64,000 bases of DNA from a virus. Shown one piece after another: positions 1-64,000 of this stretch; position 1 is the first letter of the stretch, and every line of letters begins with the position of its first letter. The DNA is taken from positions 1 to 64,000 of IMG/VR virus record IMGVR_UViG_3300046533_000687. One strand, 5' to 3'. The position numbers were made by a program, and so were the translations under genes. The notes beneath the pieces were generated by a model that did no database searches, was not told the origin of the DNA, and saw nothing but the letters and a program-made list of their open reading frames with translations.

Positions 1-33
1 GTCGTAGTGCGTTAGTCGCGTCTTCTTTTCCAT
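1..33 (-). CDS. Partial leftward gene cut by the window edge
   Basis: An ATG at 33-31 on the minus strand overlaps the stop of the next gene upstream (33-254). It opens a frame (MEKKTRLTHYD) that runs off the window. Position and coupling suggest another small gene of the leftward operon. Only 11 residues are visible, so no function can be proposed. Confidence 0.45.
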   Translation of the reverse strand, partial: MEKKTRLTHYD

Positions 34-254
34 CACTTCACCTTCGCGATCACGCCATCCCTGACGGTCGCCTCGGCGTACCATCGGTGCGGCTGCGGAT
101 AGTGCGGGCCCTCGAGCGTGACGCGGTGCTCGCCTGCCTGCACCTTCGCGGTATTGCCGAACATGTCGTTCGGCTGGTAGACGCCGACGCGCCTGCCGGC
201 TGTCACGGCGTCCTTGAGGGCTTTCTTCGAGGGGAAGTTGACATCTGTGTACAT
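33..254 (-). CDS. Small hypothetical phage protein (73 aa)
   Basis: Starts at an ATG with a good GGAG ribosome binding site 8 bases upstream and ends overlapping the next start. The product is soluble and basic with no cysteines, and reads as a small beta-rich protein. It belongs to the leftward operon of tiny early-type genes. No family is recognised. Confidence 0.6.
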   Translation of the reverse strand: MYTDVNFPSKKALKDAVTAGRRVGVYQPNDMFGNTAKVQAGEHRVTLEGPHYPQPHRWYAEATVRDGVIAKVK

Positions 255-263
255 GTGCTGCTC

Positions 264-398
264 CTATTCGTGTAAGAGGGTTTCCGCTACCGCCAAGATG
301 CGAAAGATGATCCCCGCCGCCACGACGGCCGCGCCGAGCATGGCGAGGAACGTGATCCAGTGCTGCAGGTCAACGAGGGTCGGGATGAGGGGTGCCAT
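264..398 (-). CDS. Single-pass membrane microprotein (44 aa)
   Basis: The ATG at 398 lies within the preceding gene's stop (TAATG) and follows an AGGAG site. Residues about 13-35 (WITFLAMLGAAVVAAGIIF) form one clear transmembrane helix. The gene is too short for usual ORF cut-offs, but the coupling and ribosome binding site support it. Function unknown. Confidence 0.6.
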   Translation of the reverse strand: MAPLIPTLVDLQHWITFLAMLGAAVVAAGIIFRILAVAETLLHE

Positions 399-508
399 TA
401 CTTTACTCCTTTGCCTGATAGTGAAGATTTAAGGATTCGCCGCCAGCCGCCGTCCTCGCTTCGGACCCAATCGTGTTTATGTTCGATCGTCGCTTCGTGC
501 TTGGTCAT
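398..508 (-). CDS. Very small hypothetical protein (36 aa)
   Basis: An ATGA overlap couples its start to the stop of the zinc-finger gene at 505-711, and its own stop overlaps the start of the membrane microprotein. The sequence is charged, with several His, Lys and Trp residues, and ends in a basic tail. No homology is recognised; support comes from the two-sided overlap. Confidence 0.5.
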   Translation of the reverse strand: MTKHEATIEHKHDWVRSEDGGWRRILKSSLSGKGVK

Positions 509-711
509 TTGGTACCGCCGGACTTGGCCGCGTCGATGCGGTCGATCATCGCGTCGCGCAAGTCGAAACAGTTTTGGACGTGGTCGGTACGCGGCGACTC
601 AACGACGACGGCGTCGCAATATGGACAATGCCACGTCGCGCGGCGCCTATTGGCGTCCGTCAACGCGCGGATGCCAAGTTGGTTGATTTGGTCTGTTAGG
701 GTCTTTGCCAT
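505..711 (-). CDS. Small zinc-finger-like protein (68 aa)
   Basis: Contains CPYC in the middle and a later H-x3-C, a possible zinc site. I start it at the ATG at 711. A GTG at 735 in the same frame lies inside the promoter (-35 TTTACA, -10 TACACT) and is unlikely. With that promoter the transcript would begin at or within a base or two of the ATG, giving a leaderless message. First gene of the leftward operon. Confidence 0.6.
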   Translation of the reverse strand: MAKTLTDQINQLGIRALTDANRRRATWHCPYCDAVVVESPRTDHVQNCFDLRDAMIDRIDAAKSGGTK

Positions 712-760
712 GCTGACAGTGTAGATCAAGGCCACCTAGTTGTAAACAACTATTTTTAAC
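711..760 (-). promoter_or_regulatory. Sigma70-like promoter for the leftward operon
   Basis: Reading leftward: an A-rich stretch, AAAATAGTTGTTTACA, 17 bases, then TACACT (718-723). The -35 is TTTACA. A perfect inverted repeat AGTTGT-AA-ACAACT overlaps the -35 and could be an operator. The same arrangement, AAAATAGTTGTGTACA-N17-TATATT, precedes the gene at 55042, so the two form a family. The other strand carries a weaker TTGTAA-N16-TATTTT. Confidence 0.6.
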
Positions 761-900
761 CTATTTTAATGGCTATTCCTTCAGGCTTCTGCTCACCTCC
801 GACATCCGCGAAATCCTTAGACATTTTTCGGCTTCCGCTCCGCCCGTGGATGTGCTATGCTGTCCTCGCGTCCGGTTGGCTCCCGAAGCCCCGTTGTGGC
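761..900. other. Gap between divergent operons
   Basis: About 140 bases without a convincing gene. A frame opens from 769, but its N-terminal part is low in phage-like features and has no ribosome binding site. A possible -10 (TATGCT, with a poor TTCCGC -35 17 bases before it) lies near 858 and could serve the rightward replication genes. Confidence 0.4.
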
Positions 901-1161
901 ATGGCGACACCCCGCCCTGCCAGACCAGACGCCCTTTCCTTTCCACGGGTGCTTGTGGGACAATTCTTCACGTGGCTTGAGCAGCAACGCGGACGGACGG
1001 ACCTGGTCGGAGACTATGCCCGCGCCGCCATCGCGAATATCCGCTATCCACGATCTTCACGCCTGCAAGTCCTCCTGAAATACGAACCCGACGAGACGCG
1101 TGAAGCCTTGAAGAAGGCACATCGCGAGTGGCGTCGCGTACATGAGCGGAGGGTCGCATGA
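901..1161 (+). CDS. YozE-like SAM-fold small protein
   Basis: The C-terminal part (FFTWLEQQRGRTDLVGDYARA, then a proline-containing stretch and a charged helix) resembles the YozE SAM-like fold (F-x2-WL-x2-Q-x4-D-x-VG). The start is uncertain: ATG 901 is used, but GTG 949 or 955 would place the start right before the conserved domain. None has a strong ribosome binding site. Its stop overlaps the HNH-UDG start (ATGA), so it likely leads the replication operon. Role unknown. Confidence 0.55.
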   Translation: MATPRPARPDALSFPRVLVGQFFTWLEQQRGRTDLVGDYARAAIANIRYPRSSRLQVLLKYEPDETREALKKAHREWRRVHERRVA

Positions 1162-2111
1162 CGCGTAAGGAGTATCAAGAATATCTTGCAAGTCGAGAAT
1201 GGGCGTTGAAGCGTGAAGCGGTACGAGAACGCGCAAACTCTCGATGCGAGCGAAACATCTCCATCCCTTTTAATGGAAATATAGAACATTTTCGATGTGT
1301 CGGCCGTCATGAATCGACACATCATAAGACGTATGCAAACGTTGGACATGAACCGCTCGAAGACTTGATGGCCGTCTGTAACGACTGCCATAGTTGGCTA
1401 TCGGGGAAAACTGACGTAGATGCAACGGCTGAGATTTATAAAAAAGTACTCAAAGAAAAAGAGAATGAACTTGGACCTTATGCCCATCCGTTTAATACGA
1501 TCCCGATCTTTAATAACATCTCGTCGTTAAGCGCTGAAGCGCACGACTGTAAACGATGCAAGTTATATCACGAGCGCAAGAAGGTTGTCTTTGGCAGCGG
1601 GAATCCAGAAGCTGATTTAATGTTCATTGGTGAAGCACCAGGTGCAGACGAAGACGAACATGGACTTCCATTTATCGGCCGTGCGGGACAACTACTAAAT
1701 AAGATCGTTGAAGCGATGGGTCTCGCGCGCAGTACCGTATATGTCACCAACGTAATCAAATGTCGGCCTCCTCTTAATCGGAATCCGGAATCAGATGAAG
1801 TAGAAAAATGCGAACCTTTCTTGTTTCAACAGATAGATCTGGTTCGTCCGAAGGTAATCGTTACGCTCGGTAAATTTGCTGCACAATCACTACTGCGAAC
1901 GGCGGATCCAATCTCAAGTCTTCGCGGTCGTGTGTTTGATTATCGCGGTACCAAAGTCATTCCAACCTTCCATCCTGCCTACCTTCTTCGTAACCCAGCG
2001 GTAAAGAGAGATGTTTGGGATGACATGCGAAAGGTACAGGTTCTTCTTTATCCGCTCGCTGCTGATAAGGACCATGAAGGATCCTCACTTTCTGACTTCT
2101 TAAGCCAGTGA
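1158..2111 (+). CDS. HNH-like domain fused to family 4 uracil-DNA glycosylase
   Basis: Residues 129-300 carry all hallmarks of a family 4 [4Fe-4S] uracil-DNA glycosylase: motif GEAPGADED (158-166), [27 protein letters not shown] (271-278), and four cysteines (131, 134, 202, 218) placed to bind the cluster. Such enzymes excise uracil from DNA. Residues 1-85 form an HNH-type module: C30, C47, HHKTY (55-59), then G-x-E-x2-DL and VCNDCH (73-78). The gene is visibly richer in A and T than its neighbours, suggesting separate acquisition. It is coupled by ATGA upstream and GTGA downstream to the primase-helicase, implying a role in replication or repair. Cutting by the HNH part is inferred only. Confidence 0.85.
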
Positions 2112-4090
2112 CCGACCGCGCTGCCTTCTTCACCGCACTCCACAAGCACGGCTATCGCGACCTCCGCGCCATCTCGACGGACAAGAGGATCGTGCATTCT
2201 TATGGGACACCGGTCGCCCAACTGCCGAGAACAGAAGAGTTCGTTCGCCTTGCGATCAACGAGCACCTGAACGTCTACGTCGGCGTCGCCGAACGCGCGC
2301 ATGTCAACGGACGCCAGCTGCGCGACTGCTCCGAACTCTGGGCGCTCTTCGTCGACATCGACTTCAAGGCGGTCACGGAAGAGGACGCACATGCCGCGCT
2401 CGCTGCCTTTCCGATCCCGCCGGATATGATCGTCGCGACTGGCGGCGGCTGGCACTGCTACTGGCTCCTCCGCGATCCGATCGACCTGACGAGCGACAAC
2501 GTGCTGGCGCGGCAAGTTCTTCGTGCTCTAGCCATAAAGATCGGCGGCGATCTTGGCGCCGCGACGCCCGAACGCATCCTGCGCGTCCCTGACACGCTCA
2601 ACTACAAGTATTCGCCGCCACGTCAAGTCTCCGTCGTTCAGGCGCCCAACGGGCATACGCACGATCTAGCCGACATCCTCTCCGTTCTCGGCCCACTTCC
2701 AAGGGTCGCCGCTCCAAAGGCATCCGTTCCCTTCTCACACAAGCTGACCGTCGAGCAGCGCATCAAGGCCGCGAAGACATGGCTGGAGGATCAGGTTCCT
2801 GCTGTCGAAGGGAACGGCGGCGACGCGTGGACGTATCAGGTCTGCTGTAGCGTCGCCATCGGACACGACCTCTCGATCGAAGACTCGCTGCTCGCCCTGC
2901 CTGAGTGGAATGCACGCTGCACACCACCGTGGGCACCCGAAGACCTCACGCAGAAGCTCAAGAACGCGATCAAGTATGCTGAAGGCACGCGTGGCGAGCG
3001 ACTGCGAGAGCCCGTCAAGCGGCGCCTCACGCTCGTCCCGGCAAGTCACATCCAGATCAGGCCGGTTCACTGGTGCTGGAAGGACCGCCTGGCTCTTGGC
3101 AGCTTCGCCCTGCTTGGCGGACGAGAGGGCATCGGAAAATCGATCCTCGCCTATCAGATCGCAGCTGATATCACGATGGGCCGGCTGCCAGGGCAGTCGT
3201 TCGGCACGGCACGGTCCGTCATCGTCGCGGCGACCGAAGATTCGTGGGAGCATACCATCGTACCGCGCCTGATGGCCGCAAAGGCGGACCTGAACAAAGT
3301 CTTTCGCGTCGACGTCGAGAGCGAAGGCATCACGTCGTCACTGTCACTACCACGCGACGTCGCGGCGCTCGAGCAGCACATCGTCGACTATGACGTCGCG
3401 CTCGTGCTGCTCGACCCGCTGATGTCGCGCCTCGATGCCAAGCTCGACAGCCACAAGGATGCCGAGGTTCGCGTGGCGCTCGAGCCGCTGTCACGCATCG
3501 CGGACAGGACAAACTGCGTCGTGCTCGGCATCATCCATGTCAACAAGTCATCATCCACCGATCCGCTGACGATGTTGATGGGCTCTCGCGCCTTCGCAGC
3601 CGTCGCCCGCGCAGTCCTGTTCGTCATGGCCGACCCTGAAGTGACGAAGGGCCGCATGATGGGCCAGCCGAAGAACAACCTCGGCAAGATCGACGACCTG
3701 CCGACGCTCATGTTCAAGATCGAAGACTGCAACCTCGGCCAGACTGATGAAGGCGAAGTCCATACAGGCAAGCTGACCTGGACTGGCGAGACAGAGCGCA
3801 CCGTCTCGGACGAGATCGAGGTGACCGCTGAAGGCGTCGACCGCTCCGCGATCACCGAAGCCTCTGAGTGGCTCTATGACTACCTGAAGTCGAAGAGCGG
3901 CTATGTCGAGTCAAGCGAGGTCAAGGATGCCGCGAAGCGCAAGCGGTTCTCCGTCATCACGCTGCAGCGCGCCCGCAAGTACATCCACGTCGAGAGCATC
4001 AATAAGGGCACATTTCCACGTATCACATACTGGTGCTTGCCTGGCGTGAAGCCGATCGACGAAGCTGGCGTACCGGACTTCGGACTCTAG
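2108..4090 (+). CDS. Primase-helicase (AEP primase plus RecA-like ATPase)
   Basis: N-terminal archaeo-eukaryotic primase domain of RepB type: VDID (82-85), GGGWHCYW (112-119) and ERILRVPDTLN (155-165) match the three catalytic motifs. A PriCT-like linker follows (about 235-290). The C-terminal half is an AAA_25/RepA-type ATPase with Walker A GGREGIGKS (337-345) and Walker B LVLLDP (432-437), followed by a small winged-helix-like tail. Starts at a GTG overlapping the UDG stop. It would prime and unwind DNA at the phage origin. The inverted-repeat array just downstream is a plausible target. No DNA polymerase is seen in this window. Confidence 0.88.
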   Translation: MTDRAAFFTALHKHGYRDLRAISTDKRIVHSYGTPVAQLPRTEEFVRLAINEHLNVYVGVAERAHVNGRQLRDCSELWALFVDIDFKAVTEEDAHAALAAFPIPPDMIVATGGGWHCYWLLRDPIDLTSDNVLARQVLRALAIKIGGDLGAATPERILRVPDTLNYKYSPPRQVSVVQAPNGHTHDLADILSVLGPLPRVAAPKASVPFSHKLTVEQRIKAAKTWLEDQVPAVEGNGGDAWTYQVCCSVAIGHDLSIEDSLLALPEWNARCTPPWAPEDLTQKLKNAIKYAEGTRGERLREPVKRRLTLVPASHIQIRPVHWCWKDRLALGSFALLGGREGIGKSILAYQIAADITMGRLPGQSFGTARSVIVAATEDSWEHTIVPRLMAAKADLNKVFRVDVESEGITSSLSLPRDVAALEQHIVDYDVALVLLDPLMSRLDAKLDSHKDAEVRVALEPLSRIADRTNCVVLGIIHVNKSSSTDPLTMLMGSRAFAAVARAVLFVMADPEVTKGRMMGQPKNNLGKIDDLPTLMFKIEDCNLGQTDEGEVHTGKLTWTGETERTVSDEIEVTAEGVDRSAITEASEWLYDYLKSKSGYVESSEVKDAAKRKRFSVITLQRARKYIHVESINKGTFPRITYWCLPGVKPIDEAGVPDFGL

Positions 4091-4364
4091 TCGTCTCAAC
4101 CCCCTACCCATCTTTGATACCACTAGAAAACATGAGACAACTAGGGGGATCCTTAGTAAAAATAGGTGTTTTCTAGTTATATCATTTGATACCACTGTGA
4201 TACGACTAGGAGTGTACTCAAAAGAGTACGACACAGTGGTATCATGGGCCCCCTAGTGGTATCATTTGATACCACTGTGATTCTCTCTCTTTTACTAATG
4301 ATCTCTCTAGTTGTATCACGTTCACAGTGGTATCAAAGATGGGTAGGGGGAATGAGACGACTAG
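4087..4364. repeat. Iteron-like array bounded by a 38-bp inverted repeat; candidate origin or operator
   Basis: Two arms, 4087-4124 and 4326-4364, are inverted copies that differ only by one A versus TT. Between and within them the 9-mer TGATACCAC occurs six times exactly: forward at 4115, 4187 and 4267, inverted at 4236, 4256 and 4327. There are also weaker copies near 4177, 4198 and 4310. Copies pair into palindromes, for example 4255-4276 with a 2-base spacer, and 4187-4199 facing 4232-4244 around a GTACTC-AAAA-GAGTAC hairpin. The first arm includes the stop codon of the primase gene. Known parallels are iteron origins, operator clusters and MITE-like elements; I favour an origin from context. 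Confidence 0.65.
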
Positions 4365-4390
4365 GTGGTAGCAAAACTTTTTAATCGATT

Positions 4391-4419
4391 TTATAGTTAC
4401 GTCGAACTGATTCTATGCT
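4391..4419 (+). promoter_or_regulatory. Possible promoter for the head operon
   Basis: A TATGCT -10 at 4414-4419 lies 17 bases after a poor -35 (TTATAG) in an AT-rich stretch, just downstream of the repeat array and 16 bases before the small terminase start. The location fits a start of late transcription, perhaps under control of the array. The -35 is weak, so an activator or a phage factor may be needed. Confidence 0.3.
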
Positions 4420-4434
4420 AACTCTGAAGCCACC

Positions 4435-4815
4435 GTGGAGTCAGAGGCTCAGCCAAGCACGCAATTGGTTTCCAAAACAGAACCAAAACGCATTGGCACT
4501 GGCCTGGCCGGACCCGGCAGACCGAAAGGCGTCGTACCGAAGGCGACGCGCGAGGTACGCGACGCGGCACGTGCTCTTGTTGATGATCAAGACTATCGCG
4601 CTGCACTTCGCGTGCGCTTGAAGGCTGGAACTGCTCCTCACATGGAGACGTTGCTCTGGCATTACGGGTATGGCAAGCCCACTGAGCGGATCGAAGTTAA
4701 GGATACGACGAATGAGTTCGAAGATCTGACCGCTGAGCAGCTGCGTGAACGTGCCCGCCTCATCGCTCACCGCATCATCGATCAACCGCAGCAAGACGAC
4801 CCGAGCGTGCATTGA
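4435..4815 (+). CDS. Small terminase subunit (probable)
   Basis: A 126-residue basic protein with a GRPKG motif near residue 28 and helical segments, starting at GTG and overlapping the large terminase by TTGA. Small terminases recognise packaging sites on DNA and load the motor. The GRPKG stretch, length and position directly before TerL support the call. Sequence similarity alone would be weak. Confidence 0.7.
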   Translation: MESEAQPSTQLVSKTEPKRIGTGLAGPGRPKGVVPKATREVRDAARALVDDQDYRAALRVRLKAGTAPHMETLLWHYGYGKPTERIEVKDTTNEFEDLTAEQLRERARLIAHRIIDQPQQDDPSVH

Positions 4816-6260
4816 CATCGTCGCACCTCGATCTGCCAGAGAAGCTTACTGTCACTGAGGCTGCGGCAGAGCTAGCGCGTGTTGAAACTGCGCTCGCTCG
4901 CCTTTCACTCCTCGATTTCACGACATACACGAAGCGCGACTACGAGATCAACTGGCATCACGTCATCGTCGCCGAGGCGCTCGACCGCGTCCTAGCTGGC
5001 CGATGCCGCCGTCTGATGATCTTTGAGCCGCCGCAGAATGGCAAGAGCGAGCAGGTCTCGCGACGCTTTCCGGCTTACGCCTTTGGCAGGCGGCCGAACC
5101 TGCGTATCATCGCGTGCTCCTATTCAGATACCTTGGCGCAGGATATGAGTCGAGACGTACAGAAGGTGATGGACACGCCGGAGTATCGCGTCCTATTTCC
5201 TCACTCTCGCCTGGCAGAATCGCGCGATGCCGAGAAGAGGACGCAGGGGCAGTTCGACGTCGTCGGTGGCGTCGGCTATTACATTGCGTCAGGTATCATG
5301 GGGTCGATCACCGGTCGTACGGCGGACATCGGAATCATCGACGATCCTGTCAAGAACCGCGAGGAAGCTGAGTCGGAAGTCTATCGCGACCGTGTCTTCG
5401 AACAGTACAAGTCAGCGTTTGCTACGAGGCAGTTTGGTAGTGACGGAGCGATCATCCTGTGCATGACGCGGTGGAACGAGGATGATCTTGCCGGTCGCCT
5501 GCTGCGGATCGCGGCCGAACATCCAGAAGCCGATCAGTGGGAGGTTGTCAGTCTGCCTGCGATCGCCGAGGAGGTAGACGCGCACCGTCAGGTCGGCGAG
5601 CCGCTGTGGCCCGCCAAGTATCCGCTTGAGGAGCTTGCTCGCAGGCGAGCAGGACTCGGCGCGTATGACTGGGCCGCGCTCTACCAGCAGCGACCGGCGC
5701 CGTCAGGCGGAGGACTGTTTCAAGAATCGTGGTTCGCCAATAGCTTCGTTGACGCCGCGCCTGTCAACGCCCGCCGTGCGCGTGGTTGGGACACGGCCGG
5801 TACCGAGAATGATGGCGACTGGACGTGCGGCGTGAAGATTGCTGAGGCGAACGGCATCTTCTACGTTGAAGACGTGCGCCGGCAGCAGGTCGGGCCGTCG
5901 AAGGTCGATGCACTCATCCGCGTGACGACCGAGGCGGACGGCGTTGCGTGCGCGGTGCGTGAGGAGAAGGAAGGTGGCTCGGCGGGCGTCGCGGTCGTCG
6001 CCGCGAGGGCGAAGACGCTGGCCGGGTTCAACTACGCCGGCGTGCAGATTAGCGGTAGCAAGGTGACTCGGTGCAAGCCGTTCCGCGCGCAGTGCGAGGC
6101 GGGCAACGTGCGCATCGTGCGCGGGCCGTGGAACGCGGCTTACGTCCAGGAGCTGTGCGGGTTTCCGACAGCGAAGCATGACGATCAGGTTGACGCGTCG
6201 TCGTGTGCGTTCAACGCCGTGCTGCTCGAGCCGGTCATCGACGACTGGTTGGTCGTATGA
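4812..6260 (+). CDS. terL: Terminase large subunit
   Basis: Packaging ATPase-nuclease of 482 residues. Walker A is FEPPQNGKSEQ (71-81), Walker B IGIIDDP (173-179), followed by a coupling motif MTRWNEDDLAGR (218-229). The RNase H-like nuclease domain has GWDTAGT (325-331) and the terminal HDDQVDA acidic pair. It drives DNA into proheads through the portal. The start is TTG inside the stop of the small subunit gene. The Walker A with Q-N in place of the common R-H is a minor variant. Confidence 0.93.
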   Translation: MTSSHLDLPEKLTVTEAAAELARVETALARLSLLDFTTYTKRDYEINWHHVIVAEALDRVLAGRCRRLMIFEPPQNGKSEQVSRRFPAYAFGRRPNLRIIACSYSDTLAQDMSRDVQKVMDTPEYRVLFPHSRLAESRDAEKRTQGQFDVVGGVGYYIASGIMGSITGRTADIGIIDDPVKNREEAESEVYRDRVFEQYKSAFATRQFGSDGAIILCMTRWNEDDLAGRLLRIAAEHPEADQWEVVSLPAIAEEVDAHRQVGEPLWPAKYPLEELARRRAGLGAYDWAALYQQRPAPSGGGLFQESWFANSFVDAAPVNARRARGWDTAGTENDGDWTCGVKIAEANGIFYVEDVRRQQVGPSKVDALIRVTTEADGVACAVREEKEGGSAGVAVVAARAKTLAGFNYAGVQISGSKVTRCKPFRAQCEAGNVRIVRGPWNAAYVQELCGFPTAKHDDQVDASSCAFNAVLLEPVIDDWLVV

Positions 6261-8278
6261 GCGCCAAACCCGAAGGCGTCCTCAAGTCCCTCACCTCGGT
6301 CCTCCTCGAGCGCTATCGCTTCTTCCGGCAGGCGGGTGTCAGCTTTGGCGGCGCACGCGACCTCTACGCGGTGCTCGGCTACCAGCGCATCCTGCAGTAC
6401 CTCGACTATCGCCTGCGGTACCAGCGCGGCGGCATCGCGAAGCGCATCGTCGAGGCGTATCCGAAGGCGACGTGGCGCGGCGGCGTGGAGCTGTATGAGG
6501 ACGAGGATGCCGCGAAGGACACCGCGTTCGAAGAGGCGTGGAAGTCGATTCAAGATCGCCTGAACGTCTGGTCACGCCTGCAGGCCGCCGACATCCTGGC
6601 CGGCCTGAGCACGTTCTCCGTCCTCCTCATCGGCGCGCCTGGCGAGCTTGAGACCGAGCTGCCGCGCGGCACGTCGCCGGACAGGCTGCTCTACCTCCAG
6701 CCCTACTCAGGCGGCGGCGGTCCGCCCACGTCCAACACGCTGCTCATGCAGAACCACACGCAGGGCCTGGACTCGGACTGCTCGATCAAGAACTTCGACG
6801 TCGATCCCAAGAGCGTCCGCTTCGGTGAGCCGCTGACCTACCTGCTTCGCCGCACGGATATCAACCTACCGGGGCAGATGCGCGAGATCCATTGGTCGCG
6901 CGTCATCCACGTGGCCGAGGGCTGCCTCGACGACAACGTCTACGGCATGCCGACGCTGGAGAACGTGTGGAACCTGCTTGATGATCTGGACAAGGTCACC
7001 GGCGGCGGCGCTGAGGCGTTCTGGCTGCGCGCGAATCAGGGCTTGCACCTGGACGTCGACAAGGATATGGGGCTGCCTGGTTCCACGAGCGCTGGGCTGA
7101 GCGCCGACGAGCGGAAGGTGCTGCACGAGAAGGCCGAGGAGATCCAGCACCAGCTGCAGCGCGTCCTGGTCACGCGCGGCGTGACCGCCACGCAGCTCGG
7201 CTCGGACGTTGCCAACCTCGGACCGAACGCTGACGCGATCCTGAAGCAGATCGGCGGCAGCAAGGGCATCCCGACACGCATCCTGACGGGTTCGGAGATG
7301 GGGCAGCTGGCCAGCGGTCAGGACGCCGACAACTGGCGCACGCAGGTCCAGGACCGACGGACGAGCTATGCGGGGCCGATGATCGTGCGGCGGCTCGTCG
7401 ACAGGCTCGTCGAGTACGGCTACCTGCCGAAGCCGAAGCAGTACGACATTGCGTGGCCTGTCGAAGAGGATATGTCGGAGCTGGACAAGGCGACGCTCGC
7501 GCTCACGCTGACGAACGTCAATAAGAACTACGGCAGCGACGTGTTCGACGCGGACTTCATCCGCGAGAAGGCGTACAAGCTCGAGCCGCTCGAGGAGCTG
7601 CCGCAGTGGGAGTTCATGTCGGAGCTGGACAAGGCGACGCTCGCCACGAAGCTGGCGATGGTCAACAAGGAGATGGGCATCACCGTCTACACGGACGACG
7701 AGATCCGCGACATGTCGTTCGGCAAGGCGCCGCTCACAGACGCGGAGAAGGTGCCGATCGGGGCGCCCGAGCGCATCAGCGTGACGCAGCCGCCGGAGCT
7801 GGGGGCGGACGGACAGCCTATACCACAGCCCGCGCTGCCGAACACGCCGGAGATCAAGGCGGCGCTTAGGGCGCTGGAAGAGGCGATCGAGGCGGACGAT
7901 GCGGAAGCCATCCTGAAGATACTTGGTGACGTGCCCGGACATGAGTTCCACGGGAATCAGTGGACCGAAGGCGGCGCGACGGGCATGATCTTTAAGGAGT
8001 ACGCTACGACAGGTTATGGACCTGGCGAGCGTGGGGCTGAGAAGGCTCGTGCCGCCGCGCAGGAAGCGCACAAGGCACTGACGAAGGCTGGCTTCGTGAA
8101 GGCGGCACCGACGGAGCATAAGCATATCGCCGGCGAGAAGATGGGCAGGTCGCAGGCGTATTATTCCAGCTCGAAGAAGTCGACGACCGAGTATGCGCAT
8201 CCCGACGGGCGAAAGGCATCGTTGCAGGCCACGTACGAAAAGACTAGCAACAGCAGCGTTCGTGTGAAACATTCATGA
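6257..8278 (+). CDS. Portal protein (DUF1073-like) with C-terminal extra domain
   Basis: Residues about 20-400 match the DUF1073-type portal family: a GIAKRIVEAYPKATWRGG region, a WSRVIHVAEG core and TRILTGSEMGQLASGQD. A 48-residue unit beginning MSELDKATLA is duplicated (residues 406 and 454). At 557-570 comes GDVPGHEFHGNQWT, followed by about 100 residues not expected in a portal: Ala/Lys-rich helices, then a Ser/Lys-rich beta-like tail. The portal forms the dodecameric DNA gate. The tail beyond the motif is probably a separate module. Start chosen at the ATGA overlap with TerL. Confidence 0.88.
   Translation: MSAKPEGVLKSLTSVLLERYRFFRQAGVSFGGARDLYAVLGYQRILQYLDYRLRYQRGGIAKRIVEAYPKATWRGGVELYEDEDAAKDTAFEEAWKSIQDRLNVWSRLQAADILAGLSTFSVLLIGAPGELETELPRGTSPDRLLYLQPYSGGGGPPTSNTLLMQNHTQGLDSDCSIKNFDVDPKSVRFGEPLTYLLRRTDINLPGQMREIHWSRVIHVAEGCLDDNVYGMPTLENVWNLLDDLDKVTGGGAEAFWLRANQGLHLDVDKDMGLPGSTSAGLSADERKVLHEKAEEIQHQLQRVLVTRGVTATQLGSDVANLGPNADAILKQIGGSKGIPTRILTGSEMGQLASGQDADNWRTQVQDRRTSYAGPMIVRRLVDRLVEYGYLPKPKQYDIAWPVEEDMSELDKATLALTLTNVNKNYGSDVFDADFIREKAYKLEPLEELPQWEFMSELDKATLATKLAMVNKEMGITVYTDDEIRDMSFGKAPLTDAEKVPIGAPERISVTQPPELGADGQPIPQPALPNTPEIKAALRALEEAIEADDAEAILKILGDVPGHEFHGNQWTEGGATGMIFKEYATTGYGPGERGAEKARAAAQEAHKALTKAGFVKAAPTEHKHIAGEKMGRSQAYYSSSKKSTTEYAHPDGRKASLQATYEKTSNSSVRVKHS
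7472..7644 (+). repeat. Tandem duplication inside the portal gene
   Basis: A 29-base segment encoding MSELDKATLA occurs identically at 7472-7500 and 7616-7644, 144 bases (48 codons) apart. Similarity continues in the protein (VNKNYGSDV versus VNKEMGITV). This indicates a recent in-frame duplication in the portal's C-terminal arm, after the core fold. Confidence 0.8.
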
Positions 8279-9795
8279 CCCCTCAACTCGCCGCCCAGCT
8301 GCTCCTCACCGCGCACCGCAACGTGCGGATGCGGCAGCTCGGCGATCTGCCAGGGCATGAGTTTCACGGGAATCAGTGGACGGCGAAGGTGGGTGATCTG
8401 AATGATTTCCCGCATCTAGCTGCCTTGCGAAAAATTGCTAATGACCCCCGCATTGCGGAGATCGAGGGTGGTGGGTTAGATAGTGGAAGAGTATTCTTGC
8501 ATGCTTCTTTAGGGTGGCTTTTCGGGGAGCAGCGTTCAAAGTCTGTCGGAAGCCGTGAAGAAATTAAACAGGCCATGAAGCTATTGCGTCATGAGGTGCC
8601 GAAGACGCTCGGAGATCTGCCCGGCCACGAGTTTCATGGGAATCAGTGGACAGCGTATCACGGAACGACAGCTGAGAACGCAGCGAAAATTTTGAAAGAA
8701 GGGCTCAAGCCAGACAAACAGGGGGACATCTGGACGACGACGGATCTAATTGAAGCGAGAACCTACGCGCGTGCCGCAGGTAATAATTCCGTGATCTTAA
8801 AGATCAATGTACCTGCGCATGATACGACGAAGTATGACGAACGTAAAGGTGGCAAAACGCTTCGCGTATATAAGGAACCACTCAAAGCTGAATACGTGTC
8901 GATGCATTCCGCGCATGTCAGCGGCGGGCCTTTTGGAGAATGGAAGACACTCTCCGCCATCCCCGTCTCCTCCCGCGACCTCACCCCGCTCCACAAGGCC
9001 GCCGACGCGCACTACGCGTCCATCATGCTCGCGGTGAGCGCGGCGTTCATGAGGGGGAAGAAGGCGCTGAGGGCGAGCTTGCGAGGAGCGGAGTTCAATC
9101 CTGATGAACCGCGTGATGAGAAGGGGCAATGGACGAGCGGCGGCGTTCAACCAGAAGAAAAGGCGATCGCTGAGCGTCTTGGGCTGCCGACGACCTATAG
9201 CGGTACGGACAGCATGACGTCTCTTAGCGGTCGTTTGAATCCGGAGTCAGCTCGTGCCTACTTTGCGGGTAAGGCAGTTGATAACCCGATTCCGAAGAAC
9301 AAGACGCTGACGATGGAGCAAGCTCAGAGGTTGCCCATCATGATGAGCGGCGAGACGAAAGAGGTTAGTATCGCGCCACTCAGGTCAACGCAAGACTACA
9401 TCCAACCGAGTGCTGTTGAAAAGTATAAGAACGGCGAAGGGATGACCTCGCGTCCTGTCGTCGCCACGATCCACGGCGAAGAAGTGCTGTTGAACGGCAA
9501 TCATAACGTGTTGGCGGCGCAACTACGAGGCCAGGACACGATCAAAGTTCAGCACCTTGGCGACTTCTCCAAGCATGCCGACTATATCAAGAAGGTCGAC
9601 GCGCAAGGCGGCGGATTTACGTCGTTATCTGCTTCTCCGAACATCTCCGCAGCGGTCTCCGCCATCCGCGCCTCGCTCGTCCACGACCTGCCGCCGGCGC
9701 TGGAGAAGGCGTATGTGGCGGGTGGGGGAACGGTTGGCGGGTTGAAGGCTGCCGGCGACGTCGAAGGGCATCCGTTTCATGGGAATCAGTGGACG
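7925..9795 (+). repeat. GNQWT motif repeats in portal and MuF genes
   Basis: DNA encoding GDxPGHEFHGNQWT lies at 7925-7966 (portal) and at 8341-8382, 8611-8652 and 9754-9795 (MuF). A fifth copy is in the protease gene at 12546-12587. The core GGGAATCAGTGGAC is identical in four of the five, despite available synonymous codons. The motif is always followed by a Gly/Thr/Ala-rich stretch and a new domain. Possible roles: cleavage site for the head protease, cargo tag or recombination point. Confidence 0.75.
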
Positions 9796-10899
9796 GAAGG
9801 CGGCGGTACGACGCGCGAAGAGAAGATCGCTCGCATCAAGGAGATCAACACGCAGCTGAAGCCCATCCTCTCTTCAACTGGCGGCAACCTGACGGCAAAG
9901 CAGGCGCTGCAAGTAGAGAAGATGACTGGCGAGATTCAAGGGCACTCGTTTGACATTGCGAAGCCTATCACGCCTGAGAAGGTTGCCGAGAACATCGCAA
10001 AAGCTGGCGGCACAGCAGCGCAGAATACGATGAAGCCGGAGACGATCGCGGTGGCGCAGCACGACCTCCTGCAGAACAAGGACGTCTACTCGGCTATCAC
10101 GAAGTCTGCGACGGGTTCTTGGTTCAATCGCGATACACCCATCGACGACATCATGAACGGCAAGAACCCGAAGGTGAGCGCAGACCAGTTCCGTGCGACG
10201 TTCGAGAAGACGCGCGAGACGCTGCGAGCACAGTATGGCGACAAGGTGCCAGCATATCGGGCCACAACCAATCAGAGGTCCAAGGCGACGCAGAACTGGG
10301 CGACGACTCGAGAGTTTGCTGCCAACTTCGGCAAGAATATCGTGGAGCGTAGCATTCCGATCAGTTCTATCATCGGAGCGAACGTTGGCTTGCGTGGCAC
10401 ATATCACGAGTTGATCGTTGATGCGCGAGAGATTAGGGGCGCTGCTACTAAATTCAAGATGCAGTTCGACGCCAAGAACTCTAACGCCGCCACCTGGGCC
10501 CTGACGCACGCCACGCAGATCGCCGACGACATCAGCCAGACCTCGAAGGACAACATCGCGCTGGCCGTCGCGCGGGCGCAGGAAGAGGGCGACCTCGGCG
10601 AGCAGTACGACGAGATCCTGGACGCCGTGGGCGACGAGGCGCGGGCCTCCCTGATCGCGCGCACCGAGTCCATGACCGCCGTCAACGAGGGGCAGCGCGA
10701 TGCCTGGGACCAGGCGCTCGAGAAGGGCTTGCTGACGGAAGACAACCGCGTCGTCTGGATCGCCACGTCGGATGCCTGCCCGGAGTGCGAGGAGCTGGAC
10801 GGCGAGGAGCGGACGCTGGACGGCGAGTATCCTGGGGACGGTGGAGACGGTCCTCCTCTCCACCCAAATTGCAGGTGCACGGAAGGGATCATAGGATGA
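8275..10899 (+). CDS. MuF-type minor head protein with multiple effector-like modules
   Basis: The C-terminal 140 residues are a MuF (SPP1 gp7-like) domain: RTESMTAVNEGQRDAW, CPECEELDGEE and PPLHPNCRC. Before it, modules are separated by a shared motif: GDLPGHEFHGNQWT at residues 23-36 and 113-126, FNPDEPRDEKGQWT at 274-287, and GDVEGHPFHGNQWT at 494-507. Module 2 begins YHGTT and has ADP-ribosyltransferase-like spacing. Module 3 resembles a ParB/sulfiredoxin fold (LNGNHNVLAAQLRG near 405). Module 4 looks like a second ADP-ribosyltransferase (YRATTNQ near 661, TYHELIVDAREI near 710). Module 1 is unrecognised. MuF proteins bind the portal and can be injected with DNA, so these may act in the infected cell. 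That role is inference. Confidence 0.8.
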   Translation: MTPQLAAQLLLTAHRNVRMRQLGDLPGHEFHGNQWTAKVGDLNDFPHLAALRKIANDPRIAEIEGGGLDSGRVFLHASLGWLFGEQRSKSVGSREEIKQAMKLLRHEVPKTLGDLPGHEFHGNQWTAYHGTTAENAAKILKEGLKPDKQGDIWTTTDLIEARTYARAAGNNSVILKINVPAHDTTKYDERKGGKTLRVYKEPLKAEYVSMHSAHVSGGPFGEWKTLSAIPVSSRDLTPLHKAADAHYASIMLAVSAAFMRGKKALRASLRGAEFNPDEPRDEKGQWTSGGVQPEEKAIAERLGLPTTYSGTDSMTSLSGRLNPESARAYFAGKAVDNPIPKNKTLTMEQAQRLPIMMSGETKEVSIAPLRSTQDYIQPSAVEKYKNGEGMTSRPVVATIHGEEVLLNGNHNVLAAQLRGQDTIKVQHLGDFSKHADYIKKVDAQGGGFTSLSASPNISAAVSAIRASLVHDLPPALEKAYVAGGGTVGGLKAAGDVEGHPFHGNQWTEGGGTTREEKIARIKEINTQLKPILSSTGGNLTAKQALQVEKMTGEIQGHSFDIAKPITPEKVAENIAKAGGTAAQNTMKPETIAVAQHDLLQNKDVYSAITKSATGSWFNRDTPIDDIMNGKNPKVSADQFRATFEKTRETLRAQYGDKVPAYRATTNQRSKATQNWATTREFAANFGKNIVERSIPISSIIGANVGLRGTYHELIVDAREIRGAATKFKMQFDAKNSNAATWALTHATQIADDISQTSKDNIALAVARAQEEGDLGEQYDEILDAVGDEARASLIARTESMTAVNEGQRDAWDQALEKGLLTEDNRVVWIATSDACPECEELDGEERTLDGEYPGDGGDGPPLHPNCRCTEGIIG

Positions 10900-10929
10900 T
10901 AATGACCTTCACGAGCGGGGTGCTCAACG

Positions 10930-11280
10930 GTGCCACGGCCTCATGAACCTCACGAGTCGGACTACGTCGTACGGTACAGCGGTCCTGAACGTCGGAACGG
11001 CATTGGCAATGGCGACTGGACGTCGCTCAAGGCGTGGGCGAACGCGATCGGGATCATCGGCATCCCAGGCGCCATCGCTATCTATCTCGTCTACATCGGC
11101 GCGACGGAGATGCCAAAGTTGGTAGTCAACAGTTCACAGGCGATCGTCGAGATTCAGAAGACGCGCGACACGCTCCGTGACCATATCGTGCAGACGGATA
11201 TCCTCATTCGTGCCATCGAGCGGACGTGCGTTGGCGTCGCGAAGGACTCCGATGCTAGAGCGAGATGCCTTGATAAGTAG
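10930..11280 (+). CDS. Membrane protein with coiled coil (116 aa)
   Basis: Begins at GTG with a weak upstream purine run. A transmembrane segment around residues 36-56 (ANAIGIIGIPGAIAIYLVYIG) is followed by a helical region, then a C-terminal stretch with two cysteines. It overlaps the next gene by 29 bases. The layout resembles small membrane-anchored phage proteins of lysis or superinfection type, but its place between head genes is odd. Function unknown. Confidence 0.6.
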   Translation: MPRPHEPHESDYVVRYSGPERRNGIGNGDWTSLKAWANAIGIIGIPGAIAIYLVYIGATEMPKLVVNSSQAIVEIQKTRDTLRDHIVQTDILIRAIERTCVGVAKDSDARARCLDK

Positions 11281-11626
11281 TACCTGGAAGGGGTGGATCT
11301 GGCGCGTCGGGGTGGCGCTGGTCCTGTGCTTGTGGGCCATCGTCGGGCTGGAGGCCGCGTTCAGCATCCGCGTCATCTACACGAACGCCGCGCAGATCGC
11401 GGAGGTCAACAGCGAGATCGTCGAGATGCAGAAGATTCATTCGTCAAAGATGACGGAGATGTCCTTGCGTCTCGACATGCTCGAGAAGGTCCTGTTCGGC
11501 GACGTGCTGGCGAAGATCGCCGCGCAGCCGAAGGGCATCGAGACGTGGCAGCAGAATCGTGACAAGGAGATGCGCGAGCGGATCAGCAAGCTGGAACTCT
11601 GGCGTCTGCATCAGGACGCGCGATGA
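11252..11626 (+). CDS. Membrane-anchored coiled-coil protein (124 aa)
   Basis: I choose the ATG at 11252, which has GAAGGA 8 bases upstream; longer frames are shadows of the previous gene. Residues about 14-38 (WIWRVGVALVLCLWAIVGLEAAF) form one transmembrane helix, followed by about 80 residues of charged coiled coil. The topology is like an inner-membrane spanin or a membrane tether, without direct evidence for either. Confidence 0.6.
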   Translation: MLERDALISSTWKGWIWRVGVALVLCLWAIVGLEAAFSIRVIYTNAAQIAEVNSEIVEMQKIHSSKMTEMSLRLDMLEKVLFGDVLAKIAAQPKGIETWQQNRDKEMRERISKLELWRLHQDAR

Positions 11627-11627
11627 C

Positions 11628-11813
11628 ATGTCTCTCGATCGCGGACAGGGCGACAAGAAAAAGTTTCCGGCCAAGGACCTTGAGCGGCTCTACAAGAAGG
11701 GTATCGAGCAGCAGAGGATTCGAGGCGATCAGTTGAACGCGATTATCGGCGGGAAGGTCTACGACCCGGACGCCTGGTACGACGTCACCGAGAAGGGTGT
11801 CGAGAAGTTGTGA
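11628..11813 (+). CDS. Small hypothetical protein (61 aa)
   Basis: Starts one base after the previous stop. Strongly charged N-terminal half (RGQGDKKKFPAKDLERLYKKG), then a short ordered-looking part with DPDAWYDV. No family recognised. GTGA coupling to the next microprotein supports expression. Confidence 0.5.
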   Translation: MSLDRGQGDKKKFPAKDLERLYKKGIEQQRIRGDQLNAIIGGKVYDPDAWYDVTEKGVEKL

Positions 11814-11962
11814 CATGGGCATACCTGGCCGTGGCGTTCGTGGCAGGATATTGTGCAGGGCTGAGCAGGGCACGGCGGCTCATTCGTCAGTTGACAGAAG
11901 ACTTGAACCGTAGCGCAACGAACTTACAGGGCGCGGTTGACGCGCAGAAGGATACCAGATGA
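11810..11962 (+). CDS. Membrane microprotein (50 aa)
   Basis: Opens with GTG overlapping the previous TGA and closes overlapping the next ATG (ATGA). The N-terminal VTWAYLAVAFVAGYCAGL is a transmembrane helix; the rest is a polar helix with Arg and Gln. Both overlaps make a chance frame unlikely. It is the third single-pass membrane protein in a row between the MuF and protease genes. Confidence 0.55.
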   Translation: MTWAYLAVAFVAGYCAGLSRARRLIRQLTEDLNRSATNLQGAVDAQKDTR

Positions 11963-12180
11963 TTCTCGATGATCTCAAGGTGCAGGTGACGGCGACGACG
12001 GATGTGGAAGCCTCTGCCGTGGTGGCGCTCAACGGTGTAGCAGCTCGCATTCAAGCGGCCGTGGACGCGGCGATCGCGGGCGGCGCGACGGCGGAGCAAC
12101 TGGCTCCGGTGCAGGCCGAGGTCGACGCACTGAAGGCATCGTCAGACGCGCTGGCGGCTGCGGTCGTGGCGAATACGTAG
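11959..12180 (+). CDS. Small Ala-rich helical protein (73 aa)
   Basis: An Ala/Val-rich helical protein (TTDVEASAVVALNGVAARIQ and AAVDAAIAGGATAEQL). Similar small proteins occur in many phage head regions and look like coiled-coil accessory factors. No cysteine and no membrane segment. Function not established. Confidence 0.6.
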   Translation: MILDDLKVQVTATTDVEASAVVALNGVAARIQAAVDAAIAGGATAEQLAPVQAEVDALKASSDALAAAVVANT

Positions 12181-12187
12181 ATGAGTC

Positions 12188-12373
12188 ATGGGCCGGAGGC
12201 AGCGCTATTCGACTCCGGATCAGGATGCCTTCATCTATACGCTGCAGGTAGAACTGGTGGCGCTTGAAGACGCTCTTACCATATTGGAGCGCAGAATCAT
12301 GCTACTACGAGACCGAGTGCAAGAGGAACTGGCCAAGAGGTGGGGCAAGGAATGCCCCGTGAAGAAGGCTTGA
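12188..12373 (+). CDS. Small helical protein (61 aa)
   Basis: ATG start eight bases after the previous stop. Mostly one amphipathic helix (FIYTLQVELVALEDALTILE), then a basic tail with one cysteine. Ends one base before the protease start. A chaperone or scaffold helper would fit its place, but that is a guess. Confidence 0.5.
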   Translation: MGRRQRYSTPDQDAFIYTLQVELVALEDALTILERRIMLLRDRVQEELAKRWGKECPVKKA

Positions 12374-12374
12374 T

Positions 12375-14624
12375 ATGCCAAATCGTCCTGAGCATACCGA
12401 CAAGATGAAGGCCTGCGTGGCGAAGCTTCAGGACACGCATGATGATTCGTCTGCCTACGCCATCTGTACGGCGTCGTTGCAGAAGGCTGGCGAGCCGGTC
12501 TTCGTGGGGGCTACGGCCGGTGGTGCGGAGGAGATGAGGCTGCTGGGCGATGTTCCTGGACATGAGTTCCATGGGAATCAATACACTGGTGAAGGCGGGG
12601 CTGCAGCACGTCAAGAACGCATCAAAGAAATTGACAAGCAGATCACAAAGATAGCCGTGGGTCCCAATACGCCCCGCGCAATCAAAGAACGCATGCAGAA
12701 GATCGCCCCTTTGGTTCAAGAGCAAGAACTGCATAAAAATGTTCTTGACCCTACGCGGCCACAAGCCATCTTAGCTTCCTCAAAATTGACAAAGCGCTCG
12801 GATGGCGGATATGACGTACAGCATGAAGGCGCGAAGATTGGAGCGCTGGAGCCGGTAAGTTTCACTGGATTCAAGGCCGTTAACAGTGCGCAGCAGATGA
12901 CCAGCCGCGAGGGGTTCAAGGCGCTATACGGCGACAAGATCGTCAACTCGCAAGGTACTCGTAAGGAAGGGCACGAAGCGATCGCGAGAGCGCACTCAGA
13001 CGTATTGAGAACCCGACTTACTGGCGCTGAAGGTTATGTATTTGACGACGTCGACATAACTTCTCTGCGTACGCTCCACCTCGTCGGCGCCACAGGCGTC
13101 GTGCGCACCGAGATGTTTGAAGGACGCGAGCACCTCGTCGTCCCGCTCGTCGCGCTGATGGAGGGCGTCATCCACGCCATGAACGCCGAGACGCCGGAGT
13201 TCGTGCCGCTGGCCACGCTGCAGAAGGCGGCGGCAACGTGGAACGGCCGTCCTGTCACCATCGGCCACCCGTCGCGTGGCGGGGTTCAGTGCTCGGCCAA
13301 CGACCCCGGCATCCGTGAGTCGCATGGCATCGGCACGATCTTCAACTCGCGCGTCGTGGGCACGAAGCTGCTACAAGAGGCGTGGATCGACAAGGCGAAG
13401 GCGAAGAGGCTTGACCCGGCGATGCTCGCGCGCCTCGTGACAGGCGAACGCGAGGAGGTCAGCGTCGGGGCGTTCGTCATCACGGACGGCACGACGGGCA
13501 GCTACAGGGGCAAGCCGTATCGCGCGCAGTGGCTGGAGACGATCGGCGATCACCTCGCGTTCCTCCCCGGAGGGCGCGGCGCCTGCTCCGTGGAGATGGG
13601 ATGCGGGACGCACCGGGCCGCGATGCGGATGTTAGGAGGATCGATGGAACTGCTGGGATCGATGCCGGACAAGGCGCAGGTCGAGATCAACAAGCCTGGT
13701 CATCCTGCGCACGGCAAGAAGGGCAAGATCACGTCGTCGAAGGGCGACATGCATACTGTCGGCGATTATGGCACGTTCAAGCAGTCGGAGTTGAAGGCTG
13801 CAGCGGATGGCGAGGAGGCCGCCGAGCTTGTCGGCTACAACCTGCTGCGCACGCACCTCGACACGATGGGCAAGGCGTGGGACGAAGCCTCCGGCATCGT
13901 GAACGAGCTGATCGCCGACGAGACCGAGAACCCAACCGAGACGGCTGCGGAGGAAGATGCCGAAGAGGAGGTCGAGTCGGTACGGCTTGACTCTGTCATG
14001 TCTCTGATGTCTGTCATCATGGCGATCGCGTCGCAGGCCATGTCGTGCTGTGCGGTCATGAATGCGCCGGAGGCGACAGACGTCATGCCGCGCTACGGGG
14101 CGATGCCGATGATGCCCTGCCCGACATGCGACGGCACTGGTCAGGTGAAAGATGGCAAGCAGTCGGACTGCCCAACGTGCGACGGCACGGGCGAGGTCGC
14201 CAAGTTCAAGGCGGCAGCTGGTTCACGTCACAACAAGAACGACCAGCAGATGGTTCAGGCAATTCACGATCAAGCTCAGGCGCTGGGTGCGCAGTGCGAC
14301 CGGGCGAACTACAAGATGCTCCGCGACATCTCGCAGAAACAACGCGAAAGACTTCCGGATGCAGATTTCGCTGGCAAGGGCACGTCCTTTCCCATCAAGA
14401 AGCCGGAGGACGTGTCGGCGGCAGCGAGTTCAATCGGTCGGGCGGGCGCGGGCAACTATTCGACGGACGAGTTGAAGGCGAACATCATCAGGATTGCCTA
14501 CCGGAAGGGTGCATCGTTCGTCGCGCAGCTCCCGGAGGCATGGAAGAAGAAAGCGGATCACAAAGCAGCAGCAAACGATCCAAACCGATTCTACATCGAG
14601 TCGGTTCTCAAGGGTGTACGATGA
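12375..14624 (+). CDS. Capsid maturation protease-like protein (DUF2213) with extra modules
   Basis: Core (about residues 235-420): VPLVALMEGVIHAMNAETP, WNGRPVTIGHPSRGG and GEREEVSVGAF match the DUF2213 head maturation protease family. The N-terminus (residues 1-45, with KMKACVAKL and AYAICTASL) also occurs in such proteins. GDVPGHEFHGNQYT at 58-71 precedes an inserted helical module of about 160 residues. The C-terminal part has a KOW-like stretch, an acidic linker and two CPTCDGTG elements near 582-607 that mimic the DnaJ zinc-binding repeat. At 749 residues it is long for the family. It would process scaffold and head proteins. Confidence 0.78.
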   Translation: MPNRPEHTDKMKACVAKLQDTHDDSSAYAICTASLQKAGEPVFVGATAGGAEEMRLLGDVPGHEFHGNQYTGEGGAAARQERIKEIDKQITKIAVGPNTPRAIKERMQKIAPLVQEQELHKNVLDPTRPQAILASSKLTKRSDGGYDVQHEGAKIGALEPVSFTGFKAVNSAQQMTSREGFKALYGDKIVNSQGTRKEGHEAIARAHSDVLRTRLTGAEGYVFDDVDITSLRTLHLVGATGVVRTEMFEGREHLVVPLVALMEGVIHAMNAETPEFVPLATLQKAAATWNGRPVTIGHPSRGGVQCSANDPGIRESHGIGTIFNSRVVGTKLLQEAWIDKAKAKRLDPAMLARLVTGEREEVSVGAFVITDGTTGSYRGKPYRAQWLETIGDHLAFLPGGRGACSVEMGCGTHRAAMRMLGGSMELLGSMPDKAQVEINKPGHPAHGKKGKITSSKGDMHTVGDYGTFKQSELKAAADGEEAAELVGYNLLRTHLDTMGKAWDEASGIVNELIADETENPTETAAEEDAEEEVESVRLDSVMSLMSVIMAIASQAMSCCAVMNAPEATDVMPRYGAMPMMPCPTCDGTGQVKDGKQSDCPTCDGTGEVAKFKAAAGSRHNKNDQQMVQAIHDQAQALGAQCDRANYKMLRDISQKQRERLPDADFAGKGTSFPIKKPEDVSAAASSIGRAGAGNYSTDELKANIIRIAYRKGASFVAQLPEAWKKKADHKAAANDPNRFYIESVLKGVR

Positions 14625-15226
14625 GTTGCGGATGTCCGACGGCGACATGTCGCTGTCATACAGGAGAGGTTATGGAGAATACGACACGCGAGGAATTGAT
14701 TGCAGCGCTCGTCACGGATCGGTACAGCGGGTACAAGGACGGCGACGAGACGATGCTCCAGACAGCATCGGACGCGCGTCTGGGCGAGTTCAGGGCGTCG
14801 GCGGAGGCCAACCGGACGGCGGTGAACCGCATCAGCTCGCTGGAGACAGAGCAGCGCAACCTGCAGGCTCGCTTGAAGGTTGCTGAGGATCGCGTCAAGG
14901 CGTCCGAGCAGCCCCTGACGGAGGCCGAGTTCCTGCAGCGCGCGCCGGAGTCGTTCAAGCGCGTGCTTGAGGGACACAAGGCCGAAGAGGACCAGACGCG
15001 CGACGCGCTCGTGTCGATGCTGAAGGATCTCGGCGCCAACAGCGAGGCCGAGCTGAAGACGAAGAGCATCGCCGAGCTGCAGACGCTAGCCAAGTACGCC
15101 CGCGTTCAGGTTCCTGATTTCAGCGGCAAGGGCGTGCCGGTCCTGCGCGACGCGGAACGCACGAGCTACGCGGCACCCGATCCTTACGCGGCCGGCCTCA
15201 AGTCGCTGCGCGAGCAGACTCACTAA
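14621..15226 (+). CDS. Probable scaffolding protein (201 aa)
   Basis: ATGA-coupled to the protease. After a cysteine-rich start (MSCGCPTATCRCH) the protein is a long charged helix (SLETEQRNLQARLKVAEDRV) ending in a Pro/Tyr-containing tail. Coiled-coil character, size and position between protease and capsid proteins are typical of scaffolds. If translation instead began at MENTTREEL (residue 18), the cysteine head would be absent, but no better ribosome binding site decides this. Confidence 0.65.
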   Translation: MSCGCPTATCRCHTGEVMENTTREELIAALVTDRYSGYKDGDETMLQTASDARLGEFRASAEANRTAVNRISSLETEQRNLQARLKVAEDRVKASEQPLTEAEFLQRAPESFKRVLEGHKAEEDQTRDALVSMLKDLGANSEAELKTKSIAELQTLAKYARVQVPDFSGKGVPVLRDAERTSYAAPDPYAAGLKSLREQTH

Positions 15227-15262
15227 GATTTCGGCGGCTGAAGTCGCCAAGGAGATAGAGAG

Positions 15263-15697
15263 ATGTCAATCACGAGAACGAATCCGAACACGATCTTTCT
15301 GGGAGGCTCGCGTACCGAGGTCGGCGACCTGGCCGCGGCAGCATCCATCACGCCCGGCATGCTTGTCGAGCGCGATGATGTCGGCAGCGTCATTCGCTGG
15401 AAGCTCGCCACGGCCGACATTGCGGGACCGCCCGCGGTGGCGACCGAGCAGGCGTCCGTCAACAAGGGTGTCGACGACGTCTACGCGACGGGTGACCTGA
15501 TGGAAGTCTCCATCGGGCACAAGGGCGCTGCGTTCTGGATGCTGATCGCATCAGGACAGAACATCGCGGCAGGCGACCTGCTCGGCTCTGCTGGTAATGG
15601 CACGCTGAAGTCAGGTGCGACCGTCGCGCGCTTCTCGGCACTCGAAACCAAGGCCACCGTCACCGTGACGACGCGCATCCGCGTCGAGGCACTGTAG
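15263..15697 (+). CDS. Head decoration protein (probable)
   Basis: 144 residues, Gly/Ala/Val-rich beta protein with pattern SITPGMLVERDD, SIGHKGAAFWMLIASGQNI and AAGDLLGSAGNGTL, as in capsid-stabilising decoration proteins. Strong AGGAG site. It sits directly before the major capsid gene, the usual place. Expected to bind the outside of the capsid shell. Confidence 0.75.
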   Translation: MSITRTNPNTIFLGGSRTEVGDLAAAASITPGMLVERDDVGSVIRWKLATADIAGPPAVATEQASVNKGVDDVYATGDLMEVSIGHKGAAFWMLIASGQNIAAGDLLGSAGNGTLKSGATVARFSALETKATVTVTTRIRVEAL

Positions 15698-15735
15698 TCA
15701 GCTTAGGGCTCCAGAGCCCGACAAGGAGAGATGAG

Positions 15736-16842
15736 ATGGAACAGGAAATGAGATTCACGGCGGCAGCGGCAAACAGCCCGCTGGCCAGCGTCATCATGAA
15801 CGCGTTGAAGGGTAGCGGCGGGTGGTCGGTCGACGCGATGCGCCAGCCGGGCATCGACCTGCTCAACGCGGCAGAGTACGAGAACGGCTACCGGTTCCGT
15901 GCGGCAGGTCCTCTGCAGGACAAGGCGCAGGTCGTCATCGACAAGGCGGTCGTCGAGGTCGGACTGCAGCGCCTGACGATCGCGGCCGACATCATGGCGG
16001 CGGGGCTCACCTACACGCTGTCGGATCCGCTCAGCATCGCGCAGCTGGAGTGGAACTCGATGAGCAAGTCGGGAGCTGCACAGCGCACGATGTCACCATC
16101 GGCGAGGGGTGAGAACTCGATGCCCATCATCACGGTGAATCGCCTGCCGATCTACCTGACGACGGACAAGTTCGAGATCGACATCCGGACGCTCAAGACG
16201 TCGCAGCGGATCGGCACGCCGCTCGATACGTCGATGGTCAAGCAGAAGGTGCGGTCGGTGAACGAGGCACTCGAGGACGCGATCATCAACGGCGCCACGA
16301 CGCTGGACGGCCAGGCGCTTGCCGTCTCCGGCTACTCGGCGCCCGGCCTCCTGAACGAGTCGCATGTCAACACGCAGAACCTGACGGCTGCTGCGTGGAC
16401 GACGACCCCGAACGGCCTGACGATCCTGACCGAAGTGCAGGCGATGATCACGAAGCTGCAGGCCGACAAGAAGTTCGGTCCATATCGGCTGTACGTCGGC
16501 ACGCAGATCTCGAACGTGCTTGACACCGACTATAGCACGGCGACCAACACGGTGACGACGATCCGTGAGCGCCTGCTGATGCTCGACTCGCTGCAGGCGA
16601 TCCGCACGGCGGACCTCCTAACCTCGGGCAACGGTGCGACCCCGTCCATCGGCAATAAGGTCATCCTGCTGCAGATGACCTCGGACGTGGTCGACATGGT
16701 CGTCGGACAGCCGCCGACGGTCATTCCGTGGACGTCGCTTGACGGGTTCACGATTCACAACCTGATCATGGCGATCATGATCCCGCGCGTGAAGAGTGAC
16801 TATGAGGGCAACTCCGGCGTGTGCGTCGGGACGACGGCGTAG
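15736..16842 (+). CDS. Major capsid protein (HK97 fold)
   Basis: 368 residues. Regions such as ENGYRFRAAGPLQDKAQ, TPLDTSMVKQKVRSVNEALE and a C-terminal IMIPRVKSDYEGNSGVC are typical of encapsulin-like HK97-fold capsid proteins. A long helix-forming N-arm is not obvious, which suits a separate scaffold gene. A GGGCT-CCAG-AGCCC hairpin (15706-15719) precedes the AGGAG site. Forms the icosahedral shell. Confidence 0.85.
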   Translation: MEQEMRFTAAAANSPLASVIMNALKGSGGWSVDAMRQPGIDLLNAAEYENGYRFRAAGPLQDKAQVVIDKAVVEVGLQRLTIAADIMAAGLTYTLSDPLSIAQLEWNSMSKSGAAQRTMSPSARGENSMPIITVNRLPIYLTTDKFEIDIRTLKTSQRIGTPLDTSMVKQKVRSVNEALEDAIINGATTLDGQALAVSGYSAPGLLNESHVNTQNLTAAAWTTTPNGLTILTEVQAMITKLQADKKFGPYRLYVGTQISNVLDTDYSTATNTVTTIRERLLMLDSLQAIRTADLLTSGNGATPSIGNKVILLQMTSDVVDMVVGQPPTVIPWTSLDGFTIHNLIMAIMIPRVKSDYEGNSGVCVGTTA

Positions 16843-16871
16843 TTAAACCGATTCGACGGAGGCGGATTCAT

Positions 16872-17093
16872 ATGGACACACCAACTGAGAAGCCATCCCT
16901 GGATCTCCTCCGTCGAGTATTTGTACCAATTGAGCGACGCACGGTGAAAGGCACGCTCGTCTTCAAGACGCAGGATGGCGACATGTACGCGCGGCTGGCG
17001 GACGGCTCGATTCGACGGACGCACCCGAAGGTTAATGGCAAAGACGCGCGTCGAGCGCGCCAGCAAGCTCGGATGCTTCAAAGAGCATCATGA
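16872..17093 (+). CDS. Small basic protein (73 aa)
   Basis: GGAGG ribosome binding site before ATG 16872. Central beta-like part (GTLVFKTQDGDMYARLADGS) and an Arg-rich C-terminus. May bind DNA or be a minor head component; no family recognised. Confidence 0.6.
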   Translation: MDTPTEKPSLDLLRRVFVPIERRTVKGTLVFKTQDGDMYARLADGSIRRTHPKVNGKDARRARQQARMLQRAS

Positions 17094-17328
17094 TGAAAAT
17101 TCGCGCAGCGATTGTTATGCTGGCACTCCTCTCCGCAGCGGTCGTGAGGTACCGATGACGCAGCGTGACGCTGTTTGCCGCTGCGCGGCACGTAGTCGAC
17201 AACGAGACGTCGCTCACGACCGCCGTCGCGTCCGGCGTCTGAGAATAGCGCTCGCATGACTGGACGTAGCGCGGAGGGAAGCGATCGCGGTCCGCGCCGT
17301 TGCCGGAACTTATCAGGAGGTCGGTAGC
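17094..17328 (+). other. Gap with only doubtful tiny frames
   Basis: About 235 bases between structural genes. A frame from ATG 17090 (22 codons, MMKIRAAIVMLALLSAAVVRYR) looks like a signal peptide but stops at 17158. A GTG at 17165 reopens the same frame for 25 codons. This could be a broken small exported protein or chance. No promoter or terminator is evident. A good AGGAGG precedes the next gene. Confidence 0.35.
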
Positions 17329-17649
17329 ATGAATACGAATCCGCAGGCCATCGCGTTCGCGAATGGCCGCATCCGCCCCGCCGCAGATCGTCTCGCCCAA
17401 GCCTATTACATGGCGAAGGCGCTGGTAGCGGATTGGAACGCGCAGAACGTGGCGGCGGTGATCATCCCTGGCGATACGGTCAACATCATCAGTGATGGCT
17501 CAGCCACGGACGGGCGGAAACCCATTACCAACGACAACGCCTACGCGATCATCCTGCAGGCCCAAGCCTTGATCACGTTGTATGAGGCGAGCGGTGGAGC
17601 GCCCCTGACCTCCATCCTGCTCGTTGCGCCGAATCCTGCCGTGAAATAG
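17329..17649 (+). CDS. Hypothetical structural protein (106 aa)
   Basis: Good AGGAGG site. Helical first half (ADRLAQAYYMAKALVADW), then beta-like (NVAAVIIPGDTVNIISDG). Similar small proteins accompany capsid genes in phages, but none is recognised here with certainty. Confidence 0.6.
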   Translation: MNTNPQAIAFANGRIRPAADRLAQAYYMAKALVADWNAQNVAAVIIPGDTVNIISDGSATDGRKPITNDNAYAIILQAQALITLYEASGGAPLTSILLVAPNPAVK

Positions 17650-17652
17650 CCG

Positions 17653-19014
17653 ATGGCCGTTCCAACCATTCTGGTCAACTCCTCTACGGGCAGCGACTCC
17701 GCTGCCAGTGGCGCTGGGCCAGCGACGGCCAAGACCGGGAGTGCGGGTGTCTCGACAGGCACGACGGTGGTCCTTGACGGGTCTCCCGACTTGTCTGGTG
17801 TCGCCACCGACGGGAGCCATGTCCTGTTCTTCAACGACACCACGAGTGGAAATCGGAACTTTGCCGCCATCACAGGGAAAGCCAATAGCGGCACACCGAC
17901 CGCCCAAGTGACCGTCGCGCTGGCTTTCGCTGTGACCACGAAGGCATGGGCTATCGGCGGGAAGCGGGCCAGCGTCTATGGGTCACTGCGGCTGGTAGAT
18001 AACAACGGGACTGACGCGGACGCGCAGGCGGGCTGGACCGTGCAGATGGAATCGGGCCACACCGAAACCTTCGGCGGGCGGCTGGATGTCCGTGTCTCCG
18101 GCACGACGGTCGGCGCGTTTACGCTGCAGGGCGATCCCGCCGCTAGCGTGACGCCCGTGATCACGACGCCGAATGACATCGTGCCGCGGCAAAACTTCCA
18201 AGCCTACAAATACTTCAGCATCGTCGGCAGTGGTGGTCCCGCGAACGGCTTCATCGAGCTGGCTGGGTATATTCGGTATGAATCGCTGACGTTTTCTAGC
18301 TTTTCAGGGGGCATTAGCCTTGACCTGAGCGGCGGTGGAAACGATCAGGTGATCAACTGCACCTTCACCGCGAATGCCCACGCCATCAGCGTGTCGCAGG
18401 ATACGCAGATCATCGGGAACTACTGCGTCAGTCAAACGGGATCCGCGATCAAGTGCAATACCCAGCCGCTGACGGGATTGCTGATCTATGACAATTTGAT
18501 TACTGGCGCTGGGGCGGAAGGCATTCAACTCGATCAGTCCCGTTCGGATCTATACGCCGGTGTCCACATCATTGCCAACACCATCGACAGTTGCACGGCG
18601 GATGGCATCAAGTATGTCTCGACGGCGAACGGGGCAGGCAACAGCGAAGGAGCGCTCTGCGTCATCAACAACATTCTCAGCAACAATGGAGGCTATGGCC
18701 TCAATGTGGACTCGACGCTGGCGGCGGCAAACTCCAGAGGGATTGTGGTCCGCAGTAATGATACCTACAACAATTCCTCTGGGGCCTATAGTCCGACGGG
18801 TCTCGGGGTGGGGGATCCGGCGACGAATCCGGCGTATGTCGGGAGCGGCAACTACACCCCCACGGCGAGTGCCCTGAAGGGGGCCGCGATCCCACTCTCC
18901 TTGAACGGGGCGACGAACTACCAGTGGATCGGCGCGATTCAGGCGCTCGCCCTGATCCTAGCAATACTCGGAGTCACGATTCAAGAACCGGTCATCGGCA
19001 GCAATACCTTCTAA
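17653..19014 (+). CDS. Parallel beta-helix virion protein
   Basis: 453 residues with the pectate-lyase-like pattern of repeated short strands (CTFTANAHAISVSQDTQIIG, LLIYDNLITGAGAEGIQLDQ, GIVVRSNDTYNNSSGAY). Such folds build tailspikes and head fibres that bind or cut surface sugars. No catalytic motif stands out. Placed among head genes rather than at the tail end, so a head decoration or fibre role is possible. The C-terminus is hydrophobic. Confidence 0.65.
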   Translation: MAVPTILVNSSTGSDSAASGAGPATAKTGSAGVSTGTTVVLDGSPDLSGVATDGSHVLFFNDTTSGNRNFAAITGKANSGTPTAQVTVALAFAVTTKAWAIGGKRASVYGSLRLVDNNGTDADAQAGWTVQMESGHTETFGGRLDVRVSGTTVGAFTLQGDPAASVTPVITTPNDIVPRQNFQAYKYFSIVGSGGPANGFIELAGYIRYESLTFSSFSGGISLDLSGGGNDQVINCTFTANAHAISVSQDTQIIGNYCVSQTGSAIKCNTQPLTGLLIYDNLITGAGAEGIQLDQSRSDLYAGVHIIANTIDSCTADGIKYVSTANGAGNSEGALCVINNILSNNGGYGLNVDSTLAAANSRGIVVRSNDTYNNSSGAYSPTGLGVGDPATNPAYVGSGNYTPTASALKGAAIPLSLNGATNYQWIGAIQALALILAILGVTIQEPVIGSNTF

Positions 19015-19024
19015 AGGAGATAGC

Positions 19025-19654
19025 ATGAGTTTCAAACAGGGCGAGAAGATTCACACGCACGATGGCAAGGTCCACCGTGTCGGAAAGGGCGGCAAGCTGC
19101 CGAAGATGCGCGTGCCCGGAGAGCGGCACGCGATTCGGGGCTTCATCCGAGGGGCGCTGGTCGATTGCCTCTCCGGCGAGGAGCAGGTCGGCGACTGGCA
19201 CGAGAACGTCATCACGACATACGGCTTCGGCATCGTGGTTCGCAACTATGCGGGCCTCGCGTCGTCGGCCTCGTCGGTCGCCGCCACCGTCACATCAGAC
19301 ATGGGCTTTGCCAGGTTCTGGGGCCTGGGCTACCAGACGGAGGCGCAATCCAGCAACTTCAGCACGATGTCGAAGATCGACTCGACGGAGTGGCCGCTTG
19401 CCTCGACAGGTGGCGTCAGCCGCGCGACGGTCTCGGTCGGTTCGCAGCTGCTGAGCGGCACGTACTCGCTCTCGCAGAGCTTCCAGTACGCGAGCAGCCA
19501 GATCAGCCACGCTCAGACCGTGAACTGCATCGCGCAGTACCACCACTCGTCGGTCGGCTCGGGCACGGCGCACTCGCTGGCGACGTTCGCGTCGAGCACG
19601 AAAGGGACGACGCAGGCGCTCAACGTGACGTACAACTGGGTATTTTCAACTTAG
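19025..19654 (+). CDS. Hypothetical structural protein (209 aa)
   Basis: A basic N-terminus is followed by a stretch (RGALVDCLSGEEQVGDWHEN then VITTYG) seen in phage structural proteins, then a Ser-rich, beta-rich body. Likely a virion component next to the beta-helix protein. Exact role unknown. Confidence 0.6.
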   Translation: MSFKQGEKIHTHDGKVHRVGKGGKLPKMRVPGERHAIRGFIRGALVDCLSGEEQVGDWHENVITTYGFGIVVRNYAGLASSASSVAATVTSDMGFARFWGLGYQTEAQSSNFSTMSKIDSTEWPLASTGGVSRATVSVGSQLLSGTYSLSQSFQYASSQISHAQTVNCIAQYHHSSVGSGTAHSLATFASSTKGTTQALNVTYNWVFST

Positions 19655-19709
19655 TAGGGATGCGCCTAGTAGGGAGGCCGAACGGCGCAACCTTCTTTTA
19701 AGGATGGTC

Positions 19710-19937
19710 ATGGCGAAGCAGAAGCAGACAGGACCAGATCCGAAGTTCACCGTTCCTATCGGCACCGAGGGCGCCCCTCTGGAGATCATCTACGGGCATA
19801 ACACGGCGGTCAAGAAGGTGCTGATGCAGTTCAATTTGCTCACCAGCAGTTTGATTTTGACGCCAGAGGATGCCCGCGACGTGGCGCGCAAATTGCTCCA
19901 TTATGCCGACATGGCCGACGGAAAGAAGGCCATGTGA
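19710..19937 (+). CDS. Small hypothetical protein (75 aa)
   Basis: I choose the ATG at 19710, six bases after AAGG; the ATG at 19704 is too close to that site. Contains an IGTEGAPLEIIYG strand region and a C-terminal helix (TPEDARDVARKLLHYADM). Ends overlapping the next gene (GTGA). Unknown function. Confidence 0.55.
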   Translation: MAKQKQTGPDPKFTVPIGTEGAPLEIIYGHNTAVKKVLMQFNLLTSSLILTPEDARDVARKLLHYADMADGKKAM

Positions 19938-20434
19938 CGCCCAAACTGCGCAAGAAGATCGAGGCCAAGAAGGGGATCCTGCTTGACATCTCCTTCGGCG
20001 GGGCTACTCAACCTCGTAGTATCACCCTCGGTCCGAAGGGCGACATCCGTCAGCCTCCAACCGATACATTTCAACTACGTTCCGCGTGCGTTCATACGGC
20101 GATCGTGACGCACGTCCTGGAGTTCATTGAACCGCAGAAATACTTTGCGTGGTGGAATAATTTGCACCGCGTGATGTTGAAGGATGGCATCGTCTACATC
20201 AGCGGACCCTACGGCGGCGACGAGAGTCAGGGCTGGCTCTCAGACCCGACGCATCGGATTCGGATCGTCGAGCAGAGCTTCGCGTGGCTCGACCCGCAGA
20301 CACCGTTCTACGCGCTGCACGAAGCAAGGGGGCGCAAGACGCCGCTGCCGTGGAAGACGTTGACAGTTGCGCGCGTACCCGGCGCGCATGGCACGGTGAC
20401 GTACAACGTGACGATGCAGGCGGTGAAGAAATGA
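19934..20434 (+). CDS. Methyltransferase-like protein (166 aa)
   Basis: Resembles short SAM-dependent methyltransferase domains: GILLDISFGG start, then VTHVLEFIEPQKYFAWWNNLHRVM and KDGIVYISGPY, which match the motif IV to post-I topology of class I enzymes. The first glycine motif is degenerate, so SAM binding is uncertain. First gene of the embedded modification group; GTG start coupled to the gene before. Confidence 0.55.
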   Translation: MTPKLRKKIEAKKGILLDISFGGATQPRSITLGPKGDIRQPPTDTFQLRSACVHTAIVTHVLEFIEPQKYFAWWNNLHRVMLKDGIVYISGPYGGDESQGWLSDPTHRIRIVEQSFAWLDPQTPFYALHEARGRKTPLPWKTLTVARVPGAHGTVTYNVTMQAVKK

Positions 20435-20766
20435 GCGACAAATCTATTCGCGCTGTCGCAATCGACGATCCGATCTGCCCGATGTGCCGGACACCGACAC
20501 TCGGCGTTGATGAGGGCATTGGTCGCTCGGCATATGAATCCGATGTAAGCGAAGAAGGTGAAGATGAGATGCTCATCACGACTACGATGTGGTGGAAGAC
20601 GCGCTGCCACACGTGCAAGACGTCCGTTGAGCGGCATTTACTTGGCGTGGTCGGTTGCCAAGAGGGAGGCTTTGAGCCTAACGTGTCCGAGGAAGTTGAA
20701 CCGACACCTCACGGTCTCATCATCAAGGAACTGCGCGAGCTGAAGGAAAGTTTGGCGGTGAAGTGA
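20431..20766 (+). CDS. Zinc-ribbon protein (111 aa)
   Basis: ATGA-coupled. Has CPMC and CHTC pairs (residues about 16-19 and 52-55), consistent with one zinc ribbon, an acidic middle and a helical tail. Could be an accessory of the enzymes around it. Not recognised further. Confidence 0.6.
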   Translation: MSDKSIRAVAIDDPICPMCRTPTLGVDEGIGRSAYESDVSEEGEDEMLITTTMWWKTRCHTCKTSVERHLLGVVGCQEGGFEPNVSEEVEPTPHGLIIKELRELKESLAVK

Positions 20767-22127
20767 TGGACATCCGCACAATCACCGAACTCTCCAAGCT
20801 ACTCGGCTCTCGACGCCCGAAGAGCGTCTACGAGATTGGCAGCCTGAACATCAACGGCAGCGTCCGGACCCTCTTCCGCGACGCGAAGGAGTATCACGGC
20901 ATCGACATCGTCGAAGGCCGGGATGTCGATACAGTCGGCTACGGCTCGACATATGAACCTCCGTTTCGCCCCGACTGCGTCGTATGCTGTGAGGTCTTCG
21001 AGCATACGCCTGACACTGAGGCGATTGTCAATCAGATGGCGAAGCTCGTCGTCCCTGGTGGCATCGTCCTGATCTCCTGTGCCGGGACACAGCGTCCGCC
21101 GCACAGCGCGGTAGATGGAAAGGATCTGCCGGATGACGAGTACTACGCTGGCATCGACCATCTGGTGCTGACCGAATGGCTGAAGGCAGCAGGCCTCGTC
21201 AACCTCCGGCTGATCATCGGCTGTCTGCCGGATACGACAGACCCGGATACCCAGGGCGTGCACGACATCTACATGATCGGGCAGAAGCCGATTGGCGCTT
21301 TGGCCAATCCGTACGACCCCGTCACGATGGGATCGTCGGCCGCGAATGCACCGCCGGCAGACATCGCCACGCCGAAGCAGCTGACGGTCGTCGAGCAAGG
21401 CAAGACGACTCTCGAAGAGCTCGCGCAGTCCGTGCTCGATACGCGGGAGAAGTACGGCGAGGTTCTCCAGGCTTACCACGAAGTCTGGTACAACGCGCCG
21501 CATACGTGGAGCTACACGCAGTTCCTGAATATCGGGGTCATGAAGTCGCCTAACGACATGTGGATCTATCAGGACATCATGGTGAACCACAAACCGCAGA
21601 CGGTCATCGAGACCGGGACGTATCAGGGAGGTTCGGCGCTGTGGCTTGCCTCGCTTGCCGACCTGATGGGGATCGACACGAAGATCTTCACCATCGACAT
21701 CAAGGACTTCCGGCGCTGTGCGCATCCACGCATCACGTTCATCCGCGGCGACTCGACAGATCCAGGATTGGCGGCGGACTTGGCCAAGCAGGTTGAAGGA
21801 TCGCTGCTGGTGATCCTCGACGCGGATCATTCTGCCGAGCACGTGCGAAAGGAGCTCGAGCTGTACGCGCCGCTCTGCAAGGTCGGCGACTGGCTCGTCG
21901 TCGAAGATACGAACATCGCGTGGCCTGGCGAGCAGGGCGACCGCGGTGCAGCAGGAGGGCTGGCCGACTACCTCGCGCAGCATCCTGGCGAGTGGCAGCA
22001 GGACATCTTGTCCGAGCGGTTCCTGTTGACGATGAATCCCGGCGGGTGGATGCGCCGCGTCGGCGTGTACAGGGAGTTTTACTACGAAGGCGAACTACAG
22101 AAGCAGCAGCTGGAGAGTGTGAAGTGA
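20766..22127 (+). CDS. Fused methyltransferase and CmcI-like enzyme
   Basis: Two enzyme domains. Residues 1-170 form a class I methyltransferase (VYEIGSLNINGSVR, DIVEG, CCEVFEHTPD, VVPGGIVLISCAGT). Residues 215-445 match the cephalosporin-hydroxylase/CmcI and rhamnosyl O-methyltransferase family (VIETGTYQGGSALWLA, IDIKDFRR, LVILDADHSAEHV, GDWLVVEDTN). Substrates are most likely sugars or glycans. The start is ATG 20766; a GTG at 20763 would add one residue. Coupled on both sides within the modification group. Confidence 0.75.
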   Translation: MDIRTITELSKLLGSRRPKSVYEIGSLNINGSVRTLFRDAKEYHGIDIVEGRDVDTVGYGSTYEPPFRPDCVVCCEVFEHTPDTEAIVNQMAKLVVPGGIVLISCAGTQRPPHSAVDGKDLPDDEYYAGIDHLVLTEWLKAAGLVNLRLIIGCLPDTTDPDTQGVHDIYMIGQKPIGALANPYDPVTMGSSAANAPPADIATPKQLTVVEQGKTTLEELAQSVLDTREKYGEVLQAYHEVWYNAPHTWSYTQFLNIGVMKSPNDMWIYQDIMVNHKPQTVIETGTYQGGSALWLASLADLMGIDTKIFTIDIKDFRRCAHPRITFIRGDSTDPGLAADLAKQVEGSLLVILDADHSAEHVRKELELYAPLCKVGDWLVVEDTNIAWPGEQGDRGAAGGLADYLAQHPGEWQQDILSERFLLTMNPGGWMRRVGVYREFYYEGELQKQQLESVK

Positions 22128-23083
22128 AGTGGACAAAAGAAGCGGCCATCGCTCATCGAGAGCGCGTAGACGAACGCGCCAACCGCAAGGCTGACGTCGA
22201 GAAGCGAGATTGGGCGGAACACAAGCACGCGCGAAAGCTGAAACGAACGAAGTCCATGCTCGGCGAAGTCTCGAAGGGCATCTTCGTCAACCCGGTCAAC
22301 CCGAAGACTGCCGAGAATCAGGTCCAGGTCCTCCTCGGTACGCCGACACTCGGAACGGTGCGCATCGAATGGCACAACATGATGAAGGGCATGGTCAGCC
22401 CGCCGAACTGGTCGCTGATCACCAGCACGCCGACAGGCTATACGGTGCCAGACGCGCAGAACATGCTGGTCGACACGATGCTGCGTGGCAACCTGCGGGC
22501 CTTGCTGCTCATCGAGGATGATACCTGTCCACCTCCGCACGCCATCCTGACATTCGACCGCTGGTTCTGGAAGATGGAGCGTCGACTGGCGCCGCCGGTC
22601 GTCAGCGGCCTGTATCACATCAAGGGTAGCGCGGAGGTGCGGAATGGCAAGAAGGGCGGAGTCGAACTGCTTGGTCCTGAACCACTTGCATACAGGGGGA
22701 GTGGGCAGCGTGCCTATCGTGACTGGAAGATGGGCGATGTCATCTGGGTGTCCGGCGTGCCGACTGGTGCACTCCTTCTCCATCGCTCGATCCTTGAGGC
22801 ATGGGCGAAAGAGCCGGACGTCGAAGAGTACGCTGTGCCGGGCTACCCGCACGTCATGAAGCGCATCTTTCAGCAGCCGTCGCACGTCTGGGTAGATCCC
22901 GAGACGAAGGGCGTGCATGTTGCAAGTGGCACCTCGGACTTGTGGTGGTCGGAGCAGACGATCAAGAGGGGCCTGCTCGAGAAGGCTGGCTGGAAGAAGT
23001 ACGCGAAGAAGGAGTTCCCATACATCATCGATACGGGCATGCACTTCAAGCACATCGATCGTGCGACGGGGATGATGTACTGA
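22124..23083 (+). CDS. Glycosyltransferase-like protein (GT-A, 319 aa)
   Basis: GTGA-coupled. After a charged N-terminus come LLIEDDTCPPPHAI (a DXD-like metal and nucleotide-sugar site near residue 130) and VSGVPTGALLLHRSILEAW, as in family 2-like glycosyltransferases. Likely transfers a sugar to a phage or host target. The donor cannot be inferred. Confidence 0.65.
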   Translation: MKWTKEAAIAHRERVDERANRKADVEKRDWAEHKHARKLKRTKSMLGEVSKGIFVNPVNPKTAENQVQVLLGTPTLGTVRIEWHNMMKGMVSPPNWSLITSTPTGYTVPDAQNMLVDTMLRGNLRALLLIEDDTCPPPHAILTFDRWFWKMERRLAPPVVSGLYHIKGSAEVRNGKKGGVELLGPEPLAYRGSGQRAYRDWKMGDVIWVSGVPTGALLLHRSILEAWAKEPDVEEYAVPGYPHVMKRIFQQPSHVWVDPETKGVHVASGTSDLWWSEQTIKRGLLEKAGWKKYAKKEFPYIIDTGMHFKHIDRATGMMY

Positions 23084-23373
23084 TGGTCACGACAGTTGCA
23101 TGCCCTGTCTGTACCAAACCACGCGAGGAAGATTCGCCATGTTGGTGGTGTGAGGATGGCCTTTCGAAGACGAAGCACTCGTGGAGTTGGAAGGGTTGTG
23201 GCGTGTGCCACGGATCTTGCCATGGCGGACATTGCGGAAATGGATGTGAGGCATTCGGTGGATGCCGGAAAACTAGATGCATCTGCAGTCTGATCGGTCC
23301 ATGTCGCCCGTGGTGGAAGCCGAGATGGCTAGGTAACTGGATGTTTGGAAGGCGAATTCGGAATGTCTACTGA
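23083..23373 (+). CDS. Cysteine-rich small protein (96 aa)
   Basis: TGATG start. About fifteen cysteines with histidines in pairs and clusters: CPVC, CWWC, CGVCHGSCHGGHC, GNGC, CRKTRCIC. This suits binding of several zinc ions, or possibly another metal or disulfides. It ends in a Trp/Arg-rich basic tail. Lies between a glycosyltransferase and a zinc-ribbon gene. No family known to me matches the whole pattern. Confidence 0.6.
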   Translation: MVTTVACPVCTKPREEDSPCWWCEDGLSKTKHSWSWKGCGVCHGSCHGGHCGNGCEAFGGCRKTRCICSLIGPCRPWWKPRWLGNWMFGRRIRNVY

Positions 23374-23623
23374 CAACATCGGCATCGCTGACCTTGTCTT
23401 CGTCGAGATGCAAGAATGCGCACCACTCGATACCGTTATTGAAGAACAGGTGCATTCAGTAGACGCCGTGCACCCAAGCAACGTGCTCGCCGGCACGACG
23501 CACCGTGACTGTGGTGGAATCGTGCGCTGGGAATATGAGTCGGACAAGCCTGTCGAGTTCGGGCAGGCGCGGTGTAAGAAGTGCGGACAGGTGGTGACCG
23601 TGCGAGGCGCGCTAGTTGGCTGA
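23363..23623 (+). CDS. Zinc-ribbon protein (86 aa)
   Basis: ATG 23363 has GGAAGG 9 bases upstream; an in-frame TTG at 23345 is possible. Acidic N-terminal half, then DCGGIVRW and CKKCGQ, a likely zinc ribbon. Coupled to the long repeat protein that follows. Confidence 0.55.
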   Translation: MSTDNIGIADLVFVEMQECAPLDTVIEEQVHSVDAVHPSNVLAGTTHRDCGGIVRWEYESDKPVEFGQARCKKCGQVVTVRGALVG

Positions 23624-26393
23624 TCTCTCAGTAGTCGTCGTCGCCGCGACGCTGGCCCTCTCGGAGACTGTCTCCCCGAGCGGCCTTGGCAGTCGCACCC
23701 GGTTCTACTTCCCGAACAGTGGGACCGCGGCCGTTTCGCCGTCCGCAGGGACAGGCTGGAACGACACGACGCAATTCGATCGAGTCGCCCTCGCTCGCTC
23801 GCACAAGAACGAAACGGCGGTTACGAAGACTGAGATCTTCAACGGGTCAGTCCCGGCGAAGGTGCTCATGCGGCAGTTCGTCTCCGAGCCTATCTCTGCG
23901 CAGGTCATTTCCGGCTCAGTCAAAGGCCAGCTGCAAGGGCTTACGAGTCAGGTCGCGAAGCTGGGCAACGTAGCCGTTGCCATCCGCATCGTCAAGAACG
24001 ACGGGACGGATTATAACCCCGTCAAAGACCTGATTCAGACGCCAGCAGCCGGCGATCTGGTCGCCGCTCCTCCGCAGTTTAGCACGACGCTCACGAACCG
24101 CTCCCTGAACAACATCAGCGAGCAGGTCGGCATCGGTCTGACTCCGCAGACGGCAGTTGCTGGAGACCGGATTGTCATTGAGCTGGGCGTGCTGGACACG
24201 GTTGCCAACGCGTCGAGAACGCTCGGACTCTCGTTCGGCGGGACGACGATCACCGACCTCGCCGAGGACAACACCACCACCACCGTCAACTATCCGTGGA
24301 TCGAGTTCAATACTCCGATCCTGATGGATCCGATTGAGCTGCTCAAGCTCTCGGAAACCGTCACGGCAAAGAGGTATGGCGATGCCACGCCTGCGAATGA
24401 AGTCCTCCGACTCTCGGATACGGTCACCGTCACGCGCGATCTTGAGACGGGAGGGTTCGACGAGACCCTGCGGTTATCGGACGTAGTTTCGTCAGCGCTA
24501 CAGCTGGCCGTCTCAGTCGGGTCAGAAACCTTACGCATAACTGATACCTCAACTCCTGCGATAGAACTATCGACGTCCCTGACGGAGACGTTCCACCTTG
24601 GTGATGGTGGTGCGGTCAACCAACAAGGTATCGTCCGACTTGAAGGCGTCCTTCGCGTCATAGATGGTCCGCCCGTCGCGGAGCTAGGCTTCTTCGTCGG
24701 TCCGGAGGTTCTTGTCCTCTCGGATACGGTCGCTGCCGCGTTAACGAGCGGCGCTAGTGATCTTAATGCCTCCGGATTTGATGAGACGCTCAAGCTCTCC
24801 GAAAGCGTTCAGACAACACTCGATCCGCTGCAGGCAAGCCCCTCAGAGATCATTCACGTTTCGGATTCCGTCCAGACGCTGCTAAATCCGCTGCAGGCGT
24901 CGCAGACGGAAACGCTGAAGCTGACGGATACCGTTCAGGCGCAGCTTGATACGCTACTCGTATCGCTCTCCGAGACGCTCAAACTTTCTGATGCAGTTTT
25001 TGCGTCGACCGACGCACTGAGCGCGTTACTTCAGGAGACGCTGAAGCTCTCAGAAGCGCCACAAGAGACGCTTGACCCGCTGCAGGCATCGCCGCAGGAG
25101 ATGCTGAAGCTCTCCGACGTGCTGCAGGCGCAGACGAACCAGCTGAACGCGTCACAAACCGAGACGCTCAAGCTCTCCGAAGCACTACAGGCGCAACTCG
25201 ATACGCTGCTGGCCTCTCTCAGCGAGATGCTGCGTCTATCGGACAGCATCCTGGCGTCACGTGACCTATCAGTTAGCGGCATCGACGAGACGCTCAAGCT
25301 GACGGATGCAGTCTTCGAGACGCTCGATCCACTACAGGCGTCGCCAAGTGAGACGCTCAAGCTGACAGATACCGTCTTCACCACGCTTGACCCGCTTCAG
25401 ACGACGCCAAGCGAGATCGTTCACGTCACCGATACGGTCACGCCTGCACTTGAACTGTCCACGTCGCTTCAAGAGACGCTCAAGCTTTCCGAGAGCGCCT
25501 CGGGTATTACGGATCTCCTTGCGACGCTGAGCGAACTGGTTCACGTCTCAGATGCAGTTACGGCGAAGCGTTACGGCGATGCGACTCCGAGTGCGGAAAC
25601 GGTTCGGATTGCAGATACCGTCACCGCGTCGATGGGCGAGCTTGCCCTGCCTCAAGGTGAGCAGCTCAAGCTCTCGGAAGAGCTGATCGTTGTGATGGGG
25701 ACGGGCGTCTTCCAGGTAGAGACGCTCAGGCTCACGGACACGATTGCCGCTTCCATCGATCCTGAATTCGGCACGGTATCTGAACAGCTGAAGCTCTCTG
25801 ACAGCGTGAACGTCGCGCTAGAACTGTCAGCGTCCCTCACGGAAGCGCTTCGGCTCTCTGAGGCGCCAAGTGAGACGCTCAATCCAGAGCAGGTCAGCCT
25901 TTCAGAGACGCTCAGGATAACTGACACCGTCACAGCGGGCCTGGGTGACATCGCCTCGTCACCGACAGAGCAGCTGAAGCTCAGCGACGCGCTGACCGTC
26001 AGTGTTGACCTTTCGGCGAGTACGTCCGAGACGCTGCGGATCGCCGATGCCATATCTGCTTCGCGTGATCTTGATGTTGCGCTTGATGAGGTCTTACACG
26101 TCGCGGATACGCTGGATATCATCGAAGACCCAATCGTCATCGAACTTGCAGAAACCCTTCACCTTGACGATCAGGTCGCGGCTGCACTCGATCTTTCAGC
26201 CGCGCTGCAAGAGAGTCTCAGAATTCATGATACGGCGTCGGGACTCGTCTTTGTCCCACAGATCGTCCGCATCCATGTCGTCGGCAACTATCGCCCGACG
26301 GTCGATGTGGTTGGCAATGTGCGCAAGACGGTGAGCGTGGTCGGTAATGTGCGCAAGACGGTCTCAGTAACCGGAAGCTGGAGTGATGCCTGA
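23616..26393 (+). CDS. Long repeat virion protein with ETLKLSD units (925 aa)
   Basis: The N-terminal 230 residues form a beta-rich domain. Residues about 235-880 hold some 31 repeats of about 20 residues built on (E)TLKLSDxV followed by a variable spacer such as LDPLQASPS. The C-terminus has three VVGNVRKTV-like units. The repeat is rich in Ser and Thr and resembles an extended fibre or surface protein. Starts at TTG overlapping the previous stop. The same unit appears at the C-terminus of the tail protein at 43287 and in the protein at 42653. Its location beside glycosyltransferases makes it a candidate substrate. Confidence 0.65.
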   Translation: MADLSVVVVAATLALSETVSPSGLGSRTRFYFPNSGTAAVSPSAGTGWNDTTQFDRVALARSHKNETAVTKTEIFNGSVPAKVLMRQFVSEPISAQVISGSVKGQLQGLTSQVAKLGNVAVAIRIVKNDGTDYNPVKDLIQTPAAGDLVAAPPQFSTTLTNRSLNNISEQVGIGLTPQTAVAGDRIVIELGVLDTVANASRTLGLSFGGTTITDLAEDNTTTTVNYPWIEFNTPILMDPIELLKLSETVTAKRYGDATPANEVLRLSDTVTVTRDLETGGFDETLRLSDVVSSALQLAVSVGSETLRITDTSTPAIELSTSLTETFHLGDGGAVNQQGIVRLEGVLRVIDGPPVAELGFFVGPEVLVLSDTVAAALTSGASDLNASGFDETLKLSESVQTTLDPLQASPSEIIHVSDSVQTLLNPLQASQTETLKLTDTVQAQLDTLLVSLSETLKLSDAVFASTDALSALLQETLKLSEAPQETLDPLQASPQEMLKLSDVLQAQTNQLNASQTETLKLSEALQAQLDTLLASLSEMLRLSDSILASRDLSVSGIDETLKLTDAVFETLDPLQASPSETLKLTDTVFTTLDPLQTTPSEIVHVTDTVTPALELSTSLQETLKLSESASGITDLLATLSELVHVSDAVTAKRYGDATPSAETVRIADTVTASMGELALPQGEQLKLSEELIVVMGTGVFQVETLRLTDTIAASIDPEFGTVSEQLKLSDSVNVALELSASLTEALRLSEAPSETLNPEQVSLSETLRITDTVTAGLGDIASSPTEQLKLSDALTVSVDLSASTSETLRIADAISASRDLDVALDEVLHVADTLDIIEDPIVIELAETLHLDDQVAAALDLSAALQESLRIHDTASGLVFVPQIVRIHVVGNYRPTVDVVGNVRKTVSVVGNVRKTVSVTGSWSDA
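24340..26250 (+). repeat. ETLKLSD repeat array in the 925-aa protein gene
   Basis: About 31 degenerate in-frame repeats, roughly 60 bases each. The core reads GAGACGCTCAAGCTCTC or close variants. Units differ at DNA and protein level, so the array is old and diverging, with a few near-identical neighbours (24780-25480) that suggest continuing duplication. Confidence 0.75.
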
Positions 26394-26767
26394 TGGCCAT
26401 TGATGGAGCACTTGACGGCCTGTTTATCGGTGGTGACAGTGAGGTCGTCTATACGGATAGCGACCCCGTCCCGCCAGACATGGCCGCGTGGAACATCGTT
26501 CTCGATATCAGAAAGAAGGACACGTCGAATTCTCCTGCGCTCTTGTCGAAGATCGGCGTGGTAAGCGGCGTGTATGCCAACACGCAGGCGGCGAATCAGC
26601 AGAAGGTAACATTCACACTGACGGCGGCAGAGTTAGGATCGACGATCTTCAAGGGTGACGATCCACGGATGCGATATTCGATCAAGAGGACGAACGCGGG
26701 TGCCGAGCAGCCGTTGCGCTACGGTGACTGTACCATCATTCGTGTGACGCAGATCGAGGGAGAGTGA
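26393..26767 (+). CDS. Hypothetical structural protein (124 aa)
   Basis: TGATG start after the repeat protein. Beta-rich with a middle TFTLTAAELGSTIFKG and a YSIKRTNAGAEQPLRYGDC end, reminiscent of tail-fibre-associated small proteins. Unrecognised. Confidence 0.6.
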   Translation: MAIDGALDGLFIGGDSEVVYTDSDPVPPDMAAWNIVLDIRKKDTSNSPALLSKIGVVSGVYANTQAANQQKVTFTLTAAELGSTIFKGDDPRMRYSIKRTNAGAEQPLRYGDCTIIRVTQIEGE

Positions 26768-26768
26768 C

Positions 26769-27377
26769 ATGCCGTTAGTCATCGATGCAACTGTTGGGGG
26801 AGTCGCTTCAAACAGCTACGAGACGCTGGCAGAAGCGCAGGCGTATTACGAGTCGCGCCTGCCGCTATCCGGGTGGGAAGACGCGGACAGCCAGGACGTG
26901 CTGCTGGTCATGGCCACGCGGCTGCTCGAGAACTTCGCGAACTCGCTGAAGGTCCTCGTGCCGGCACAGAACGGCATCGCGGCCTACTACCTCATCGAGC
27001 GTCGATGGACCGGGATGCCTGCTACCGCGACGCAGAAGCTCTCGTGGCCGCGCATCGGGATGTACGACGTTAACGGGAACCCGATTCCAGAGACCGTCAT
27101 CCCTCAGGAGCTGAAGGATGCCGAGTCCGAGTTCGCCGGGCAGCTTGGCATAGCAGACCGCACGCTGGACAACGACGTGATCGTGCAGGGACTGACATCC
27201 GTCAAGGCGGGCAGCGTGGCGCTGACGTTCAAGAATCAATTTCAGCCACAGGTCGTGCCTGACGCGGTGCTGAACCTGTTGCTGCCAGGGTGGCTGACCG
27301 ACGTGGTCGTCGAACCGGCCGTGCCCGCGCTGTTCGACGTCGTATCTGGTCCACGTCATCATGGAGGCTGGTGGTGA
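26769..27377 (+). CDS. Head-tail connector, DnaT-like family (202 aa)
   Basis: Begins with the pattern VIDATVGGVASNSYETLAEA, then QAYYESRLPLSGW. This fits the phage family often labelled 'DnaT-like ssDNA-binding', which acts as an adaptor (gp6/gp15-like) below the portal. Helical, with a Trp-rich C-terminus. I favour the connector role from its position. Confidence 0.7.
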   Translation: MPLVIDATVGGVASNSYETLAEAQAYYESRLPLSGWEDADSQDVLLVMATRLLENFANSLKVLVPAQNGIAAYYLIERRWTGMPATATQKLSWPRIGMYDVNGNPIPETVIPQELKDAESEFAGQLGIADRTLDNDVIVQGLTSVKAGSVALTFKNQFQPQVVPDAVLNLLLPGWLTDVVVEPAVPALFDVVSGPRHHGGWW

Positions 27378-27757
27378 GCATCCTTGATGCGCTGCGCGCA
27401 GGCGTGAAGGTCGCAGACAAGGTGACGAAGCCTCTGCAGCCGTCGGTCTCCTTCGAGCGCTACCTGAGCGAGGATGGATTCGGTACGCGCACCTATGCAT
27501 CTGCCGTTCCGCTGAAGGCGATCGTCGAGCATAAGCAGCGAAACGTGAGCACGATGACAGGTGAGCTGGCCGTCAGCCGCGCGTATGTCATGTTCCTGGA
27601 CATCGCCGCGTTGGTGATCGCGACGGCAGGGGACGGCGTGGACGTGAATGATAAGATCACGCTGCCGAATGGCGTGACAGGGCCGATCTTGAACTTCGAC
27701 GGCTTCGTGGATGCCGGAACTGGACAACCACTTGCGACGGAGATATACCTCGGATGA
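27374..27757 (+). CDS. Head-closure or joining protein (127 aa)
   Basis: GTG 27374 overlaps the previous stop, with GGAGG close upstream. Beta-rich (VSFERYLSEDGFGTRTY, KITLPNGVTGPILNFDGFVD), the usual make-up of head-closure proteins. Lies directly after the connector, as expected. Confidence 0.6.
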   Translation: MSILDALRAGVKVADKVTKPLQPSVSFERYLSEDGFGTRTYASAVPLKAIVEHKQRNVSTMTGELAVSRAYVMFLDIAALVIATAGDGVDVNDKITLPNGVTGPILNFDGFVDAGTGQPLATEIYLG

Positions 27758-28827
27758 CCTTCATCGATTCCCGTCATAAGCTCTTCGGCCATCTCGACCG
27801 CCTCGTCGGCTGGCAGCACGGAGAGCATCCAGCACCGGTGACGGTCGAGTGGGACCTCTCGAACCGCTGCGCGCTCGGGTGCATGGACTGTCACTTCGCG
27901 CACACGCACACACGCGGACCGTGGGCGAGCAAGCCGCGCACCTTACCGATGGCATACGACTCAGGTGGTGACCTGGCTGACATCGACGTCGTGCGACGCG
28001 GTCTGGACCAGATGGCGCGCATCGGTGTCAAGGGTATCGTGTGGAGCGGAGGTGGAGAGCCGACGACGCATCCGCGATGGCAGGACGTCATCGACTACGC
28101 CTCGTCGCTCGGTCTGCAGCAAGGCATGTATACGTTCGGCGGACTGTTTGATGAGAAGTCGGCGACACACCTCGCGAGGCATGCTGAATGGGTCGTCGTC
28201 TCGCTTGACGCACCTGACGAGCATACCTACGCGCACGAGAAGGGCGTGCAGTCGTCACGGTTCTTTGCCGCCTGCGACGGTATCGGGTGGTTGGCGCAGG
28301 TGAAGAAGGCGACCGTCGGCGTCTCGTTCCTCTTGCATGCGGACAACTGGACGCGTGCTGGTGAGATGCTGTCGCTGGCACGAGCGCTTGGTGCGACCTA
28401 CATCACCTTCCGCCCAGCCGTTCGTACAACGCCGGATGCACCATCAACGTGTACTGACGACCGCTCGTGGATCACCGCCGCGCTGCCGAACCTGAAGGAC
28501 TACGAGAGCGAGCCCGATGTCGAGTGTGACGTCGATCGGTTCCTGCAGTATCGAGATTGGACGACGCGGTCCTATTCGACGTGCCACGGCGTGAAGTTGA
28601 CGACGACGATCACACCCGACGGTCGTCTATGGATGTGTCCGCAGCACCGTGGCGTGCCTGGAAGCTGTCTTGGCGACCTCAAGACCGAGTCGTTCAAGGA
28701 CATCTGGTATAGGCATGGTGGTACCTATACACAGTTTGACAACTGCCGCGTCATGTGCCGCTTGCATCTGATGAACGAGACGCTTGCACAAGTCTACGCG
28801 CAGCACGAGCATGGAGCATTTCTGTGA
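27754..28827 (+). CDS. Radical SAM protein with SPASM-like cysteine tail
   Basis: C39-x3-C43-x2-C46 binds the radical [4Fe-4S] cluster, and SGGGEPTTHP (98-107) is the SAM-binding GGE motif. The C-terminal part has further cysteines (277, 295, 305, 331, 335) around TPDGRLWMCPQH, the layout of SPASM or twitch domains that bind auxiliary clusters. Such enzymes modify peptides, sugars or nucleotides. It sits between a head-closure gene and a glycosyltransferase, coupled by ATGA and GTGA overlaps. The substrate is unknown; a virion protein or glycan precursor is possible. Confidence 0.82.
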   Translation: MTFIDSRHKLFGHLDRLVGWQHGEHPAPVTVEWDLSNRCALGCMDCHFAHTHTRGPWASKPRTLPMAYDSGGDLADIDVVRRGLDQMARIGVKGIVWSGGGEPTTHPRWQDVIDYASSLGLQQGMYTFGGLFDEKSATHLARHAEWVVVSLDAPDEHTYAHEKGVQSSRFFAACDGIGWLAQVKKATVGVSFLLHADNWTRAGEMLSLARALGATYITFRPAVRTTPDAPSTCTDDRSWITAALPNLKDYESEPDVECDVDRFLQYRDWTTRSYSTCHGVKLTTTITPDGRLWMCPQHRGVPGSCLGDLKTESFKDIWYRHGGTYTQFDNCRVMCRLHLMNETLAQVYAQHEHGAFL

Positions 28828-29453
28828 TCAACGTCTGTATCACCGTGTTCAACCGTTACGACCTGCTTGCCCGTCTCTTCGCGTCGCTTGGTGCTAGCAC
28901 GGTGCAGCCTGACGAGGTCTACGTCATCGATCGCGGAAATGATCCCGTCCGACTGAAGCATGCCGCCAACGGACGCCCGTTCATCACGGTGCCGCTCGAA
29001 GGGCAGAGCCTCCCGGCAGCGTGGAATTGGTTCATGTCGAACGTCGAGGAGGAGCGCGTCATCGTAAGCGATGACATCGAGTTCTTCCCTGAGACGTTGG
29101 AAACCTTCTTGAAGACGCCAGGTGACCTTGTCGGACTGGAGGATGGCAAGTCGAGTCACTTTGCCTGCTTCGCGCCGCGCAACAGCTGTATCAAGAAGGT
29201 CGGGTTCTTCGACGAGTCGCTGTCACCCGACTACATGTATTTTGAGGATAGCGACTATGGCCGACGCATGCTCCTGTTAGGCATACCGATCGTCGGCATC
29301 TCGTGCATGCATCACGGCTTGGCGCAGTCGTGGGAGAAGAAGACGGAAGCGCAACGCAGCGATCACCATCGGCGGTTCATGATCGCGCAGGACAACTATA
29401 TCAAGAAGTGGGGCGGCATCCCTGGGAAAGAGAAGAAGCATGCAGATCGGTAA
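28824..29453 (+). CDS. Family 2 glycosyltransferase (209 aa)
   Basis: N-terminal INVCITVFNRYDLLARLFAS is the GT2 nucleotide-binding start; VIVSDDIEFFP supplies the acidic metal site; DESLSPDYMYFEDSDYGRRM is the acceptor-side ED motif. Short but complete in motifs. Starts at GTG inside the radical SAM gene's stop. Confidence 0.75.
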   Translation: MINVCITVFNRYDLLARLFASLGASTVQPDEVYVIDRGNDPVRLKHAANGRPFITVPLEGQSLPAAWNWFMSNVEEERVIVSDDIEFFPETLETFLKTPGDLVGLEDGKSSHFACFAPRNSCIKKVGFFDESLSPDYMYFEDSDYGRRMLLLGIPIVGISCMHHGLAQSWEKKTEAQRSDHHRRFMIAQDNYIKKWGGIPGKEKKHADR

Positions 29454-29955
29454 CCTCTATCATCATCGCGTACTTGGAATGCTGGCGACGCGGACGCAGA
29501 GCTACCTGGAGATCGGCGTACAGGAGGGTGATTCGCTAGCAGCTGTCGTCGCGGCGAACAGGGAGATCGACGTCACACTCTGCGATCCATGGGATGCTAA
29601 TCACGGCGGCACGAACCGTGGCTCACACCACCACATTCAGGAGCGCTTGAACACGCTCGCGCATCGGGGTAAGCGCTGCTACCTCGACGGGTTCTCGTCT
29701 GTGGAGATCCCGAAGATCGACTGTCAGCACTTTGACCTCATTCACGTTGACGGCGATCACTCCTATGAGGGCTGTAAGAATGACCTCAAGATGTGCTGGC
29801 CGATGACGTTACGCTACCTCGTGGTTCACGACGTGTTCTTCCAGGAAGTACGTGACGCGGCGTTTCAGTTTCTCGAGTGGCACCACGCGGAGTTCGGTGA
29901 GGTATCATTCTCTGCATCAGACCACGGGACTCTGGTGATCGAGAGGGAGCGATGA
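29440..29955 (+). CDS. Class I methyltransferase (171 aa)
   Basis: SYLEIGVQEGDSLAAV is the SAM-binding motif I, CDPWD the acidic loop, DLIHVDGDHSYEGCKNDLK and LVVHDVFF complete a Methyltransf_24-type domain. Overlaps the glycosyltransferase by 14 bases. Probably O-methylates a sugar or small metabolite used by the neighbouring enzymes. Confidence 0.75.
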   Translation: MQIGNLYHHRVLGMLATRTQSYLEIGVQEGDSLAAVVAANREIDVTLCDPWDANHGGTNRGSHHHIQERLNTLAHRGKRCYLDGFSSVEIPKIDCQHFDLIHVDGDHSYEGCKNDLKMCWPMTLRYLVVHDVFFQEVRDAAFQFLEWHHAEFGEVSFSASDHGTLVIERER

Positions 29956-31196
29956 AAAAGCTCCTCTGGGTCGGCGATGCCTGCGTGAGCTCGGGGTTCG
30001 CCCGAGCGACGCATAACATCCTCGACACGTTGCGCTACGTCTTCGACGTCCAGGTGCTCGGACTGTGTTACAGCGGTGACCCGCACGACTATCCGTACAA
30101 GGTCTATCCCGCGTACAGTGGTGGAGATGCGTTCGGCGTCGGGCGTGTCAAGGACATCGCGGAGTCATTCAAGCCGGACGTTATCGTCATCCAGCAGGAC
30201 CCGTGGAACTTTCCACCATACCTCGAGCAGCTCAAGGGGATCGACGCGCCTATCGTCGGACATGTGGCCGTTGACGGTAAGAACTGCGCCGGAGAGAAGT
30301 TGCAGGGGCTGGCGGCCTGCGTCTTCTGGACGATGTTCGGGGAGGCGGAAGCGAAGGTTGGAGGCTATGTCGGGCCGACAGAAGTCATCCCGCTGGGCGT
30401 CGATCGTAACATCTACAAGCCTCTGGACAAGATAGAGCTGAAGGCGAATATCATAGGCCCCGTCCTGGCCGTGCAGCATCTCCCTGCCGACTCATTCGTC
30501 GTGGGCGTGGTCGGGCGTAATCAGGAACGCAAGCGCCTCGACCTGACGATCCGGTACTTCGCCGAGTGGGTGCGGTCGCACAAGGTTGAAGATGCCTGCC
30601 TGTGGTGCCACGTTGCGCCGACCGGCGATCAGGCGTATGACATGCACCAGCTCGTGAAGTATTACGGGATGGGCGGTCGCGTGTTCGCGCCTTCTATCAA
30701 TCCGGTCTACGGGCTGCCTGAAGCGTCGATGGCAAAGGTGATCAACCTGTTCGACGTGTTCTTCTCGACCACGCAGGGTGAGGGATTCGGTCTGCCGGCA
30801 CTCGAGGCGATGGCGTGCGGCGTGCCGCCACTCCTGCCAGACTGGTCGGCGTATGGCGACTGGGCGCGTCGAGGCGCGACGCTCGTGCCCTGCTCCTCGA
30901 CCGCCGTGACGCCGCACATCGGCGGCGCGGTACTCGGCGGCATCATGGACGAGGAGAAGGCCATCGAGAAGCTGCACTGCCTCTATGCCGAGAACGGTCT
31001 GCGTGCGCGGCTGTCACGCCAGGCGCTGGACCTTGCCTCGCAGCCCGAGTTCCAGTGGCCGGTCATCGGGGATGCCTGGCTGAAAGTGCTCTCAGATGTG
31101 CTCCAGAACTGGCCAGGATTGGCTGTGGAAGCTGAAAAGGACGCGGCCGTGGCTAACCCCTTCCAGAGCCAGGCTGTGGCAGAGGTGGCATCATGA
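29952..31196 (+). CDS. Family 4-type glycosyltransferase (414 aa)
   Basis: GT-B fold: N-terminal WVGDACVSSGFARATHNI, linker VIPLGVDRNIYKP, and C-terminal STTQGEGFGLPALEAMACG with the E-x7-E donor-site pattern. Transfers a sugar from a nucleotide donor. ATGA-coupled on both sides, last gene of the modification group before tail-completion genes. Confidence 0.82.
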   Translation: MKKLLWVGDACVSSGFARATHNILDTLRYVFDVQVLGLCYSGDPHDYPYKVYPAYSGGDAFGVGRVKDIAESFKPDVIVIQQDPWNFPPYLEQLKGIDAPIVGHVAVDGKNCAGEKLQGLAACVFWTMFGEAEAKVGGYVGPTEVIPLGVDRNIYKPLDKIELKANIIGPVLAVQHLPADSFVVGVVGRNQERKRLDLTIRYFAEWVRSHKVEDACLWCHVAPTGDQAYDMHQLVKYYGMGGRVFAPSINPVYGLPEASMAKVINLFDVFFSTTQGEGFGLPALEAMACGVPPLLPDWSAYGDWARRGATLVPCSSTAVTPHIGGAVLGGIMDEEKAIEKLHCLYAENGLRARLSRQALDLASQPEFQWPVIGDAWLKVLSDVLQNWPGLAVEAEKDAAVANPFQSQAVAEVAS

Positions 31197-31612
31197 AAGG
31201 TGCCAGCGAGATGATCGCGAAGGTGAGACTTGTCGCGAAGGCGCAGCCCAACCGCGTAGGCGCGGCACTCTACCTTGAAGGGCAGATCGAGATGACCGAG
31301 TCGAAGCGGCGCTGCCCCGTGTCGCCGACCGCCGCGCAGTTCAAGGCGATGGGCCGGACGATGCCGAAGGGCCTGGTGCCTGGCACGCTGCGGGCGAGCG
31401 GACAGGTGGCCGAGCCGGAATATCAGGGCAACAACATCTCCGTCACGCTATCTTACGGCGGCGCGGCGATCGACTATGCTATCGTGCAGCACGAGCGTCT
31501 CGACTATCACCACACGACGGGCCAGGCAAAATACCTCGAGAGTGTGATCAACGAGTCGCGGCCGTTCATGGCCGCGCGCCTTGCTGCGCGGCTGCAGTTA
31601 AAGGAAGGCTGA
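31193..31612 (+). CDS. Tail completion protein, HK97 gp10-like (139 aa)
   Basis: Pattern YAIVQHERLDYHHTTGQAKYL near the C-terminus is characteristic of HK97 gp10-like proteins that link the tail tube to the head. Size and order (before tail terminator and tube) agree. Confidence 0.75.
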   Translation: MKGASEMIAKVRLVAKAQPNRVGAALYLEGQIEMTESKRRCPVSPTAAQFKAMGRTMPKGLVPGTLRASGQVAEPEYQGNNISVTLSYGGAAIDYAIVQHERLDYHHTTGQAKYLESVINESRPFMAARLAARLQLKEG

Positions 31613-31713
31613 TGTTCATCTGGATTCTTTGCAGCCGTTGTCGCTGCTGGTTCTCGCGGATTGACCCGGCGATCGAAGTTAAGAATGCCGCTTACTGCCT
31701 GGAGTGTCAGTGA
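31612..31713 (+). CDS. Zinc-binding microprotein (33 aa)
   Basis: TGATG at both ends. The sequence has CSRC-RC and a later CLEC, a minimal zinc ribbon on 33 residues. Perfect embedding between two tail genes argues that it is translated. Role unknown. Confidence 0.55.
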   Translation: MFIWILCSRCRCWFSRIDPAIEVKNAAYCLECQ

Positions 31714-32117
31714 TGCCCTTCCTCGATGAGATCGCCGCGAAGCTCGTGACGGCCAGCGTCGGCACGGTCGGCTCGAACATCTTTCTCGGCTCGAAGGCGA
31801 TCATCCCGGTAGGCAACGGACCGTATCTCTCGCTGGTCGAGACGGGCGGTAGCGCGCCGACGCGGATTCAGAATGTCGCGACGGCACACACGCAGCGCCC
31901 GACGGCACAGGTATCGGTACGCGCAAAGTCGTATCAAGCGGCCAGGACGATGCTCCAGGCGGCATACGAGGCGCTTGACGGGACGTTCAACACGACTCTG
32001 AGCGGGACGTTCTATCAGAGCATCACCGCGCGGCAGGAACCGACGGACGTCGGCCTCGATGACGCGGGCCGCGCGATGATCGTGTTTAACATAGAAGTTG
32101 AGAAGCAGCCATCATGA
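31713..32117 (+). CDS. Tail terminator protein (134 aa)
   Basis: Matches the phage minor capsid/tail terminator family (FLDEIAAKLVTASVG, GPYLSLVETGGSAPTRIQNV, TARQEPTDVGLDDAGR). These cap the tail tube at its head end. I use ATG 31713 (TGATG); a GTG at 31704 would add three residues. Confidence 0.72.
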   Translation: MPFLDEIAAKLVTASVGTVGSNIFLGSKAIIPVGNGPYLSLVETGGSAPTRIQNVATAHTQRPTAQVSVRAKSYQAARTMLQAAYEALDGTFNTTLSGTFYQSITARQEPTDVGLDDAGRAMIVFNIEVEKQPS

Positions 32118-32198
32118 AGCAGGAGTGCGGGACATTAGGGCAGCCATCCTGAAGCATTCCCGCTTCTTGAGGCCTGTCTCTTATACAGGAGACGAGCG

Positions 32199-32648
32199 AT
32201 GACGTTACCTCTCAGTGGACATGGTGCTAAGATCGAACGGGCACTAGCAGCGACACCGACAGTCTTTGCCGAGATTGCCGAGATCAAGGACATCACGCTG
32301 CCGGGTCTGGATCACAACGAGTTCGATGCGACCTCGCACAACCGGAACATTGATGCCTACGTCATGGGCGTCCTGCGCCGGGACCTGTTCACCATCAAGA
32401 TGAACTTCCTGCCGAGCGACGGCTCGCAGGACCATCTGACGGGTCTGATCAAGGCGGCCATCACGAATCCCGTACCGACGGACGGGTTCAAGATCACGTT
32501 TCCCGACAACACGAACGTGTGGGTCGCCAGCGGTCAGGTGAAGGCCGTAAAGAACATCGTGCTGCCAGTCGACGGGCTGTCGACGGCGGACGTTGAAGTC
32601 AGGTTCAGCGGATTGATGCTCATCAACGGCGTGGTGATCGGCACGTAG
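32199..32648 (+). CDS. Major tail tube protein
   Basis: 149 residues; FAEIAEIKDITLPGLDHNEF then RRDLFTIKMNFLPSDGSQDHL is the Phage_tube_2/lambda gpV-like tail tube pattern. Strong AGGAG site. Polymerises into the non-contractile tube. No sheath gene is nearby. Confidence 0.82.
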   Translation: MTLPLSGHGAKIERALAATPTVFAEIAEIKDITLPGLDHNEFDATSHNRNIDAYVMGVLRRDLFTIKMNFLPSDGSQDHLTGLIKAAITNPVPTDGFKITFPDNTNVWVASGQVKAVKNIVLPVDGLSTADVEVRFSGLMLINGVVIGT

Positions 32649-32654
32649 TCTGCA

Positions 32655-32716
32655 ACGCAGCGTCACTACCTCTCTGCCGGTCTTAGAGAGGTGGCGTAAC
32701 TGGAGACCGGCATACT
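32655..32716 (+). promoter_or_regulatory. Overlapping hairpins between tube and chaperone genes
   Basis: CCTCTC pairs with GAGAGG, and TGCCGGTCT pairs with AGACCGGCA; the two pairings overlap and exclude each other. No U-run follows, so this is not a clear terminator. It may reduce downstream transcription or stabilise the tube message. Confidence 0.35.
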
Positions 32717-32738
32717 AAGGGCAGAAGCAGGAGCAATT

Positions 32739-32933
32739 ATGCTAACGATCAAGCACATCCTCCCTAACGGCAACGAGCGCGTCTTTCCGGTAACGTCTGT
32801 CGAGAGGACGGAGGAGGGCTTGTCGTTCGGCTCTCAAGAGCTCATCACCTCTGGGAAAGTCTACCTCATGAACGACGCGGGCAAGACGGTGGCACTCTAT
32901 GATTTCGAGAAGAAGGAGCAGAACAATGGATGA
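32739..32933 (+). CDS. Small hypothetical tail-region protein (64 aa)
   Basis: AGGAG site before ATG. A compact beta-like protein (KHILPNGNERVFPVTSVERT, LITSGKVYLMNDAGKTV). Overlaps the chaperone start by 8 bases. Unknown function. Confidence 0.6.
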   Translation: MLTIKHILPNGNERVFPVTSVERTEEGLSFGSQELITSGKVYLMNDAGKTVALYDFEKKEQNNG

Positions 32934-33288
32934 AACAAAGAAGGTTTACGAGACGCTCGAAGAGATGTTTGCAAGCGGTGCAAGTGACGTCGAGTACGCC
33001 TATGTTGATGGCTTCAAGCCAGGCGAAAGCGTTCGCATCGGTTCTGTGACGGCCGGCGATATGATCGAGTGGAGTGAGGCGAGCGAGGGCGAGGCGAAGC
33101 GCACGGCTGGTCTACGGCTCATCTGCAAGAGCATCGTGAACTCGAAGGGTGAGCGCATGGCTGATAACAAGAAGAACATCGAGAAGTTCCGTGGCATGCG
33201 TCACAAGGAGACCGAGCGCATCGTGAAGGAGATCCTGAAGCTGAACGGGATGACCGTCAAGGCGGAAGCCGAAGCAAAAAAAGACTGA
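32926..33288 (+). CDS. Tail assembly chaperone (G-type, 120 aa)
   Basis: Lies between tail tube and tape measure and precedes a second frame reached by slippage. Acidic N-terminus and helical C-terminus ending AEAEAKKD. Its last codons GCA AAA AAA GAC TGA contain a slippery heptamer. By analogy with lambda gpG it coats the tape measure while the tube forms. Confidence 0.75.
   Translation: MDETKKVYETLEEMFASGASDVEYAYVDGFKPGESVRIGSVTAGDMIEWSEASEGEAKRTAGLRLICKSIVNSKGERMADNKKNIEKFRGMRHKETERIVKEILKLNGMTVKAEAEAKKD
33276..33282 (+). promoter_or_regulatory. Programmed -1 ribosomal frameshift site
   Basis: A-AAA-AAA in the reading frame of the chaperone, two codons before its stop. Slipping back one base enters the frame that stays open to 33704 (AGA CTG AAG CGG ...). 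The arrangement equals the lambda G/GT site. An in-frame TTG at 33321 is the first start-like codon of the second frame and has no ribosome binding site. Confidence 0.72.
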
Positions 33289-33320
33289 AGCGGAGTCCGC
33301 ATCGACGATTCGCGTATCAA

Positions 33321-33704
33321 TTGGCTGTGAAGCTGGGGCGAGTCAACGTCGAGGTGATGCTCCGCAGCTTCACAGCCAAGCAGCTCATGTGGTGGGAGGT
33401 CTACGCCAGGATGGAACCGTTCAACGAGCTGAGGGCCGATCATCGAGCGGCGATGATCGCGGCGATGGTCTTCAACATGGCGGTCGATCCGAAGTATCGG
33501 AAGTCGGCGAACGACAGGATGTTTCAACTCCTTTATGATGAAGAGCCGGAACCGGAGCAGAAGGTCGACCTGTTGAAGACGATCGAGGTGCTCTCGGTGA
33601 TCGAGAACGCGAACCCGCAGAAGCCCGAGCTGGTGAACGATGGATCGGGACGCAAGGATCTCGCGGAACAGTTGGCGCGGGCCCGTGCCGCGATGGGGAC
33701 GTAG
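33321..33704 (+). CDS. Tail assembly chaperone T-type part (frameshift product)
   Basis: The frame is open from the slip at about 33282. MLRSFTAKQLMWWEVYARMEPF matches the lambda gpT/DUF4035-like part, which binds the tape measure. The true product is probably the fusion of the 120-residue chaperone with this segment. Ends right at the tape measure start. Confidence 0.72.
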   Translation: MAVKLGRVNVEVMLRSFTAKQLMWWEVYARMEPFNELRADHRAAMIAAMVFNMAVDPKYRKSANDRMFQLLYDEEPEPEQKVDLLKTIEVLSVIENANPQKPELVNDGSGRKDLAEQLARARAAMGT

Positions 33705-36700
33705 ATGGACATTGGATCGCTCACGGGCAAGATTGAGATTGAGGACCTCGCTACGTCTACCCTTGAGAAGTTCGCCGACCGCGTAAAGGATTTCGCGGAA
33801 CACTTCGAGGGCATGGCCAGGGTCGTGGTCGAGGGGTCTGCAGTGGCAGTGGCCGCGATCGCCTCGATAACAGGAGCGGTCATCACACTCGGCGAAAAGG
33901 GCTCGACGATCATCGGTGTGACGGATGCGTTCGATAGGCTTGCGATCAAGGCCGGCACGACCGGAGAGGCGCTACGTTCAGGACTGTCAGAAGGCGTTAA
34001 GGGCACGGTCGATGACCTGAAGTTGATGGAGACGACCTCGCGTCTCCTGACGACCGGCATGAAGCTGACCGAAGACCAGACGCGCCTCATGGGCCAGGCA
34101 GCTCGCGAGATGGGCAAGGCGACGGGCACGGACGCGGCCTCTGGACTGCAGACGCTCAGCACGGCGCTGACCACCGGGAGAACCCGTACGCTGGCGATGA
34201 CGGGCATCGTGGTAGACCTGAAGAAGGCGGAGACAGAATTTGCAGCATCCCTCGGCACGACGGCCGATCAGCTCAACAAGGAAGGTAAGCTGGAGGCCGA
34301 CCGCATCGGCATCCTTCAGGCGACGCAGACATACGTCGACAGGCTCGGCGTCTCGCAGCTGACCTTTAAGGAACGCGTTCAGCAGGCACAGGTTGCGGTC
34401 GAGGAGTGGGGCGACAAGCTGGCCGTCTCGGTCGCGTCGTCGCCACACGTGATGGCGGCGCTGGATGCCATCGGCAAGGCGATTACAGATAACTTCGGCG
34501 GTACGGGACAGTCAGCACTTGAGGTGATTACTGGGTGGGTGAACAAGTTTGCTGATGCCGTTGCCGAGAATGGACCGCGTATCATTCAGACGCTCGGAGA
34601 GATCGCCAGCAAGATTCAAGACGTATACCGCGCAGTAAATGAACACCTTGATGATATTGAAACGGCGATCAAAGTTATCGCGGCATATGCAGCGGCCTGG
34701 GCCGTGCTGGAAGTCGGCGGAGTTCTTGTTACTGGCGTGATTGCTGGGATCGATGCTATGACGGCAGCTGCGGTCAGTGCGGGAGCTGCCGGAGGCGGTA
34801 GTGGCCTCATCTCTACGATCCTGTTTGGAAGTGCCGGCGCCGCTGGAGCAGCGGCTGCTGCAGCTCCGGTCGCACTCTTCGTGTCGATCACGGCCGGCTT
34901 GCTTCTGATCGAAAATTCTCTCAAGAGCCTCTACGCCGAATGGACCAGGGGAAGGTCCATGTGGGATATCCTTTTCAAAGCCGAGCCTGGAACCGCTCTG
35001 GGAAACCTGTTCGGAAGGACAGCACCGCTTCCCTCAACGTCGATCGGAATAGCAGGTGCAACTCCACAAGGTGGAAGTGGAGTATTGTCGATCGCTCCTC
35101 CAATAGCTGCGCCAAGCTACATCAAGCCGCCCGATACGAAGGCCGTCGAAGCAGCGACGCAGGCGAGCATCGCCAAGACCTCGGAGCTGTGGGACCAGTA
35201 CTTCTCGCTCATCGAGTCGAGGAATGGCAAGACGTTCGAGTCGATGGCCGCCGACGTGGAGAGATGGTACACCGAGCAGCGTGCGACGCTCGACAAGTCC
35301 ATTAAGACGAACAAGGACTACCAGAACCAGCTCGAAGCGCTTAATGCGGTAGCAGATGAGAAGCGACGCGCGGTCTCACCGAAGACGTACATGGAAGCTG
35401 CGACACGTGCAACGCAACTGCTCGACGCGCAGATCCACGAGCATCTCATTCCGACGTTCGTCACGCTGGAGAAGAACATCAACGGGATGTTCAACGGGTT
35501 GAACGAGAAGGTTCCGCTTGTCAGCCACGCCCTGCAAGGCGTCTCACAGGTGACGGGACTCGTCGGCACGGAGTTCACGAGCGTCCAGAAGGTCATCGCG
35601 GATACGATGGACAAAAACACGAAGGCGTTCTTTCCGTTGTCTGAGGTCGAGAAGGCGCAGGTGCAGCAGTTGCACGAGCTTGGGTTCGCGGCGGAAGAGA
35701 TCGCTCCGATGTTCGGCCGAAGCCTTAGCGTGATCACTCCCATCGTGCAGCACTTCGGAGAGGACCTGAAGAAGGCATTCTCGAACACCATCAAGGGATT
35801 CCCGGACCTGCTGGTGCAAGCGTTCACGGGCGGTGGCGGATTGTCCGGCGCGTTGTCCGCGATCGGCGCGCAGCTTGGCAACGATCTTGGCGCGGGCATC
35901 GTTAAGAATTTCGGCAAGTCCATCACGAACGTGCTAGGTGACACGCTGGGCGGCGCCATCAATACCTTCTTGCCAGGCATCGGATCTCTGATCGGTACTG
36001 GCATCTCTGCACTGTTGAGCATCGGGAAGCCGAGTAAAGAGGAGCTTGACGCTCGATCGAAGCAACTCGATCTCGTGAAGCAGCTGGCGGCTGGCGCCAC
36101 GGCGGCAGAAAAGGCCGAGATCGCCCTCAACCAGGCAACGTTCAAGACGGGACCGATCTACTCCACGCTGGCCGTCGTCGGACGTGACGCGATGCTCGCG
36201 ATCGGCAAGAGCGCGGCGGAGGCTGGAGAGGTCGTCAAGGGACTCCTGAACACGCACGATCCGGCCGTGTTCGCGGCGGCGATGCAGCAGGTGCAAGACG
36301 CGCTGACGCTGCAGAAGACGGCGACGAACGCGCTCAACGACGCGCTGTCCCGTTACAAGTTCACGACAGAACAGCTCGGCCCTGCCCTTCGTGCTCAGAA
36401 GCTCGACGAGCAGTCGCAGCAGCTCTACAAGGATTGGCAGGTGCTCACGCAGGCAGGCATCGACGTGTCCGCCGTGACGCAGCAGATGAGTACGGACATT
36501 GAGGACTACATCACGACGGCGATAAAGACTGGGACCGAAGTGCCAGAAGCGATGAAGCCGATGCTCCAGTCGATGATCGATCAGGGGCTGTTGACCGACC
36601 TTGCGGGTAACAAGATCACGGACCTCGCGTCTTCCGGCATCTCGTTCGCGACGACCATGACGCAAGGCTTCAAGGATATCGTGACGAGCGTGAAGGAGCT

Positions 36701-37154
36701 GACGGACGTCTTGCGACGAGGATTGGGTCTGGCGATCGACGAGACGGTCACGAAGATCGGTACCATCCCACGCAGCATCAATGTCGACGTGAACCTGAAC
36801 GGGCCCTCGCTACCGGAGGCACCGATTCAGTTCGATAATAGCTACGGTTCGACCGGCGGTACGATCTACGCCGCGATGGGCCGCGTCCTTCCGTTCCAAC
36901 CGCGTGGCACCGACGTCGTCCCGGCCATGCTCACGCCAGGCGAGACCGTCAGGACGACGAGTCAGGAGGCGCAGGTCCAGCACGACCTACAGAGGGGGAC
37001 CGGCACGGTCATCGACATGCGCGGCTCGATGGTCCTCGACGGTCCGTCGCTCCAGCGCTTTATCGACACGCACGTGTGGAAGAAGATGGGCGACGCGGTG
37101 AACGTAAGGGACGTGGGCGGAGCGACGAACGTCATCAAGAAGGCGGCATCATAA
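33705..37154 (+). CDS. Tape measure protein (1,149 aa)
   Basis: Longest gene of the tail block. Helical throughout, with Ala/Gly-rich hydrophobic stretches (AAGGGSGLISTILFGSAGAA near residue 370; a second near 710-770) and a C-terminal region with MGRVLPFQPRGTDVVPAML. At about 1.5 angstroms per residue it predicts a tail near 170 nm. It spans the tube lumen and probably helps DNA pass into the cell. Confidence 0.88.
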   Translation: MDIGSLTGKIEIEDLATSTLEKFADRVKDFAEHFEGMARVVVEGSAVAVAAIASITGAVITLGEKGSTIIGVTDAFDRLAIKAGTTGEALRSGLSEGVKGTVDDLKLMETTSRLLTTGMKLTEDQTRLMGQAAREMGKATGTDAASGLQTLSTALTTGRTRTLAMTGIVVDLKKAETEFAASLGTTADQLNKEGKLEADRIGILQATQTYVDRLGVSQLTFKERVQQAQVAVEEWGDKLAVSVASSPHVMAALDAIGKAITDNFGGTGQSALEVITGWVNKFADAVAENGPRIIQTLGEIASKIQDVYRAVNEHLDDIETAIKVIAAYAAAWAVLEVGGVLVTGVIAGIDAMTAAAVSAGAAGGGSGLISTILFGSAGAAGAAAAAAPVALFVSITAGLLLIENSLKSLYAEWTRGRSMWDILFKAEPGTALGNLFGRTAPLPSTSIGIAGATPQGGSGVLSIAPPIAAPSYIKPPDTKAVEAATQASIAKTSELWDQYFSLIESRNGKTFESMAADVERWYTEQRATLDKSIKTNKDYQNQLEALNAVADEKRRAVSPKTYMEAATRATQLLDAQIHEHLIPTFVTLEKNINGMFNGLNEKVPLVSHALQGVSQVTGLVGTEFTSVQKVIADTMDKNTKAFFPLSEVEKAQVQQLHELGFAAEEIAPMFGRSLSVITPIVQHFGEDLKKAFSNTIKGFPDLLVQAFTGGGGLSGALSAIGAQLGNDLGAGIVKNFGKSITNVLGDTLGGAINTFLPGIGSLIGTGISALLSIGKPSKEELDARSKQLDLVKQLAAGATAAEKAEIALNQATFKTGPIYSTLAVVGRDAMLAIGKSAAEAGEVVKGLLNTHDPAVFAAAMQQVQDALTLQKTATNALNDALSRYKFTTEQLGPALRAQKLDEQSQQLYKDWQVLTQAGIDVSAVTQQMSTDIEDYITTAIKTGTEVPEAMKPMLQSMIDQGLLTDLAGNKITDLASSGISFATTMTQGFKDIVTSVKELTDVLRRGLGLAIDETVTKIGTIPRSINVDVNLNGPSLPEAPIQFDNSYGSTGGTIYAAMGRVLPFQPRGTDVVPAMLTPGETVRTTSQEAQVQHDLQRGTGTVIDMRGSMVLDGPSLQRFIDTHVWKKMGDAVNVRDVGGATNVIKKAAS

Positions 37155-37981
37155 TGGGCAGCTTCTACTACGCAACAGCAGCAGACCGTTTGGCGGTGAC
37201 GTGGGCGCTTGACACGGGCACTGCGCGCACGGGCTACGAGGTCGCCAACCTCAACGCGCTGCCTGGCCTCAACGACCCGAGCTTGCCGCTCTGGATCCTG
37301 GAGAACTCGATTCGCATCACGGCCGACCTCGGATCTGACAAGGTTCTCGTCGGTGCGTTTATCTTCGCGCACACGTTCGACGCGGCGCTCAACGTGCGCT
37401 TCCAAGCCAACGCGTCGAACAGCTGGGGCGCACCGACGCTCAGTCAGCCGCTGACGATCAACAGTCCATATAACAAGTTCACCTGCCACGCAGGCGTCGA
37501 CCTGCGCACGGCGCTGCCGAACGCCATCGACCGGACCTTCCGCTACATCTCCATCGCCAACCTCTCGGCGAACAGCAAGACGGTGGCGATCGGCGAGGTG
37601 TGGATCGTCACGGCCTACGCGCCGCTCGGCATCACGCGGGAATTCAGCCTGCCGAAGGATGAGATCACGGTCAGTCAGGATAGCAGGCGCGGTGTGCAGA
37701 CGGTCTACGGACTCGGCAGCCGCCGTCGCGACATCGCGGCGAAGATCCGCCTGCCCATCGCTGACGCCAGCCCGGTACTCGACTGGCAGGATACGCAGCA
37801 GGGCAACCTGAACCTGACGGTCGTGCAGCTCGACGCGACGAGCAGCGAGCGCAGGCTGTCCGAGCCGAGATTGTGTCGCTTCACGGGGATGCAGGATCCG
37901 ACGGCGGTGAACGAGATGTCGCAGTACGAGGTGTCCGTGAACCTGCAGGAAGTTGGGCAGGGGGAGCCGGTGAACGCATGA
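37154..37981 (+). CDS. Tail protein after tape measure (275 aa)
   Basis: Start ATG overlaps the tape measure stop. Beta-rich (IRITADLGSDKVLVGAFIFA, FRYISIANLSANSKTVAIGE), in the position of a distal tail protein. No clear family; the distal tail role comes from gene order. Confidence 0.6.
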   Translation: MGSFYYATAADRLAVTWALDTGTARTGYEVANLNALPGLNDPSLPLWILENSIRITADLGSDKVLVGAFIFAHTFDAALNVRFQANASNSWGAPTLSQPLTINSPYNKFTCHAGVDLRTALPNAIDRTFRYISIANLSANSKTVAIGEVWIVTAYAPLGITREFSLPKDEITVSQDSRRGVQTVYGLGSRRRDIAAKIRLPIADASPVLDWQDTQQGNLNLTVVQLDATSSERRLSEPRLCRFTGMQDPTAVNEMSQYEVSVNLQEVGQGEPVNA

Positions 37982-38145
37982 TTCCCATCACCGGTGACTC
38001 AGTGGCGTACATGGCATTCTGGCTTCGCACCATTATGCTGATATTCGGTATCTTGATAGGCATGCTTGCGGTATTTTTCTTGATGCTGCGCTTCTGGATC
38101 GTTCCGGCGATCGTGAACCCTATTGTTGCAGCACTTGGAAGATAA
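37978..38145 (+). CDS. Small membrane protein (55 aa)
   Basis: ATGA-coupled. Almost wholly hydrophobic from residue 10 (YMAFWLRTIMLIFGILIGML, then VFFLMLRFWIVPAIV), one long or two short membrane helices. AT-richer than its neighbours. An inner membrane role is likely; none known. Confidence 0.6.
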   Translation: MIPITGDSVAYMAFWLRTIMLIFGILIGMLAVFFLMLRFWIVPAIVNPIVAALGR

Positions 38146-38952
38146 ATGGCTGTTCGCGCTATTGCGCCAACGAATCTTCAACGAAATGGATCGTTCCTTA
38201 ATCTTCAGTGGTCGTGGACCATTATGAAGTGGGTAAGGCCTGATACATCCACGCCTGGAGGTGGAGATTATCGGCTGTATTTCTTTCAGGGTCTTCCAGC
38301 CTATGTGCAGTTGGCCTCGGATAACGGGATGGACAACGTCATCCTGTCAGCATGGGATGGAGCTACCTATCACGATACTTCGGTCGCATTGCCTTTGAAC
38401 GCGTGGACCCATCTGGCGATTACGCATAATGCTTGCACGCACGTCCTTTCGCTGTATGTGAACTCTGTTTTGGCTGGCAGTTTTGTCTTCGACATCACGA
38501 CGGCGAGCTTTACTACAACGACGCAATATGGACTCGGCGGTAACCCGGCATCGCTGAATGACTACAATGAAGCGATAGCTTACGACCGGATCTTCCAGCG
38601 TTGTTTCCCCGCGACGCTGATCGCTGATGAGATGAACAGCGCAACGCCTGTTCATCTCACGGGTCTGCTTGCTGATAATCCACTGAATGATATCACGGAT
38701 CTGACCGACGCTAGCGGGCACGGGCATACATATACAGCTCCGAGTCCGATCTTTACGAGTGCTAGTCCAACCTTGCCGGGCGTTACGGCACCGAGTACGG
38801 ATAATCCAGATCCTTGCATCATGGATGGTAGCGTTTCATCATGCTCTGGTGGTGGAGAAGTTAATGTTGTCGCCGATCCGCCTGACGGCCAGCCGTTCAC
38901 TGGGCGCGACCTGAAGCCGGAATCGTGGATTGAGATTACATTTGATGTGTAA
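38146..38952 (+). CDS. Lectin-like (LamG fold) tail protein (268 aa)
   Basis: Pattern WSWTIMKWVRPDTST, PLNAWTHLAITHNACTHVLS and LYVNSVLAGS is that of concanavalin/LamG domains, which bind sugars. The C-terminus DPPDGQPFTGRDLKPESW is shared with the protein ending at 43297. Probably part of a receptor-binding assembly. Confidence 0.65.
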   Translation: MAVRAIAPTNLQRNGSFLNLQWSWTIMKWVRPDTSTPGGGDYRLYFFQGLPAYVQLASDNGMDNVILSAWDGATYHDTSVALPLNAWTHLAITHNACTHVLSLYVNSVLAGSFVFDITTASFTTTTQYGLGGNPASLNDYNEAIAYDRIFQRCFPATLIADEMNSATPVHLTGLLADNPLNDITDLTDASGHGHTYTAPSPIFTSASPTLPGVTAPSTDNPDPCIMDGSVSSCSGGGEVNVVADPPDGQPFTGRDLKPESWIEITFDV

Positions 38953-38967
38953 CTGGAAGGCTAGGTG

Positions 38968-40023
38968 ATGGCAAGACGCCTCCTCTTTTTTGACGGCTTC
39001 GCACTTGGTCCAGGAGTCGGTGGCGCTCCGAAGATCAGCACGAAGTACGGAGCCGGTGCTATCTTTTCTATCGTGCAAGGGCGCACGGCCTCGACCTATG
39101 CCGCAGCGATCGTCACGCTGTCTGGCATCGGGACGCGCGACCTCGGGGTCACGCCCGGCAAGGTCTGCTTCCTGCAGCTCGCGGGGATGTATCCGCGAGG
39201 CGAGGAAGGACACTTCCAAGGGCAGATGTGTTCGGTTGACGAGACGCTCGGCATCCAGCATGTCTATGTCAGGGGAGTGGATACGTCTGGTCACCTTGCC
39301 GCCTACAATGGCAACGGCACGCTGCTGGCCACGTCGACCGCCGTCATGATTCCGGACCGCTGGTACGTCATTCAGCTGAAGGCGTTCATCCATGACACGC
39401 TGGGCACGCTAGAACTCAAGCTCGATGGCACGACGTTCATCTCGCTGACCAACGTCGACACCCGCAACGGTCTGACGGGCAACTGGGATCGTGTGTCGAT
39501 TCAGCCGTTGCTCTTCGGCAGCACGAGCTGGTTCGTTGCAGACCTGAACGTCTGGGAAGGAGACGCCGGCGATCCGTATCCGAGTCGCACGCTCCGCGTA
39601 CTCACCAGTCACCCGAAGAGCGGCAACGGGACGCACGTCGACTTCGTTCCGAACACCGGTACAGACCACGGAGCGTTGGTCAAAGAGGTGACGGCCGACG
39701 ATGATACGACGTACGTCGACAGCCAGACGTCCGGCGCCCGAGACTCATACTTCTACGATCCGTTTGACATCGGGATCTCGTCCGTCGTCGCCGTGCAGTT
39801 GAACCCGTACCTCAAGCAGACGGACGCCGGCGCGCGCAGCGCGAAGTCGTTCTTTCGTCTTGGCGGCGCGGACTACGATCATCCGGATACGATCAATCCG
39901 ATTCCAACAGGATATGAGTATCGACCGCAACTCTGGGAGCTGAATCCGGCGACCGGCCTTGCGTGGACGGAAGCCGAGGTCAACGCGTTGACCGCCGAAC
40001 TTGGGCTGAAGGTGGAGACATAG
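38968..40023 (+). CDS. Tail fibre or receptor-binding protein (351 aa)
   Basis: ATG 38968 chosen over the adjacent GTG. A jelly-roll or LamG-like core (RWYVIQLKAFIHDTLGTLEL then KLDGTTF), then SWFVADLNVWEGDAGDPYPS, a pattern seen in tail fibre domains. Lies among adhesion-type genes. Confidence 0.6.
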   Translation: MARRLLFFDGFALGPGVGGAPKISTKYGAGAIFSIVQGRTASTYAAAIVTLSGIGTRDLGVTPGKVCFLQLAGMYPRGEEGHFQGQMCSVDETLGIQHVYVRGVDTSGHLAAYNGNGTLLATSTAVMIPDRWYVIQLKAFIHDTLGTLELKLDGTTFISLTNVDTRNGLTGNWDRVSIQPLLFGSTSWFVADLNVWEGDAGDPYPSRTLRVLTSHPKSGNGTHVDFVPNTGTDHGALVKEVTADDDTTYVDSQTSGARDSYFYDPFDIGISSVVAVQLNPYLKQTDAGARSAKSFFRLGGADYDHPDTINPIPTGYEYRPQLWELNPATGLAWTEAEVNALTAELGLKVET

Positions 40024-40025
40024 GC

Positions 40026-42653
40026 ATGAAAAGAGTCCTGCTCGTTTTGTTGACGCTGCTCGCGTTGTGTGGACGCGTTGAGGCGGCGGTCTTCGTCGCG
40101 GCCGGGAATATCAACCTGTCCGGCAACTGGCTGACGACCGACGCAACAGGGAATAATTACGTCGTCCCAACGACGACGCCAGCTCTATCAACAGGCAACA
40201 CCGACTCGTCGACATTCGTCCTCGGAGCTAGTCAAGTCGAGGGCATGGCGGTCTGGCTCGCCTCAAGGGCTAACGGTTCTCCGTCGAATACCATCACGGT
40301 TATCCTTCGGAACAGCACGACGTCTACGAATACCTGCTCAGTCACTGCCAACGTCAGCGATCTGCCGACTGCTAACACGACCGAAGGCAACGGCGGCTGG
40401 TTTCATCTGAAGTGCGCGTCTGCGTTCACACCGAACGGAACCGACTCATATCTGATACGCGCGACGCTGTCATCGACCTCAACTGCCGTGTCGCTATACG
40501 CGAGCAGCGGGAACAACTTCGAGCGGCTGGTTGTGCGAACCGCGACTGGAACGCCCAGTACCGGCGACGACATGTTCGTTCAGGGCGTCTTCGACGGCGC
40601 ATCTAATCCAGCCACGACGGCGACGGTCACGCTGACGAACGACAACACCGCGACGACGGACTTCGGGTCGGCGAGTACTAATCAAGCCGTGGCTGCTCTG
40701 GTCATCAGTAACCGTGGGACGTTCGCCTACGGGACGGCTACGTCAACGAATTACTATCTGAAGCTGAGCGGCTGGATTCGCATCGCGAACGGCGGCGTGT
40801 TCTCAATGGGAGCGAGCGGGGCAGAGATTCCGCGTAGCTCAACGGCGGTACTGGAGTTCGACTGCTCAGCCGACGGAGACTTCGGCGTGCTCGTCAACGA
40901 CGGCGGCACATTCTATTCGTTCGGCCTGTCGCGAACGAGTGGGAAGAACGTCATCTGGACGCTGCTCACGGCGAACCTCGCAGCCTCTGGCACGTCAGCC
41001 ACGGTCGCCGATGACACCGGCTGGTTGAACGGAGACGTCCTCGCGATTGCCCCAACAGCCAGAACCTTCTCTCAAGGCGAGACGGTCACGCTAAACGCCG
41101 ACGCGACATCGAGCGGGCTGGCGTGGACGACCGGCACGACGAACGCGCATCTCGGACAGGCGACCGATAAGGCGCAGGCCGAGGTCATCCTCCTCACGCG
41201 GAATGTGATGATCCGGTCGGCCTCGACGACAGGCATGTCGAGGATCACTGAGGACAACGGCGCGACTATCGACATCGAGTGGACCGACATCCGGTACCTC
41301 GGCTACGGCGGGCTGTCAGCGCTCGGAGCAGTCAACAGCAACCTGACAACCTCAGGCTCTATAGCGCTGGCCTACGACACCATCCGAGACGCTGACGGGA
41401 CGGCGCTGTCGTTCGGCGATCTAGCGACGACCGGAGTTTATAGCGTCCAGCATGTGACGATGTGGAACATCGACACGCAGAACGTCAGCAACGCTTCGAT
41501 CTTCTCTCCGCAGGTTGGTACTGGGCCGGGACCGGGAACCCTCAGCGACATCGTCGTCATCGTCAACCATGCCTGCGGTGGGTCGACTGGTTGCTTCGGC
41601 ACCATCAATACGCCGTGGCTGTCGGCCACGATCACTAACATCCGTATCAGCGGCGGCAGCGTCGCCTTCGGCTTCACTTGCAACAACGCGAGCGTCAACT
41701 GTTCCGGCGCGACCATCGACGGACTCGTCGCCCACAGTAATAGCGGCAGCGGCCTCAACTTGTTCTCCGGGCAGAACAATGTGACCTACCGCAACGTGAC
41801 GATGTGGCGGAACGGCGGCGCTGGGTTCGATACGCAAAGCACGCAGGCGTCGAACTTCTCCATTGAGCACGGCCTGTTCTTCGGCAATACGACGAGCAAC
41901 ATCAACATCGGCAACGGCTCGAACCTCATCGGGTTTCACGCGGTCGACCTGAAGATGTACGGCGACACGTCGTTCGCCACGACGAACGGTCTCAACATTC
42001 CCGGCGGCGGCGTCGGCATCACGCTCGTCGGACGGATCGATGGGTGCGACTTTGGCACATCGAACGGCTCGCTCTACACGACACACACGAACGACATCGT
42101 CCTGAACGGGTTCGACCAGATCCAGCTCACGCTGAGTAATTGCAAGCTGGCATCGACGACCGAGGTCAGCGGGACAATGAACCCCGGCGCGACTGGGTTC
42201 ATCGCCTACCAGAACCACGACCTGACGGCTGGCGATAACTTCGTCCAGTACCCGCACGGTCGCGTCTCCCAGAACGTCGCCACTGTTCATAGCCCGGCGA
42301 CGACGTCCGAGAAAATGACGCCGACGGCGGCGTTCTCGTACCTCAAGCTGGTCTCTGGCACGAAGCTGACGGCCGTCAACAACACGCACGGCGCGACACC
42401 GTGCGTCTGGATGCAGAAAGACGGCAGCTACAACGGGAACGCGCCGAGGCTGATGCAGGCGGCGAACCCGGCTGTCGGCGTCAACTCAGACACGGTCCTC
42501 GCGACCTCTGTCCTCTCATCGTCTGGTAGCTGGTTTCAGGTCTGCGGCGCGTCGGCGGCGTTCACAGACAACGGCGTCGGGACGTGGTTCGTCGATGTCG
42601 ACGGGACCGCCGGGAACGTGTACATCGGCGACTGGTCAGTGACGATCAACTGA
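40026..42653 (+). CDS. Beta-helix tail protein with signal peptide (875 aa)
   Basis: N-terminus MKRVLLVLLTLLALCGRVEA is a textbook Sec signal with a cleavage site after AEA/A-like residues. The rest is a parallel beta-helix (VTMWNIDTQNVSN, NVTYRNVTMWRNGGAGFD) flanked by beta-sandwich domains. Tail proteins normally stay in the cytoplasm, so an exported product is unusual. Either it acts outside the cell or the signal is retained as a hydrophobic plug. Confidence 0.65.
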   Translation: MKRVLLVLLTLLALCGRVEAAVFVAAGNINLSGNWLTTDATGNNYVVPTTTPALSTGNTDSSTFVLGASQVEGMAVWLASRANGSPSNTITVILRNSTTSTNTCSVTANVSDLPTANTTEGNGGWFHLKCASAFTPNGTDSYLIRATLSSTSTAVSLYASSGNNFERLVVRTATGTPSTGDDMFVQGVFDGASNPATTATVTLTNDNTATTDFGSASTNQAVAALVISNRGTFAYGTATSTNYYLKLSGWIRIANGGVFSMGASGAEIPRSSTAVLEFDCSADGDFGVLVNDGGTFYSFGLSRTSGKNVIWTLLTANLAASGTSATVADDTGWLNGDVLAIAPTARTFSQGETVTLNADATSSGLAWTTGTTNAHLGQATDKAQAEVILLTRNVMIRSASTTGMSRITEDNGATIDIEWTDIRYLGYGGLSALGAVNSNLTTSGSIALAYDTIRDADGTALSFGDLATTGVYSVQHVTMWNIDTQNVSNASIFSPQVGTGPGPGTLSDIVVIVNHACGGSTGCFGTINTPWLSATITNIRISGGSVAFGFTCNNASVNCSGATIDGLVAHSNSGSGLNLFSGQNNVTYRNVTMWRNGGAGFDTQSTQASNFSIEHGLFFGNTTSNINIGNGSNLIGFHAVDLKMYGDTSFATTNGLNIPGGGVGITLVGRIDGCDFGTSNGSLYTTHTNDIVLNGFDQIQLTLSNCKLASTTEVSGTMNPGATGFIAYQNHDLTAGDNFVQYPHGRVSQNVATVHSPATTSEKMTPTAAFSYLKLVSGTKLTAVNNTHGATPCVWMQKDGSYNGNAPRLMQAANPAVGVNSDTVLATSVLSSSGSWFQVCGASAAFTDNGVGTWFVDVDGTAGNVYIGDWSVTIN

Positions 42654-43297
42654 TGGCTGATGATTGGATCGATGGCAAACCAGACCCCGGCCTTGGGCCG
42701 AACAGCGGCGACAATTGGATTGATGGGAAGCCGGATCCAATTCTGGAACCGACGGGCGGGGATCTGTCTGCTAGCCTCCAGGAGACCCTCCGGGTCACGG
42801 AGTTCGCGTCAGGCCCGCTGCTCGCCGCGCTCCTCACGGAGCACCTTCGCGTCTCGGACACAGCGCTCGTCGTTCAGCCGGTCGAGCTGTTCGCGTTCAT
42901 CGCGTCGGAACACGTTACGGTTTCCGACGCGCTGGTTGTGCAGCCGATCTTTCTCTCTGTATCTCTTACGGAGACAATTCGGATTCGTGATACTCCGACC
43001 ACGCACATCTTTCAAGGAAAGATCCACCTCTCGCAGGAGCCCATCGAGGTCCTGGATGACGATGGTGAGACGCCGTTCATTCACCTGTCTCAAGAGCCAC
43101 TCGAATCGCTGGTCGATGACGGCATTGAGCCTGTCGTTCACCTCTCGCAGATACCGATCGAGGTGCTTGTGGAAGTTGTTACGCAATGCATCTCCGGCGG
43201 GCAAGTGCCCGTCCTTGACGATCCACCAGACGGGCAGCCGTTCGTCGGACGTAACCTCAATCCGCGCTTGTGGTTGGAGATAGACTTTGACGATTAG
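42653..43297 (+). CDS. Repeat protein with ETLRVSD and HLSQEP units (214 aa)
   Basis: Starts with a duplicated NWIDGKPDP-type unit, then four units of the ETLKLSD kind (QETLRVTE, TEHLRVSD, SEHVTVSD, TETIRIRD) and three HLSQEPIEVL units. It ends DPPDGQPFVGRNLNPRLW like the lectin-like protein. Likely an extended connector between tail proteins. Confidence 0.6.
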   Translation: MADDWIDGKPDPGLGPNSGDNWIDGKPDPILEPTGGDLSASLQETLRVTEFASGPLLAALLTEHLRVSDTALVVQPVELFAFIASEHVTVSDALVVQPIFLSVSLTETIRIRDTPTTHIFQGKIHLSQEPIEVLDDDGETPFIHLSQEPLESLVDDGIEPVVHLSQIPIEVLVEVVTQCISGGQVPVLDDPPDGQPFVGRNLNPRLWLEIDFDD

Positions 43298-46010
43298 ATC
43301 CTTTTCGATCGACACGCTGAACCATCCGCCGACCTACGAAGGCGGACGGAAGATCGGTAAGGTGCAGTCGATGGGTACCATCAACCGCGAGCTGTCCGAC
43401 CGCAGCAGCAGCTACAAGCCAGGCTCGGGACAGTGCACGGTGGATGACACGGACCGCCTGCTCAGTACACTTGAAGCTGACGCGGCGTCGAAGAATTGGT
43501 TCAACCGTGAGATGCGCATCTGCCTCGCGTCGAACGAGTCTATCATCGCCAATCAGACGCCATGGACGCGGTTCCGCGGCATCCTGACGGCGAATCAGCA
43601 GACCGGGCTGCAGCGGACGCTTACGTACCTCTCGGCGCTCGGCTCGGAGTTTTCTCCCCTCGATCTTGATCGTACGCTTCCGAGCAGACAGGTGAAGGAT
43701 GACTTCGCCGCGACTGCTCCGTCCGAGTCGCTTGACAAGTTCGTCCCGATCTGCATGGGCATCTTTCCGGATCGAACGTTCGGCGTAACACCACCACCAA
43801 CAGTTCCAGTAGCGAATGTGCAGTGGGCTCTTGACGCCCGTGCAGCCGCGCCTACTGGATTTACGGCTATCTACTCTAATGCTGGCGTTGTGTATTATCC
43901 TGACCATCCATCCTGGGGCTTTTATGATGGCGTCACTATCTGGTATGCACTCGCGGCAGTTATTGATAACGGTACGAGTGAGGGCATCGAATCGGAACCT
44001 GCCCTTATCAGTGTCGCCGTAGGGTCGCAAGGACAGGTCGATCTGACATGGGACGCGTACAGCGGCCCGCCAATCTTGGGGTGGCGGATGTGGGCTGCGC
44101 TTGGCAGTAGTTTTGCGCAGCACTCTGTACTCTGCGAAACAACCGGTTCACGACCAGCCGTCACCCTTCCATCTGGTACGCTTGCATATACCGATTACTC
44201 CGGAGGAACCCGAAACGATCCCGATACCGATCCGCCCAATTGGCGGCTTGCACTCCGAATCAATCAGTACTATCTCGTGTACGCTCAGCTTACATCGATC
44301 GCTGACGGGTCCATAACGTTCAGCCCACGAGCGCAAAGCGGAGAAACCTTCATCGCACCCGCGTTCCTGTCAACGGTAGGTCCAATAGGACGTCTATATA
44401 ACGCGACGGTCACGTGGGACCCGTATACAGCACCCTCCGGTTGGACGCTGACGGGTTATCGCATCATTCGTCACCGCTCATTCTATAGCTCTTGGGCCCC
44501 ACTTTTTGACGTACAGTTCGACGTCGGACCAGGGGTAACATCGGTTGATGACGTTGGGCATGGCGCGGCCTACTGGGATAGTTACTCGGACAATCCGTCC
44601 GTCGTGATTCCTGGACTGGCTTCGGCTGGCGCGAACGACGGAGTGATCGTCGGTATTCCGGTCGGAAAGGCGACGGTTAACGGCATCGTCGTCAATCAGC
44701 TGATGCTTTGCGGGCATGCAATTCGAGAGGTGGATGACGGCTATACGAGTCGCGACATTTCTGGAACGGGGCAGCCAACAACAACGGTTCCGGTCTTCGA
44801 CTTTATTCCGGATAGCGATTGGGGTGTTAAGTGGTGGGCACCGGGAAAGCTGGGTTGGTCGAGCATGTCCGCGACTAACTATGTGGTGGTGAACAGCAAC
44901 TGGTACACGATCGTCTACACGACCGTCGACCCACTTCCGACGACGGTGCTCTTCCGCGCCTGCACGATGGAAGATGTCAGCGACGGTTCTGGCAGTACGA
45001 TCGACGGCGCCACGCGTCAGCTGTTTCACCTCTGTCAGAACTTCATCTTGCCGCCATCCGGTCAAGCGTGGAAGAGCGGCGCATGGCTGGCACCGCGTAC
45101 GTTCGTCGACGGGACGCCGGTCGTCAACTCCGCCGACGTCGCCGCGAACGAGGCCGTCGAGATTGCACGCATCGGACGCTACTATCGCGGGCAGATATAT
45201 CTTGATCAGCCGACCTCGGTCCGCGACCTGCTTGGAAGAGCCTTTGAGTCGTTCGGCTATCGCTTCGGCGAGAATCACCACGGGCAGTTCTTCTGGACGT
45301 TGCTCGATGAGTTCACGGATCTTGATACCGTCACGCTCTTGACGGACGTACGCGAGATCGTCGCGGACACGGTTCTCGACCCGCGCCTCTCGGATATGGC
45401 GAATACCGAGGTGTACTCTTATGGGTACCGGCCTGCTGACAGCACAGGGTTCGTGAAGAACAATCAGCAGGTGCAAGACGATTATGCTATCGGTACAGAT
45501 ACGCCGCCAACCGGTAATCGCGGTCGTGCTAAGCGACATACGCGGAGCATGTTCTATGTCGACGATCCTGAGACGGTGACGAGCGTCATCGGCCAGGACC
45601 TGCTGTTCTACGCGTATCCGCCGCGCTACGTCACGGTCGTCTGTAGCCTGCAGGCTGTGCCGGTGAAGCTCGGGTCGATCGTGCAGGTGAACGACTATCA
45701 GGGCATCGGCGCAACTGGCTGGCTCAATCGCCCGCTTTGGGTACTCGGGATCCAGGATACGTACAACGACCTGCAGAGTGCGCCGACGATTCAGCTCTCG
45801 TGCGTAGACGTGTATCCCATCCTCGTGTCACCTCCGAAGATCAGCGCGCAGATCATCGAGCACGTGACGATGTCCGACGTGCTGATCCCGAACACGCTGA
45901 CGGCTGGGCCTTCGGAGCATGTCAGAGTTTCCGAGAGCACGTCGCGTACTCTGAATCCGCTCGGCGCGTTCCTCACAGAAACTATCAAGTCGTCGGAGGT
46001 GAAACTGTAA
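43287..46010 (+). CDS. Tail hub or tip protein (907 aa)
   Basis: TTG start with GGAGA 8 bases before it, overlapping the previous gene by 11. Size, beta-rich make-up with fibronectin-like segments (LTWDAYSGPPILGWRMWAAL) and position support a central tail tip component such as a gpJ-like or hub protein. The last 60 residues carry three SDxL/SE repeats like those of the 925-residue protein. Confidence 0.65.
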   Translation: MTIRSFSIDTLNHPPTYEGGRKIGKVQSMGTINRELSDRSSSYKPGSGQCTVDDTDRLLSTLEADAASKNWFNREMRICLASNESIIANQTPWTRFRGILTANQQTGLQRTLTYLSALGSEFSPLDLDRTLPSRQVKDDFAATAPSESLDKFVPICMGIFPDRTFGVTPPPTVPVANVQWALDARAAAPTGFTAIYSNAGVVYYPDHPSWGFYDGVTIWYALAAVIDNGTSEGIESEPALISVAVGSQGQVDLTWDAYSGPPILGWRMWAALGSSFAQHSVLCETTGSRPAVTLPSGTLAYTDYSGGTRNDPDTDPPNWRLALRINQYYLVYAQLTSIADGSITFSPRAQSGETFIAPAFLSTVGPIGRLYNATVTWDPYTAPSGWTLTGYRIIRHRSFYSSWAPLFDVQFDVGPGVTSVDDVGHGAAYWDSYSDNPSVVIPGLASAGANDGVIVGIPVGKATVNGIVVNQLMLCGHAIREVDDGYTSRDISGTGQPTTTVPVFDFIPDSDWGVKWWAPGKLGWSSMSATNYVVVNSNWYTIVYTTVDPLPTTVLFRACTMEDVSDGSGSTIDGATRQLFHLCQNFILPPSGQAWKSGAWLAPRTFVDGTPVVNSADVAANEAVEIARIGRYYRGQIYLDQPTSVRDLLGRAFESFGYRFGENHHGQFFWTLLDEFTDLDTVTLLTDVREIVADTVLDPRLSDMANTEVYSYGYRPADSTGFVKNNQQVQDDYAIGTDTPPTGNRGRAKRHTRSMFYVDDPETVTSVIGQDLLFYAYPPRYVTVVCSLQAVPVKLGSIVQVNDYQGIGATGWLNRPLWVLGIQDTYNDLQSAPTIQLSCVDVYPILVSPPKISAQIIEHVTMSDVLIPNTLTAGPSEHVRVSESTSRTLNPLGAFLTETIKSSEVKL

Positions 46011-46447
46011 TGGAGATCACGGCATACACGCTGGCGCAGCGATTCGTCGGACTCGCCGAGGTGGCCGGCGCTGTAGACAACGCGCAGATCGACGCCTTCC
46101 TGCACCTCGACCAGCCTGAGTCCGGGCTTAAGGACGAGACGCCCTGGTGCTCGGCGTTCGTCAACTGGATCTCGTGGCTCCTGCGCCTGCCTAGGTCGAA
46201 GAGCCTGGCGGCCCGTAGCAGCTTGAGTATCGGCATCCCCGTCAACCTCGACGACGCCGAGGCGGGATTCGACATCGTGATCCTGTGGCGGGATAGCCCG
46301 ACGGCCGCGACCGGGCACGTCGGCTTCTACGCGGGGCGCGAGGGTGAGAACGTGCTCGTGCTAGGCGGAAACCAGAACAATCGGGTTAGCATCCAGAGCT
46401 TCTCGGCTGATCGGGTGCTCGGCGTGAGGCGTCTTGCGAGTCAGTAA
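46010..46447 (+). CDS. Endolysin, C40/TIGR02594-type peptidase (145 aa)
   Basis: TPWCSAFVNWISWLL (catalytic Cys47), TGHVGFYAGREGENV (His103) and LGGNQNN (Asn121) form the NlpC/P60-like triad in the TIGR02594 arrangement. Cuts peptides in the cell wall. No signal peptide, so it needs a holin. Follows the tail genes directly. Confidence 0.8.
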   Translation: MEITAYTLAQRFVGLAEVAGAVDNAQIDAFLHLDQPESGLKDETPWCSAFVNWISWLLRLPRSKSLAARSSLSIGIPVNLDDAEAGFDIVILWRDSPTAATGHVGFYAGREGENVLVLGGNQNNRVSIQSFSADRVLGVRRLASQ

Positions 46448-46478
46448 CTGGACATTGGCAACAGAACAGAAGGGACAT

Positions 46479-46820
46479 ATGATTATTGCATTCAGCTCAG
46501 CACCGTTCGGGCGACCCGGCAGCGATGACTTTCGACAGGTCGGCACGGTAATGCCGGCCGAAAGGGCAGGCTACGTCATCATAGCCTGGGCGCCGACAGG
46601 TGCTGACGGTCGCGTACCGGCGAATCCGTCGACCATTCTCGGCCTGTCGCCCGACGGCAACTACAGCACGTCGCCGGCCAACGAGGTCGGTAACGGTCAG
46701 CAGTTCAAGATCGATAACGGGAGCCTCGTCGTCAGGCCTAACATCAGCCTCAATGATGGATCCGTCTTGGGGCCGGGTCCGACCGTCGCCTATGTCATCG
46801 CCATGCGGGTGATAGGATGA
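46479..46820 (+). CDS. Hypothetical beta-rich protein (113 aa)
   Basis: ATG 46479 has AAGGG 5 bases before; an in-frame TTG at 46434 overlaps the endolysin. Beta-rich (GYVIIAWAPTGADGRVPANP, GPTVAYVIAMRVIG). Possibly a virion accessory protein linked to the glycosidase-like gene it overlaps. Confidence 0.55.
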   Translation: MIIAFSSAPFGRPGSDDFRQVGTVMPAERAGYVIIAWAPTGADGRVPANPSTILGLSPDGNYSTSPANEVGNGQQFKIDNGSLVVRPNISLNDGSVLGPGPTVAYVIAMRVIG

Positions 46821-48079
46821 GCGCCTCGCTGATCTTGCTGGGTGGTGGCACAGCTGCACGCCCACCTCGCCGAGGAGTGGTTCGAGCAGATGGCAAGGCG
46901 GTCCGTGACGATGCGGGCTTCTTCCATCCGCTCGGCATGACGTTCTTCTGGGCCCCGCAAGGATGGAAGTTTGATAACGCGAGGTTCCTGAAGAATCTCG
47001 ACTGGGCCGCAGCACTTCCCGCGCCTCCGGACTACCTGCGCGTTCTTGGACAGGTCGACTGGCCAGGGTGGGAGATCGATCCCAACTGGCTCGACTACGA
47101 CGAGGTGATGTATAACGTCTTCAACGCCATCCATGAACGCGGCATGCGCACCGAACTCACGATGTGCGGCTCTCCATATAACGACCCCTGGAGCCTCGCG
47201 CATCGACTTTCGATGATCATGCGCGACCACACAGACTGGTTCATGGACGTCGAGACGTGGAACGAGTGGACACAGAACGGTGGATCGATAGGCGCCATGA
47301 AGGATGCCGCAGAAATCTTCCTTAACGAGTCAGGCGTGCCGCTCGTCGCCCTGTCGTCGAATATCGTCAACCCAGACCGCGTGATCGCCGACGCATCCGC
47401 CGAGTGCGGCGCGACGCTCGGTACTGATCACACGGATCGCGATGACGGCGACTTCGGCTGGCGCATGGTGCGGCAGGGGAACGGGTCGAAGGACACGCGG
47501 CTCGTCTATTCGGCCAACGAGCCTCCCGGACCGAACTCGAGCATCAACGTGCTGGAGAACCCGTTGCAGCTGGCGATGCTCCGGCAGACCTCGGTACAGT
47601 CAGGCGGCGCGCTGTTCGTGCTGCACGTCGGCGACATGGTGATGGGCAAGGAGGATCCTGCGCACGGCCGGCATCCAAATCTCTGGGAGGTCGACAACCT
47701 TCCGGCGCTCTTCGCCGCGGTGCGTGGCGTCGATCGCTTCCTGCCGGATGGCATCGAGAACTGGACGCCGACGAATCAGCACGGCACGACCGAGCGCGTC
47801 GGGCCGCACCCGCTACTTGCCGATGGCATATGGTCGGACGGCGACGACCACGGCGTGAACAGGGCCTATGGCGCGGTCAGCGGCAATCAGTTCGTCGAGT
47901 CCTTGCTCGGTGTAAAAGGCTATGTCACGCTGACAGCAGATAGGCCGATGACGGCAAGCGCGTTCGACCCGGTGACTGGCGACGTAGTTTCCGCCGTCAC
48001 GCTCGCGCCCGGACAGTCGTGGACGCTACAGGGCCGGGACGACACGATGGTCGGATACGTGGTGAAAGGACAGTGGTGA
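46817..48079 (+). CDS. Glycoside-hydrolase-like TIM-barrel protein (420 aa)
   Basis: An N-terminal PLGMTFFWAPQGW strand and DVETWNEW (Glu150) match the acid/base strand of clan A glycosidases, and LVYSANEPPG (Glu235) may be the nucleophile strand. A C-terminal beta domain (TASAFDPVTGDVVSAVTLAP) follows. Could cut host surface polysaccharide. Both acids are present, but activity is not proven. Confidence 0.6.
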   Translation: MSASLILLGGGTAARPPRRGVVRADGKAVRDDAGFFHPLGMTFFWAPQGWKFDNARFLKNLDWAAALPAPPDYLRVLGQVDWPGWEIDPNWLDYDEVMYNVFNAIHERGMRTELTMCGSPYNDPWSLAHRLSMIMRDHTDWFMDVETWNEWTQNGGSIGAMKDAAEIFLNESGVPLVALSSNIVNPDRVIADASAECGATLGTDHTDRDDGDFGWRMVRQGNGSKDTRLVYSANEPPGPNSSINVLENPLQLAMLRQTSVQSGGALFVLHVGDMVMGKEDPAHGRHPNLWEVDNLPALFAAVRGVDRFLPDGIENWTPTNQHGTTERVGPHPLLADGIWSDGDDHGVNRAYGAVSGNQFVESLLGVKGYVTLTADRPMTASAFDPVTGDVVSAVTLAPGQSWTLQGRDDTMVGYVVKGQW

Positions 48080-48240
48080 TGTGGATCACCGTGCGCATGG
48101 AGATCGTCGAGATCGCGGGGAAGCCTCAGGTCGAGGATGACGTGAAACGTATCCTGCAGAAGCTGCCATATCGACACGAGCTTCCTGACGCGATCATCGA
48201 GTGGAACCCGGCATCTATTCACGTAGAAGTGGAGGACTAG
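48079..48240 (+). CDS. Small hypothetical protein (53 aa)
   Basis: TGATG start after the glycosidase-like gene. Short alpha/beta protein (WITVRMEIVEIAGKPQVEDD). Unrecognised. Confidence 0.5.
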   Translation: MWITVRMEIVEIAGKPQVEDDVKRILQKLPYRHELPDAIIEWNPASIHVEVED

Positions 48241-48241
48241 C

Positions 48242-48400
48242 ATGTTGACAACACAAGTCTCGACCGGACTGCGCGTTATCTTTATCGTCTTCGGCCTCGG
48301 CTGCGAGCTGATCGCCGGATTTAAGGTCGTCAATCCTGAGGGCAGGATCAACTTCACCGCGATGGGCCTGGCATTCTGGTTCGCCGCGACCCTACTCTGA
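48242..48400 (+). CDS. Two-helix membrane protein, holin candidate (52 aa)
   Basis: ATG follows the previous stop closely and the end overlaps the next start. Two hydrophobic segments, VIFIVFGLGCELIAG and MGLAFWFAATLL, with a short polar loop. Size and position after the endolysin suit a small holin, though the next membrane proteins compete for that role. Confidence 0.5.
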   Translation: MLTTQVSTGLRVIFIVFGLGCELIAGFKVVNPEGRINFTAMGLAFWFAATLL

Positions 48401-48981
48401 TGGGGAAGATCTCCGTCGCAGGCGTGAGCTTGGAGGATGTACCGGGCTGGGCAGTGAGCCTCGTCGCGGTGATCATCGTCAGCGTCGTGGCGTTCGGGCT
48501 GTGGTGGAAGACGGTGCGAGACCCATCGCGGCAGCTCGTCACGCTCCGCGAGGCGAACAACGCGCTACACGCGGAGGTGGAAGAGTACAACAAGCACATC
48601 GGCGAGGTGGCCGAGACGACATCCGTCCTGATGAACGACGTACGTGGCAAGCTGACCGCAGGCCGGTACAATGATGGCTGCATCCTCTTGACACGCACGA
48701 TTCCAGGCGGGCTGAAGTCGAAGCTCATCGCGGATCTTGCCCTTGACCTGCATGGTGCAGAACCGAAGGCGTTCAACTGGCCTGCGATGCCGGTCGTCGA
48801 AGCTCAAGGGCGCTGCCTGAATCCTCATCCAGGCGTCTTTACCTGGTCATATGGTCAGAAGAATGGCTGCTGGGTCGAAGTCTGGCGGCGGTTTCAGGAC
48901 GGCTGCACGCACGTTCAGATGCTCGACGCATGCGACGGAAGCTGGAATCCGAACATCAGGTGGACATACTGCGTCCACTAA
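48400..48981 (+). CDS. Membrane-anchored coiled-coil protein (193 aa)
   Basis: Helix WAVSLVAVIIVSVVAFGLWW (about 17-36), then a coiled coil (LREANNALHAEVEEYN), then a cysteine-containing C-terminal domain outside the membrane. The layout is like an inner-membrane spanin with an added globular end. Function inferred from context only. Confidence 0.5.
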   Translation: MGKISVAGVSLEDVPGWAVSLVAVIIVSVVAFGLWWKTVRDPSRQLVTLREANNALHAEVEEYNKHIGEVAETTSVLMNDVRGKLTAGRYNDGCILLTRTIPGGLKSKLIADLALDLHGAEPKAFNWPAMPVVEAQGRCLNPHPGVFTWSYGQKNGCWVEVWRRFQDGCTHVQMLDACDGSWNPNIRWTYCVH

Positions 48982-48992
48982 AGGAGAAGCAG

Positions 48993-49178
48993 ATGGCGAA
49001 TCGTCGTGACTTGACAGAACGTAATCTCGACGCGCAGAAGAAGCGGAATCTTGAGATGAAGGATGCGCTCATCAACCGAGCGGGCTCGCTCGATCATCGC
49101 ATGTCGAACCTCAGCGACCTGGTAGACAACCTGATCAGGCGCGTCACGGCACTCGAAATAAAGGTCGGGAGGGGCTAG
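48993..49178 (+). CDS. Small coiled-coil protein (61 aa)
   Basis: AAGGAG site before ATG. Basic N-terminal half and a heptad-rich C-terminus (MSNLSDLVDNLIRRVTALEI). Unknown; sits between two lysis-type membrane genes. Confidence 0.55.
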   Translation: MANRRDLTERNLDAQKKRNLEMKDALINRAGSLDHRMSNLSDLVDNLIRRVTALEIKVGRG

Positions 49179-49552
49179 TGGAAGAAAAGGCCATCGAAAA
49201 CTTGCCGGTCACGGTGATCGGCGTCAGGACAGATAACACCGGCTCGCCGATCACGAACGGGCAGGTGATTCAGACACCCGACCACCAACCGAACCTTGTG
49301 TTCCAGGTCATCGGACCGCTGACGGCAATCCTCGTGCGAACGCTGAACGCGTTCGTGACGACGTACATCGGCATCGCGACGGCGGCAGGACTTGGAGGGG
49401 CCTCGCTGGTCCCTTACACGGACCTGAAGGACCTGCTTATCAAGTCGGCTGTACTCTCGCTATCCGGCGCCGCGCTGGTGTTTCTCAAGAGCGTGGCGAC
49501 GATCCTCGGCGATCTTGAAAAGAATCACCCACTATTGACAGGGAGTGTGTAA
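49178..49552 (+). CDS. Membrane protein, possible holin (124 aa)
   Basis: GTG overlaps the previous TAG. Hydrophobic segments about 54-78 (TTYIGIATAAGLGGASLV) and 88-104 (KSAVLSLSGAALVFL), with a polar N-terminus. Phage proteins with this make-up after an endolysin are often holins or holin-like. Confidence 0.5.
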   Translation: MEEKAIENLPVTVIGVRTDNTGSPITNGQVIQTPDHQPNLVFQVIGPLTAILVRTLNAFVTTYIGIATAAGLGGASLVPYTDLKDLLIKSAVLSLSGAALVFLKSVATILGDLEKNHPLLTGSV

Positions 49553-49553
49553 C

Positions 49554-50015
49554 GTGAAACGAATTCTTCTATGCGTTATCATCGTTCAACTCGGCTGCAT
49601 GCACACGTCGCTCAAGCAGCAGGCGGTGATCGGCGTCCAGGCCTCGGAGACGGCGCTGGAAGCTGCTCACGACATCGAGCGCAGCCTGTGCTTCGTCAAC
49701 CCGACGACCGAGCAGGGCGGACACTGCACGAACGCCATCGCTGCCACGGTCGGACTGACCGACGCCAAGCATCAGCAGCTGGCGACGCTCTTCGCCAAGG
49801 CGTTCGCGACGGAGATCAAGGCGTCCATCGCGCTGCAGGCGTGGAACTCAGGCGACCCGGCACCGACGAACCTCGTTGAGTACAAGGCAGATGTGGACGC
49901 GGTACTCAACCTCGCGCGTCAGCTGGTCACCGGTCAGGCGCAGTCGTTCATCGACAAGGCGCAGGCGGCTGTCGACGAGGCCGCGAAGATCATCACCATC
50001 TTTGGAGGCAAGTAA
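49554..50015 (+). CDS. Probable lipoprotein (153 aa)
   Basis: Starts MKRILLCVIIVQLGC, a short signal with a lipobox-like VQLGC, so Cys15 may be lipidated. The rest is helical and Ala-rich. GTG 49554 has GGGAG upstream. An outer-membrane spanin is one option; it is longer than usual for that. GTG 49545 is an alternative start. Confidence 0.55.
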   Translation: MKRILLCVIIVQLGCMHTSLKQQAVIGVQASETALEAAHDIERSLCFVNPTTEQGGHCTNAIAATVGLTDAKHQQLATLFAKAFATEIKASIALQAWNSGDPAPTNLVEYKADVDAVLNLARQLVTGQAQSFIDKAQAAVDEAAKIITIFGGK

Positions 50016-50207
50016 ATGTCAATCGCATTCATCATGCTCCTGCCACAGCTGATCGCAGCCGGCATCGCGACGGAGCAGCAGATCGTCGGACTCGTCAAGT
50101 CGTTCAATCCTGGGATGACAGACGCGGAGATGAACGCCGTACTCGAGATCGTCAAGGCCGGGGCCGCGAAGCACCTTGCGCAGGCGCAGGCGGACGCTGG
50201 GAAGTAG
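50016..50207 (+). CDS. Small hydrophobic N-terminus protein (63 aa)
   Basis: TTGGAGGC site. Short hydrophobic start (IAFIMLLPQLIAAGI), then DAEMNAVLEIVKAGAAKHLA. Last gene of the rightward operon. Unknown. Confidence 0.55.
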   Translation: MSIAFIMLLPQLIAAGIATEQQIVGLVKSFNPGMTDAEMNAVLEIVKAGAAKHLAQAQADAGK

Positions 50208-50406
50208 GAATCCCATCTAGAACCGTCCAGGATTGATTAGGAGCCATTTTCTTTCAGTCAGGCTAGTTACCCCTTACCTGACCGGTGAAAGACGGTCCTG
50301 AGCCATCCTGGACGGGAAAAGTTCGCCGCCCGACGACGGAATGCCCCGTCGCTCCGATAATTAGACACCCCACGTTGGGACGGGAGGGTGCGGGCGGCGA
50401 ATCTCG
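50208..50406. terminator. Complex hairpin region between convergent operons
   Basis: Nested inverted repeats: CCGTCCAGGAT (50223-50233) pairs with its copy at 50305-50315, and TTCGCCGCCCG (50322-50332) pairs with 50391-50401. Smaller hairpins lie inside each. Two operons meet here, so a two-way terminator is the simple reading. The long loops with internal stems are larger than a plain intrinsic terminator, and no clear U-run is seen. Confidence 0.5.
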
Positions 50407-51210
50407 TTACATCTCTGCTCGCGCTTCAATCTTCTCCGCATCGAACGCGTCGGGGTCGACGAACTGATCGTCATCGACCACAACCTTCCGATCCTTCCAC
50501 GCATCGAACATGTCGATGGCCAACTTCTCGATCGAGCTGTCCGGCGTCAGCCAGCCGGCATTCTCGATCTTGTAGATGGCATACACGCCCTGCGTCTTCT
50601 TGTCAGTGGCGCTCCCTGTCGTCAGCTTGTAGACGCCCTTGCAGATCAGCTTCTGTCCGCGCATCTCGATCAGCAGGTTGAGGTGCTTGGCCGCCTTGAG
50701 GCCTGACGACTTCAGCGACAGCGCGACGACGTTCTGCATCGGGTCCGTCGGATCGAAGTCGTTCAACAGCAGGCAGATGAAATCGTGGAACTCGGTCGCG
50801 ACCGGCTTCTCGCCGTTCGGTCCGAACTTCGTCCGTGGATCGCCAGACCGCACGTTCCGGTCCTTGATGCCGCCACCCTGGCTGAGCGGGTTGAACTCGA
50901 TCCAGCGCGGATCGTCGCGACGGAGGATGACGAAGAACACCGGCCCCTTGCCGAAGTTCTTCTTCGAGAGGCTGTGATAGAGGTCGGTGAACTGAAGCCC
51001 CTCGATATAGCGCTCGACGGTCGGGTCGATCTCGGGCGACATCTTCTGCGCGATGGCGAGACGCGGCATCAGCACGTCGTCGCGTCCGATGCCCTCGCTG
51101 CCGAGGGTGCCTTCGTCCTTGCCTGCCGGACGCTCCTGCGTGATCATGCCTTCGAGGCCCTTCGGAACTTCTAGCGTTGCTGCTGACTGCTTTGCGATCT
51201 TGTCGGTCAT
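50407..51210 (-). CDS. Probable replication-associated protein (267 aa)
   Basis: Begins MTDKIAKQSAATLE and contains VLMPRLAIAQKMSPEI, a pattern seen in phage proteins near replication genes. A mixed alpha/beta body follows, with an acidic C-terminus as in single-stranded-DNA-binding proteins. AAAGGA site before ATG. The DNA-binding role is inferred. Confidence 0.55.
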   Translation of the reverse strand: MTDKIAKQSAATLEVPKGLEGMITQERPAGKDEGTLGSEGIGRDDVLMPRLAIAQKMSPEIDPTVERYIEGLQFTDLYHSLSKKNFGKGPVFFVILRRDDPRWIEFNPLSQGGGIKDRNVRSGDPRTKFGPNGEKPVATEFHDFICLLLNDFDPTDPMQNVVALSLKSSGLKAAKHLNLLIEMRGQKLICKGVYKLTTGSATDKKTQGVYAIYKIENAGWLTPDSSIEKLAIDMFDAWKDRKVVVDDDQFVDPDAFDAEKIEARAEM

Positions 51211-51237
51211 TATGCTTTTCCTTTTGTGTGTTGAATG

Positions 51238-51432
51238 TTACTCGCTCGCCGTGTTGATGTGCACCTCCATCCCCATGATCCGGCTCAGGTAGGCTTCCGT
51301 CTCCCGGATCTTGTCGGTCAGGTCGCCGATCGTGATCGATTTATACGGCACCTCGCAGCCCGTGATGGTCTGCTTCTTGACGAGAATGCCGTCCGGTATG
51401 TGGAAGTCGATGGCGACCTTGATGGTGCTCAC
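51238..51432 (-). CDS. Small hypothetical protein (64 aa)
   Basis: GTG overlaps the previous stop. Beta start (TIKVAIDFHIPDGILVKKQT) and one helix (GDLTDKIRETEAYLSRIMG). Unrecognised. Confidence 0.55.
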   Translation of the reverse strand: MSTIKVAIDFHIPDGILVKKQTITGCEVPYKSITIGDLTDKIRETEAYLSRIMGMEVHINTASE

Positions 51433-51659
51433 TTGTGCTCCCTATAGGCAGTGAAACAAGCGGGGCACAGCCAACCAAATTCCGCCGTACATCTCCATCC
51501 ATCCGCTCTCTTGAGCTTGATCATTTCAGAAACCGAACCGGCATGTTGATAGTGTTGTTCACAGTCATATGCGCGCCACGATGGAGATTCTGACATCCTA
51601 GCTCCAGCGCACCACAGCGTGTGCTCATGTGTGACGCGGCCGCGTTCCCACTTCTCCAT
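51429..51659 (-). CDS. Zinc-binding small protein (76 aa)
   Basis: Cys and His residues are spread over the chain, ending in WLCPACFTAYREHK, a likely zinc ribbon. Early-type gene with GTGA coupling to the next. Confidence 0.55.
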   Translation of the reverse strand: MEKWERGRVTHEHTLWCAGARMSESPSWRAYDCEQHYQHAGSVSEMIKLKRADGWRCTAEFGWLCPACFTAYREHK

Positions 51660-51661
51660 AC

Positions 51662-52264
51662 CTATGCCTTGTTGAGACGTACCATGACCTTCGCGAACAC
51701 CTCGACCCCGTCAGGCGGCGCCTCGCCCGCCAGCGTCCTCTCCTTTGCGATCGCGTTCATGCTCGACGGCCACAGCTGCAACTGGTTTTCATAGCCGTTC
51801 GCCACGCACCACTGCCGGAACGCCTCCTTGTCCCTCACCTGTCCGAACGGCTCGCTGTAGGTGCTGACCGACGCGCCGCTATCGAGCCGCAGTGACGCCA
51901 GCTTTTCGGCTTCCATCTGCTCGATCATCAACTGCTCATAGGCGTCAAGGAGCAGCTGAGCCGACGACTTCCAGCTGGCGATAACGTCCATCGCGTGGCG
52001 TACCTCGGCGTAGGCGTTGGCGAAGGCCGCGGCGTGGAGCTTGCCGGCCACAGCGCGCTTCAGCAGGATGAAGGCGTCTTCGACCGCCGTGTCCGCGGCG
52101 CGCATGGAACTGCGGGCTTGCGCGCAGACGTTATAGTCGTCGTCCGGCGCCTCGCGGATCTCCGCCTTCACCCGGTCGACGAGGTCCCTGCGCTCGGGCT
52201 CGACGCTATTGAACTTCGGCAGCGAGCCGACGACGTGGGCGTACTTGGTGGGACGGGAGGCCAT
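51662..52264 (-). CDS. Helical hypothetical protein (200 aa)
   Basis: Long amphipathic helices with many Ala residues (AEVRHAMDVIASWKSSAQLL), then a C-terminal AFRQWCVANGYENQLQLWPS stretch. No family recognised. Adjacent to replication-type genes. Confidence 0.55.
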   Translation of the reverse strand: MASRPTKYAHVVGSLPKFNSVEPERRDLVDRVKAEIREAPDDDYNVCAQARSSMRAADTAVEDAFILLKRAVAGKLHAAAFANAYAEVRHAMDVIASWKSSAQLLLDAYEQLMIEQMEAEKLASLRLDSGASVSTYSEPFGQVRDKEAFRQWCVANGYENQLQLWPSSMNAIAKERTLAGEAPPDGVEVFAKVMVRLNKA

Positions 52265-52498
52265 TTAGACTTCTCCTATTTGATCGCCGAAAGAATCCGT
52301 TGATTCATCAGCAAGGCGCCGGTCGTCGACAGTAACGATCGCCGCATTACCTGTCTTCTCATCAACCCGAAGTTTCATCTTAACTTCGTAGCAGGCGTAC
52401 ATGAACTTATCTAGTGCGGCTCCCGTCAATCCTGCTCGCTCACCCTGGTCTCGCATGGATTCTTTGCTACCGTGGAGCCAAACAGTGATTAATTGCAT
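52265..52498 (-). CDS. Small hypothetical protein (77 aa)
   Basis: GGAG site upstream. Contains AALDKFMYACYEVKMKLRVD and an acidic C-terminus. Its stop abuts the next start. Unknown function. Confidence 0.55.
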   Translation of the reverse strand: MQLITVWLHGSKESMRDQGERAGLTGAALDKFMYACYEVKMKLRVDEKTGNAAIVTVDDRRLADESTDSFGDQIGEV

Positions 52499-52507
52499 GA
52501 CTTCTCC

Positions 52508-52594
52508 TTACCCGACATCGGACAGCTCCACCTTCACGCGAGTACCGACTCGCCACTGTGGTTCGTCATCTCCAGCCTTGAAGACGAGCGTCAT
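52508..52594 (-). pseudogene. Truncated phage gene remnant (28 codons)
   Basis: The frame MTLVFKAGDDEPQWRVGTRV ends at a TAA followed by AGGAG for the next gene. Upstream of the ATG the same frame (ISDRPLHDDR) also reads like protein, until it meets the GC-rich integrase fragment. It looks like the 3' end of a gene whose start was lost when foreign DNA arrived. Confidence 0.4.
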
Positions 52595-53117
52595 GCGGTC
52601 GTCGTGCAGCGGGCGATCCGAGATGGCGATTGACGCCGACGACGCCGGTGCCCTGCCCCCGCCGCACTTCGCGGTAGCGTTCGATCGTGTCGGTCACGAT
52701 GTCCGTGAGGCGCCAGGCGCCGAACGCCACGCTGCCGCCGGTCGGACGCGGGAGCACCGTCCCGCAGATCGTCGTGAGCGCCAAGGTGAAGGCGCCCGCC
52801 GTCGCCGCGCGCTCGACCTTCACATAGCGGTCGAGATACGTGTCGGCGAGCTGACGCAGCGTCATCTCCTCGCGCGCCTGGGGCTGGCCGAACTTGCCCG
52901 CCTTGATCGCGATCCGGATCTTCGCGGCTTCGTCCTCCGCGCCCCCCTCTCCGTTCTTCGAGTCCACATGGCGACCGAGATGCCGATCGAGGCTGAAGCG
53001 GTGATGCACGCCGGCCCATTTGAACGAAAAATGCCATCCGTGCGGGCACTTCGCCCACGCGCGGCGGGGGCAGCCGCAGACTTTCCGGAGCCCGTGGTTC
53101 GTGTGTCGTGCCTTCAT
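52566..53117 (-). pseudogene. Truncated tyrosine integrase (N-terminal half only)
   Basis: Residues 1-60 form the CGCPRRAWAKCPHGWHFSF zinc-type arm, then MTLRQLADTYLDRYVKVERA and the SAM-like core-binding domain up to GVNRHLG. The frame then runs into unrelated residues and stops at 183; the catalytic domain (R...HxxR...Y) is missing. ATGA-coupled to an HTH gene. Clearly GC-richer than the phage genes around it. It cannot be an active recombinase. Confidence 0.65.
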
Positions 53118-53815
53118 CGCGTCGTGCCTTTCGGCGGTGCGGCCTGGTTCTCGATTTCGAACGCCCGCGGCGTCGCGCGTCCGCTCCGCTCGCCGCGGGT
53201 GGTCTTGGTGAGCAGCCCCAGCCGGCGGGCCGTCGCGACGGCGGAGCGGGCCGCCGCCGCGCTGAGGCGCAGGCGCCGCGCGACGGCGGCGGTCGGCCGC
53301 GAGTTCAGCGCCGCGCAGGCCTCCGCATAGACGATCGCGACGCGGGCGTAGCGGCGCAGGTCCCGCTTGCGCCCCCGTGCGCCGCGTGTCGGGGCGGGCG
53401 CCCGGAAGCGGGCGAAGGGGACGTGTTTCAGGAACGCCGACAGCTCGCGCTCGAAGGCCCGCAGGCGAATCTTGCGCAAGACCGTCCGGGCCTGGATGCC
53501 GCCGGCCGGCACGGCCGCGTGGCTGCCGAGCACGTCCGCCGACCACCGCCCGGTCTGGGGTGTCCGCGGCTCCGCGGACGGGAACACGCGGATTTCGGCG
53601 ACGACGATTTGCGTGTCCTGCTGCTGCAGCCCGAGCCGATAGGCCGCGACCCAGTGCGCGTCGATCGCGTGCTCGAACCAGATGTCCGAGACGGACACGG
53701 CCCGCGGCGGCCGCTGCTCGTCGTGCGACGGTGCGGTGAGCGGCAGCCCCCCATAGAGCGCCTGCTCGGCGTCGTTGAGGAAGACGGTCCTATTTCGCCT
53801 CAATGATCGGCTCAC
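53114..53815 (-). CDS. HTH-type protein of the foreign GC-rich block (233 aa)
   Basis: C-terminal part (RRYARVAIVYAEACAALNSR then PTAAVARRLRLSAAAARSAV) is a helix-turn-helix region like those in genes placed before integrases in mobile elements. The N-terminal start overlaps the end of a phage gene, so the original start may be lost. Very GC-rich, unlike its neighbours. Confidence 0.5.
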   Translation of the reverse strand: MSRSLRRNRTVFLNDAEQALYGGLPLTAPSHDEQRPPRAVSVSDIWFEHAIDAHWVAAYRLGLQQQDTQIVVAEIRVFPSAEPRTPQTGRWSADVLGSHAAVPAGGIQARTVLRKIRLRAFERELSAFLKHVPFARFRAPAPTRGARGRKRDLRRYARVAIVYAEACAALNSRPTAAVARRLRLSAAAARSAVATARRLGLLTKTTRGERSGRATPRAFEIENQAAPPKGTTR

Positions 53816-54050
53816 GCGCCGCGAACGCCGCGCGGTGTGTTTGATATGTAGATTGATAGTGCTCGGCCAGCGGCTCGCGGCCGAAGCCCGAGACGACCTC
53901 GTGCCCGCAGGCTGGACACTTGTATTTGTCGGCGTCCCACAGCTTGTAGGGCGAGCCGTCTTCCATCTGCTCTTCGACCGTGACGCCGTTCTTCGCGACG
54001 CGCATGAAGGTGCCGCATGGGACGCAGACGAGGTTGCTGGTGGTGGGCAT
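53790..54050 (-). CDS. Zinc-ribbon protein (86 aa)
   Basis: ATG 54050 overlaps the previous stop (TAATG). Contains CVPC and CPACGHE, a zinc ribbon, with a helical C-terminus. Possible RNA polymerase or DNA-binding accessory; not recognised. Its end lies at the edge of the foreign block. Confidence 0.6.
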   Translation of the reverse strand: MPTTSNLVCVPCGTFMRVAKNGVTVEEQMEDGSPYKLWDADKYKCPACGHEVVSGFGREPLAEHYQSTYQTHRAAFAAREPIIEAK

Positions 54051-54394
54051 TAGACCACCTCCTTCGTCGCACGATCCTCTTCGCTTGTCGACCACGCTCC
54101 GCCGTGTTCCTCACGCTGAGAGTTGAAGAAGGCGATGCACGCGTCGACACCCTGCTCGGCGAGGGCACTGTAATCTTGACGATAGTCGCCGATGAGGATG
54201 CGAAAGCGATGCGCCTCGTCTTCGGTGACCAAGGCCGTTTCAGGCAATTCCTTGGTCAAGTCTTCATCGCCACCTAGCAGCTGCGCGAGGGAGCCTAGCA
54301 CCTGATTCAGCTCGCCAAACCGTTTCCGGTAGGAGATGTAGAACGTACCGCAGTCGAGCAGTTCGTTTCCGTGTTCGGTAAGTGTGAAGGCCAT
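54050..54394 (-). CDS. Hypothetical protein (114 aa)
   Basis: TGATG start. Helical (RFGELNQVLGSLAQLLGGDE), acidic. Unknown; part of the leftward early operon. Confidence 0.55.
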   Translation of the reverse strand: MAFTLTEHGNELLDCGTFYISYRKRFGELNQVLGSLAQLLGGDEDLTKELPETALVTEDEAHRFRILIGDYRQDYSALAEQGVDACIAFFNSQREEHGGAWSTSEEDRATKEVV

Positions 54395-54618
54395 CAATCA
54401 TTCTCCGCGCTGATCGCGCACTGAACAGAGCAATATGGATGGTTGGTCTGGGCCTCGAACGGCAGTCCGCACCAGAGGCAACGCTCAACCTCGGGCAGTG
54501 CCTCGCGCGCCTCGTCGTCAAGCCTGCGGCGCTCGGCGATGGCGATGACCGATCTGGCGAACGCCTGGTCGCGGCGGTCCTGGCCGGTGCGGCCTCGGCG
54601 GAGGGGGTCGAAGGTCAT
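54394..54618 (-). CDS. Small zinc-ribbon protein (74 aa)
   Basis: Basic N-terminal helix, then CLWCGLPF and YCSVQC, a treble-clef or zinc-ribbon site. Likely nucleic-acid binding. Confidence 0.6.
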   Translation of the reverse strand: MTFDPLRRGRTGQDRRDQAFARSVIAIAERRRLDDEAREALPEVERCLWCGLPFEAQTNHPYCSVQCAISAEND

Positions 54619-54815
54619 CGCGCCACCTCGTTTCCATCCCTATCAATTCCAAGCAGGTCAAGTACTGACTGCGTCGCGTTCTGCCTGGCAGTCCACGCAT
54701 CGAGGTTGACCTTGGACTTCAGAACGACGGCAGGCGCGGAGAATCCGCAGATCGTGCAGGAAATGCGCGTCGGAAATTTTGGGTGAATGTCGAAGGTATG
54801 CTTGTGAGCAGTCAT
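54615..54815 (-). CDS. Small zinc-finger protein (66 aa)
   Basis: Early H-x3-F pattern and CTICGFS give one partial zinc site, then a helical part (LDAWTARQNATQSVLDLLG). Coupled on both sides. Unknown function. Confidence 0.5.
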   Translation of the reverse strand: MTAHKHTFDIHPKFPTRISCTICGFSAPAVVLKSKVNLDAWTARQNATQSVLDLLGIDRDGNEVAR

Positions 54816-55042
54816 CGCACACCTTCGATCGCCTTGGTAATTTCCGCAGAGCCCTCATCAGCGCGAAGATACGCAAGGTGGTAGAGGCGCAACGTTCCGT
54901 CGTCCTCGATGACCACGTATGATCCTTGTCGGATCGCGTCCTTGTCGGCTTTGTCAGGAGTGCGCTTGTCGAGCGCACGAACGTCTGCAAGAACTGCGAG
55001 ACGCTTGATTGTGACTGGGTTTCCGAAGCGGCCGTAAATCAT
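54812..55042 (-). CDS. Small hypothetical protein (76 aa)
   Basis: First gene after the promoter at 55.1 kb, with a GGGAG site. Alpha/beta (QGSYVVIEDDGTLRLYHLAY). Unrecognised. Confidence 0.6.
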   Translation of the reverse strand: MIYGRFGNPVTIKRLAVLADVRALDKRTPDKADKDAIRQGSYVVIEDDGTLRLYHLAYLRADEGSAEITKAIEGVR

Positions 55043-55089
55043 GATGTCTCCCTTCGTGGCGGCGCCCGGTTCGTCGGGTCGCGGCTGAC

Positions 55090-55143
55090 ATGGACAATAT
55101 ACTACGGATCAGACCGCCTGTACACAACTATTTTAAATAGTTG
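55090..55143 (-). promoter_or_regulatory. Second copy of the leftward promoter type
   Basis: Reading leftward: AAAATAGTTGTGTACA, 17 bases, TATATT. It has the same upstream box and spacing as the promoter at 711-760. The AACTATTTTAAATAGTT stretch forms a near-perfect palindrome, a possible operator. It would drive genes 55042 to 50407 apart from those farther right. Confidence 0.6.
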
Positions 55144-55410
55144 CTAAGTCTTTATAGATGAGCCACTTAGTGCCTCGTCGACCCGCGCGTTCCAGGCATC
55201 AGCGCCGCAATGGCAAACACCGGTAAACACTATCCTCTGATTCGCGCACATCTCCTCGTGCTCTCGCTTCGATTCCTGCAGTAAGGAGATCAGCGGCTCG
55301 GCATATGTCGCGATGATGGCCGCGATGTGCTCGACACGTGGCCTGTTACGTATGCGCGGTAGCTCGTTATAGATGTGCTGCGCGGCCTTGGACGCCCAGT
55401 CATGCAACAT
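55144..55410 (-). CDS. Hypothetical protein (88 aa)
   Basis: Helical N-terminus (LHDWASKAAQHIYNELPRIR) that resembles the start of the protein at 56345-56695 (VKDWAQEAAKELASYF), so the two may be distant paralogues. CHCGADAW near the end may bind zinc. Confidence 0.55.
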   Translation of the reverse strand: MLHDWASKAAQHIYNELPRIRNRPRVEHIAAIIATYAEPLISLLQESKREHEEMCANQRIVFTGVCHCGADAWNARVDEALSGSSIKT

Positions 55411-55573
55411 GATCCCACCTCGTCACGGTAATCCTTATCGGCCCGATGTAGAGTGACGTGATACGGCCCCTTGGAGCTTCTTGCAGCGTGCTCAGTATGC
55501 CGAACAAGAACGTGAACTCGTGAACGTTGACGCTGAATTGCCAGGTACCACTGACGCATGCATAGAGCTTCAC
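55400..55573 (-). CDS. Small hypothetical protein (57 aa)
   Basis: GTG start two bases after the previous gene; the stop overlaps the next start. Beta-rich (WQFSVNVHEFTFLFGIL, ITSLYIGPIRITVTRW). Position and overlap support it despite its length. Confidence 0.5.
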   Translation of the reverse strand: MKLYACVSGTWQFSVNVHEFTFLFGILSTLQEAPRGRITSLYIGPIRITVTRWDHVA

Positions 55574-55574
55574 T

Positions 55575-56348
55575 TCAATATCCTATCATCGGCCGCGTCA
55601 CCACGCTCGAATCCCCCTTCTCATATGCCAGCCTCACCAGCCGCTCCGCCTCCGCCTCGCCTTGCGCGTCGATGACCTGCGAGATGCACGCTGGCAGCTC
55701 GATAAACCAGCCGCTTCCATAGCCAGAGTTGATGCCCGGCGGATTCCTTCCGAGGTCCCGTGCGACGCGATCCATCAGCTTGAACGCGGCATTGGACGGG
55801 CGGCTATAGCCGTTGCTGCCCATGAGGATGCGTCGCTTGCAGATGTCGCACGTCGAGACCAGCCACTGCTGACCTGAGTAGGGCGTGAACTGCCGCTCGT
55901 ACTCCTGCGACTCCTTGAAAAGGTGCGGGCAGTCGATCTGCTTGCAGCGCAGGCAGAAGCGGATGCAGCGGCGGTCGCTGAACAGGTCGAAGGCCCACAT
56001 GGTGCCAGCGGAAGGGTTATCAATCTGCTCAGATCGTGGTCGGCGGTCATTATGCCAGGCATCGTATTCTTGGTTCCGCCATTCCAGCGACGCGTTGACC
56101 CACTTGTGCTCGCGGTAGAGGAAGTTGTGCGCCTTGCGGTTGTTGATGCTATGCAGCTCGGCGGTGTTCTTCTCGTCGTAGAGGCCGTCGATGGAGGTGA
56201 TGATGATCATTTTACTCTCCGCGTGCCACGAGATAGGATGCCCGCATACACCGCAGTGCCTGTCGGAGCTTAGGTTTCGAGGGGCTGACGCCTGCGTATG
56301 ACCACAGACCGCGCCACCGCCACGCCAATTAGGATCGTCTGATATCAT
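55575..56348 (-). CDS. Cysteine-containing hypothetical protein (257 aa)
   Basis: ATG 56348 has GGGAGG before it. Zinc-type pairs: HCGVCGH early, FCLRCKQIDC in the middle, STCDICKRR later. C-terminal helix. A second start (MIIITSIDG) with its own GGAGAG lies in frame near 56211, so a short form may exist. Unknown function. Confidence 0.6.
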   Translation of the reverse strand: MISDDPNWRGGGAVCGHTQASAPRNLSSDRHCGVCGHPISWHAESKMIIITSIDGLYDEKNTAELHSINNRKAHNFLYREHKWVNASLEWRNQEYDAWHNDRRPRSEQIDNPSAGTMWAFDLFSDRRCIRFCLRCKQIDCPHLFKESQEYERQFTPYSGQQWLVSTCDICKRRILMGSNGYSRPSNAAFKLMDRVARDLGRNPPGINSGYGSGWFIELPACISQVIDAQGEAEAERLVRLAYEKGDSSVVTRPMIGY

Positions 56349-56695
56349 TTCGCCTCCCACCTGACGCATCCGAAGTCGTGCTGCGTTCGCATCCGGAAGT
56401 TGATCTTTTCACCTCCGTCATACATGACCCGAGCGACCATCGTCGGCAGCGTGCACTCGGCCGTATTGACGGACGTCACGGTGTCGAGGTCCCAGTGCTT
56501 GCACGTCTCGCACCGTGGCACTGGCATGTAGGCTGTGTCGGGGAGCATGGGGCAGTGCTTGAGGATGATCGTCCTATAACTATCTGCAACACGCTGTCGC
56601 TGTTCGTCGGTCACATACGAGTCGCGTCCAGGCCCGAAGGAAAAATAGCTAGCAAGTTCCTTTGCGGCTTCCTGCGCCCAGTCCTTCACGATCAT
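56345..56695 (-). CDS. Zinc-binding hypothetical protein (116 aa)
   Basis: ATGA-coupled to the helicase. N-terminal helix VKDWAQEAAKELASYF, then CETCKHW and later cysteines (one metal site). Similar N-terminus to the 88-residue protein. Confidence 0.6.
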   Translation of the reverse strand: MIVKDWAQEAAKELASYFSFGPGRDSYVTDEQRQRVADSYRTIILKHCPMLPDTAYMPVPRCETCKHWDLDTVTSVNTAECTLPTMVARVMYDGGEKINFRMRTQHDFGCVRWEAK

Positions 56696-58404
56696 TCTTC
56701 CTCCAGCGTCCGCACCCACCCGCTCACCGTCAGGTCGTTGATGTTCATCTTCCCGAGGCGGTGCAGGATGACGTGATGATCGATCGTCTTTTGCCCGCGC
56801 GGCCCGACCGCCACCAGATAGAAGAAGCTGACCGGCCCCGTCTGTCCCGTGCGGTTCACTCGCGCGTCGCCCTGGCGCTTCTTCCATGGCGAGAAGTCGT
56901 ACGAGATGTCGAGTACCGTGCGGCACGCCGTGAAGTTCAGGCCCATCGCGCCGGTGCCCTGCGTCGCGCCGACCGTTGCCGGACCGACGGGTGCGGTCTT
57001 CGGATGGAGCAGTCGCAGCGCGAAGTCGCGCTCGGCCTTCTGATTCATCTCGCCGTCGAGGACCTTCTGGCCGCAGGCCGCGCCGACCGGGATGCTTGGA
57101 TGTGCCAGCTGCTCTTCCTTCAGGTACCGTTTCAGCTCGGGCACGAACCGGCACCAGGTCAATAATTTGAGGTTCGGATACCGCTTCAGCAGCTCAGCAT
57201 GCCACTCGAGCGTGAAGTCGAGCTTCTCGCGGCCTATCTCTTGGACCGTTAGCTGCGGATTCCACAGCCGATGCTCCTGCCTGTCCACTTCACCCTTGCT
57301 GATCGGCTCGGACAATCCATCGAACCAGAGATCCGGGACATTGGTGCTGACTTCATCTATCCCCGCATCCTCCACCCCTCCCAAGAATCCGCTCGTGATC
57401 TGCGCCAGCCGGATCGTCTTCACCGCCGCCGTCCGCGCTGTCGCCACGCCCGACTTCAGCCACACGACCATCTCGTTCCGCATCGCGACGTAGTGCTTCC
57501 ACGTCTCCTTCGTCAGCGTCACCTCCAGGCACACGGGCGGCAGGGCGAAGTCGACGCCGAAGTCCTTCGCCTCGCGGCGCAGCACGTAGGGCGCCAGCCG
57601 CTGCTGGAGGTCCTTGACCCCTTCTTCCGACCACCCGGCGATGTTCTGCACGACGCTGCCGTAGCGGACCATCGGCTTGCCGCGCTCGAGTACCGGCTCC
57701 TGGACCGCATAGCGCGCCTTGAAGTGCGTGACATACTTGCAGTCGAGGATCGACGGGTGCAGCAGGTTCGCCTGGCTGAACAGGTCCAGCGGACTCTCGG
57801 CCACGGGCGTGCCGTTGAGCTCGAGGATGCGGCCGCAGCGCGGCACGCCGAGCACCGGCCGCTTCCTGACGTTTGCCTGCCAGCGCAGGAGCATGCAGGC
57901 TTCGGTCTGCGCCGAGGCATGGCCGCGCACGGCGGAGGATTCGTCGAGGATGAGCATGGTCTTCGGGCCGCAGTAGGCCAGGAGCACCTCGAGATTCTGT
58001 CGGCTGCGGATATATTCGTAGTTGGTGACGATGATGCGCAGCGGGCTAGCATCCTTCGGTCCGTGCTCCCACTGCCGGATCTTGCTGTGATACTCGCTGA
58101 CGATGACGCGCTTGTCTTCGAACGCCTGCTCGTAGATCTGACCGAGATCCTTGTCGAACCAGACCTTCGGCCGCACGGCAGCTGGCGCGACGATGATGAC
58201 GCGGTCGATGAGGTCGGCGTCGTGCAGGAACTGCGCGGCGATCAGCGCCTGAGCAGATTTCATCCCGCCCATATCGTCAGCGAGCAGCGCGTAGGGATGG
58301 TCGAGCAGGAACTGCACGCCAATCTTCACGTGCTCAGGTGGCGGACTCCAGAAGCCTGGCTCACCTGGCACCCACACGGAGCGGCAGCGGGAGAAGTCGA
58401 TCAT
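56692..58404 (-). CDS. SF2 helicase (SNF2-like, 570 aa)
   Basis: Motif I region LLADDMGGMKSAQALIA (41-57), motif II LILDESSAV (151-159), motif III-like ELNGTP, and motif VI QGDARVNRTGQ near the C-terminus place it with SNF2-type phage helicases. Motif I reads MGGMKS rather than the usual MGLGKT, so ATP binding may be altered. Such helicases act in replication start or recombination. Confidence 0.82.
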   Translation of the reverse strand: MIDFSRCRSVWVPGEPGFWSPPPEHVKIGVQFLLDHPYALLADDMGGMKSAQALIAAQFLHDADLIDRVIIVAPAAVRPKVWFDKDLGQIYEQAFEDKRVIVSEYHSKIRQWEHGPKDASPLRIIVTNYEYIRSRQNLEVLLAYCGPKTMLILDESSAVRGHASAQTEACMLLRWQANVRKRPVLGVPRCGRILELNGTPVAESPLDLFSQANLLHPSILDCKYVTHFKARYAVQEPVLERGKPMVRYGSVVQNIAGWSEEGVKDLQQRLAPYVLRREAKDFGVDFALPPVCLEVTLTKETWKHYVAMRNEMVVWLKSGVATARTAAVKTIRLAQITSGFLGGVEDAGIDEVSTNVPDLWFDGLSEPISKGEVDRQEHRLWNPQLTVQEIGREKLDFTLEWHAELLKRYPNLKLLTWCRFVPELKRYLKEEQLAHPSIPVGAACGQKVLDGEMNQKAERDFALRLLHPKTAPVGPATVGATQGTGAMGLNFTACRTVLDISYDFSPWKKRQGDARVNRTGQTGPVSFFYLVAVGPRGQKTIDHHVILHRLGKMNINDLTVSGWVRTLEEE

Positions 58405-58577
58405 CGACTCTCCAGCTGCGCCTGAAAGTGCCTGATATTCTCCGCCTGGATCTCGAGCCGCTGCTGCTGCTGATCGATGATGTGCTCGAGGTGGCAGATG
58501 CTACGCTTCAGCTGCGCGTTGTCCTGCTTGAGCTGCGCGTTCTCTGCTCGCAACTTCGATATGGTGATGTCGTTCAT
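58401..58577 (-). CDS. Small coiled-coil protein (58 aa)
   Basis: Strong heptads (SKLRAENAQLKQDNAQLKRS and a Gln-rich stretch). Both ends overlap neighbours by ATGA. May form dimers with the similar coiled-coil proteins next to it. Confidence 0.6.
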   Translation of the reverse strand: MNDITISKLRAENAQLKQDNAQLKRSICHLEHIIDQQQQRLEIQAENIRHFQAQLESR

Positions 58578-58939
58578 GTGTTCTTCAACTCGTCTTCCAG
58601 TTCTCGGATGTGCGCGGCCATGGACTCGTTGTTCACCTCGCGGTCGTCGATGATCTGCTGAATATCTGCCTTGAGCGCGGCGTTCTCCTGCTGGAGACGG
58701 GAGACGTCGGCCTCGGCTAACTCGCAGCGTTCAAGGACGTTATGGTCGCACCACTTCATCCATTTGTCTGGACTATGGAGTAATTCAAGTGCTTGATGGA
58801 GCGCCTCGCGGAGACGGGAGACTTCGGCCAACAGAAAATGAATATCATCGGTATGTTTGAACGTGCCGATGTAGTAATCAGTCGCCAGATTCTCAGCAAT
58901 TCGCTGGAGGCGTGTGGGGGTGTCGTCAGGCTCACTCAT
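58574..58939 (-). CDS. Coiled-coil protein (121 aa)
   Basis: ATG 58939 chosen. Starts SEPDDTPTRLQRIAENLATD, then helices FLLAEVSRLREALHQALELL and a C-terminal heptad region. FLLAEVxRLREAL is shared with the next gene, so the two arose by duplication. Confidence 0.6.
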   Translation of the reverse strand: MSEPDDTPTRLQRIAENLATDYYIGTFKHTDDIHFLLAEVSRLREALHQALELLHSPDKWMKWCDHNVLERCELAEADVSRLQQENAALKADIQQIIDDREVNNESMAAHIRELEDELKNT

Positions 58940-59344
58940 GGGTCCAAGCCTCCGCAAGTTCTGCGAGGTGTGCGAGTCGGGCATCCTGCACCGCTATTCG
59001 GTTCTGCGCCTCTTGGAGCGCCTCGCGGAGACGGGTGACTTCGGCCAGCAGGAATTGCACGTCGGTATTGATGTCGGCCTGATCTTGCCACCGCTTCTCT
59101 ATCTCATCGAGACGTGTGGGGGTGTCGTCAGGGGCGACGGGCGCGGGGCGATGAACAGGGCAATCCTTCGCATCGCTAAACGGTCCTGTGCAGCGCGGGG
59201 TGTCGTCAGGGGCGACGGAAGGCGACTCGATGGGCGCTTTACACGCGGTCGGCTCGTGAGCCAACCGGACTGCCTTATTCGGATATTCGGCAGACGCCAT
59301 CGAATCACCATCACTCGCTCGCGGGGTGTCGTCAGGGGCGACGG
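58919..59344. repeat. GGTGTCGTCAGGGGCGACGG direct repeats
   Basis: The 20-mer is exact at 59121-59140, 59199-59218 and 59325-59344, with partial copies at 58919 and 59584. On the minus strand it encodes VAPDDTP. Identical DNA for a short motif in otherwise different contexts points to recent spread by slippage or recombination. Confidence 0.7.
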
Positions 59345-59357
59345 GCGGCTTAGTCAT
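58932..59357 (-). CDS. Coiled-coil protein with VAPDDTP repeats (141 aa)
   Basis: N-terminal half has three VAPDDTP units at intervals of about 42 and 27 residues in a disordered, Pro-rich region. The C-terminal half matches the previous protein (FLLAEVTRLREALQEAQNRI). GAGGAA site before ATG. Function unknown. Confidence 0.6.
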   Translation of the reverse strand: MTKPPVAPDDTPRASDGDSMASAEYPNKAVRLAHEPTACKAPIESPSVAPDDTPRCTGPFSDAKDCPVHRPAPVAPDDTPTRLDEIEKRWQDQADINTDVQFLLAEVTRLREALQEAQNRIAVQDARLAHLAELAEAWTHE

Positions 59358-59718
59358 GCGTTCCTCGTGGTGGATTTTGATGTGGCGGAATCAATCCCTC
59401 GTCCTCACAGCGGAGGCAGGAATCGTCTCCGTTGTTGATCCATGCCTCGTCGTCGTCGCTCACCGAGACCCAGCCGGGACAGCCGCAAATTAAGGGCTGC
59501 CCATCATAGAACCAGTTGAAACGGTCGGCTTCAGCGCCTACATCGCCGCAACAAGGACACTCAAGTGTGTCCGGTTTTCGCGTGGTGTCGTCAGGGGGGC
59601 GGGACGCGGCGGTCATCGGCTGCACCTCAGCTCTCGTTAAGGGCTTGCTGCACGTCGGACAGATATTCCAGCGCGTCGGCGCTTGCAGACCATGTTCTGA
59701 ACAATGCCAGATGCTCAT
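59350..59718 (-). CDS. Double zinc-ribbon protein (122 aa)
   Basis: CPTCSKP and H/C near the start, CPCCGDVG, CGCPGW and CLRCED later: two zinc sites. PPDDTTRKP in the linker is a variant of the VAPDDTP motif. Early-type gene. Confidence 0.6.
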   Translation of the reverse strand: MSIWHCSEHGLQAPTRWNICPTCSKPLTRAEVQPMTAASRPPDDTTRKPDTLECPCCGDVGAEADRFNWFYDGQPLICGCPGWVSVSDDDEAWINNGDDSCLRCEDEGLIPPHQNPPRGTHD

Positions 59719-59730
59719 GGGTCGGTCCTC

Positions 59731-59847
59731 TCAGTGCCCGCCGCCAACTCGATAGATCGCAGTCAGAACATGCCGGAAGGTCGGTTCCGGGGCAAGTCCC
59801 CACCACAACTCGACCGCAACCAAAAGAACAATCCATACTCGGCTCAT
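59731..59847 (-). CDS. Membrane microprotein (38 aa)
   Basis: ATGA overlap with the gene before. SRVWIVLLVAVELWWGLA is a short membrane helix, followed by a polar tail. Supported by coupling only. Confidence 0.45.
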   Translation of the reverse strand: MSRVWIVLLVAVELWWGLAPEPTFRHVLTAIYRVGGGH

Positions 59848-60074
59848 GGCTGCTCCTTGGGGCCGTCGGCGGCGTCGGTAATCGCCACATCCAGAGCCAC
59901 GCGCACATCGAGTGATTCCGGTTGATGTGGGTGGCCCTCCCACTCCACGGTATGGAGAAACGCTAACGCCTGCCGCGCAGCCACAAGTAGGGCATCGCGT
60001 TGCTTGATCAATTGTGACCGCTGGACGGAGAGGTCGTGAATCGCCATGTCCTGAAAGTCGTATTGCGGTTCCAT
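59844..60074 (-). CDS. Hypothetical protein (76 aa)
   Basis: Helical (QRSQLIKQRDALLVAARQAL) with a C-terminal ADGPKEQP like the ADGPAPKEEK end of the next upstream gene. Similar short proteins are common in phage early regions. Unknown. Confidence 0.55.
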   Translation of the reverse strand: MEPQYDFQDMAIHDLSVQRSQLIKQRDALLVAARQALAFLHTVEWEGHPHQPESLDVRVALDVAITDAADGPKEQP

Positions 60075-60284
60075 CTACTTCTCCTCCTTGGGGGCGGGGC
60101 CGTCGGCCTGCGCCCAATGCACGACCACGAAGTCCTCGATGCAATTCTCGTGATTGATCATCGCGTCCTTGCCAACCTTCCGCATCTGTTCACACCAATA
60201 CGGCCAGTAGTCGCGGAGGATGTCGGCCTCGGTCACGACATACTCACCGCTCGGATCTTGGTAGCGCCAGCGACTTTCGGGCAT
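60075..60284 (-). CDS. Hypothetical protein (69 aa)
   Basis: ATG 60284 with AGGAAG upstream. WRYQDPSGEYVVTEADILRD followed by YWPYW forms a compact aromatic-rich domain. Longer in-frame reading to 60407 is possible but overlaps the next gene fully. Unknown function. Confidence 0.55.
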   Translation of the reverse strand: MPESRWRYQDPSGEYVVTEADILRDYWPYWCEQMRKVGKDAMINHENCIEDFVVVHWAQADGPAPKEEK

Positions 60285-60436
60285 AGGGGCTTCCTGAACT
60301 TTCTCGGCTTCGGCCGCATCGACAGCAGCATCAGCACAACTGCTCGGTGAAACCGCTCGTGACGTTCGCGACCTGTCCCCTGCGAGGGATTTGTCGCCAA
60401 CATCCACAGTTCGTGAGCGATCCAGTCAGCTTCCAT
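60233..60436 (-). CDS. Small basic protein (67 aa)
   Basis: Start overlaps the previous stop. EADWIAHELWMLATN then RHERFHRAVVLMLLSMRPKP is a helical, basic protein. The overlap of 52 bases with the next gene is larger than usual here, which lowers confidence. Confidence 0.45.
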   Translation of the reverse strand: MEADWIAHELWMLATNPSQGTGRERHERFHRAVVLMLLSMRPKPRKFRKPLCPKVAGATKIRAVSMS

Positions 60437-60680
60437 CGTCTGCTTTCAAGGGGCCGTCGGCCTGCGCGAGGGCGGCGCGAATGGCGGTGTGCCACTGATA
60501 GGCAGACTTGTCCGCAAGAATGGCCCGCAACAGATCCTCCAGCGCGGGCAGCGCCACGAAGGCGCGGGCGTCGGCTTCCTCACAGACCACGGCCACGATA
60601 CGACCACCGCCCAGCACGAGCCATCCGCCCATGAGGTCGCTGTATTCCACGGTGAGCGGGGCGGGTGTCCTCGGCATCAT
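60426..60680 (-). CDS. Hypothetical protein (84 aa)
   Basis: YSDLMGGWLVLGGGRIVAVV then helices (ALPALEDLLRAILADKSAYQ). Ends ADGPLKADDGS. Unrecognised. Confidence 0.55.
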   Translation of the reverse strand: MMPRTPAPLTVEYSDLMGGWLVLGGGRIVAVVCEEADARAFVALPALEDLLRAILADKSAYQWHTAIRAALAQADGPLKADDGS

Positions 60681-60889
60681 ATCTCCAATCCTTGAAATAT
60701 ACAGTTCGTGATCAGCGCGTCTGGAGGTGAAGTAAACAGGAAGCGTCCGAAGAATGAATAATGGCGCATGTCGACCGCGTATTCATCGGGTCCGGTCAGG
60801 AAGACGCAGCGCGTCACGATCAGATCCTCAGCCAGTGGATGCTGCTGGATGACCAGTCCGCCGCGTCTCAGTTCGTCGTGGATGATCAT
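60677..60889 (-). CDS. Hypothetical protein (70 aa)
   Basis: Beta-rich (GGLVIQQHPLAEDLIVTRCV). Coupled on both sides by ATGA. Unknown. Confidence 0.55.
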   Translation of the reverse strand: MIIHDELRRGGLVIQQHPLAEDLIVTRCVFLTGPDEYAVDMRHYSFFGRFLFTSPPDALITNCIFQGLEI

Positions 60890-61065
60890 TTATCTCCTCT
60901 TTTCACATACGACCGCATCTGCCGCCGCACGAGCGGCGTCTTGCAGATCGGGCACAGCCCCCACGGATGATCCTCTTCTGAATGATACGTGCGCTCGCCA
61001 ATGTACTCACAGTTCGGGCAGCGGATGGGCTGACGGGGTAGGGAACCGACGCCGATGCCGCTCAT
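60886..61065 (-). CDS. Zinc-ribbon protein (59 aa)
   Basis: ATG 61065 preceded by TGAGGAG. CPNCEYIG and CPICKTP form a clear zinc ribbon; basic C-terminus. Likely nucleic-acid or protein binding. Confidence 0.6.
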   Translation of the reverse strand: MSGIGVGSLPRQPIRCPNCEYIGERTYHSEEDHPWGLCPICKTPLVRRQMRSYVKRGDK

Positions 61066-61205
61066 ATTCTCCTCAACCACTTAAACCGCCAACCGAACAG
61101 CACGTAGGTCCGCGTATAGCCGTAGCGTTCCGAAAAGATCAATGGCGCGTCTGCCTGCTTCCATGCGAGGCCAGGACCGTTGCGCCAGAAGCGGAACCAG
61201 GTCAT
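61062..61205 (-). CDS. Small Trp/Arg-rich protein (47 aa)
   Basis: ATGA at both ends. TWFRFWRNGPGLAWKQ and FGWRFKWLRRI: aromatic and basic. May associate with membranes or the next membrane protein. Confidence 0.5.
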   Translation of the reverse strand: MTWFRFWRNGPGLAWKQADAPLIFSERYGYTRTYVLFGWRFKWLRRI

Positions 61206-61501
61206 CTCATCCACCTCAGCAGCGCCCAGGCCGCTATCGGCCACAGGATGATGACGACGATCGACCCCCACTCCGTCTTACGCTCGTCCTTCTTCACGCT
61301 GATCGTCTTCATCGTGTCGAGCAGCAGGAGCAGCGCCGCGAAGTGCCAGAAGTTGATGCTCGGCGCGCCGAGCGGCACGATGAACCACGCCCAGGCCGGG
61401 TAGAGCCACCATGCACGCCAGGTGATACCAGCCAGGATGATGCCCATGATGATCGGCGTGCCGATGACGAGCGCGCCGATGGAGGTGAGGATTTCAGACA
61501 T
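61202..61501 (-). CDS. Membrane protein with three or four helices (99 aa)
   Basis: Hydrophobic segments ILTSIGALVIGTPIIMGIIL, AWWLYPAWAWFIVPLG, FAALLLLL and IVVIILWPIAAWALL. An integral membrane protein of the early operon, possibly for superinfection exclusion. This is a guess from topology. Confidence 0.6.
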   Translation of the reverse strand: MSEILTSIGALVIGTPIIMGIILAGITWRAWWLYPAWAWFIVPLGAPSINFWHFAALLLLLDTMKTISVKKDERKTEWGSIVVIILWPIAAWALLRWMR

Positions 61502-61688
61502 AGATGTCCTCGGCCCTCGGCCCCTTATCCGCCATCACGTCCTCGAACGTCACCTCCTGGCCCCTGGCCAGCTCCTCCAGGCTGCAGTTCTTGAGCGCCG
61601 AGCGGTGCGCGAAGTACTGCTTGTTATCGGTGCCGAGGATGAACATGAAGCCCTTGTCCTTGTGGATGCTTTGAATGGTGCCGGTCAT
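61494..61688 (-). CDS. Cold-shock-domain-like protein (64 aa)
   Basis: GTIQSIHKDKGFMFILGTD, QYFAHRSAL, GQEVTFEDVMADKGPRAEDI is the cold-shock fold: the KGFxFI RNP1-like strand, an FxH-like motif and KGPRA at the end. Binds single-stranded nucleic acid and could act as RNA chaperone during infection. Confidence 0.75.
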   Translation of the reverse strand: MTGTIQSIHKDKGFMFILGTDNKQYFAHRSALKNCSLEELARGQEVTFEDVMADKGPRAEDIYV

Positions 61689-61867
61689 GCTGATTTCCTC
61701 AATTCCTCAATCTTACGTTGTTGGATATGCCCACACTTGACGCACTCGCGTCGCTGCACTTCGTCGAACGTCTGGCCGAACATGGGCGTATAGAGCGACC
61801 GCGTGGCGACGTGCCACTTGGTAAACTCGAGATGAAGGCATGTAAATCGACGAAACCACGCGAACAT
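61685..61867 (-). CDS. Zinc-binding small protein (60 aa)
   Basis: TAATG start after the exonuclease. CVKCGHIQ and an earlier CLH give a zinc site. Aromatic N-terminus. Unknown. Confidence 0.55.
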   Translation of the reverse strand: MFAWFRRFTCLHLEFTKWHVATRSLYTPMFGQTFDEVQRRECVKCGHIQQRKIEELRKSA

Positions 61868-62712
61868 TATTTTCCCTCCGGAAACTTTCCCAACTTCGCC
61901 TCTCCCGCCAGCCGCTTCACGTCGTCCGGAAAATCGCTCTTCAGCAGCCAATCCCAGTAGTCGTTCGGAATATCACGCATCGCTTTGCCGCGATACTTGC
62001 CAAATGTCACGCACGGCACGCCGTCGATAAACATGAACTTACCATCCGAATCGATCGTATCTCCCCACTGCGCCTTGTGCAGCGTCTCGACGTCCCTTGG
62101 CAGTGTCGTATGCACCTCCAGCTGCTTCGCGATGACCGCGGCCGCTGCCCGCACGTCGGACAACGCGCCGTGCGCGCCGTCGTGCTTCAGGCCGACATAC
62201 TTCTCATGCAGGTGTGACAAGGAGCGCGGCACGGCCAGGCGCTCCAGCTGCCCGCTGTCGACGATCCGTGCTCCGGCGTAGGACCATGGAACACCTGCAC
62301 GGCGAAACTCGGCGGACAAGATGCGAAGATCGAATCTAACATTTTGGCCTGCTGCATCAAAGTCGGTGAAGCCTTTTGCGAGATTCGCGGCGAGCTGCTT
62401 GAAGGTTGGAACGGGCTTAAACACATGCCCCTCGTGTCCCGTGATCTCACGATCCGACAAGCCGCACTCGCGACAGAGTTTCATCGAGTCGTCTGTGATG
62501 CCGTGAATCTTCCTCGCCCCCTCCGGAATCGGCACACCCGGATTAACCAGCGAGCACCACTCCTTCGTCATGCGAGCTGTTCGTTTTCCTGTCAGGTCGT
62601 CAGGCTCCCACACCTGAAATGCGATCTCCACGATGCGGTCCTGGTCGACGTTGATGCCGGTCGTCTCGGTGTCGAGGACGATCAGCTTGCGGGTGAGGTG
62701 GATGGGGATCAT
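61867..62712 (-). CDS. DnaQ-like 3'-5' exonuclease (281 aa)
   Basis: DEDDh motifs: VLDTETTG (12-19), HGITDD, NVRFDLRI and HGALSDVRA. A C-terminal DUF3820-type region follows (TFGKYRGKAMRDIPNDYWDW). Removes nucleotides from 3' ends; may proofread or recycle host DNA. Confidence 0.85.
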   Translation of the reverse strand: MIPIHLTRKLIVLDTETTGINVDQDRIVEIAFQVWEPDDLTGKRTARMTKEWCSLVNPGVPIPEGARKIHGITDDSMKLCRECGLSDREITGHEGHVFKPVPTFKQLAANLAKGFTDFDAAGQNVRFDLRILSAEFRRAGVPWSYAGARIVDSGQLERLAVPRSLSHLHEKYVGLKHDGAHGALSDVRAAAAVIAKQLEVHTTLPRDVETLHKAQWGDTIDSDGKFMFIDGVPCVTFGKYRGKAMRDIPNDYWDWLLKSDFPDDVKRLAGEAKLGKFPEGK

Positions 62713-62828
62713 TTGAGACCCGCCAAGATTTCAAGCGCCTTCGCCATCCGCCCAAAATAGTAGGTCAGAAAGGCGAGTTGCGTGACCGAGAACGCTATCG
62801 CAAAGACCAGCGCGTTTTCTTTTTTCAC
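62709..62828 (-). CDS. Membrane microprotein (39 aa)
   Basis: GTG start overlaps the previous stop (GTGA). KKENALVFAIAFSVTQLAFL is a membrane helix with positive N-terminus. Ends overlapping the exonuclease start. Confidence 0.5.
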   Translation of the reverse strand: MKKENALVFAIAFSVTQLAFLTYYFGRMAKALEILAGLK

Positions 62829-62962
62829 AAGCACCCCAACTCCTTCAATCTCCTCACGAACGCCACCGTCAGCCGGTACGCGGCATCGGGTTCGCGGTAC
62901 ACCATGGCGCAGTGCACGACAGCGAACCACGAGTCGCGGATGGTTATCTGGAAACGGGTCAT
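62825..62962 (-). CDS. Small hypothetical protein (45 aa)
   Basis: ATGA-coupled. TRFQITIRDSWFAVVHCAMV then a helix ending LKELGCL. Unknown. Confidence 0.5.
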   Translation of the reverse strand: MTRFQITIRDSWFAVVHCAMVYREPDAAYRLTVAFVRRLKELGCL

Positions 62963-63141
62963 GCCTTCGGCTCGTTCCTCTTCTGCCACGCCTCGACCAG
63001 GTCCATGCAACACTCGACGCGGCGCAGGATAGTATCTTTGAACTTCCCTTCAGGCATACCCGAAGCGACCTTCATGAACTCGTCACAGTAATGCTGAATC
63101 CAGCGCTGGTCGATGGGAGAACGGTCGCGTTCGGTCATCAT
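62959..63141 (-). CDS. Small helical protein (60 aa)
   Basis: MTERDRSPIDQRWIQHYCDE with helices FMKVASGMPEGKFKDTILRR. Coupled at both ends. Unknown. Confidence 0.5.
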   Translation of the reverse strand: MMTERDRSPIDQRWIQHYCDEFMKVASGMPEGKFKDTILRRVECCMDLVEAWQKRNEPKA

Positions 63142-63296
63142 ACGCCCCACTTCGTCCCGCGAAAATAAATATAGCGGCTCAACGCAGACACGGCGTTGTA
63201 GAGCAGCACGGATCCGGAGCTGCCGCTCCCGCACAGGTAGCGCCAGCAGGCTTCCCTTGCTTCGTGCAGGGCTGGGTTCATCGGGTCGTCAGGCAT
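63138..63296 (-). CDS. Small hypothetical protein (52 aa)
   Basis: ATGA overlaps at both ends. Contains ALHEAREACWRYLCGS and VSALSRYIYFRGTKW. Too short for standard calls, but the arrangement fits the operon. Confidence 0.5.
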   Translation of the reverse strand: MPDDPMNPALHEAREACWRYLCGSGSSGSVLLYNAVSALSRYIYFRGTKWGV

Positions 63297-63543
63297 GCTC
63301 GCACCTCTGCGTCAGCCGCTCCCACAGCGCCATCGTCAGCTTCGGCAGCCAGCGCTTCCAGCGGCTCGGACTGCCGCCGTACTTTACGACGTGTCCGCGA
63401 TGCATCTCGGGTGGATCAGGTCTCGCCAGCAGGTCGGAGAACGCCTCCCACCTCACGATGTCGACGACGCCGGCCATGCGGGGGACGGTGACGTACTCCG
63501 GCCGCTTGAACATGGCGTTAGGGTCCCAGGTGGTGAGGTTCAT
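63289..63543 (-). CDS. Hypothetical protein (84 aa)
   Basis: MNLTTWDPNAMFKRPEYVTV then WKRWLPKLTMALWERLTQRC. Mixed structure with basic C-terminus. Unrecognised. Confidence 0.55.
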   Translation of the reverse strand: MNLTTWDPNAMFKRPEYVTVPRMAGVVDIVRWEAFSDLLARPDPPEMHRGHVVKYGGSPSRWKRWLPKLTMALWERLTQRCEHA

Positions 63544-63698
63544 GGTTTCACAGCCTTTTCTACGATTGCTCGGGTCAGCTCGAGAAGCCTTTCTTGAGGA
63601 ACTGCTACGATCATCACACGTATGAAATGCGCAGCCGTCTCGTCGCTCCAGCGGATCTGCCTGAGCTGATAGTCGAGTTCATCCCAGAAGCTGCTCAT
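63540..63698 (-). CDS. Small helical protein (52 aa)
   Basis: ATGA at both ends. MSSFWDELDYQLRQIRWSDE, then helices through LLELTRAIVEKAVKP. Follows the HTH/RHH regulator gene. Confidence 0.5.
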   Translation of the reverse strand: MSSFWDELDYQLRQIRWSDETAAHFIRVMIVAVPQERLLELTRAIVEKAVKP

Positions 63699-63997
63699 TT
63701 CACCATCTCGTCGATCTGGTCGCTCACCATCCGCGAGATGGAGATGCCGGCCTCGTCAGCCTTCTTCTTGAGCGCATCCTTCGTCTCCTCGGAGACGTTC
63801 ACGCCGACGAACTTCGTCCTATCGCCCTTGACATACGGGCGCCAGGCGCCGGACTCTTTCAAGATCTGCAGGATGCGCTGCCGCCCGAGCTGAAACTTCC
63901 GCTCGCAGTCGGCCATCTTGCGGTGTCCATCGAGGTAGTATGCACAGATCGCCGCGTTGCGCTCTTCCATCTGCTTTGCCTTTTCTTCCGGGGTCAT
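63695..63997 (-). CDS. HTH plus ribbon-helix-helix regulator (100 aa)
   Basis: Residues about 15-50 form a helix-turn-helix-like region (CERKFQLGRQRILQILKESG); residues 63-100 (FVGVNVSEETKDALKKKADE then AGISISRMVSDQI) are a CopG-type ribbon-helix-helix. Two DNA-binding elements in one short chain suggest a regulator of the early operon. Its promoter lies beyond the window. Confidence 0.65.
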   Translation of the reverse strand: MTPEEKAKQMEERNAAICAYYLDGHRKMADCERKFQLGRQRILQILKESGAWRPYVKGDRTKFVGVNVSEETKDALKKKADEAGISISRMVSDQIDEMVK

Positions 63998-64000
63998 AGT

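Follow-up and report, generated by a model that had tools for sequence, protein, structure and literature searches.

The region between positions 19934 and 31196 of the window (the whole stretch of DNA analysed, 64,000 nucleotides of an IMG/VR virus record) is, on balance, probably a cassette for virion glycosylation, with a radical SAM (rSAM) enzyme that tailors a sugar. It is composed of two modules, 19934-20763-22124 and a slot among connector and tail-completion genes. Its methyltransferase (MT), glycosyltransferase (GT) and rSAM genes are interleaved with head-tail genes, as claimed in the preliminary description and borne out here, 22124 as a GT excepted, by open reading frame, Pfam and PHROG evidence. 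Our reading draws on the exchange of slot enzymes while GT4 29952 is kept, on purifying selection, on rSAM genes that repeatedly adjoin sugar-type genes in structural blocks, on the nearest family of MT 20763, that of CmcI / rhamnosyl O-methyltransferases, on the nucleotide-sugar surroundings of distant cellular rSAM genes, and on similar blocks in a podovirus and in the cultured phages S-CBS4 and phiPsal1.

Organisation of the cassette and of its variable slot

All the open reading frames named previously exist, with starts at or at most 3 bases from the positions first given; the gene listed at 20766 has a GTG start codon at 20763. The genes are as follows.

19025..19654, + strand: conserved virion-module protein of 209 aa, S+T 23%, no family match, directly upstream of the first cassette genes
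19934..20434, + strand: probable small SAM-dependent methyltransferase (weak Methyltransf_11 matches of family members)
20434..20766, + strand: small Cys-containing protein, lineage-specific (no family match; no match in sister phage L005)
20763..22127, + strand: two-domain methyltransferase, C-terminal half CmcI / rhamnosyl O-methyltransferase-like (Pfam)
22124..23083, + strand: possible GT-A-type glycosyltransferase with an IEDD motif (conserved family without profile match)
23616..26393, + strand: repeat protein, ETLKLSD repeats of 21-residue type spaced by about 21 or 41-42 residues, S+T 22%
26393..26767, + strand: conserved small protein upstream of the adaptor (no family match; syntenic in relatives)
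26769..27377, + strand: head-tail adaptor Ad1 (phrog_477, 1.8e-24)
27374..27757, + strand: head-tail connector, left border of the variable slot (phrog_3881, 2.4e-5; same border in four related phages)
27754..28827, + strand: radical SAM enzyme with one predicted auxiliary cluster (C39/C43/C46 + C277/C295/C331/C335; Pfam, invariant Cys, AF2)
28824..29453, + strand: family 2 glycosyltransferase (Pfam Glycos_transf_2, 7e-6; phrog_29879, galactosyl transferase, 1.2e-18)
29440..29955, + strand: methyltransferase (Pfam Methyltransf_24, 1.2e-12)
29952..31196, + strand: family 4 (GT-B) glycosyltransferase (Pfam Glycos_transf_1, 7e-10; phrog_2170, glycosyltransferase, 3.9e-27)
31193..31612, + strand: probable tail-completion (Neck1-like) protein, right slot border (from position and homologues in L152 and L154; no family match of its own)
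31704 (start): connector (PHROG match, 7e-11)
32199 (start): major tail protein (PHROG match, 7e-7)

Start/stop overlaps of the ATGA or GTGA type are found at 20763, 22124, 27754, 28824, 29952 and 31193, and 29440 overlaps the preceding gene over a longer distance; these overlapping frames suggest that the cassette is co-expressed with the structural genes. Promoter and terminator scans gave site counts no higher than in shuffled sequence, and a megablast of the cassette against annotated phages gave zero matches. When compared to the sister phage, dN/dS is 0.03-0.05 for 27754-31193, 0.08 for 20763, 0.04 for 22124 and 0.14 for 19934, low values which point to purifying selection on the cassette genes, strong in 27754-29952.

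The first module recurs in 12 related phages, each time next to one and the same head gene, and the 19025 protein, identical in the sister phage, is encoded near the cassette in 12/12 relatives of 22124. The assignment of 19934 as a methyltransferase has weak support at the level of its family: when 10 family members were scanned together with 11 GT2-like proteins, 8 of the members gave weak Methyltransf_11 matches (best 4e-4). The protein itself has no family match; its profile has no match in the PDB, and a homologue is present in 9 of the 12 relatives of 22124. Two methyltransferase domains are recognised by Pfam in 20763, Methyltransf_23 (4e-8) and RMNT_CmcI (3.8e-41), in agreement with the first assignment, and the protein matches CmcI structures in the PDB (2e-13) as well as, weakly, 3ssm, 'Methyltransferase' (3e-3). 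The naming of 22124 as a glycosyltransferase is not confirmed, as no match is found in Pfam, PHROG, NCBIfam or PDB profile searches and its AlphaFold model is poor (pLDDT 48; no Foldseek match with this model at E<=0.001). It is strongly conserved (65-75% identity in 12 phages), and its motif makes it a possible, putative GT-A-type enzyme.

In the slot, the functions proposed for 28824 and 29952 (GTs) and 29440 (MT) agree with the Pfam matches and, for the two GTs, with PHROG. Homologues of 28824 (40-41% identity) are found in the same slot of two relatives, and those of 29952 in the slot of three (E 1e-109 to 1e-120); neither protein has a match in the PDB, and 28824 has none in the podovirus record described below. 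The slot is here arranged as rSAM-GT2-MT-GT4, while in relatives it reads GT2-MT-C-methyltransferase-GTs, GT2-MT-B12-rSAM-GTs, or is reduced to the GT4 29952 homologue alone. GT4 29952 is thus the constant member, every slot version examined having a GT4. Such variation, together with the absence of one small gene (20434) from the sister, could also reflect unrelated morons gathered in a permissive late-operon site with no shared pathway. This is highly improbable, as the identified slot content is limited to GT, MT and rSAM enzymes, the frames overlap, dN/dS is 0.03-0.05, and the adjacency of rSAM and sugar-type genes recurs in other lineages (see below).

The radical SAM enzyme and its family

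The naming of 27754 as a radical SAM/SPASM-like enzyme is upheld by Pfam (Radical_SAM, 6.6e-10; SPASM, 5e-6), by an invariant CX3CX2C motif (C39/C43/C46), which together with a partial TIM barrel defines the superfamily, and by fold matches of probability 1.00 to many rSAM structures, obtained with an AF2 model of pLDDT 90 and pTM 0.89. A full SPASM domain carries two auxiliary clusters on a seven-cysteine motif, CX9-15GX4C-gap-CX2CX5CX3C-gap-C. In the 27754 family, exactly four auxiliary cysteines are invariant in 22 sequences (C277-X12-G-X4-C295 and C331-X3-C335), and the Pfam SPASM match stops at position 52 of 67, with a similar cut in most relatives. On the count of four invariant cysteines versus seven, a full-SPASM peptide maturase is rejected, and one extra 4Fe-4S cluster of twitch-like type is predicted.

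It had been suggested that this enzyme would allow peptide modification, a claim which our results do not support. The rSAM could modify a virion polypeptide directly (cross-link, thioether, epimerisation, oxidation), the GTs acting separately or on the modified residue, and SuiB, CteB, SkfB and anSME are indeed among its top fold matches (probability 1.00), with weak NCBIfam similarity to maturases such as WgkB (2e-7) and with structural genes accompanying the family almost throughout. We regard this as unlikely: besides having invariant cysteines for one auxiliary cluster only, 27754 departs from RiPP maturases in that its rSAM motif starts at residue 39, leaving no N-terminal space for a leader-binding domain, and Pfam lists no RRE domain in it. 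No short precursor gene lies beside it, its neighbours being GT, MT and connector genes, even if an unusual precursor could escape such a search; across the family, neighbours are of sugar type (GT, epimerase, methyltransferase). The sugar enzymes DesII and BlsE are equally good fold matches, and the model-based fold comparison, which mixes them with the peptide or protein enzymes SuiB, SkfB and anSME, is therefore neutral as to a sugar or peptide substrate. It is likewise doubtful that the rSAM, with a virion polypeptide or the sugar-peptide bond itself as its substrate, forms a radical-made protein-glycan or intraprotein cross-link in the tail or neck, a chemistry of which we know no example in virus particles.

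In IMG/VR, 80 of 125 rSAM loci were taken in. The 27754-type rSAM forms a phage family of at least 24 lineages; among the 24 listed, structural genes are on the contig in 23, and a sugar-type gene lies at most two genes from the rSAM in 22. The flanking families are GT2, GT-B (6e-16), GT4-FkbM, epimerase/GDP-mannose dehydratase and MT, and the structural genes beside these loci encode Neck1, Ad1, major tail, portal and tape-measure proteins. One clade of 14 rows (support 100/100) spans several insertion sites: Neck1/tail tube, terminase/portal, a capsid-side epimerase, and connector/tail completion. A point against a virion role is that distant relatives (23-30% identity) in a cyanophage, a megaphage and lake phages occur outside structural operons, accompanied by sugar or other genes; the cyanophage one lies among heptose genes. 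A gut-phage rSAM relative has a ParB-like gene and, judged by eye, a further GT-like gene as neighbours. Of 79 proteins neighbouring distant cellular relatives, 13 are Epimerase, 12 GDP_Man_Dehyd and 8 GT2.

Probable target of the proposed modification

The proposal that the late-operon enzymes modify virion proteins is supported by their conserved place in the structural block and by the association of the rSAM family with structural genes (23/24), which fits modification of virion components; the Ser/Thr-rich repeat protein 23616, named there as a possible target, is no more than a candidate. With 21.9% S+T versus a genome median of 11.5%, 23616 is indeed rich, but 19025 (23.4%) and 39963 (23.2%) are equally so, and its S/T content thus does not make it a special acceptor. 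With relatives in 8/12 phages and 55% identity to its sister homologue, against 93-99% for most neighbours, it is possibly a head or neck fibre and a candidate acceptor.

In the virion-glycosylation model, the GTs, lying within the structural block as in phage virion glycosylation, would be made alongside head-tail proteins and would attach a short glycan to one of the abundant proteins of the virion (tail tube, capsid or repeat fibre). GT4 29952, as the constant enzyme of the slot, would most likely add the first or core sugar, GT2 28824 would extend the glycan, and 20763 and 29440 would methylate it. The rSAM could introduce a radical-based change (e.g. dehydrogenation, epimerisation, deoxygenation) on a nucleotide sugar or on the bound glycan, making the glycan distinct for that phage lineage. 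The cassette was found to hold no gene for NDP-sugar synthesis, and the sugars would have to come from the host. We infer the virion protein as acceptor, the order of steps and the sugar as rSAM substrate, late-operon placement alone being no proof of the target.

Alternatively, the cassette could change the polysaccharide of the host surface at a late stage of infection (superinfection exclusion, debris release), like O-antigen seroconversion genes. A gtr-type seroconversion cluster consists of a gtrA flippase, a gtrB bactoprenol transferase and a membrane gtrX; no membrane-bound or flippase-type (gtrA/gtrB) family was found in the Pfam scan of the cassette, which does not conform to such a cluster. 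Action on the host surface is the usual interpretation of cyanophage and pelagiphage GTs (PMC7029224), and the heptose genes around the cyanophage rSAM and the nucleotide-sugar loci of the cellular relatives would agree with it. It nevertheless seems improbable, as the insertions, although at different points, consistently fall among head-tail genes, and late timing would bring little exclusion benefit there.

A hypermodified DNA base has also to be considered, since the phage encodes two TAGT glycosyltransferases (positions of the 75 kb record):

67750-71574, minus strand: TAGT (PF20691) fused to DNA_pol_A
66524-67093: second TAGT (PF20691)

The late enzymes could elaborate a base glycan begun by these TAGTs, and the gut-phage rSAM beside ParB-like and GT-like genes would fit. 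This is very unlikely, and is lowered by the lack of rSAM/TAGT co-occurrence: none of the 11 further viral contigs tested that carry the rSAM has a TAGT, nor does the complete genome of the podovirus, while G008 has TAGT without a 27754-type rSAM. A TET/TAGT system linked to the cassette would comprise TAGT together with TET/JBP or some hydroxymethyl-pyrimidine source. The TAGTs, however, lie in the leftward replication module, outside the late block, and no TET/JBP or thymidylate synthase-type gene was found in the record, which is possibly incomplete. The TAGT pair may separately glycosylate phage DNA.

Known systems and significance

Few phage isolates are known to have glycosylated particles. 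In mycobacteriophage Corndog (cluster O), an O-methyltransferase and three sugar transferases lie between portal and protease, and capsid modification has been proposed (PMC4351075); this is like our cassette in combining such genes within a virion structural operon, but no rSAM is described, the insertion site is another, and the relation is one of gene content only. In Che8-type mycobacteriophages, capsid and tail tube subunits carry glycans that have been linked to phage GTs (Freeman et al. 2023, as cited in PMC12619734 and PMC11256854), and the related cluster F1 phage Maravista has GT genes near its genome 3' end (PMC11256854). The modification is here, by difference, predicted from genes alone. 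To our knowledge, no rSAM takes part in Che8-type virion glycosylation.

Synechococcus phage S-CBS4 and Pontimonas phage phiPsal1, which both exist as isolates, encode in the head operon, among portal, capsid and neck genes, a GT4 of 29-30% identity, a methyltransferase resembling the N-terminal half of 20763, and either a GT2 or a galactosyl transferase, but no annotated radical SAM gene. In the complete podovirus ctQWt234 (MW202801), an rSAM gene (26% identity) comes right behind the gene for the major capsid protein, with a GT as its next neighbour; the block, rSAM-GT-PhyH-MT-NodB-GT, differs by other GTs and by additional PhyH and NodB-like genes. The sugar rSAM enzymes DesII and BlsE, among the best structural matches of 27754, are only 14-17% identical to it, and its sugar substrate is presumed. 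The modification suggested for the rSAM had been called not usual in phages, which is right in part: cassettes of GT and MT genes have been seen before in structural operons (Corndog, PMC4351075; S-CBS4; phiPsal1), whereas our literature search found no paper describing an rSAM-containing one.

All these results point to a mobile family, found for the most part in phages without a culture, whose rSAM is tied to GTs inside the particle-building operon, in at least 24 lineages and at several insertion sites. The slot would act as an O-antigen locus in miniature, with a constant transferase and exchangeable tailoring enzymes, and the model predicts that phage enzymes make a sugar altered by radical chemistry. 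If true, O-antigen-like swapping of tailoring genes lets phages build surface sugars that are exchangeable and chemically unusual, which would matter for the recognition of hosts and for the binding of other partners to virions.

Virion operon and its modification enzymes

The left two thirds of the window, which covers positions 1–64,000 of an IMG/VR virus record of 75,485 bases (G000), form a single rightward gene block:

4812, rightward: terminase
6203, rightward: portal
12375, rightward: protease-type gene
15263, rightward: decoration gene
15736, rightward: capsid, before the modification-enzyme region
after that region, rightward: connectors
32199, rightward, after the connectors: major tail protein
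33705, rightward: large ORF in tape-measure position

All the modification genes named in the preliminary description are present, and their interleaving is borne out; the start and stop sequences of consecutive genes overlap, so translational coupling is likely. Pfam and PHROGs confirm the radical SAM/SPASM-like enzyme (rSAM, 27754), the glycosyltransferases (GT) 28824 (GT2) and 29952 (GT4), and the methyltransferases (MT) 29440 and 20763, the latter a two-domain protein whose second half is of the CmcI/rhamnosyl O-methyltransferase type. Of the other enzymes proposed, 19934 is probably a methyltransferase, by weak family evidence, and 22124 is conserved, with a putative glycosyltransferase role. 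Upstream, ORFs 8275–10899 and 12375–14624 share the motif LGDxPGHEFHGNQ(W/Y)T; in the former, a Mu-F head domain is accompanied by a weak KptA/ADP-ribosyltransferase-like match (E 0.001).

A fixed module and a variable slot

The first module (19934–20763–22124) is a fixed element in this group of phages. Relatives of 22124 occur in 12 phages at 65–75% identity, preceded in all 12 by a 19025 homologue and a 20763-type methyltransferase and in nine by a 19934 homologue, and followed by a repeat-protein relative in eight, several of these contigs ending early. The second module is a slot between connector 27374 and the tail-completion/terminator genes 31193 and 31704, in which the sugar enzymes differ between relatives:

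window and sister phage: rSAM–GT2–MT–GT4
related contig G008: GT2–MT–C-methyltransferase (Methyltransf_13/14)–GT–GT28824–GT–GT29952
related contig G010: GT2–MT–B12-binding rSAM–GT–GT28824–GT–GT29952
related contig G005: GT29952 alone

GT29952 is the constant member (E 1e-109 to 1e-120 in relatives). Extra radical SAM proteins adjoin cassette enzymes in relatives (L153:4958–6577, which is B12-binding, L053:1684–2958 and L105:15–1298), so cassettes of this kind may include a second radical chemistry.

The sister phage (L005, IMGVR_UViG_3300046690_000688) has the gene order of the window, except for the small Cys-containing cassette gene 20434–20766, which it lacks; at the small Cys-rich cassette gene 23083–23373 it carries about 470 inserted bases. 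Between the two phages, dN/dS is 0.03–0.05 for 27754, 28824, 29440 and 29952, and in the same range for the adaptor and connector genes. Repeat protein 23616 is 55% identical, versus 93–99% for most neighbours. A second, shorter protein with similar ETLxLSD repeats lies in the tail-fibre region (42584–43297).

Known cassettes and DNA as a possible target

Peptide modification by an rSAM of this type had been described as not usual in phages. GT and MT genes in such a position have precedents: in Corndog, the stretch between portal and protease holds sugar transferases and an O-methyltransferase, for which capsid modification has been suggested (PMC4351075), and the cultured phages S-CBS4 and phiPsal1 have GT4–GT2–MT cassettes in head operons. 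For the rSAM–GT virion-operon cassette, no description was found in open-licence literature. Glycans on mycobacteriophage capsid and tail tube are reported by Freeman et al. (2023), as cited in PMC12619734.

The DNA may be glycosylated too, as the leftward replication region of the record contains two TET-associated glycosyltransferase (TAGT) domains:

G000 67750–71574 (L009:3750–7574), minus: family A DNA polymerase with a TAGT domain fused on its N-terminal side
G000 66524–67093, minus: second TAGT domain

This pair suggests putative base glycosylation coupled to replication; TET/JBP and thymidylate synthase-type genes were looked for in the record and neither was found. TAGT was not found in 11 other rSAM-bearing contigs nor in the complete podovirus MW202801, and G008 has TAGT without this rSAM. 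As the two do not co-occur in the other contigs tested, most of them partial, the TAGT and rSAM-cassette systems look independent. An ORF resembling an MT-A70-type adenine methyltransferase, with a DPPW motif seen by eye, lies at L009:1329–1904 (minus).

Substrate and gene context of the radical SAM enzyme

The auxiliary-cluster cysteines, from which peptide modification had been proposed, are partly recovered. In 22 rSAM sequences, C39, C43 and C46 are invariant, together with exactly four further cysteines (C277, C295, C331, C335), which fit one auxiliary cluster, whereas the SPASM domain of peptide maturases has seven cysteines; for 27754, Pfam matches SPASM only as far as position 52 of 67. 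As DesII, SuiB, CteB, BlsE, SkfB and anSME are all among the best solved-structure matches to its AlphaFold model (pLDDT 90), the fold does not decide between a sugar and a peptide substrate.

An IMG/VR profile scan gave 125 relatives, of which 80 were kept; among these, the close family (38–63% identity) comprises 24 groups at 90%. Genes were called greedily (same strand, GC3-weighted) in contigs of which many are partial, and neighbours were identified with Pfam and PHROGs, each cluster being labelled from one representative. Of the 24 groups, 23 have structural genes on the contig; in 22, the rSAM has a gene for a GT, an epimerase, a methyltransferase or another rSAM at most two genes away, and in the other two no sugar gene was recognised (many contigs are partial). 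The orders are:

commonest: Ad1–Neck1–GT2–rSAM–GT-B–major tail protein–...–tape measure
other: terminase–rSAM–GT-B–portal
other: capsid–epimerase–rSAM–...–MT
other: capsid–GT4/FkbM–GT2–GT2–rSAM–...–Neck1
other: GT4–GT2–second rSAM–rSAM–Neck1

Among GTDB species genomes, one match reaches 41% identity, on a 3.9 kb, perhaps viral, contig, and the remainder 19–33%; the latter have numerous epimerases, GDP-mannose dehydratase-type proteins and GTs among their neighbours.

Several of the viral orders fall within one fully supported clade of the rSAM tree that includes the window; the gene has therefore moved between sites, yet has kept to the structural block beside sugar enzymes. Gene context thus favours a sugar as its predicted substrate.
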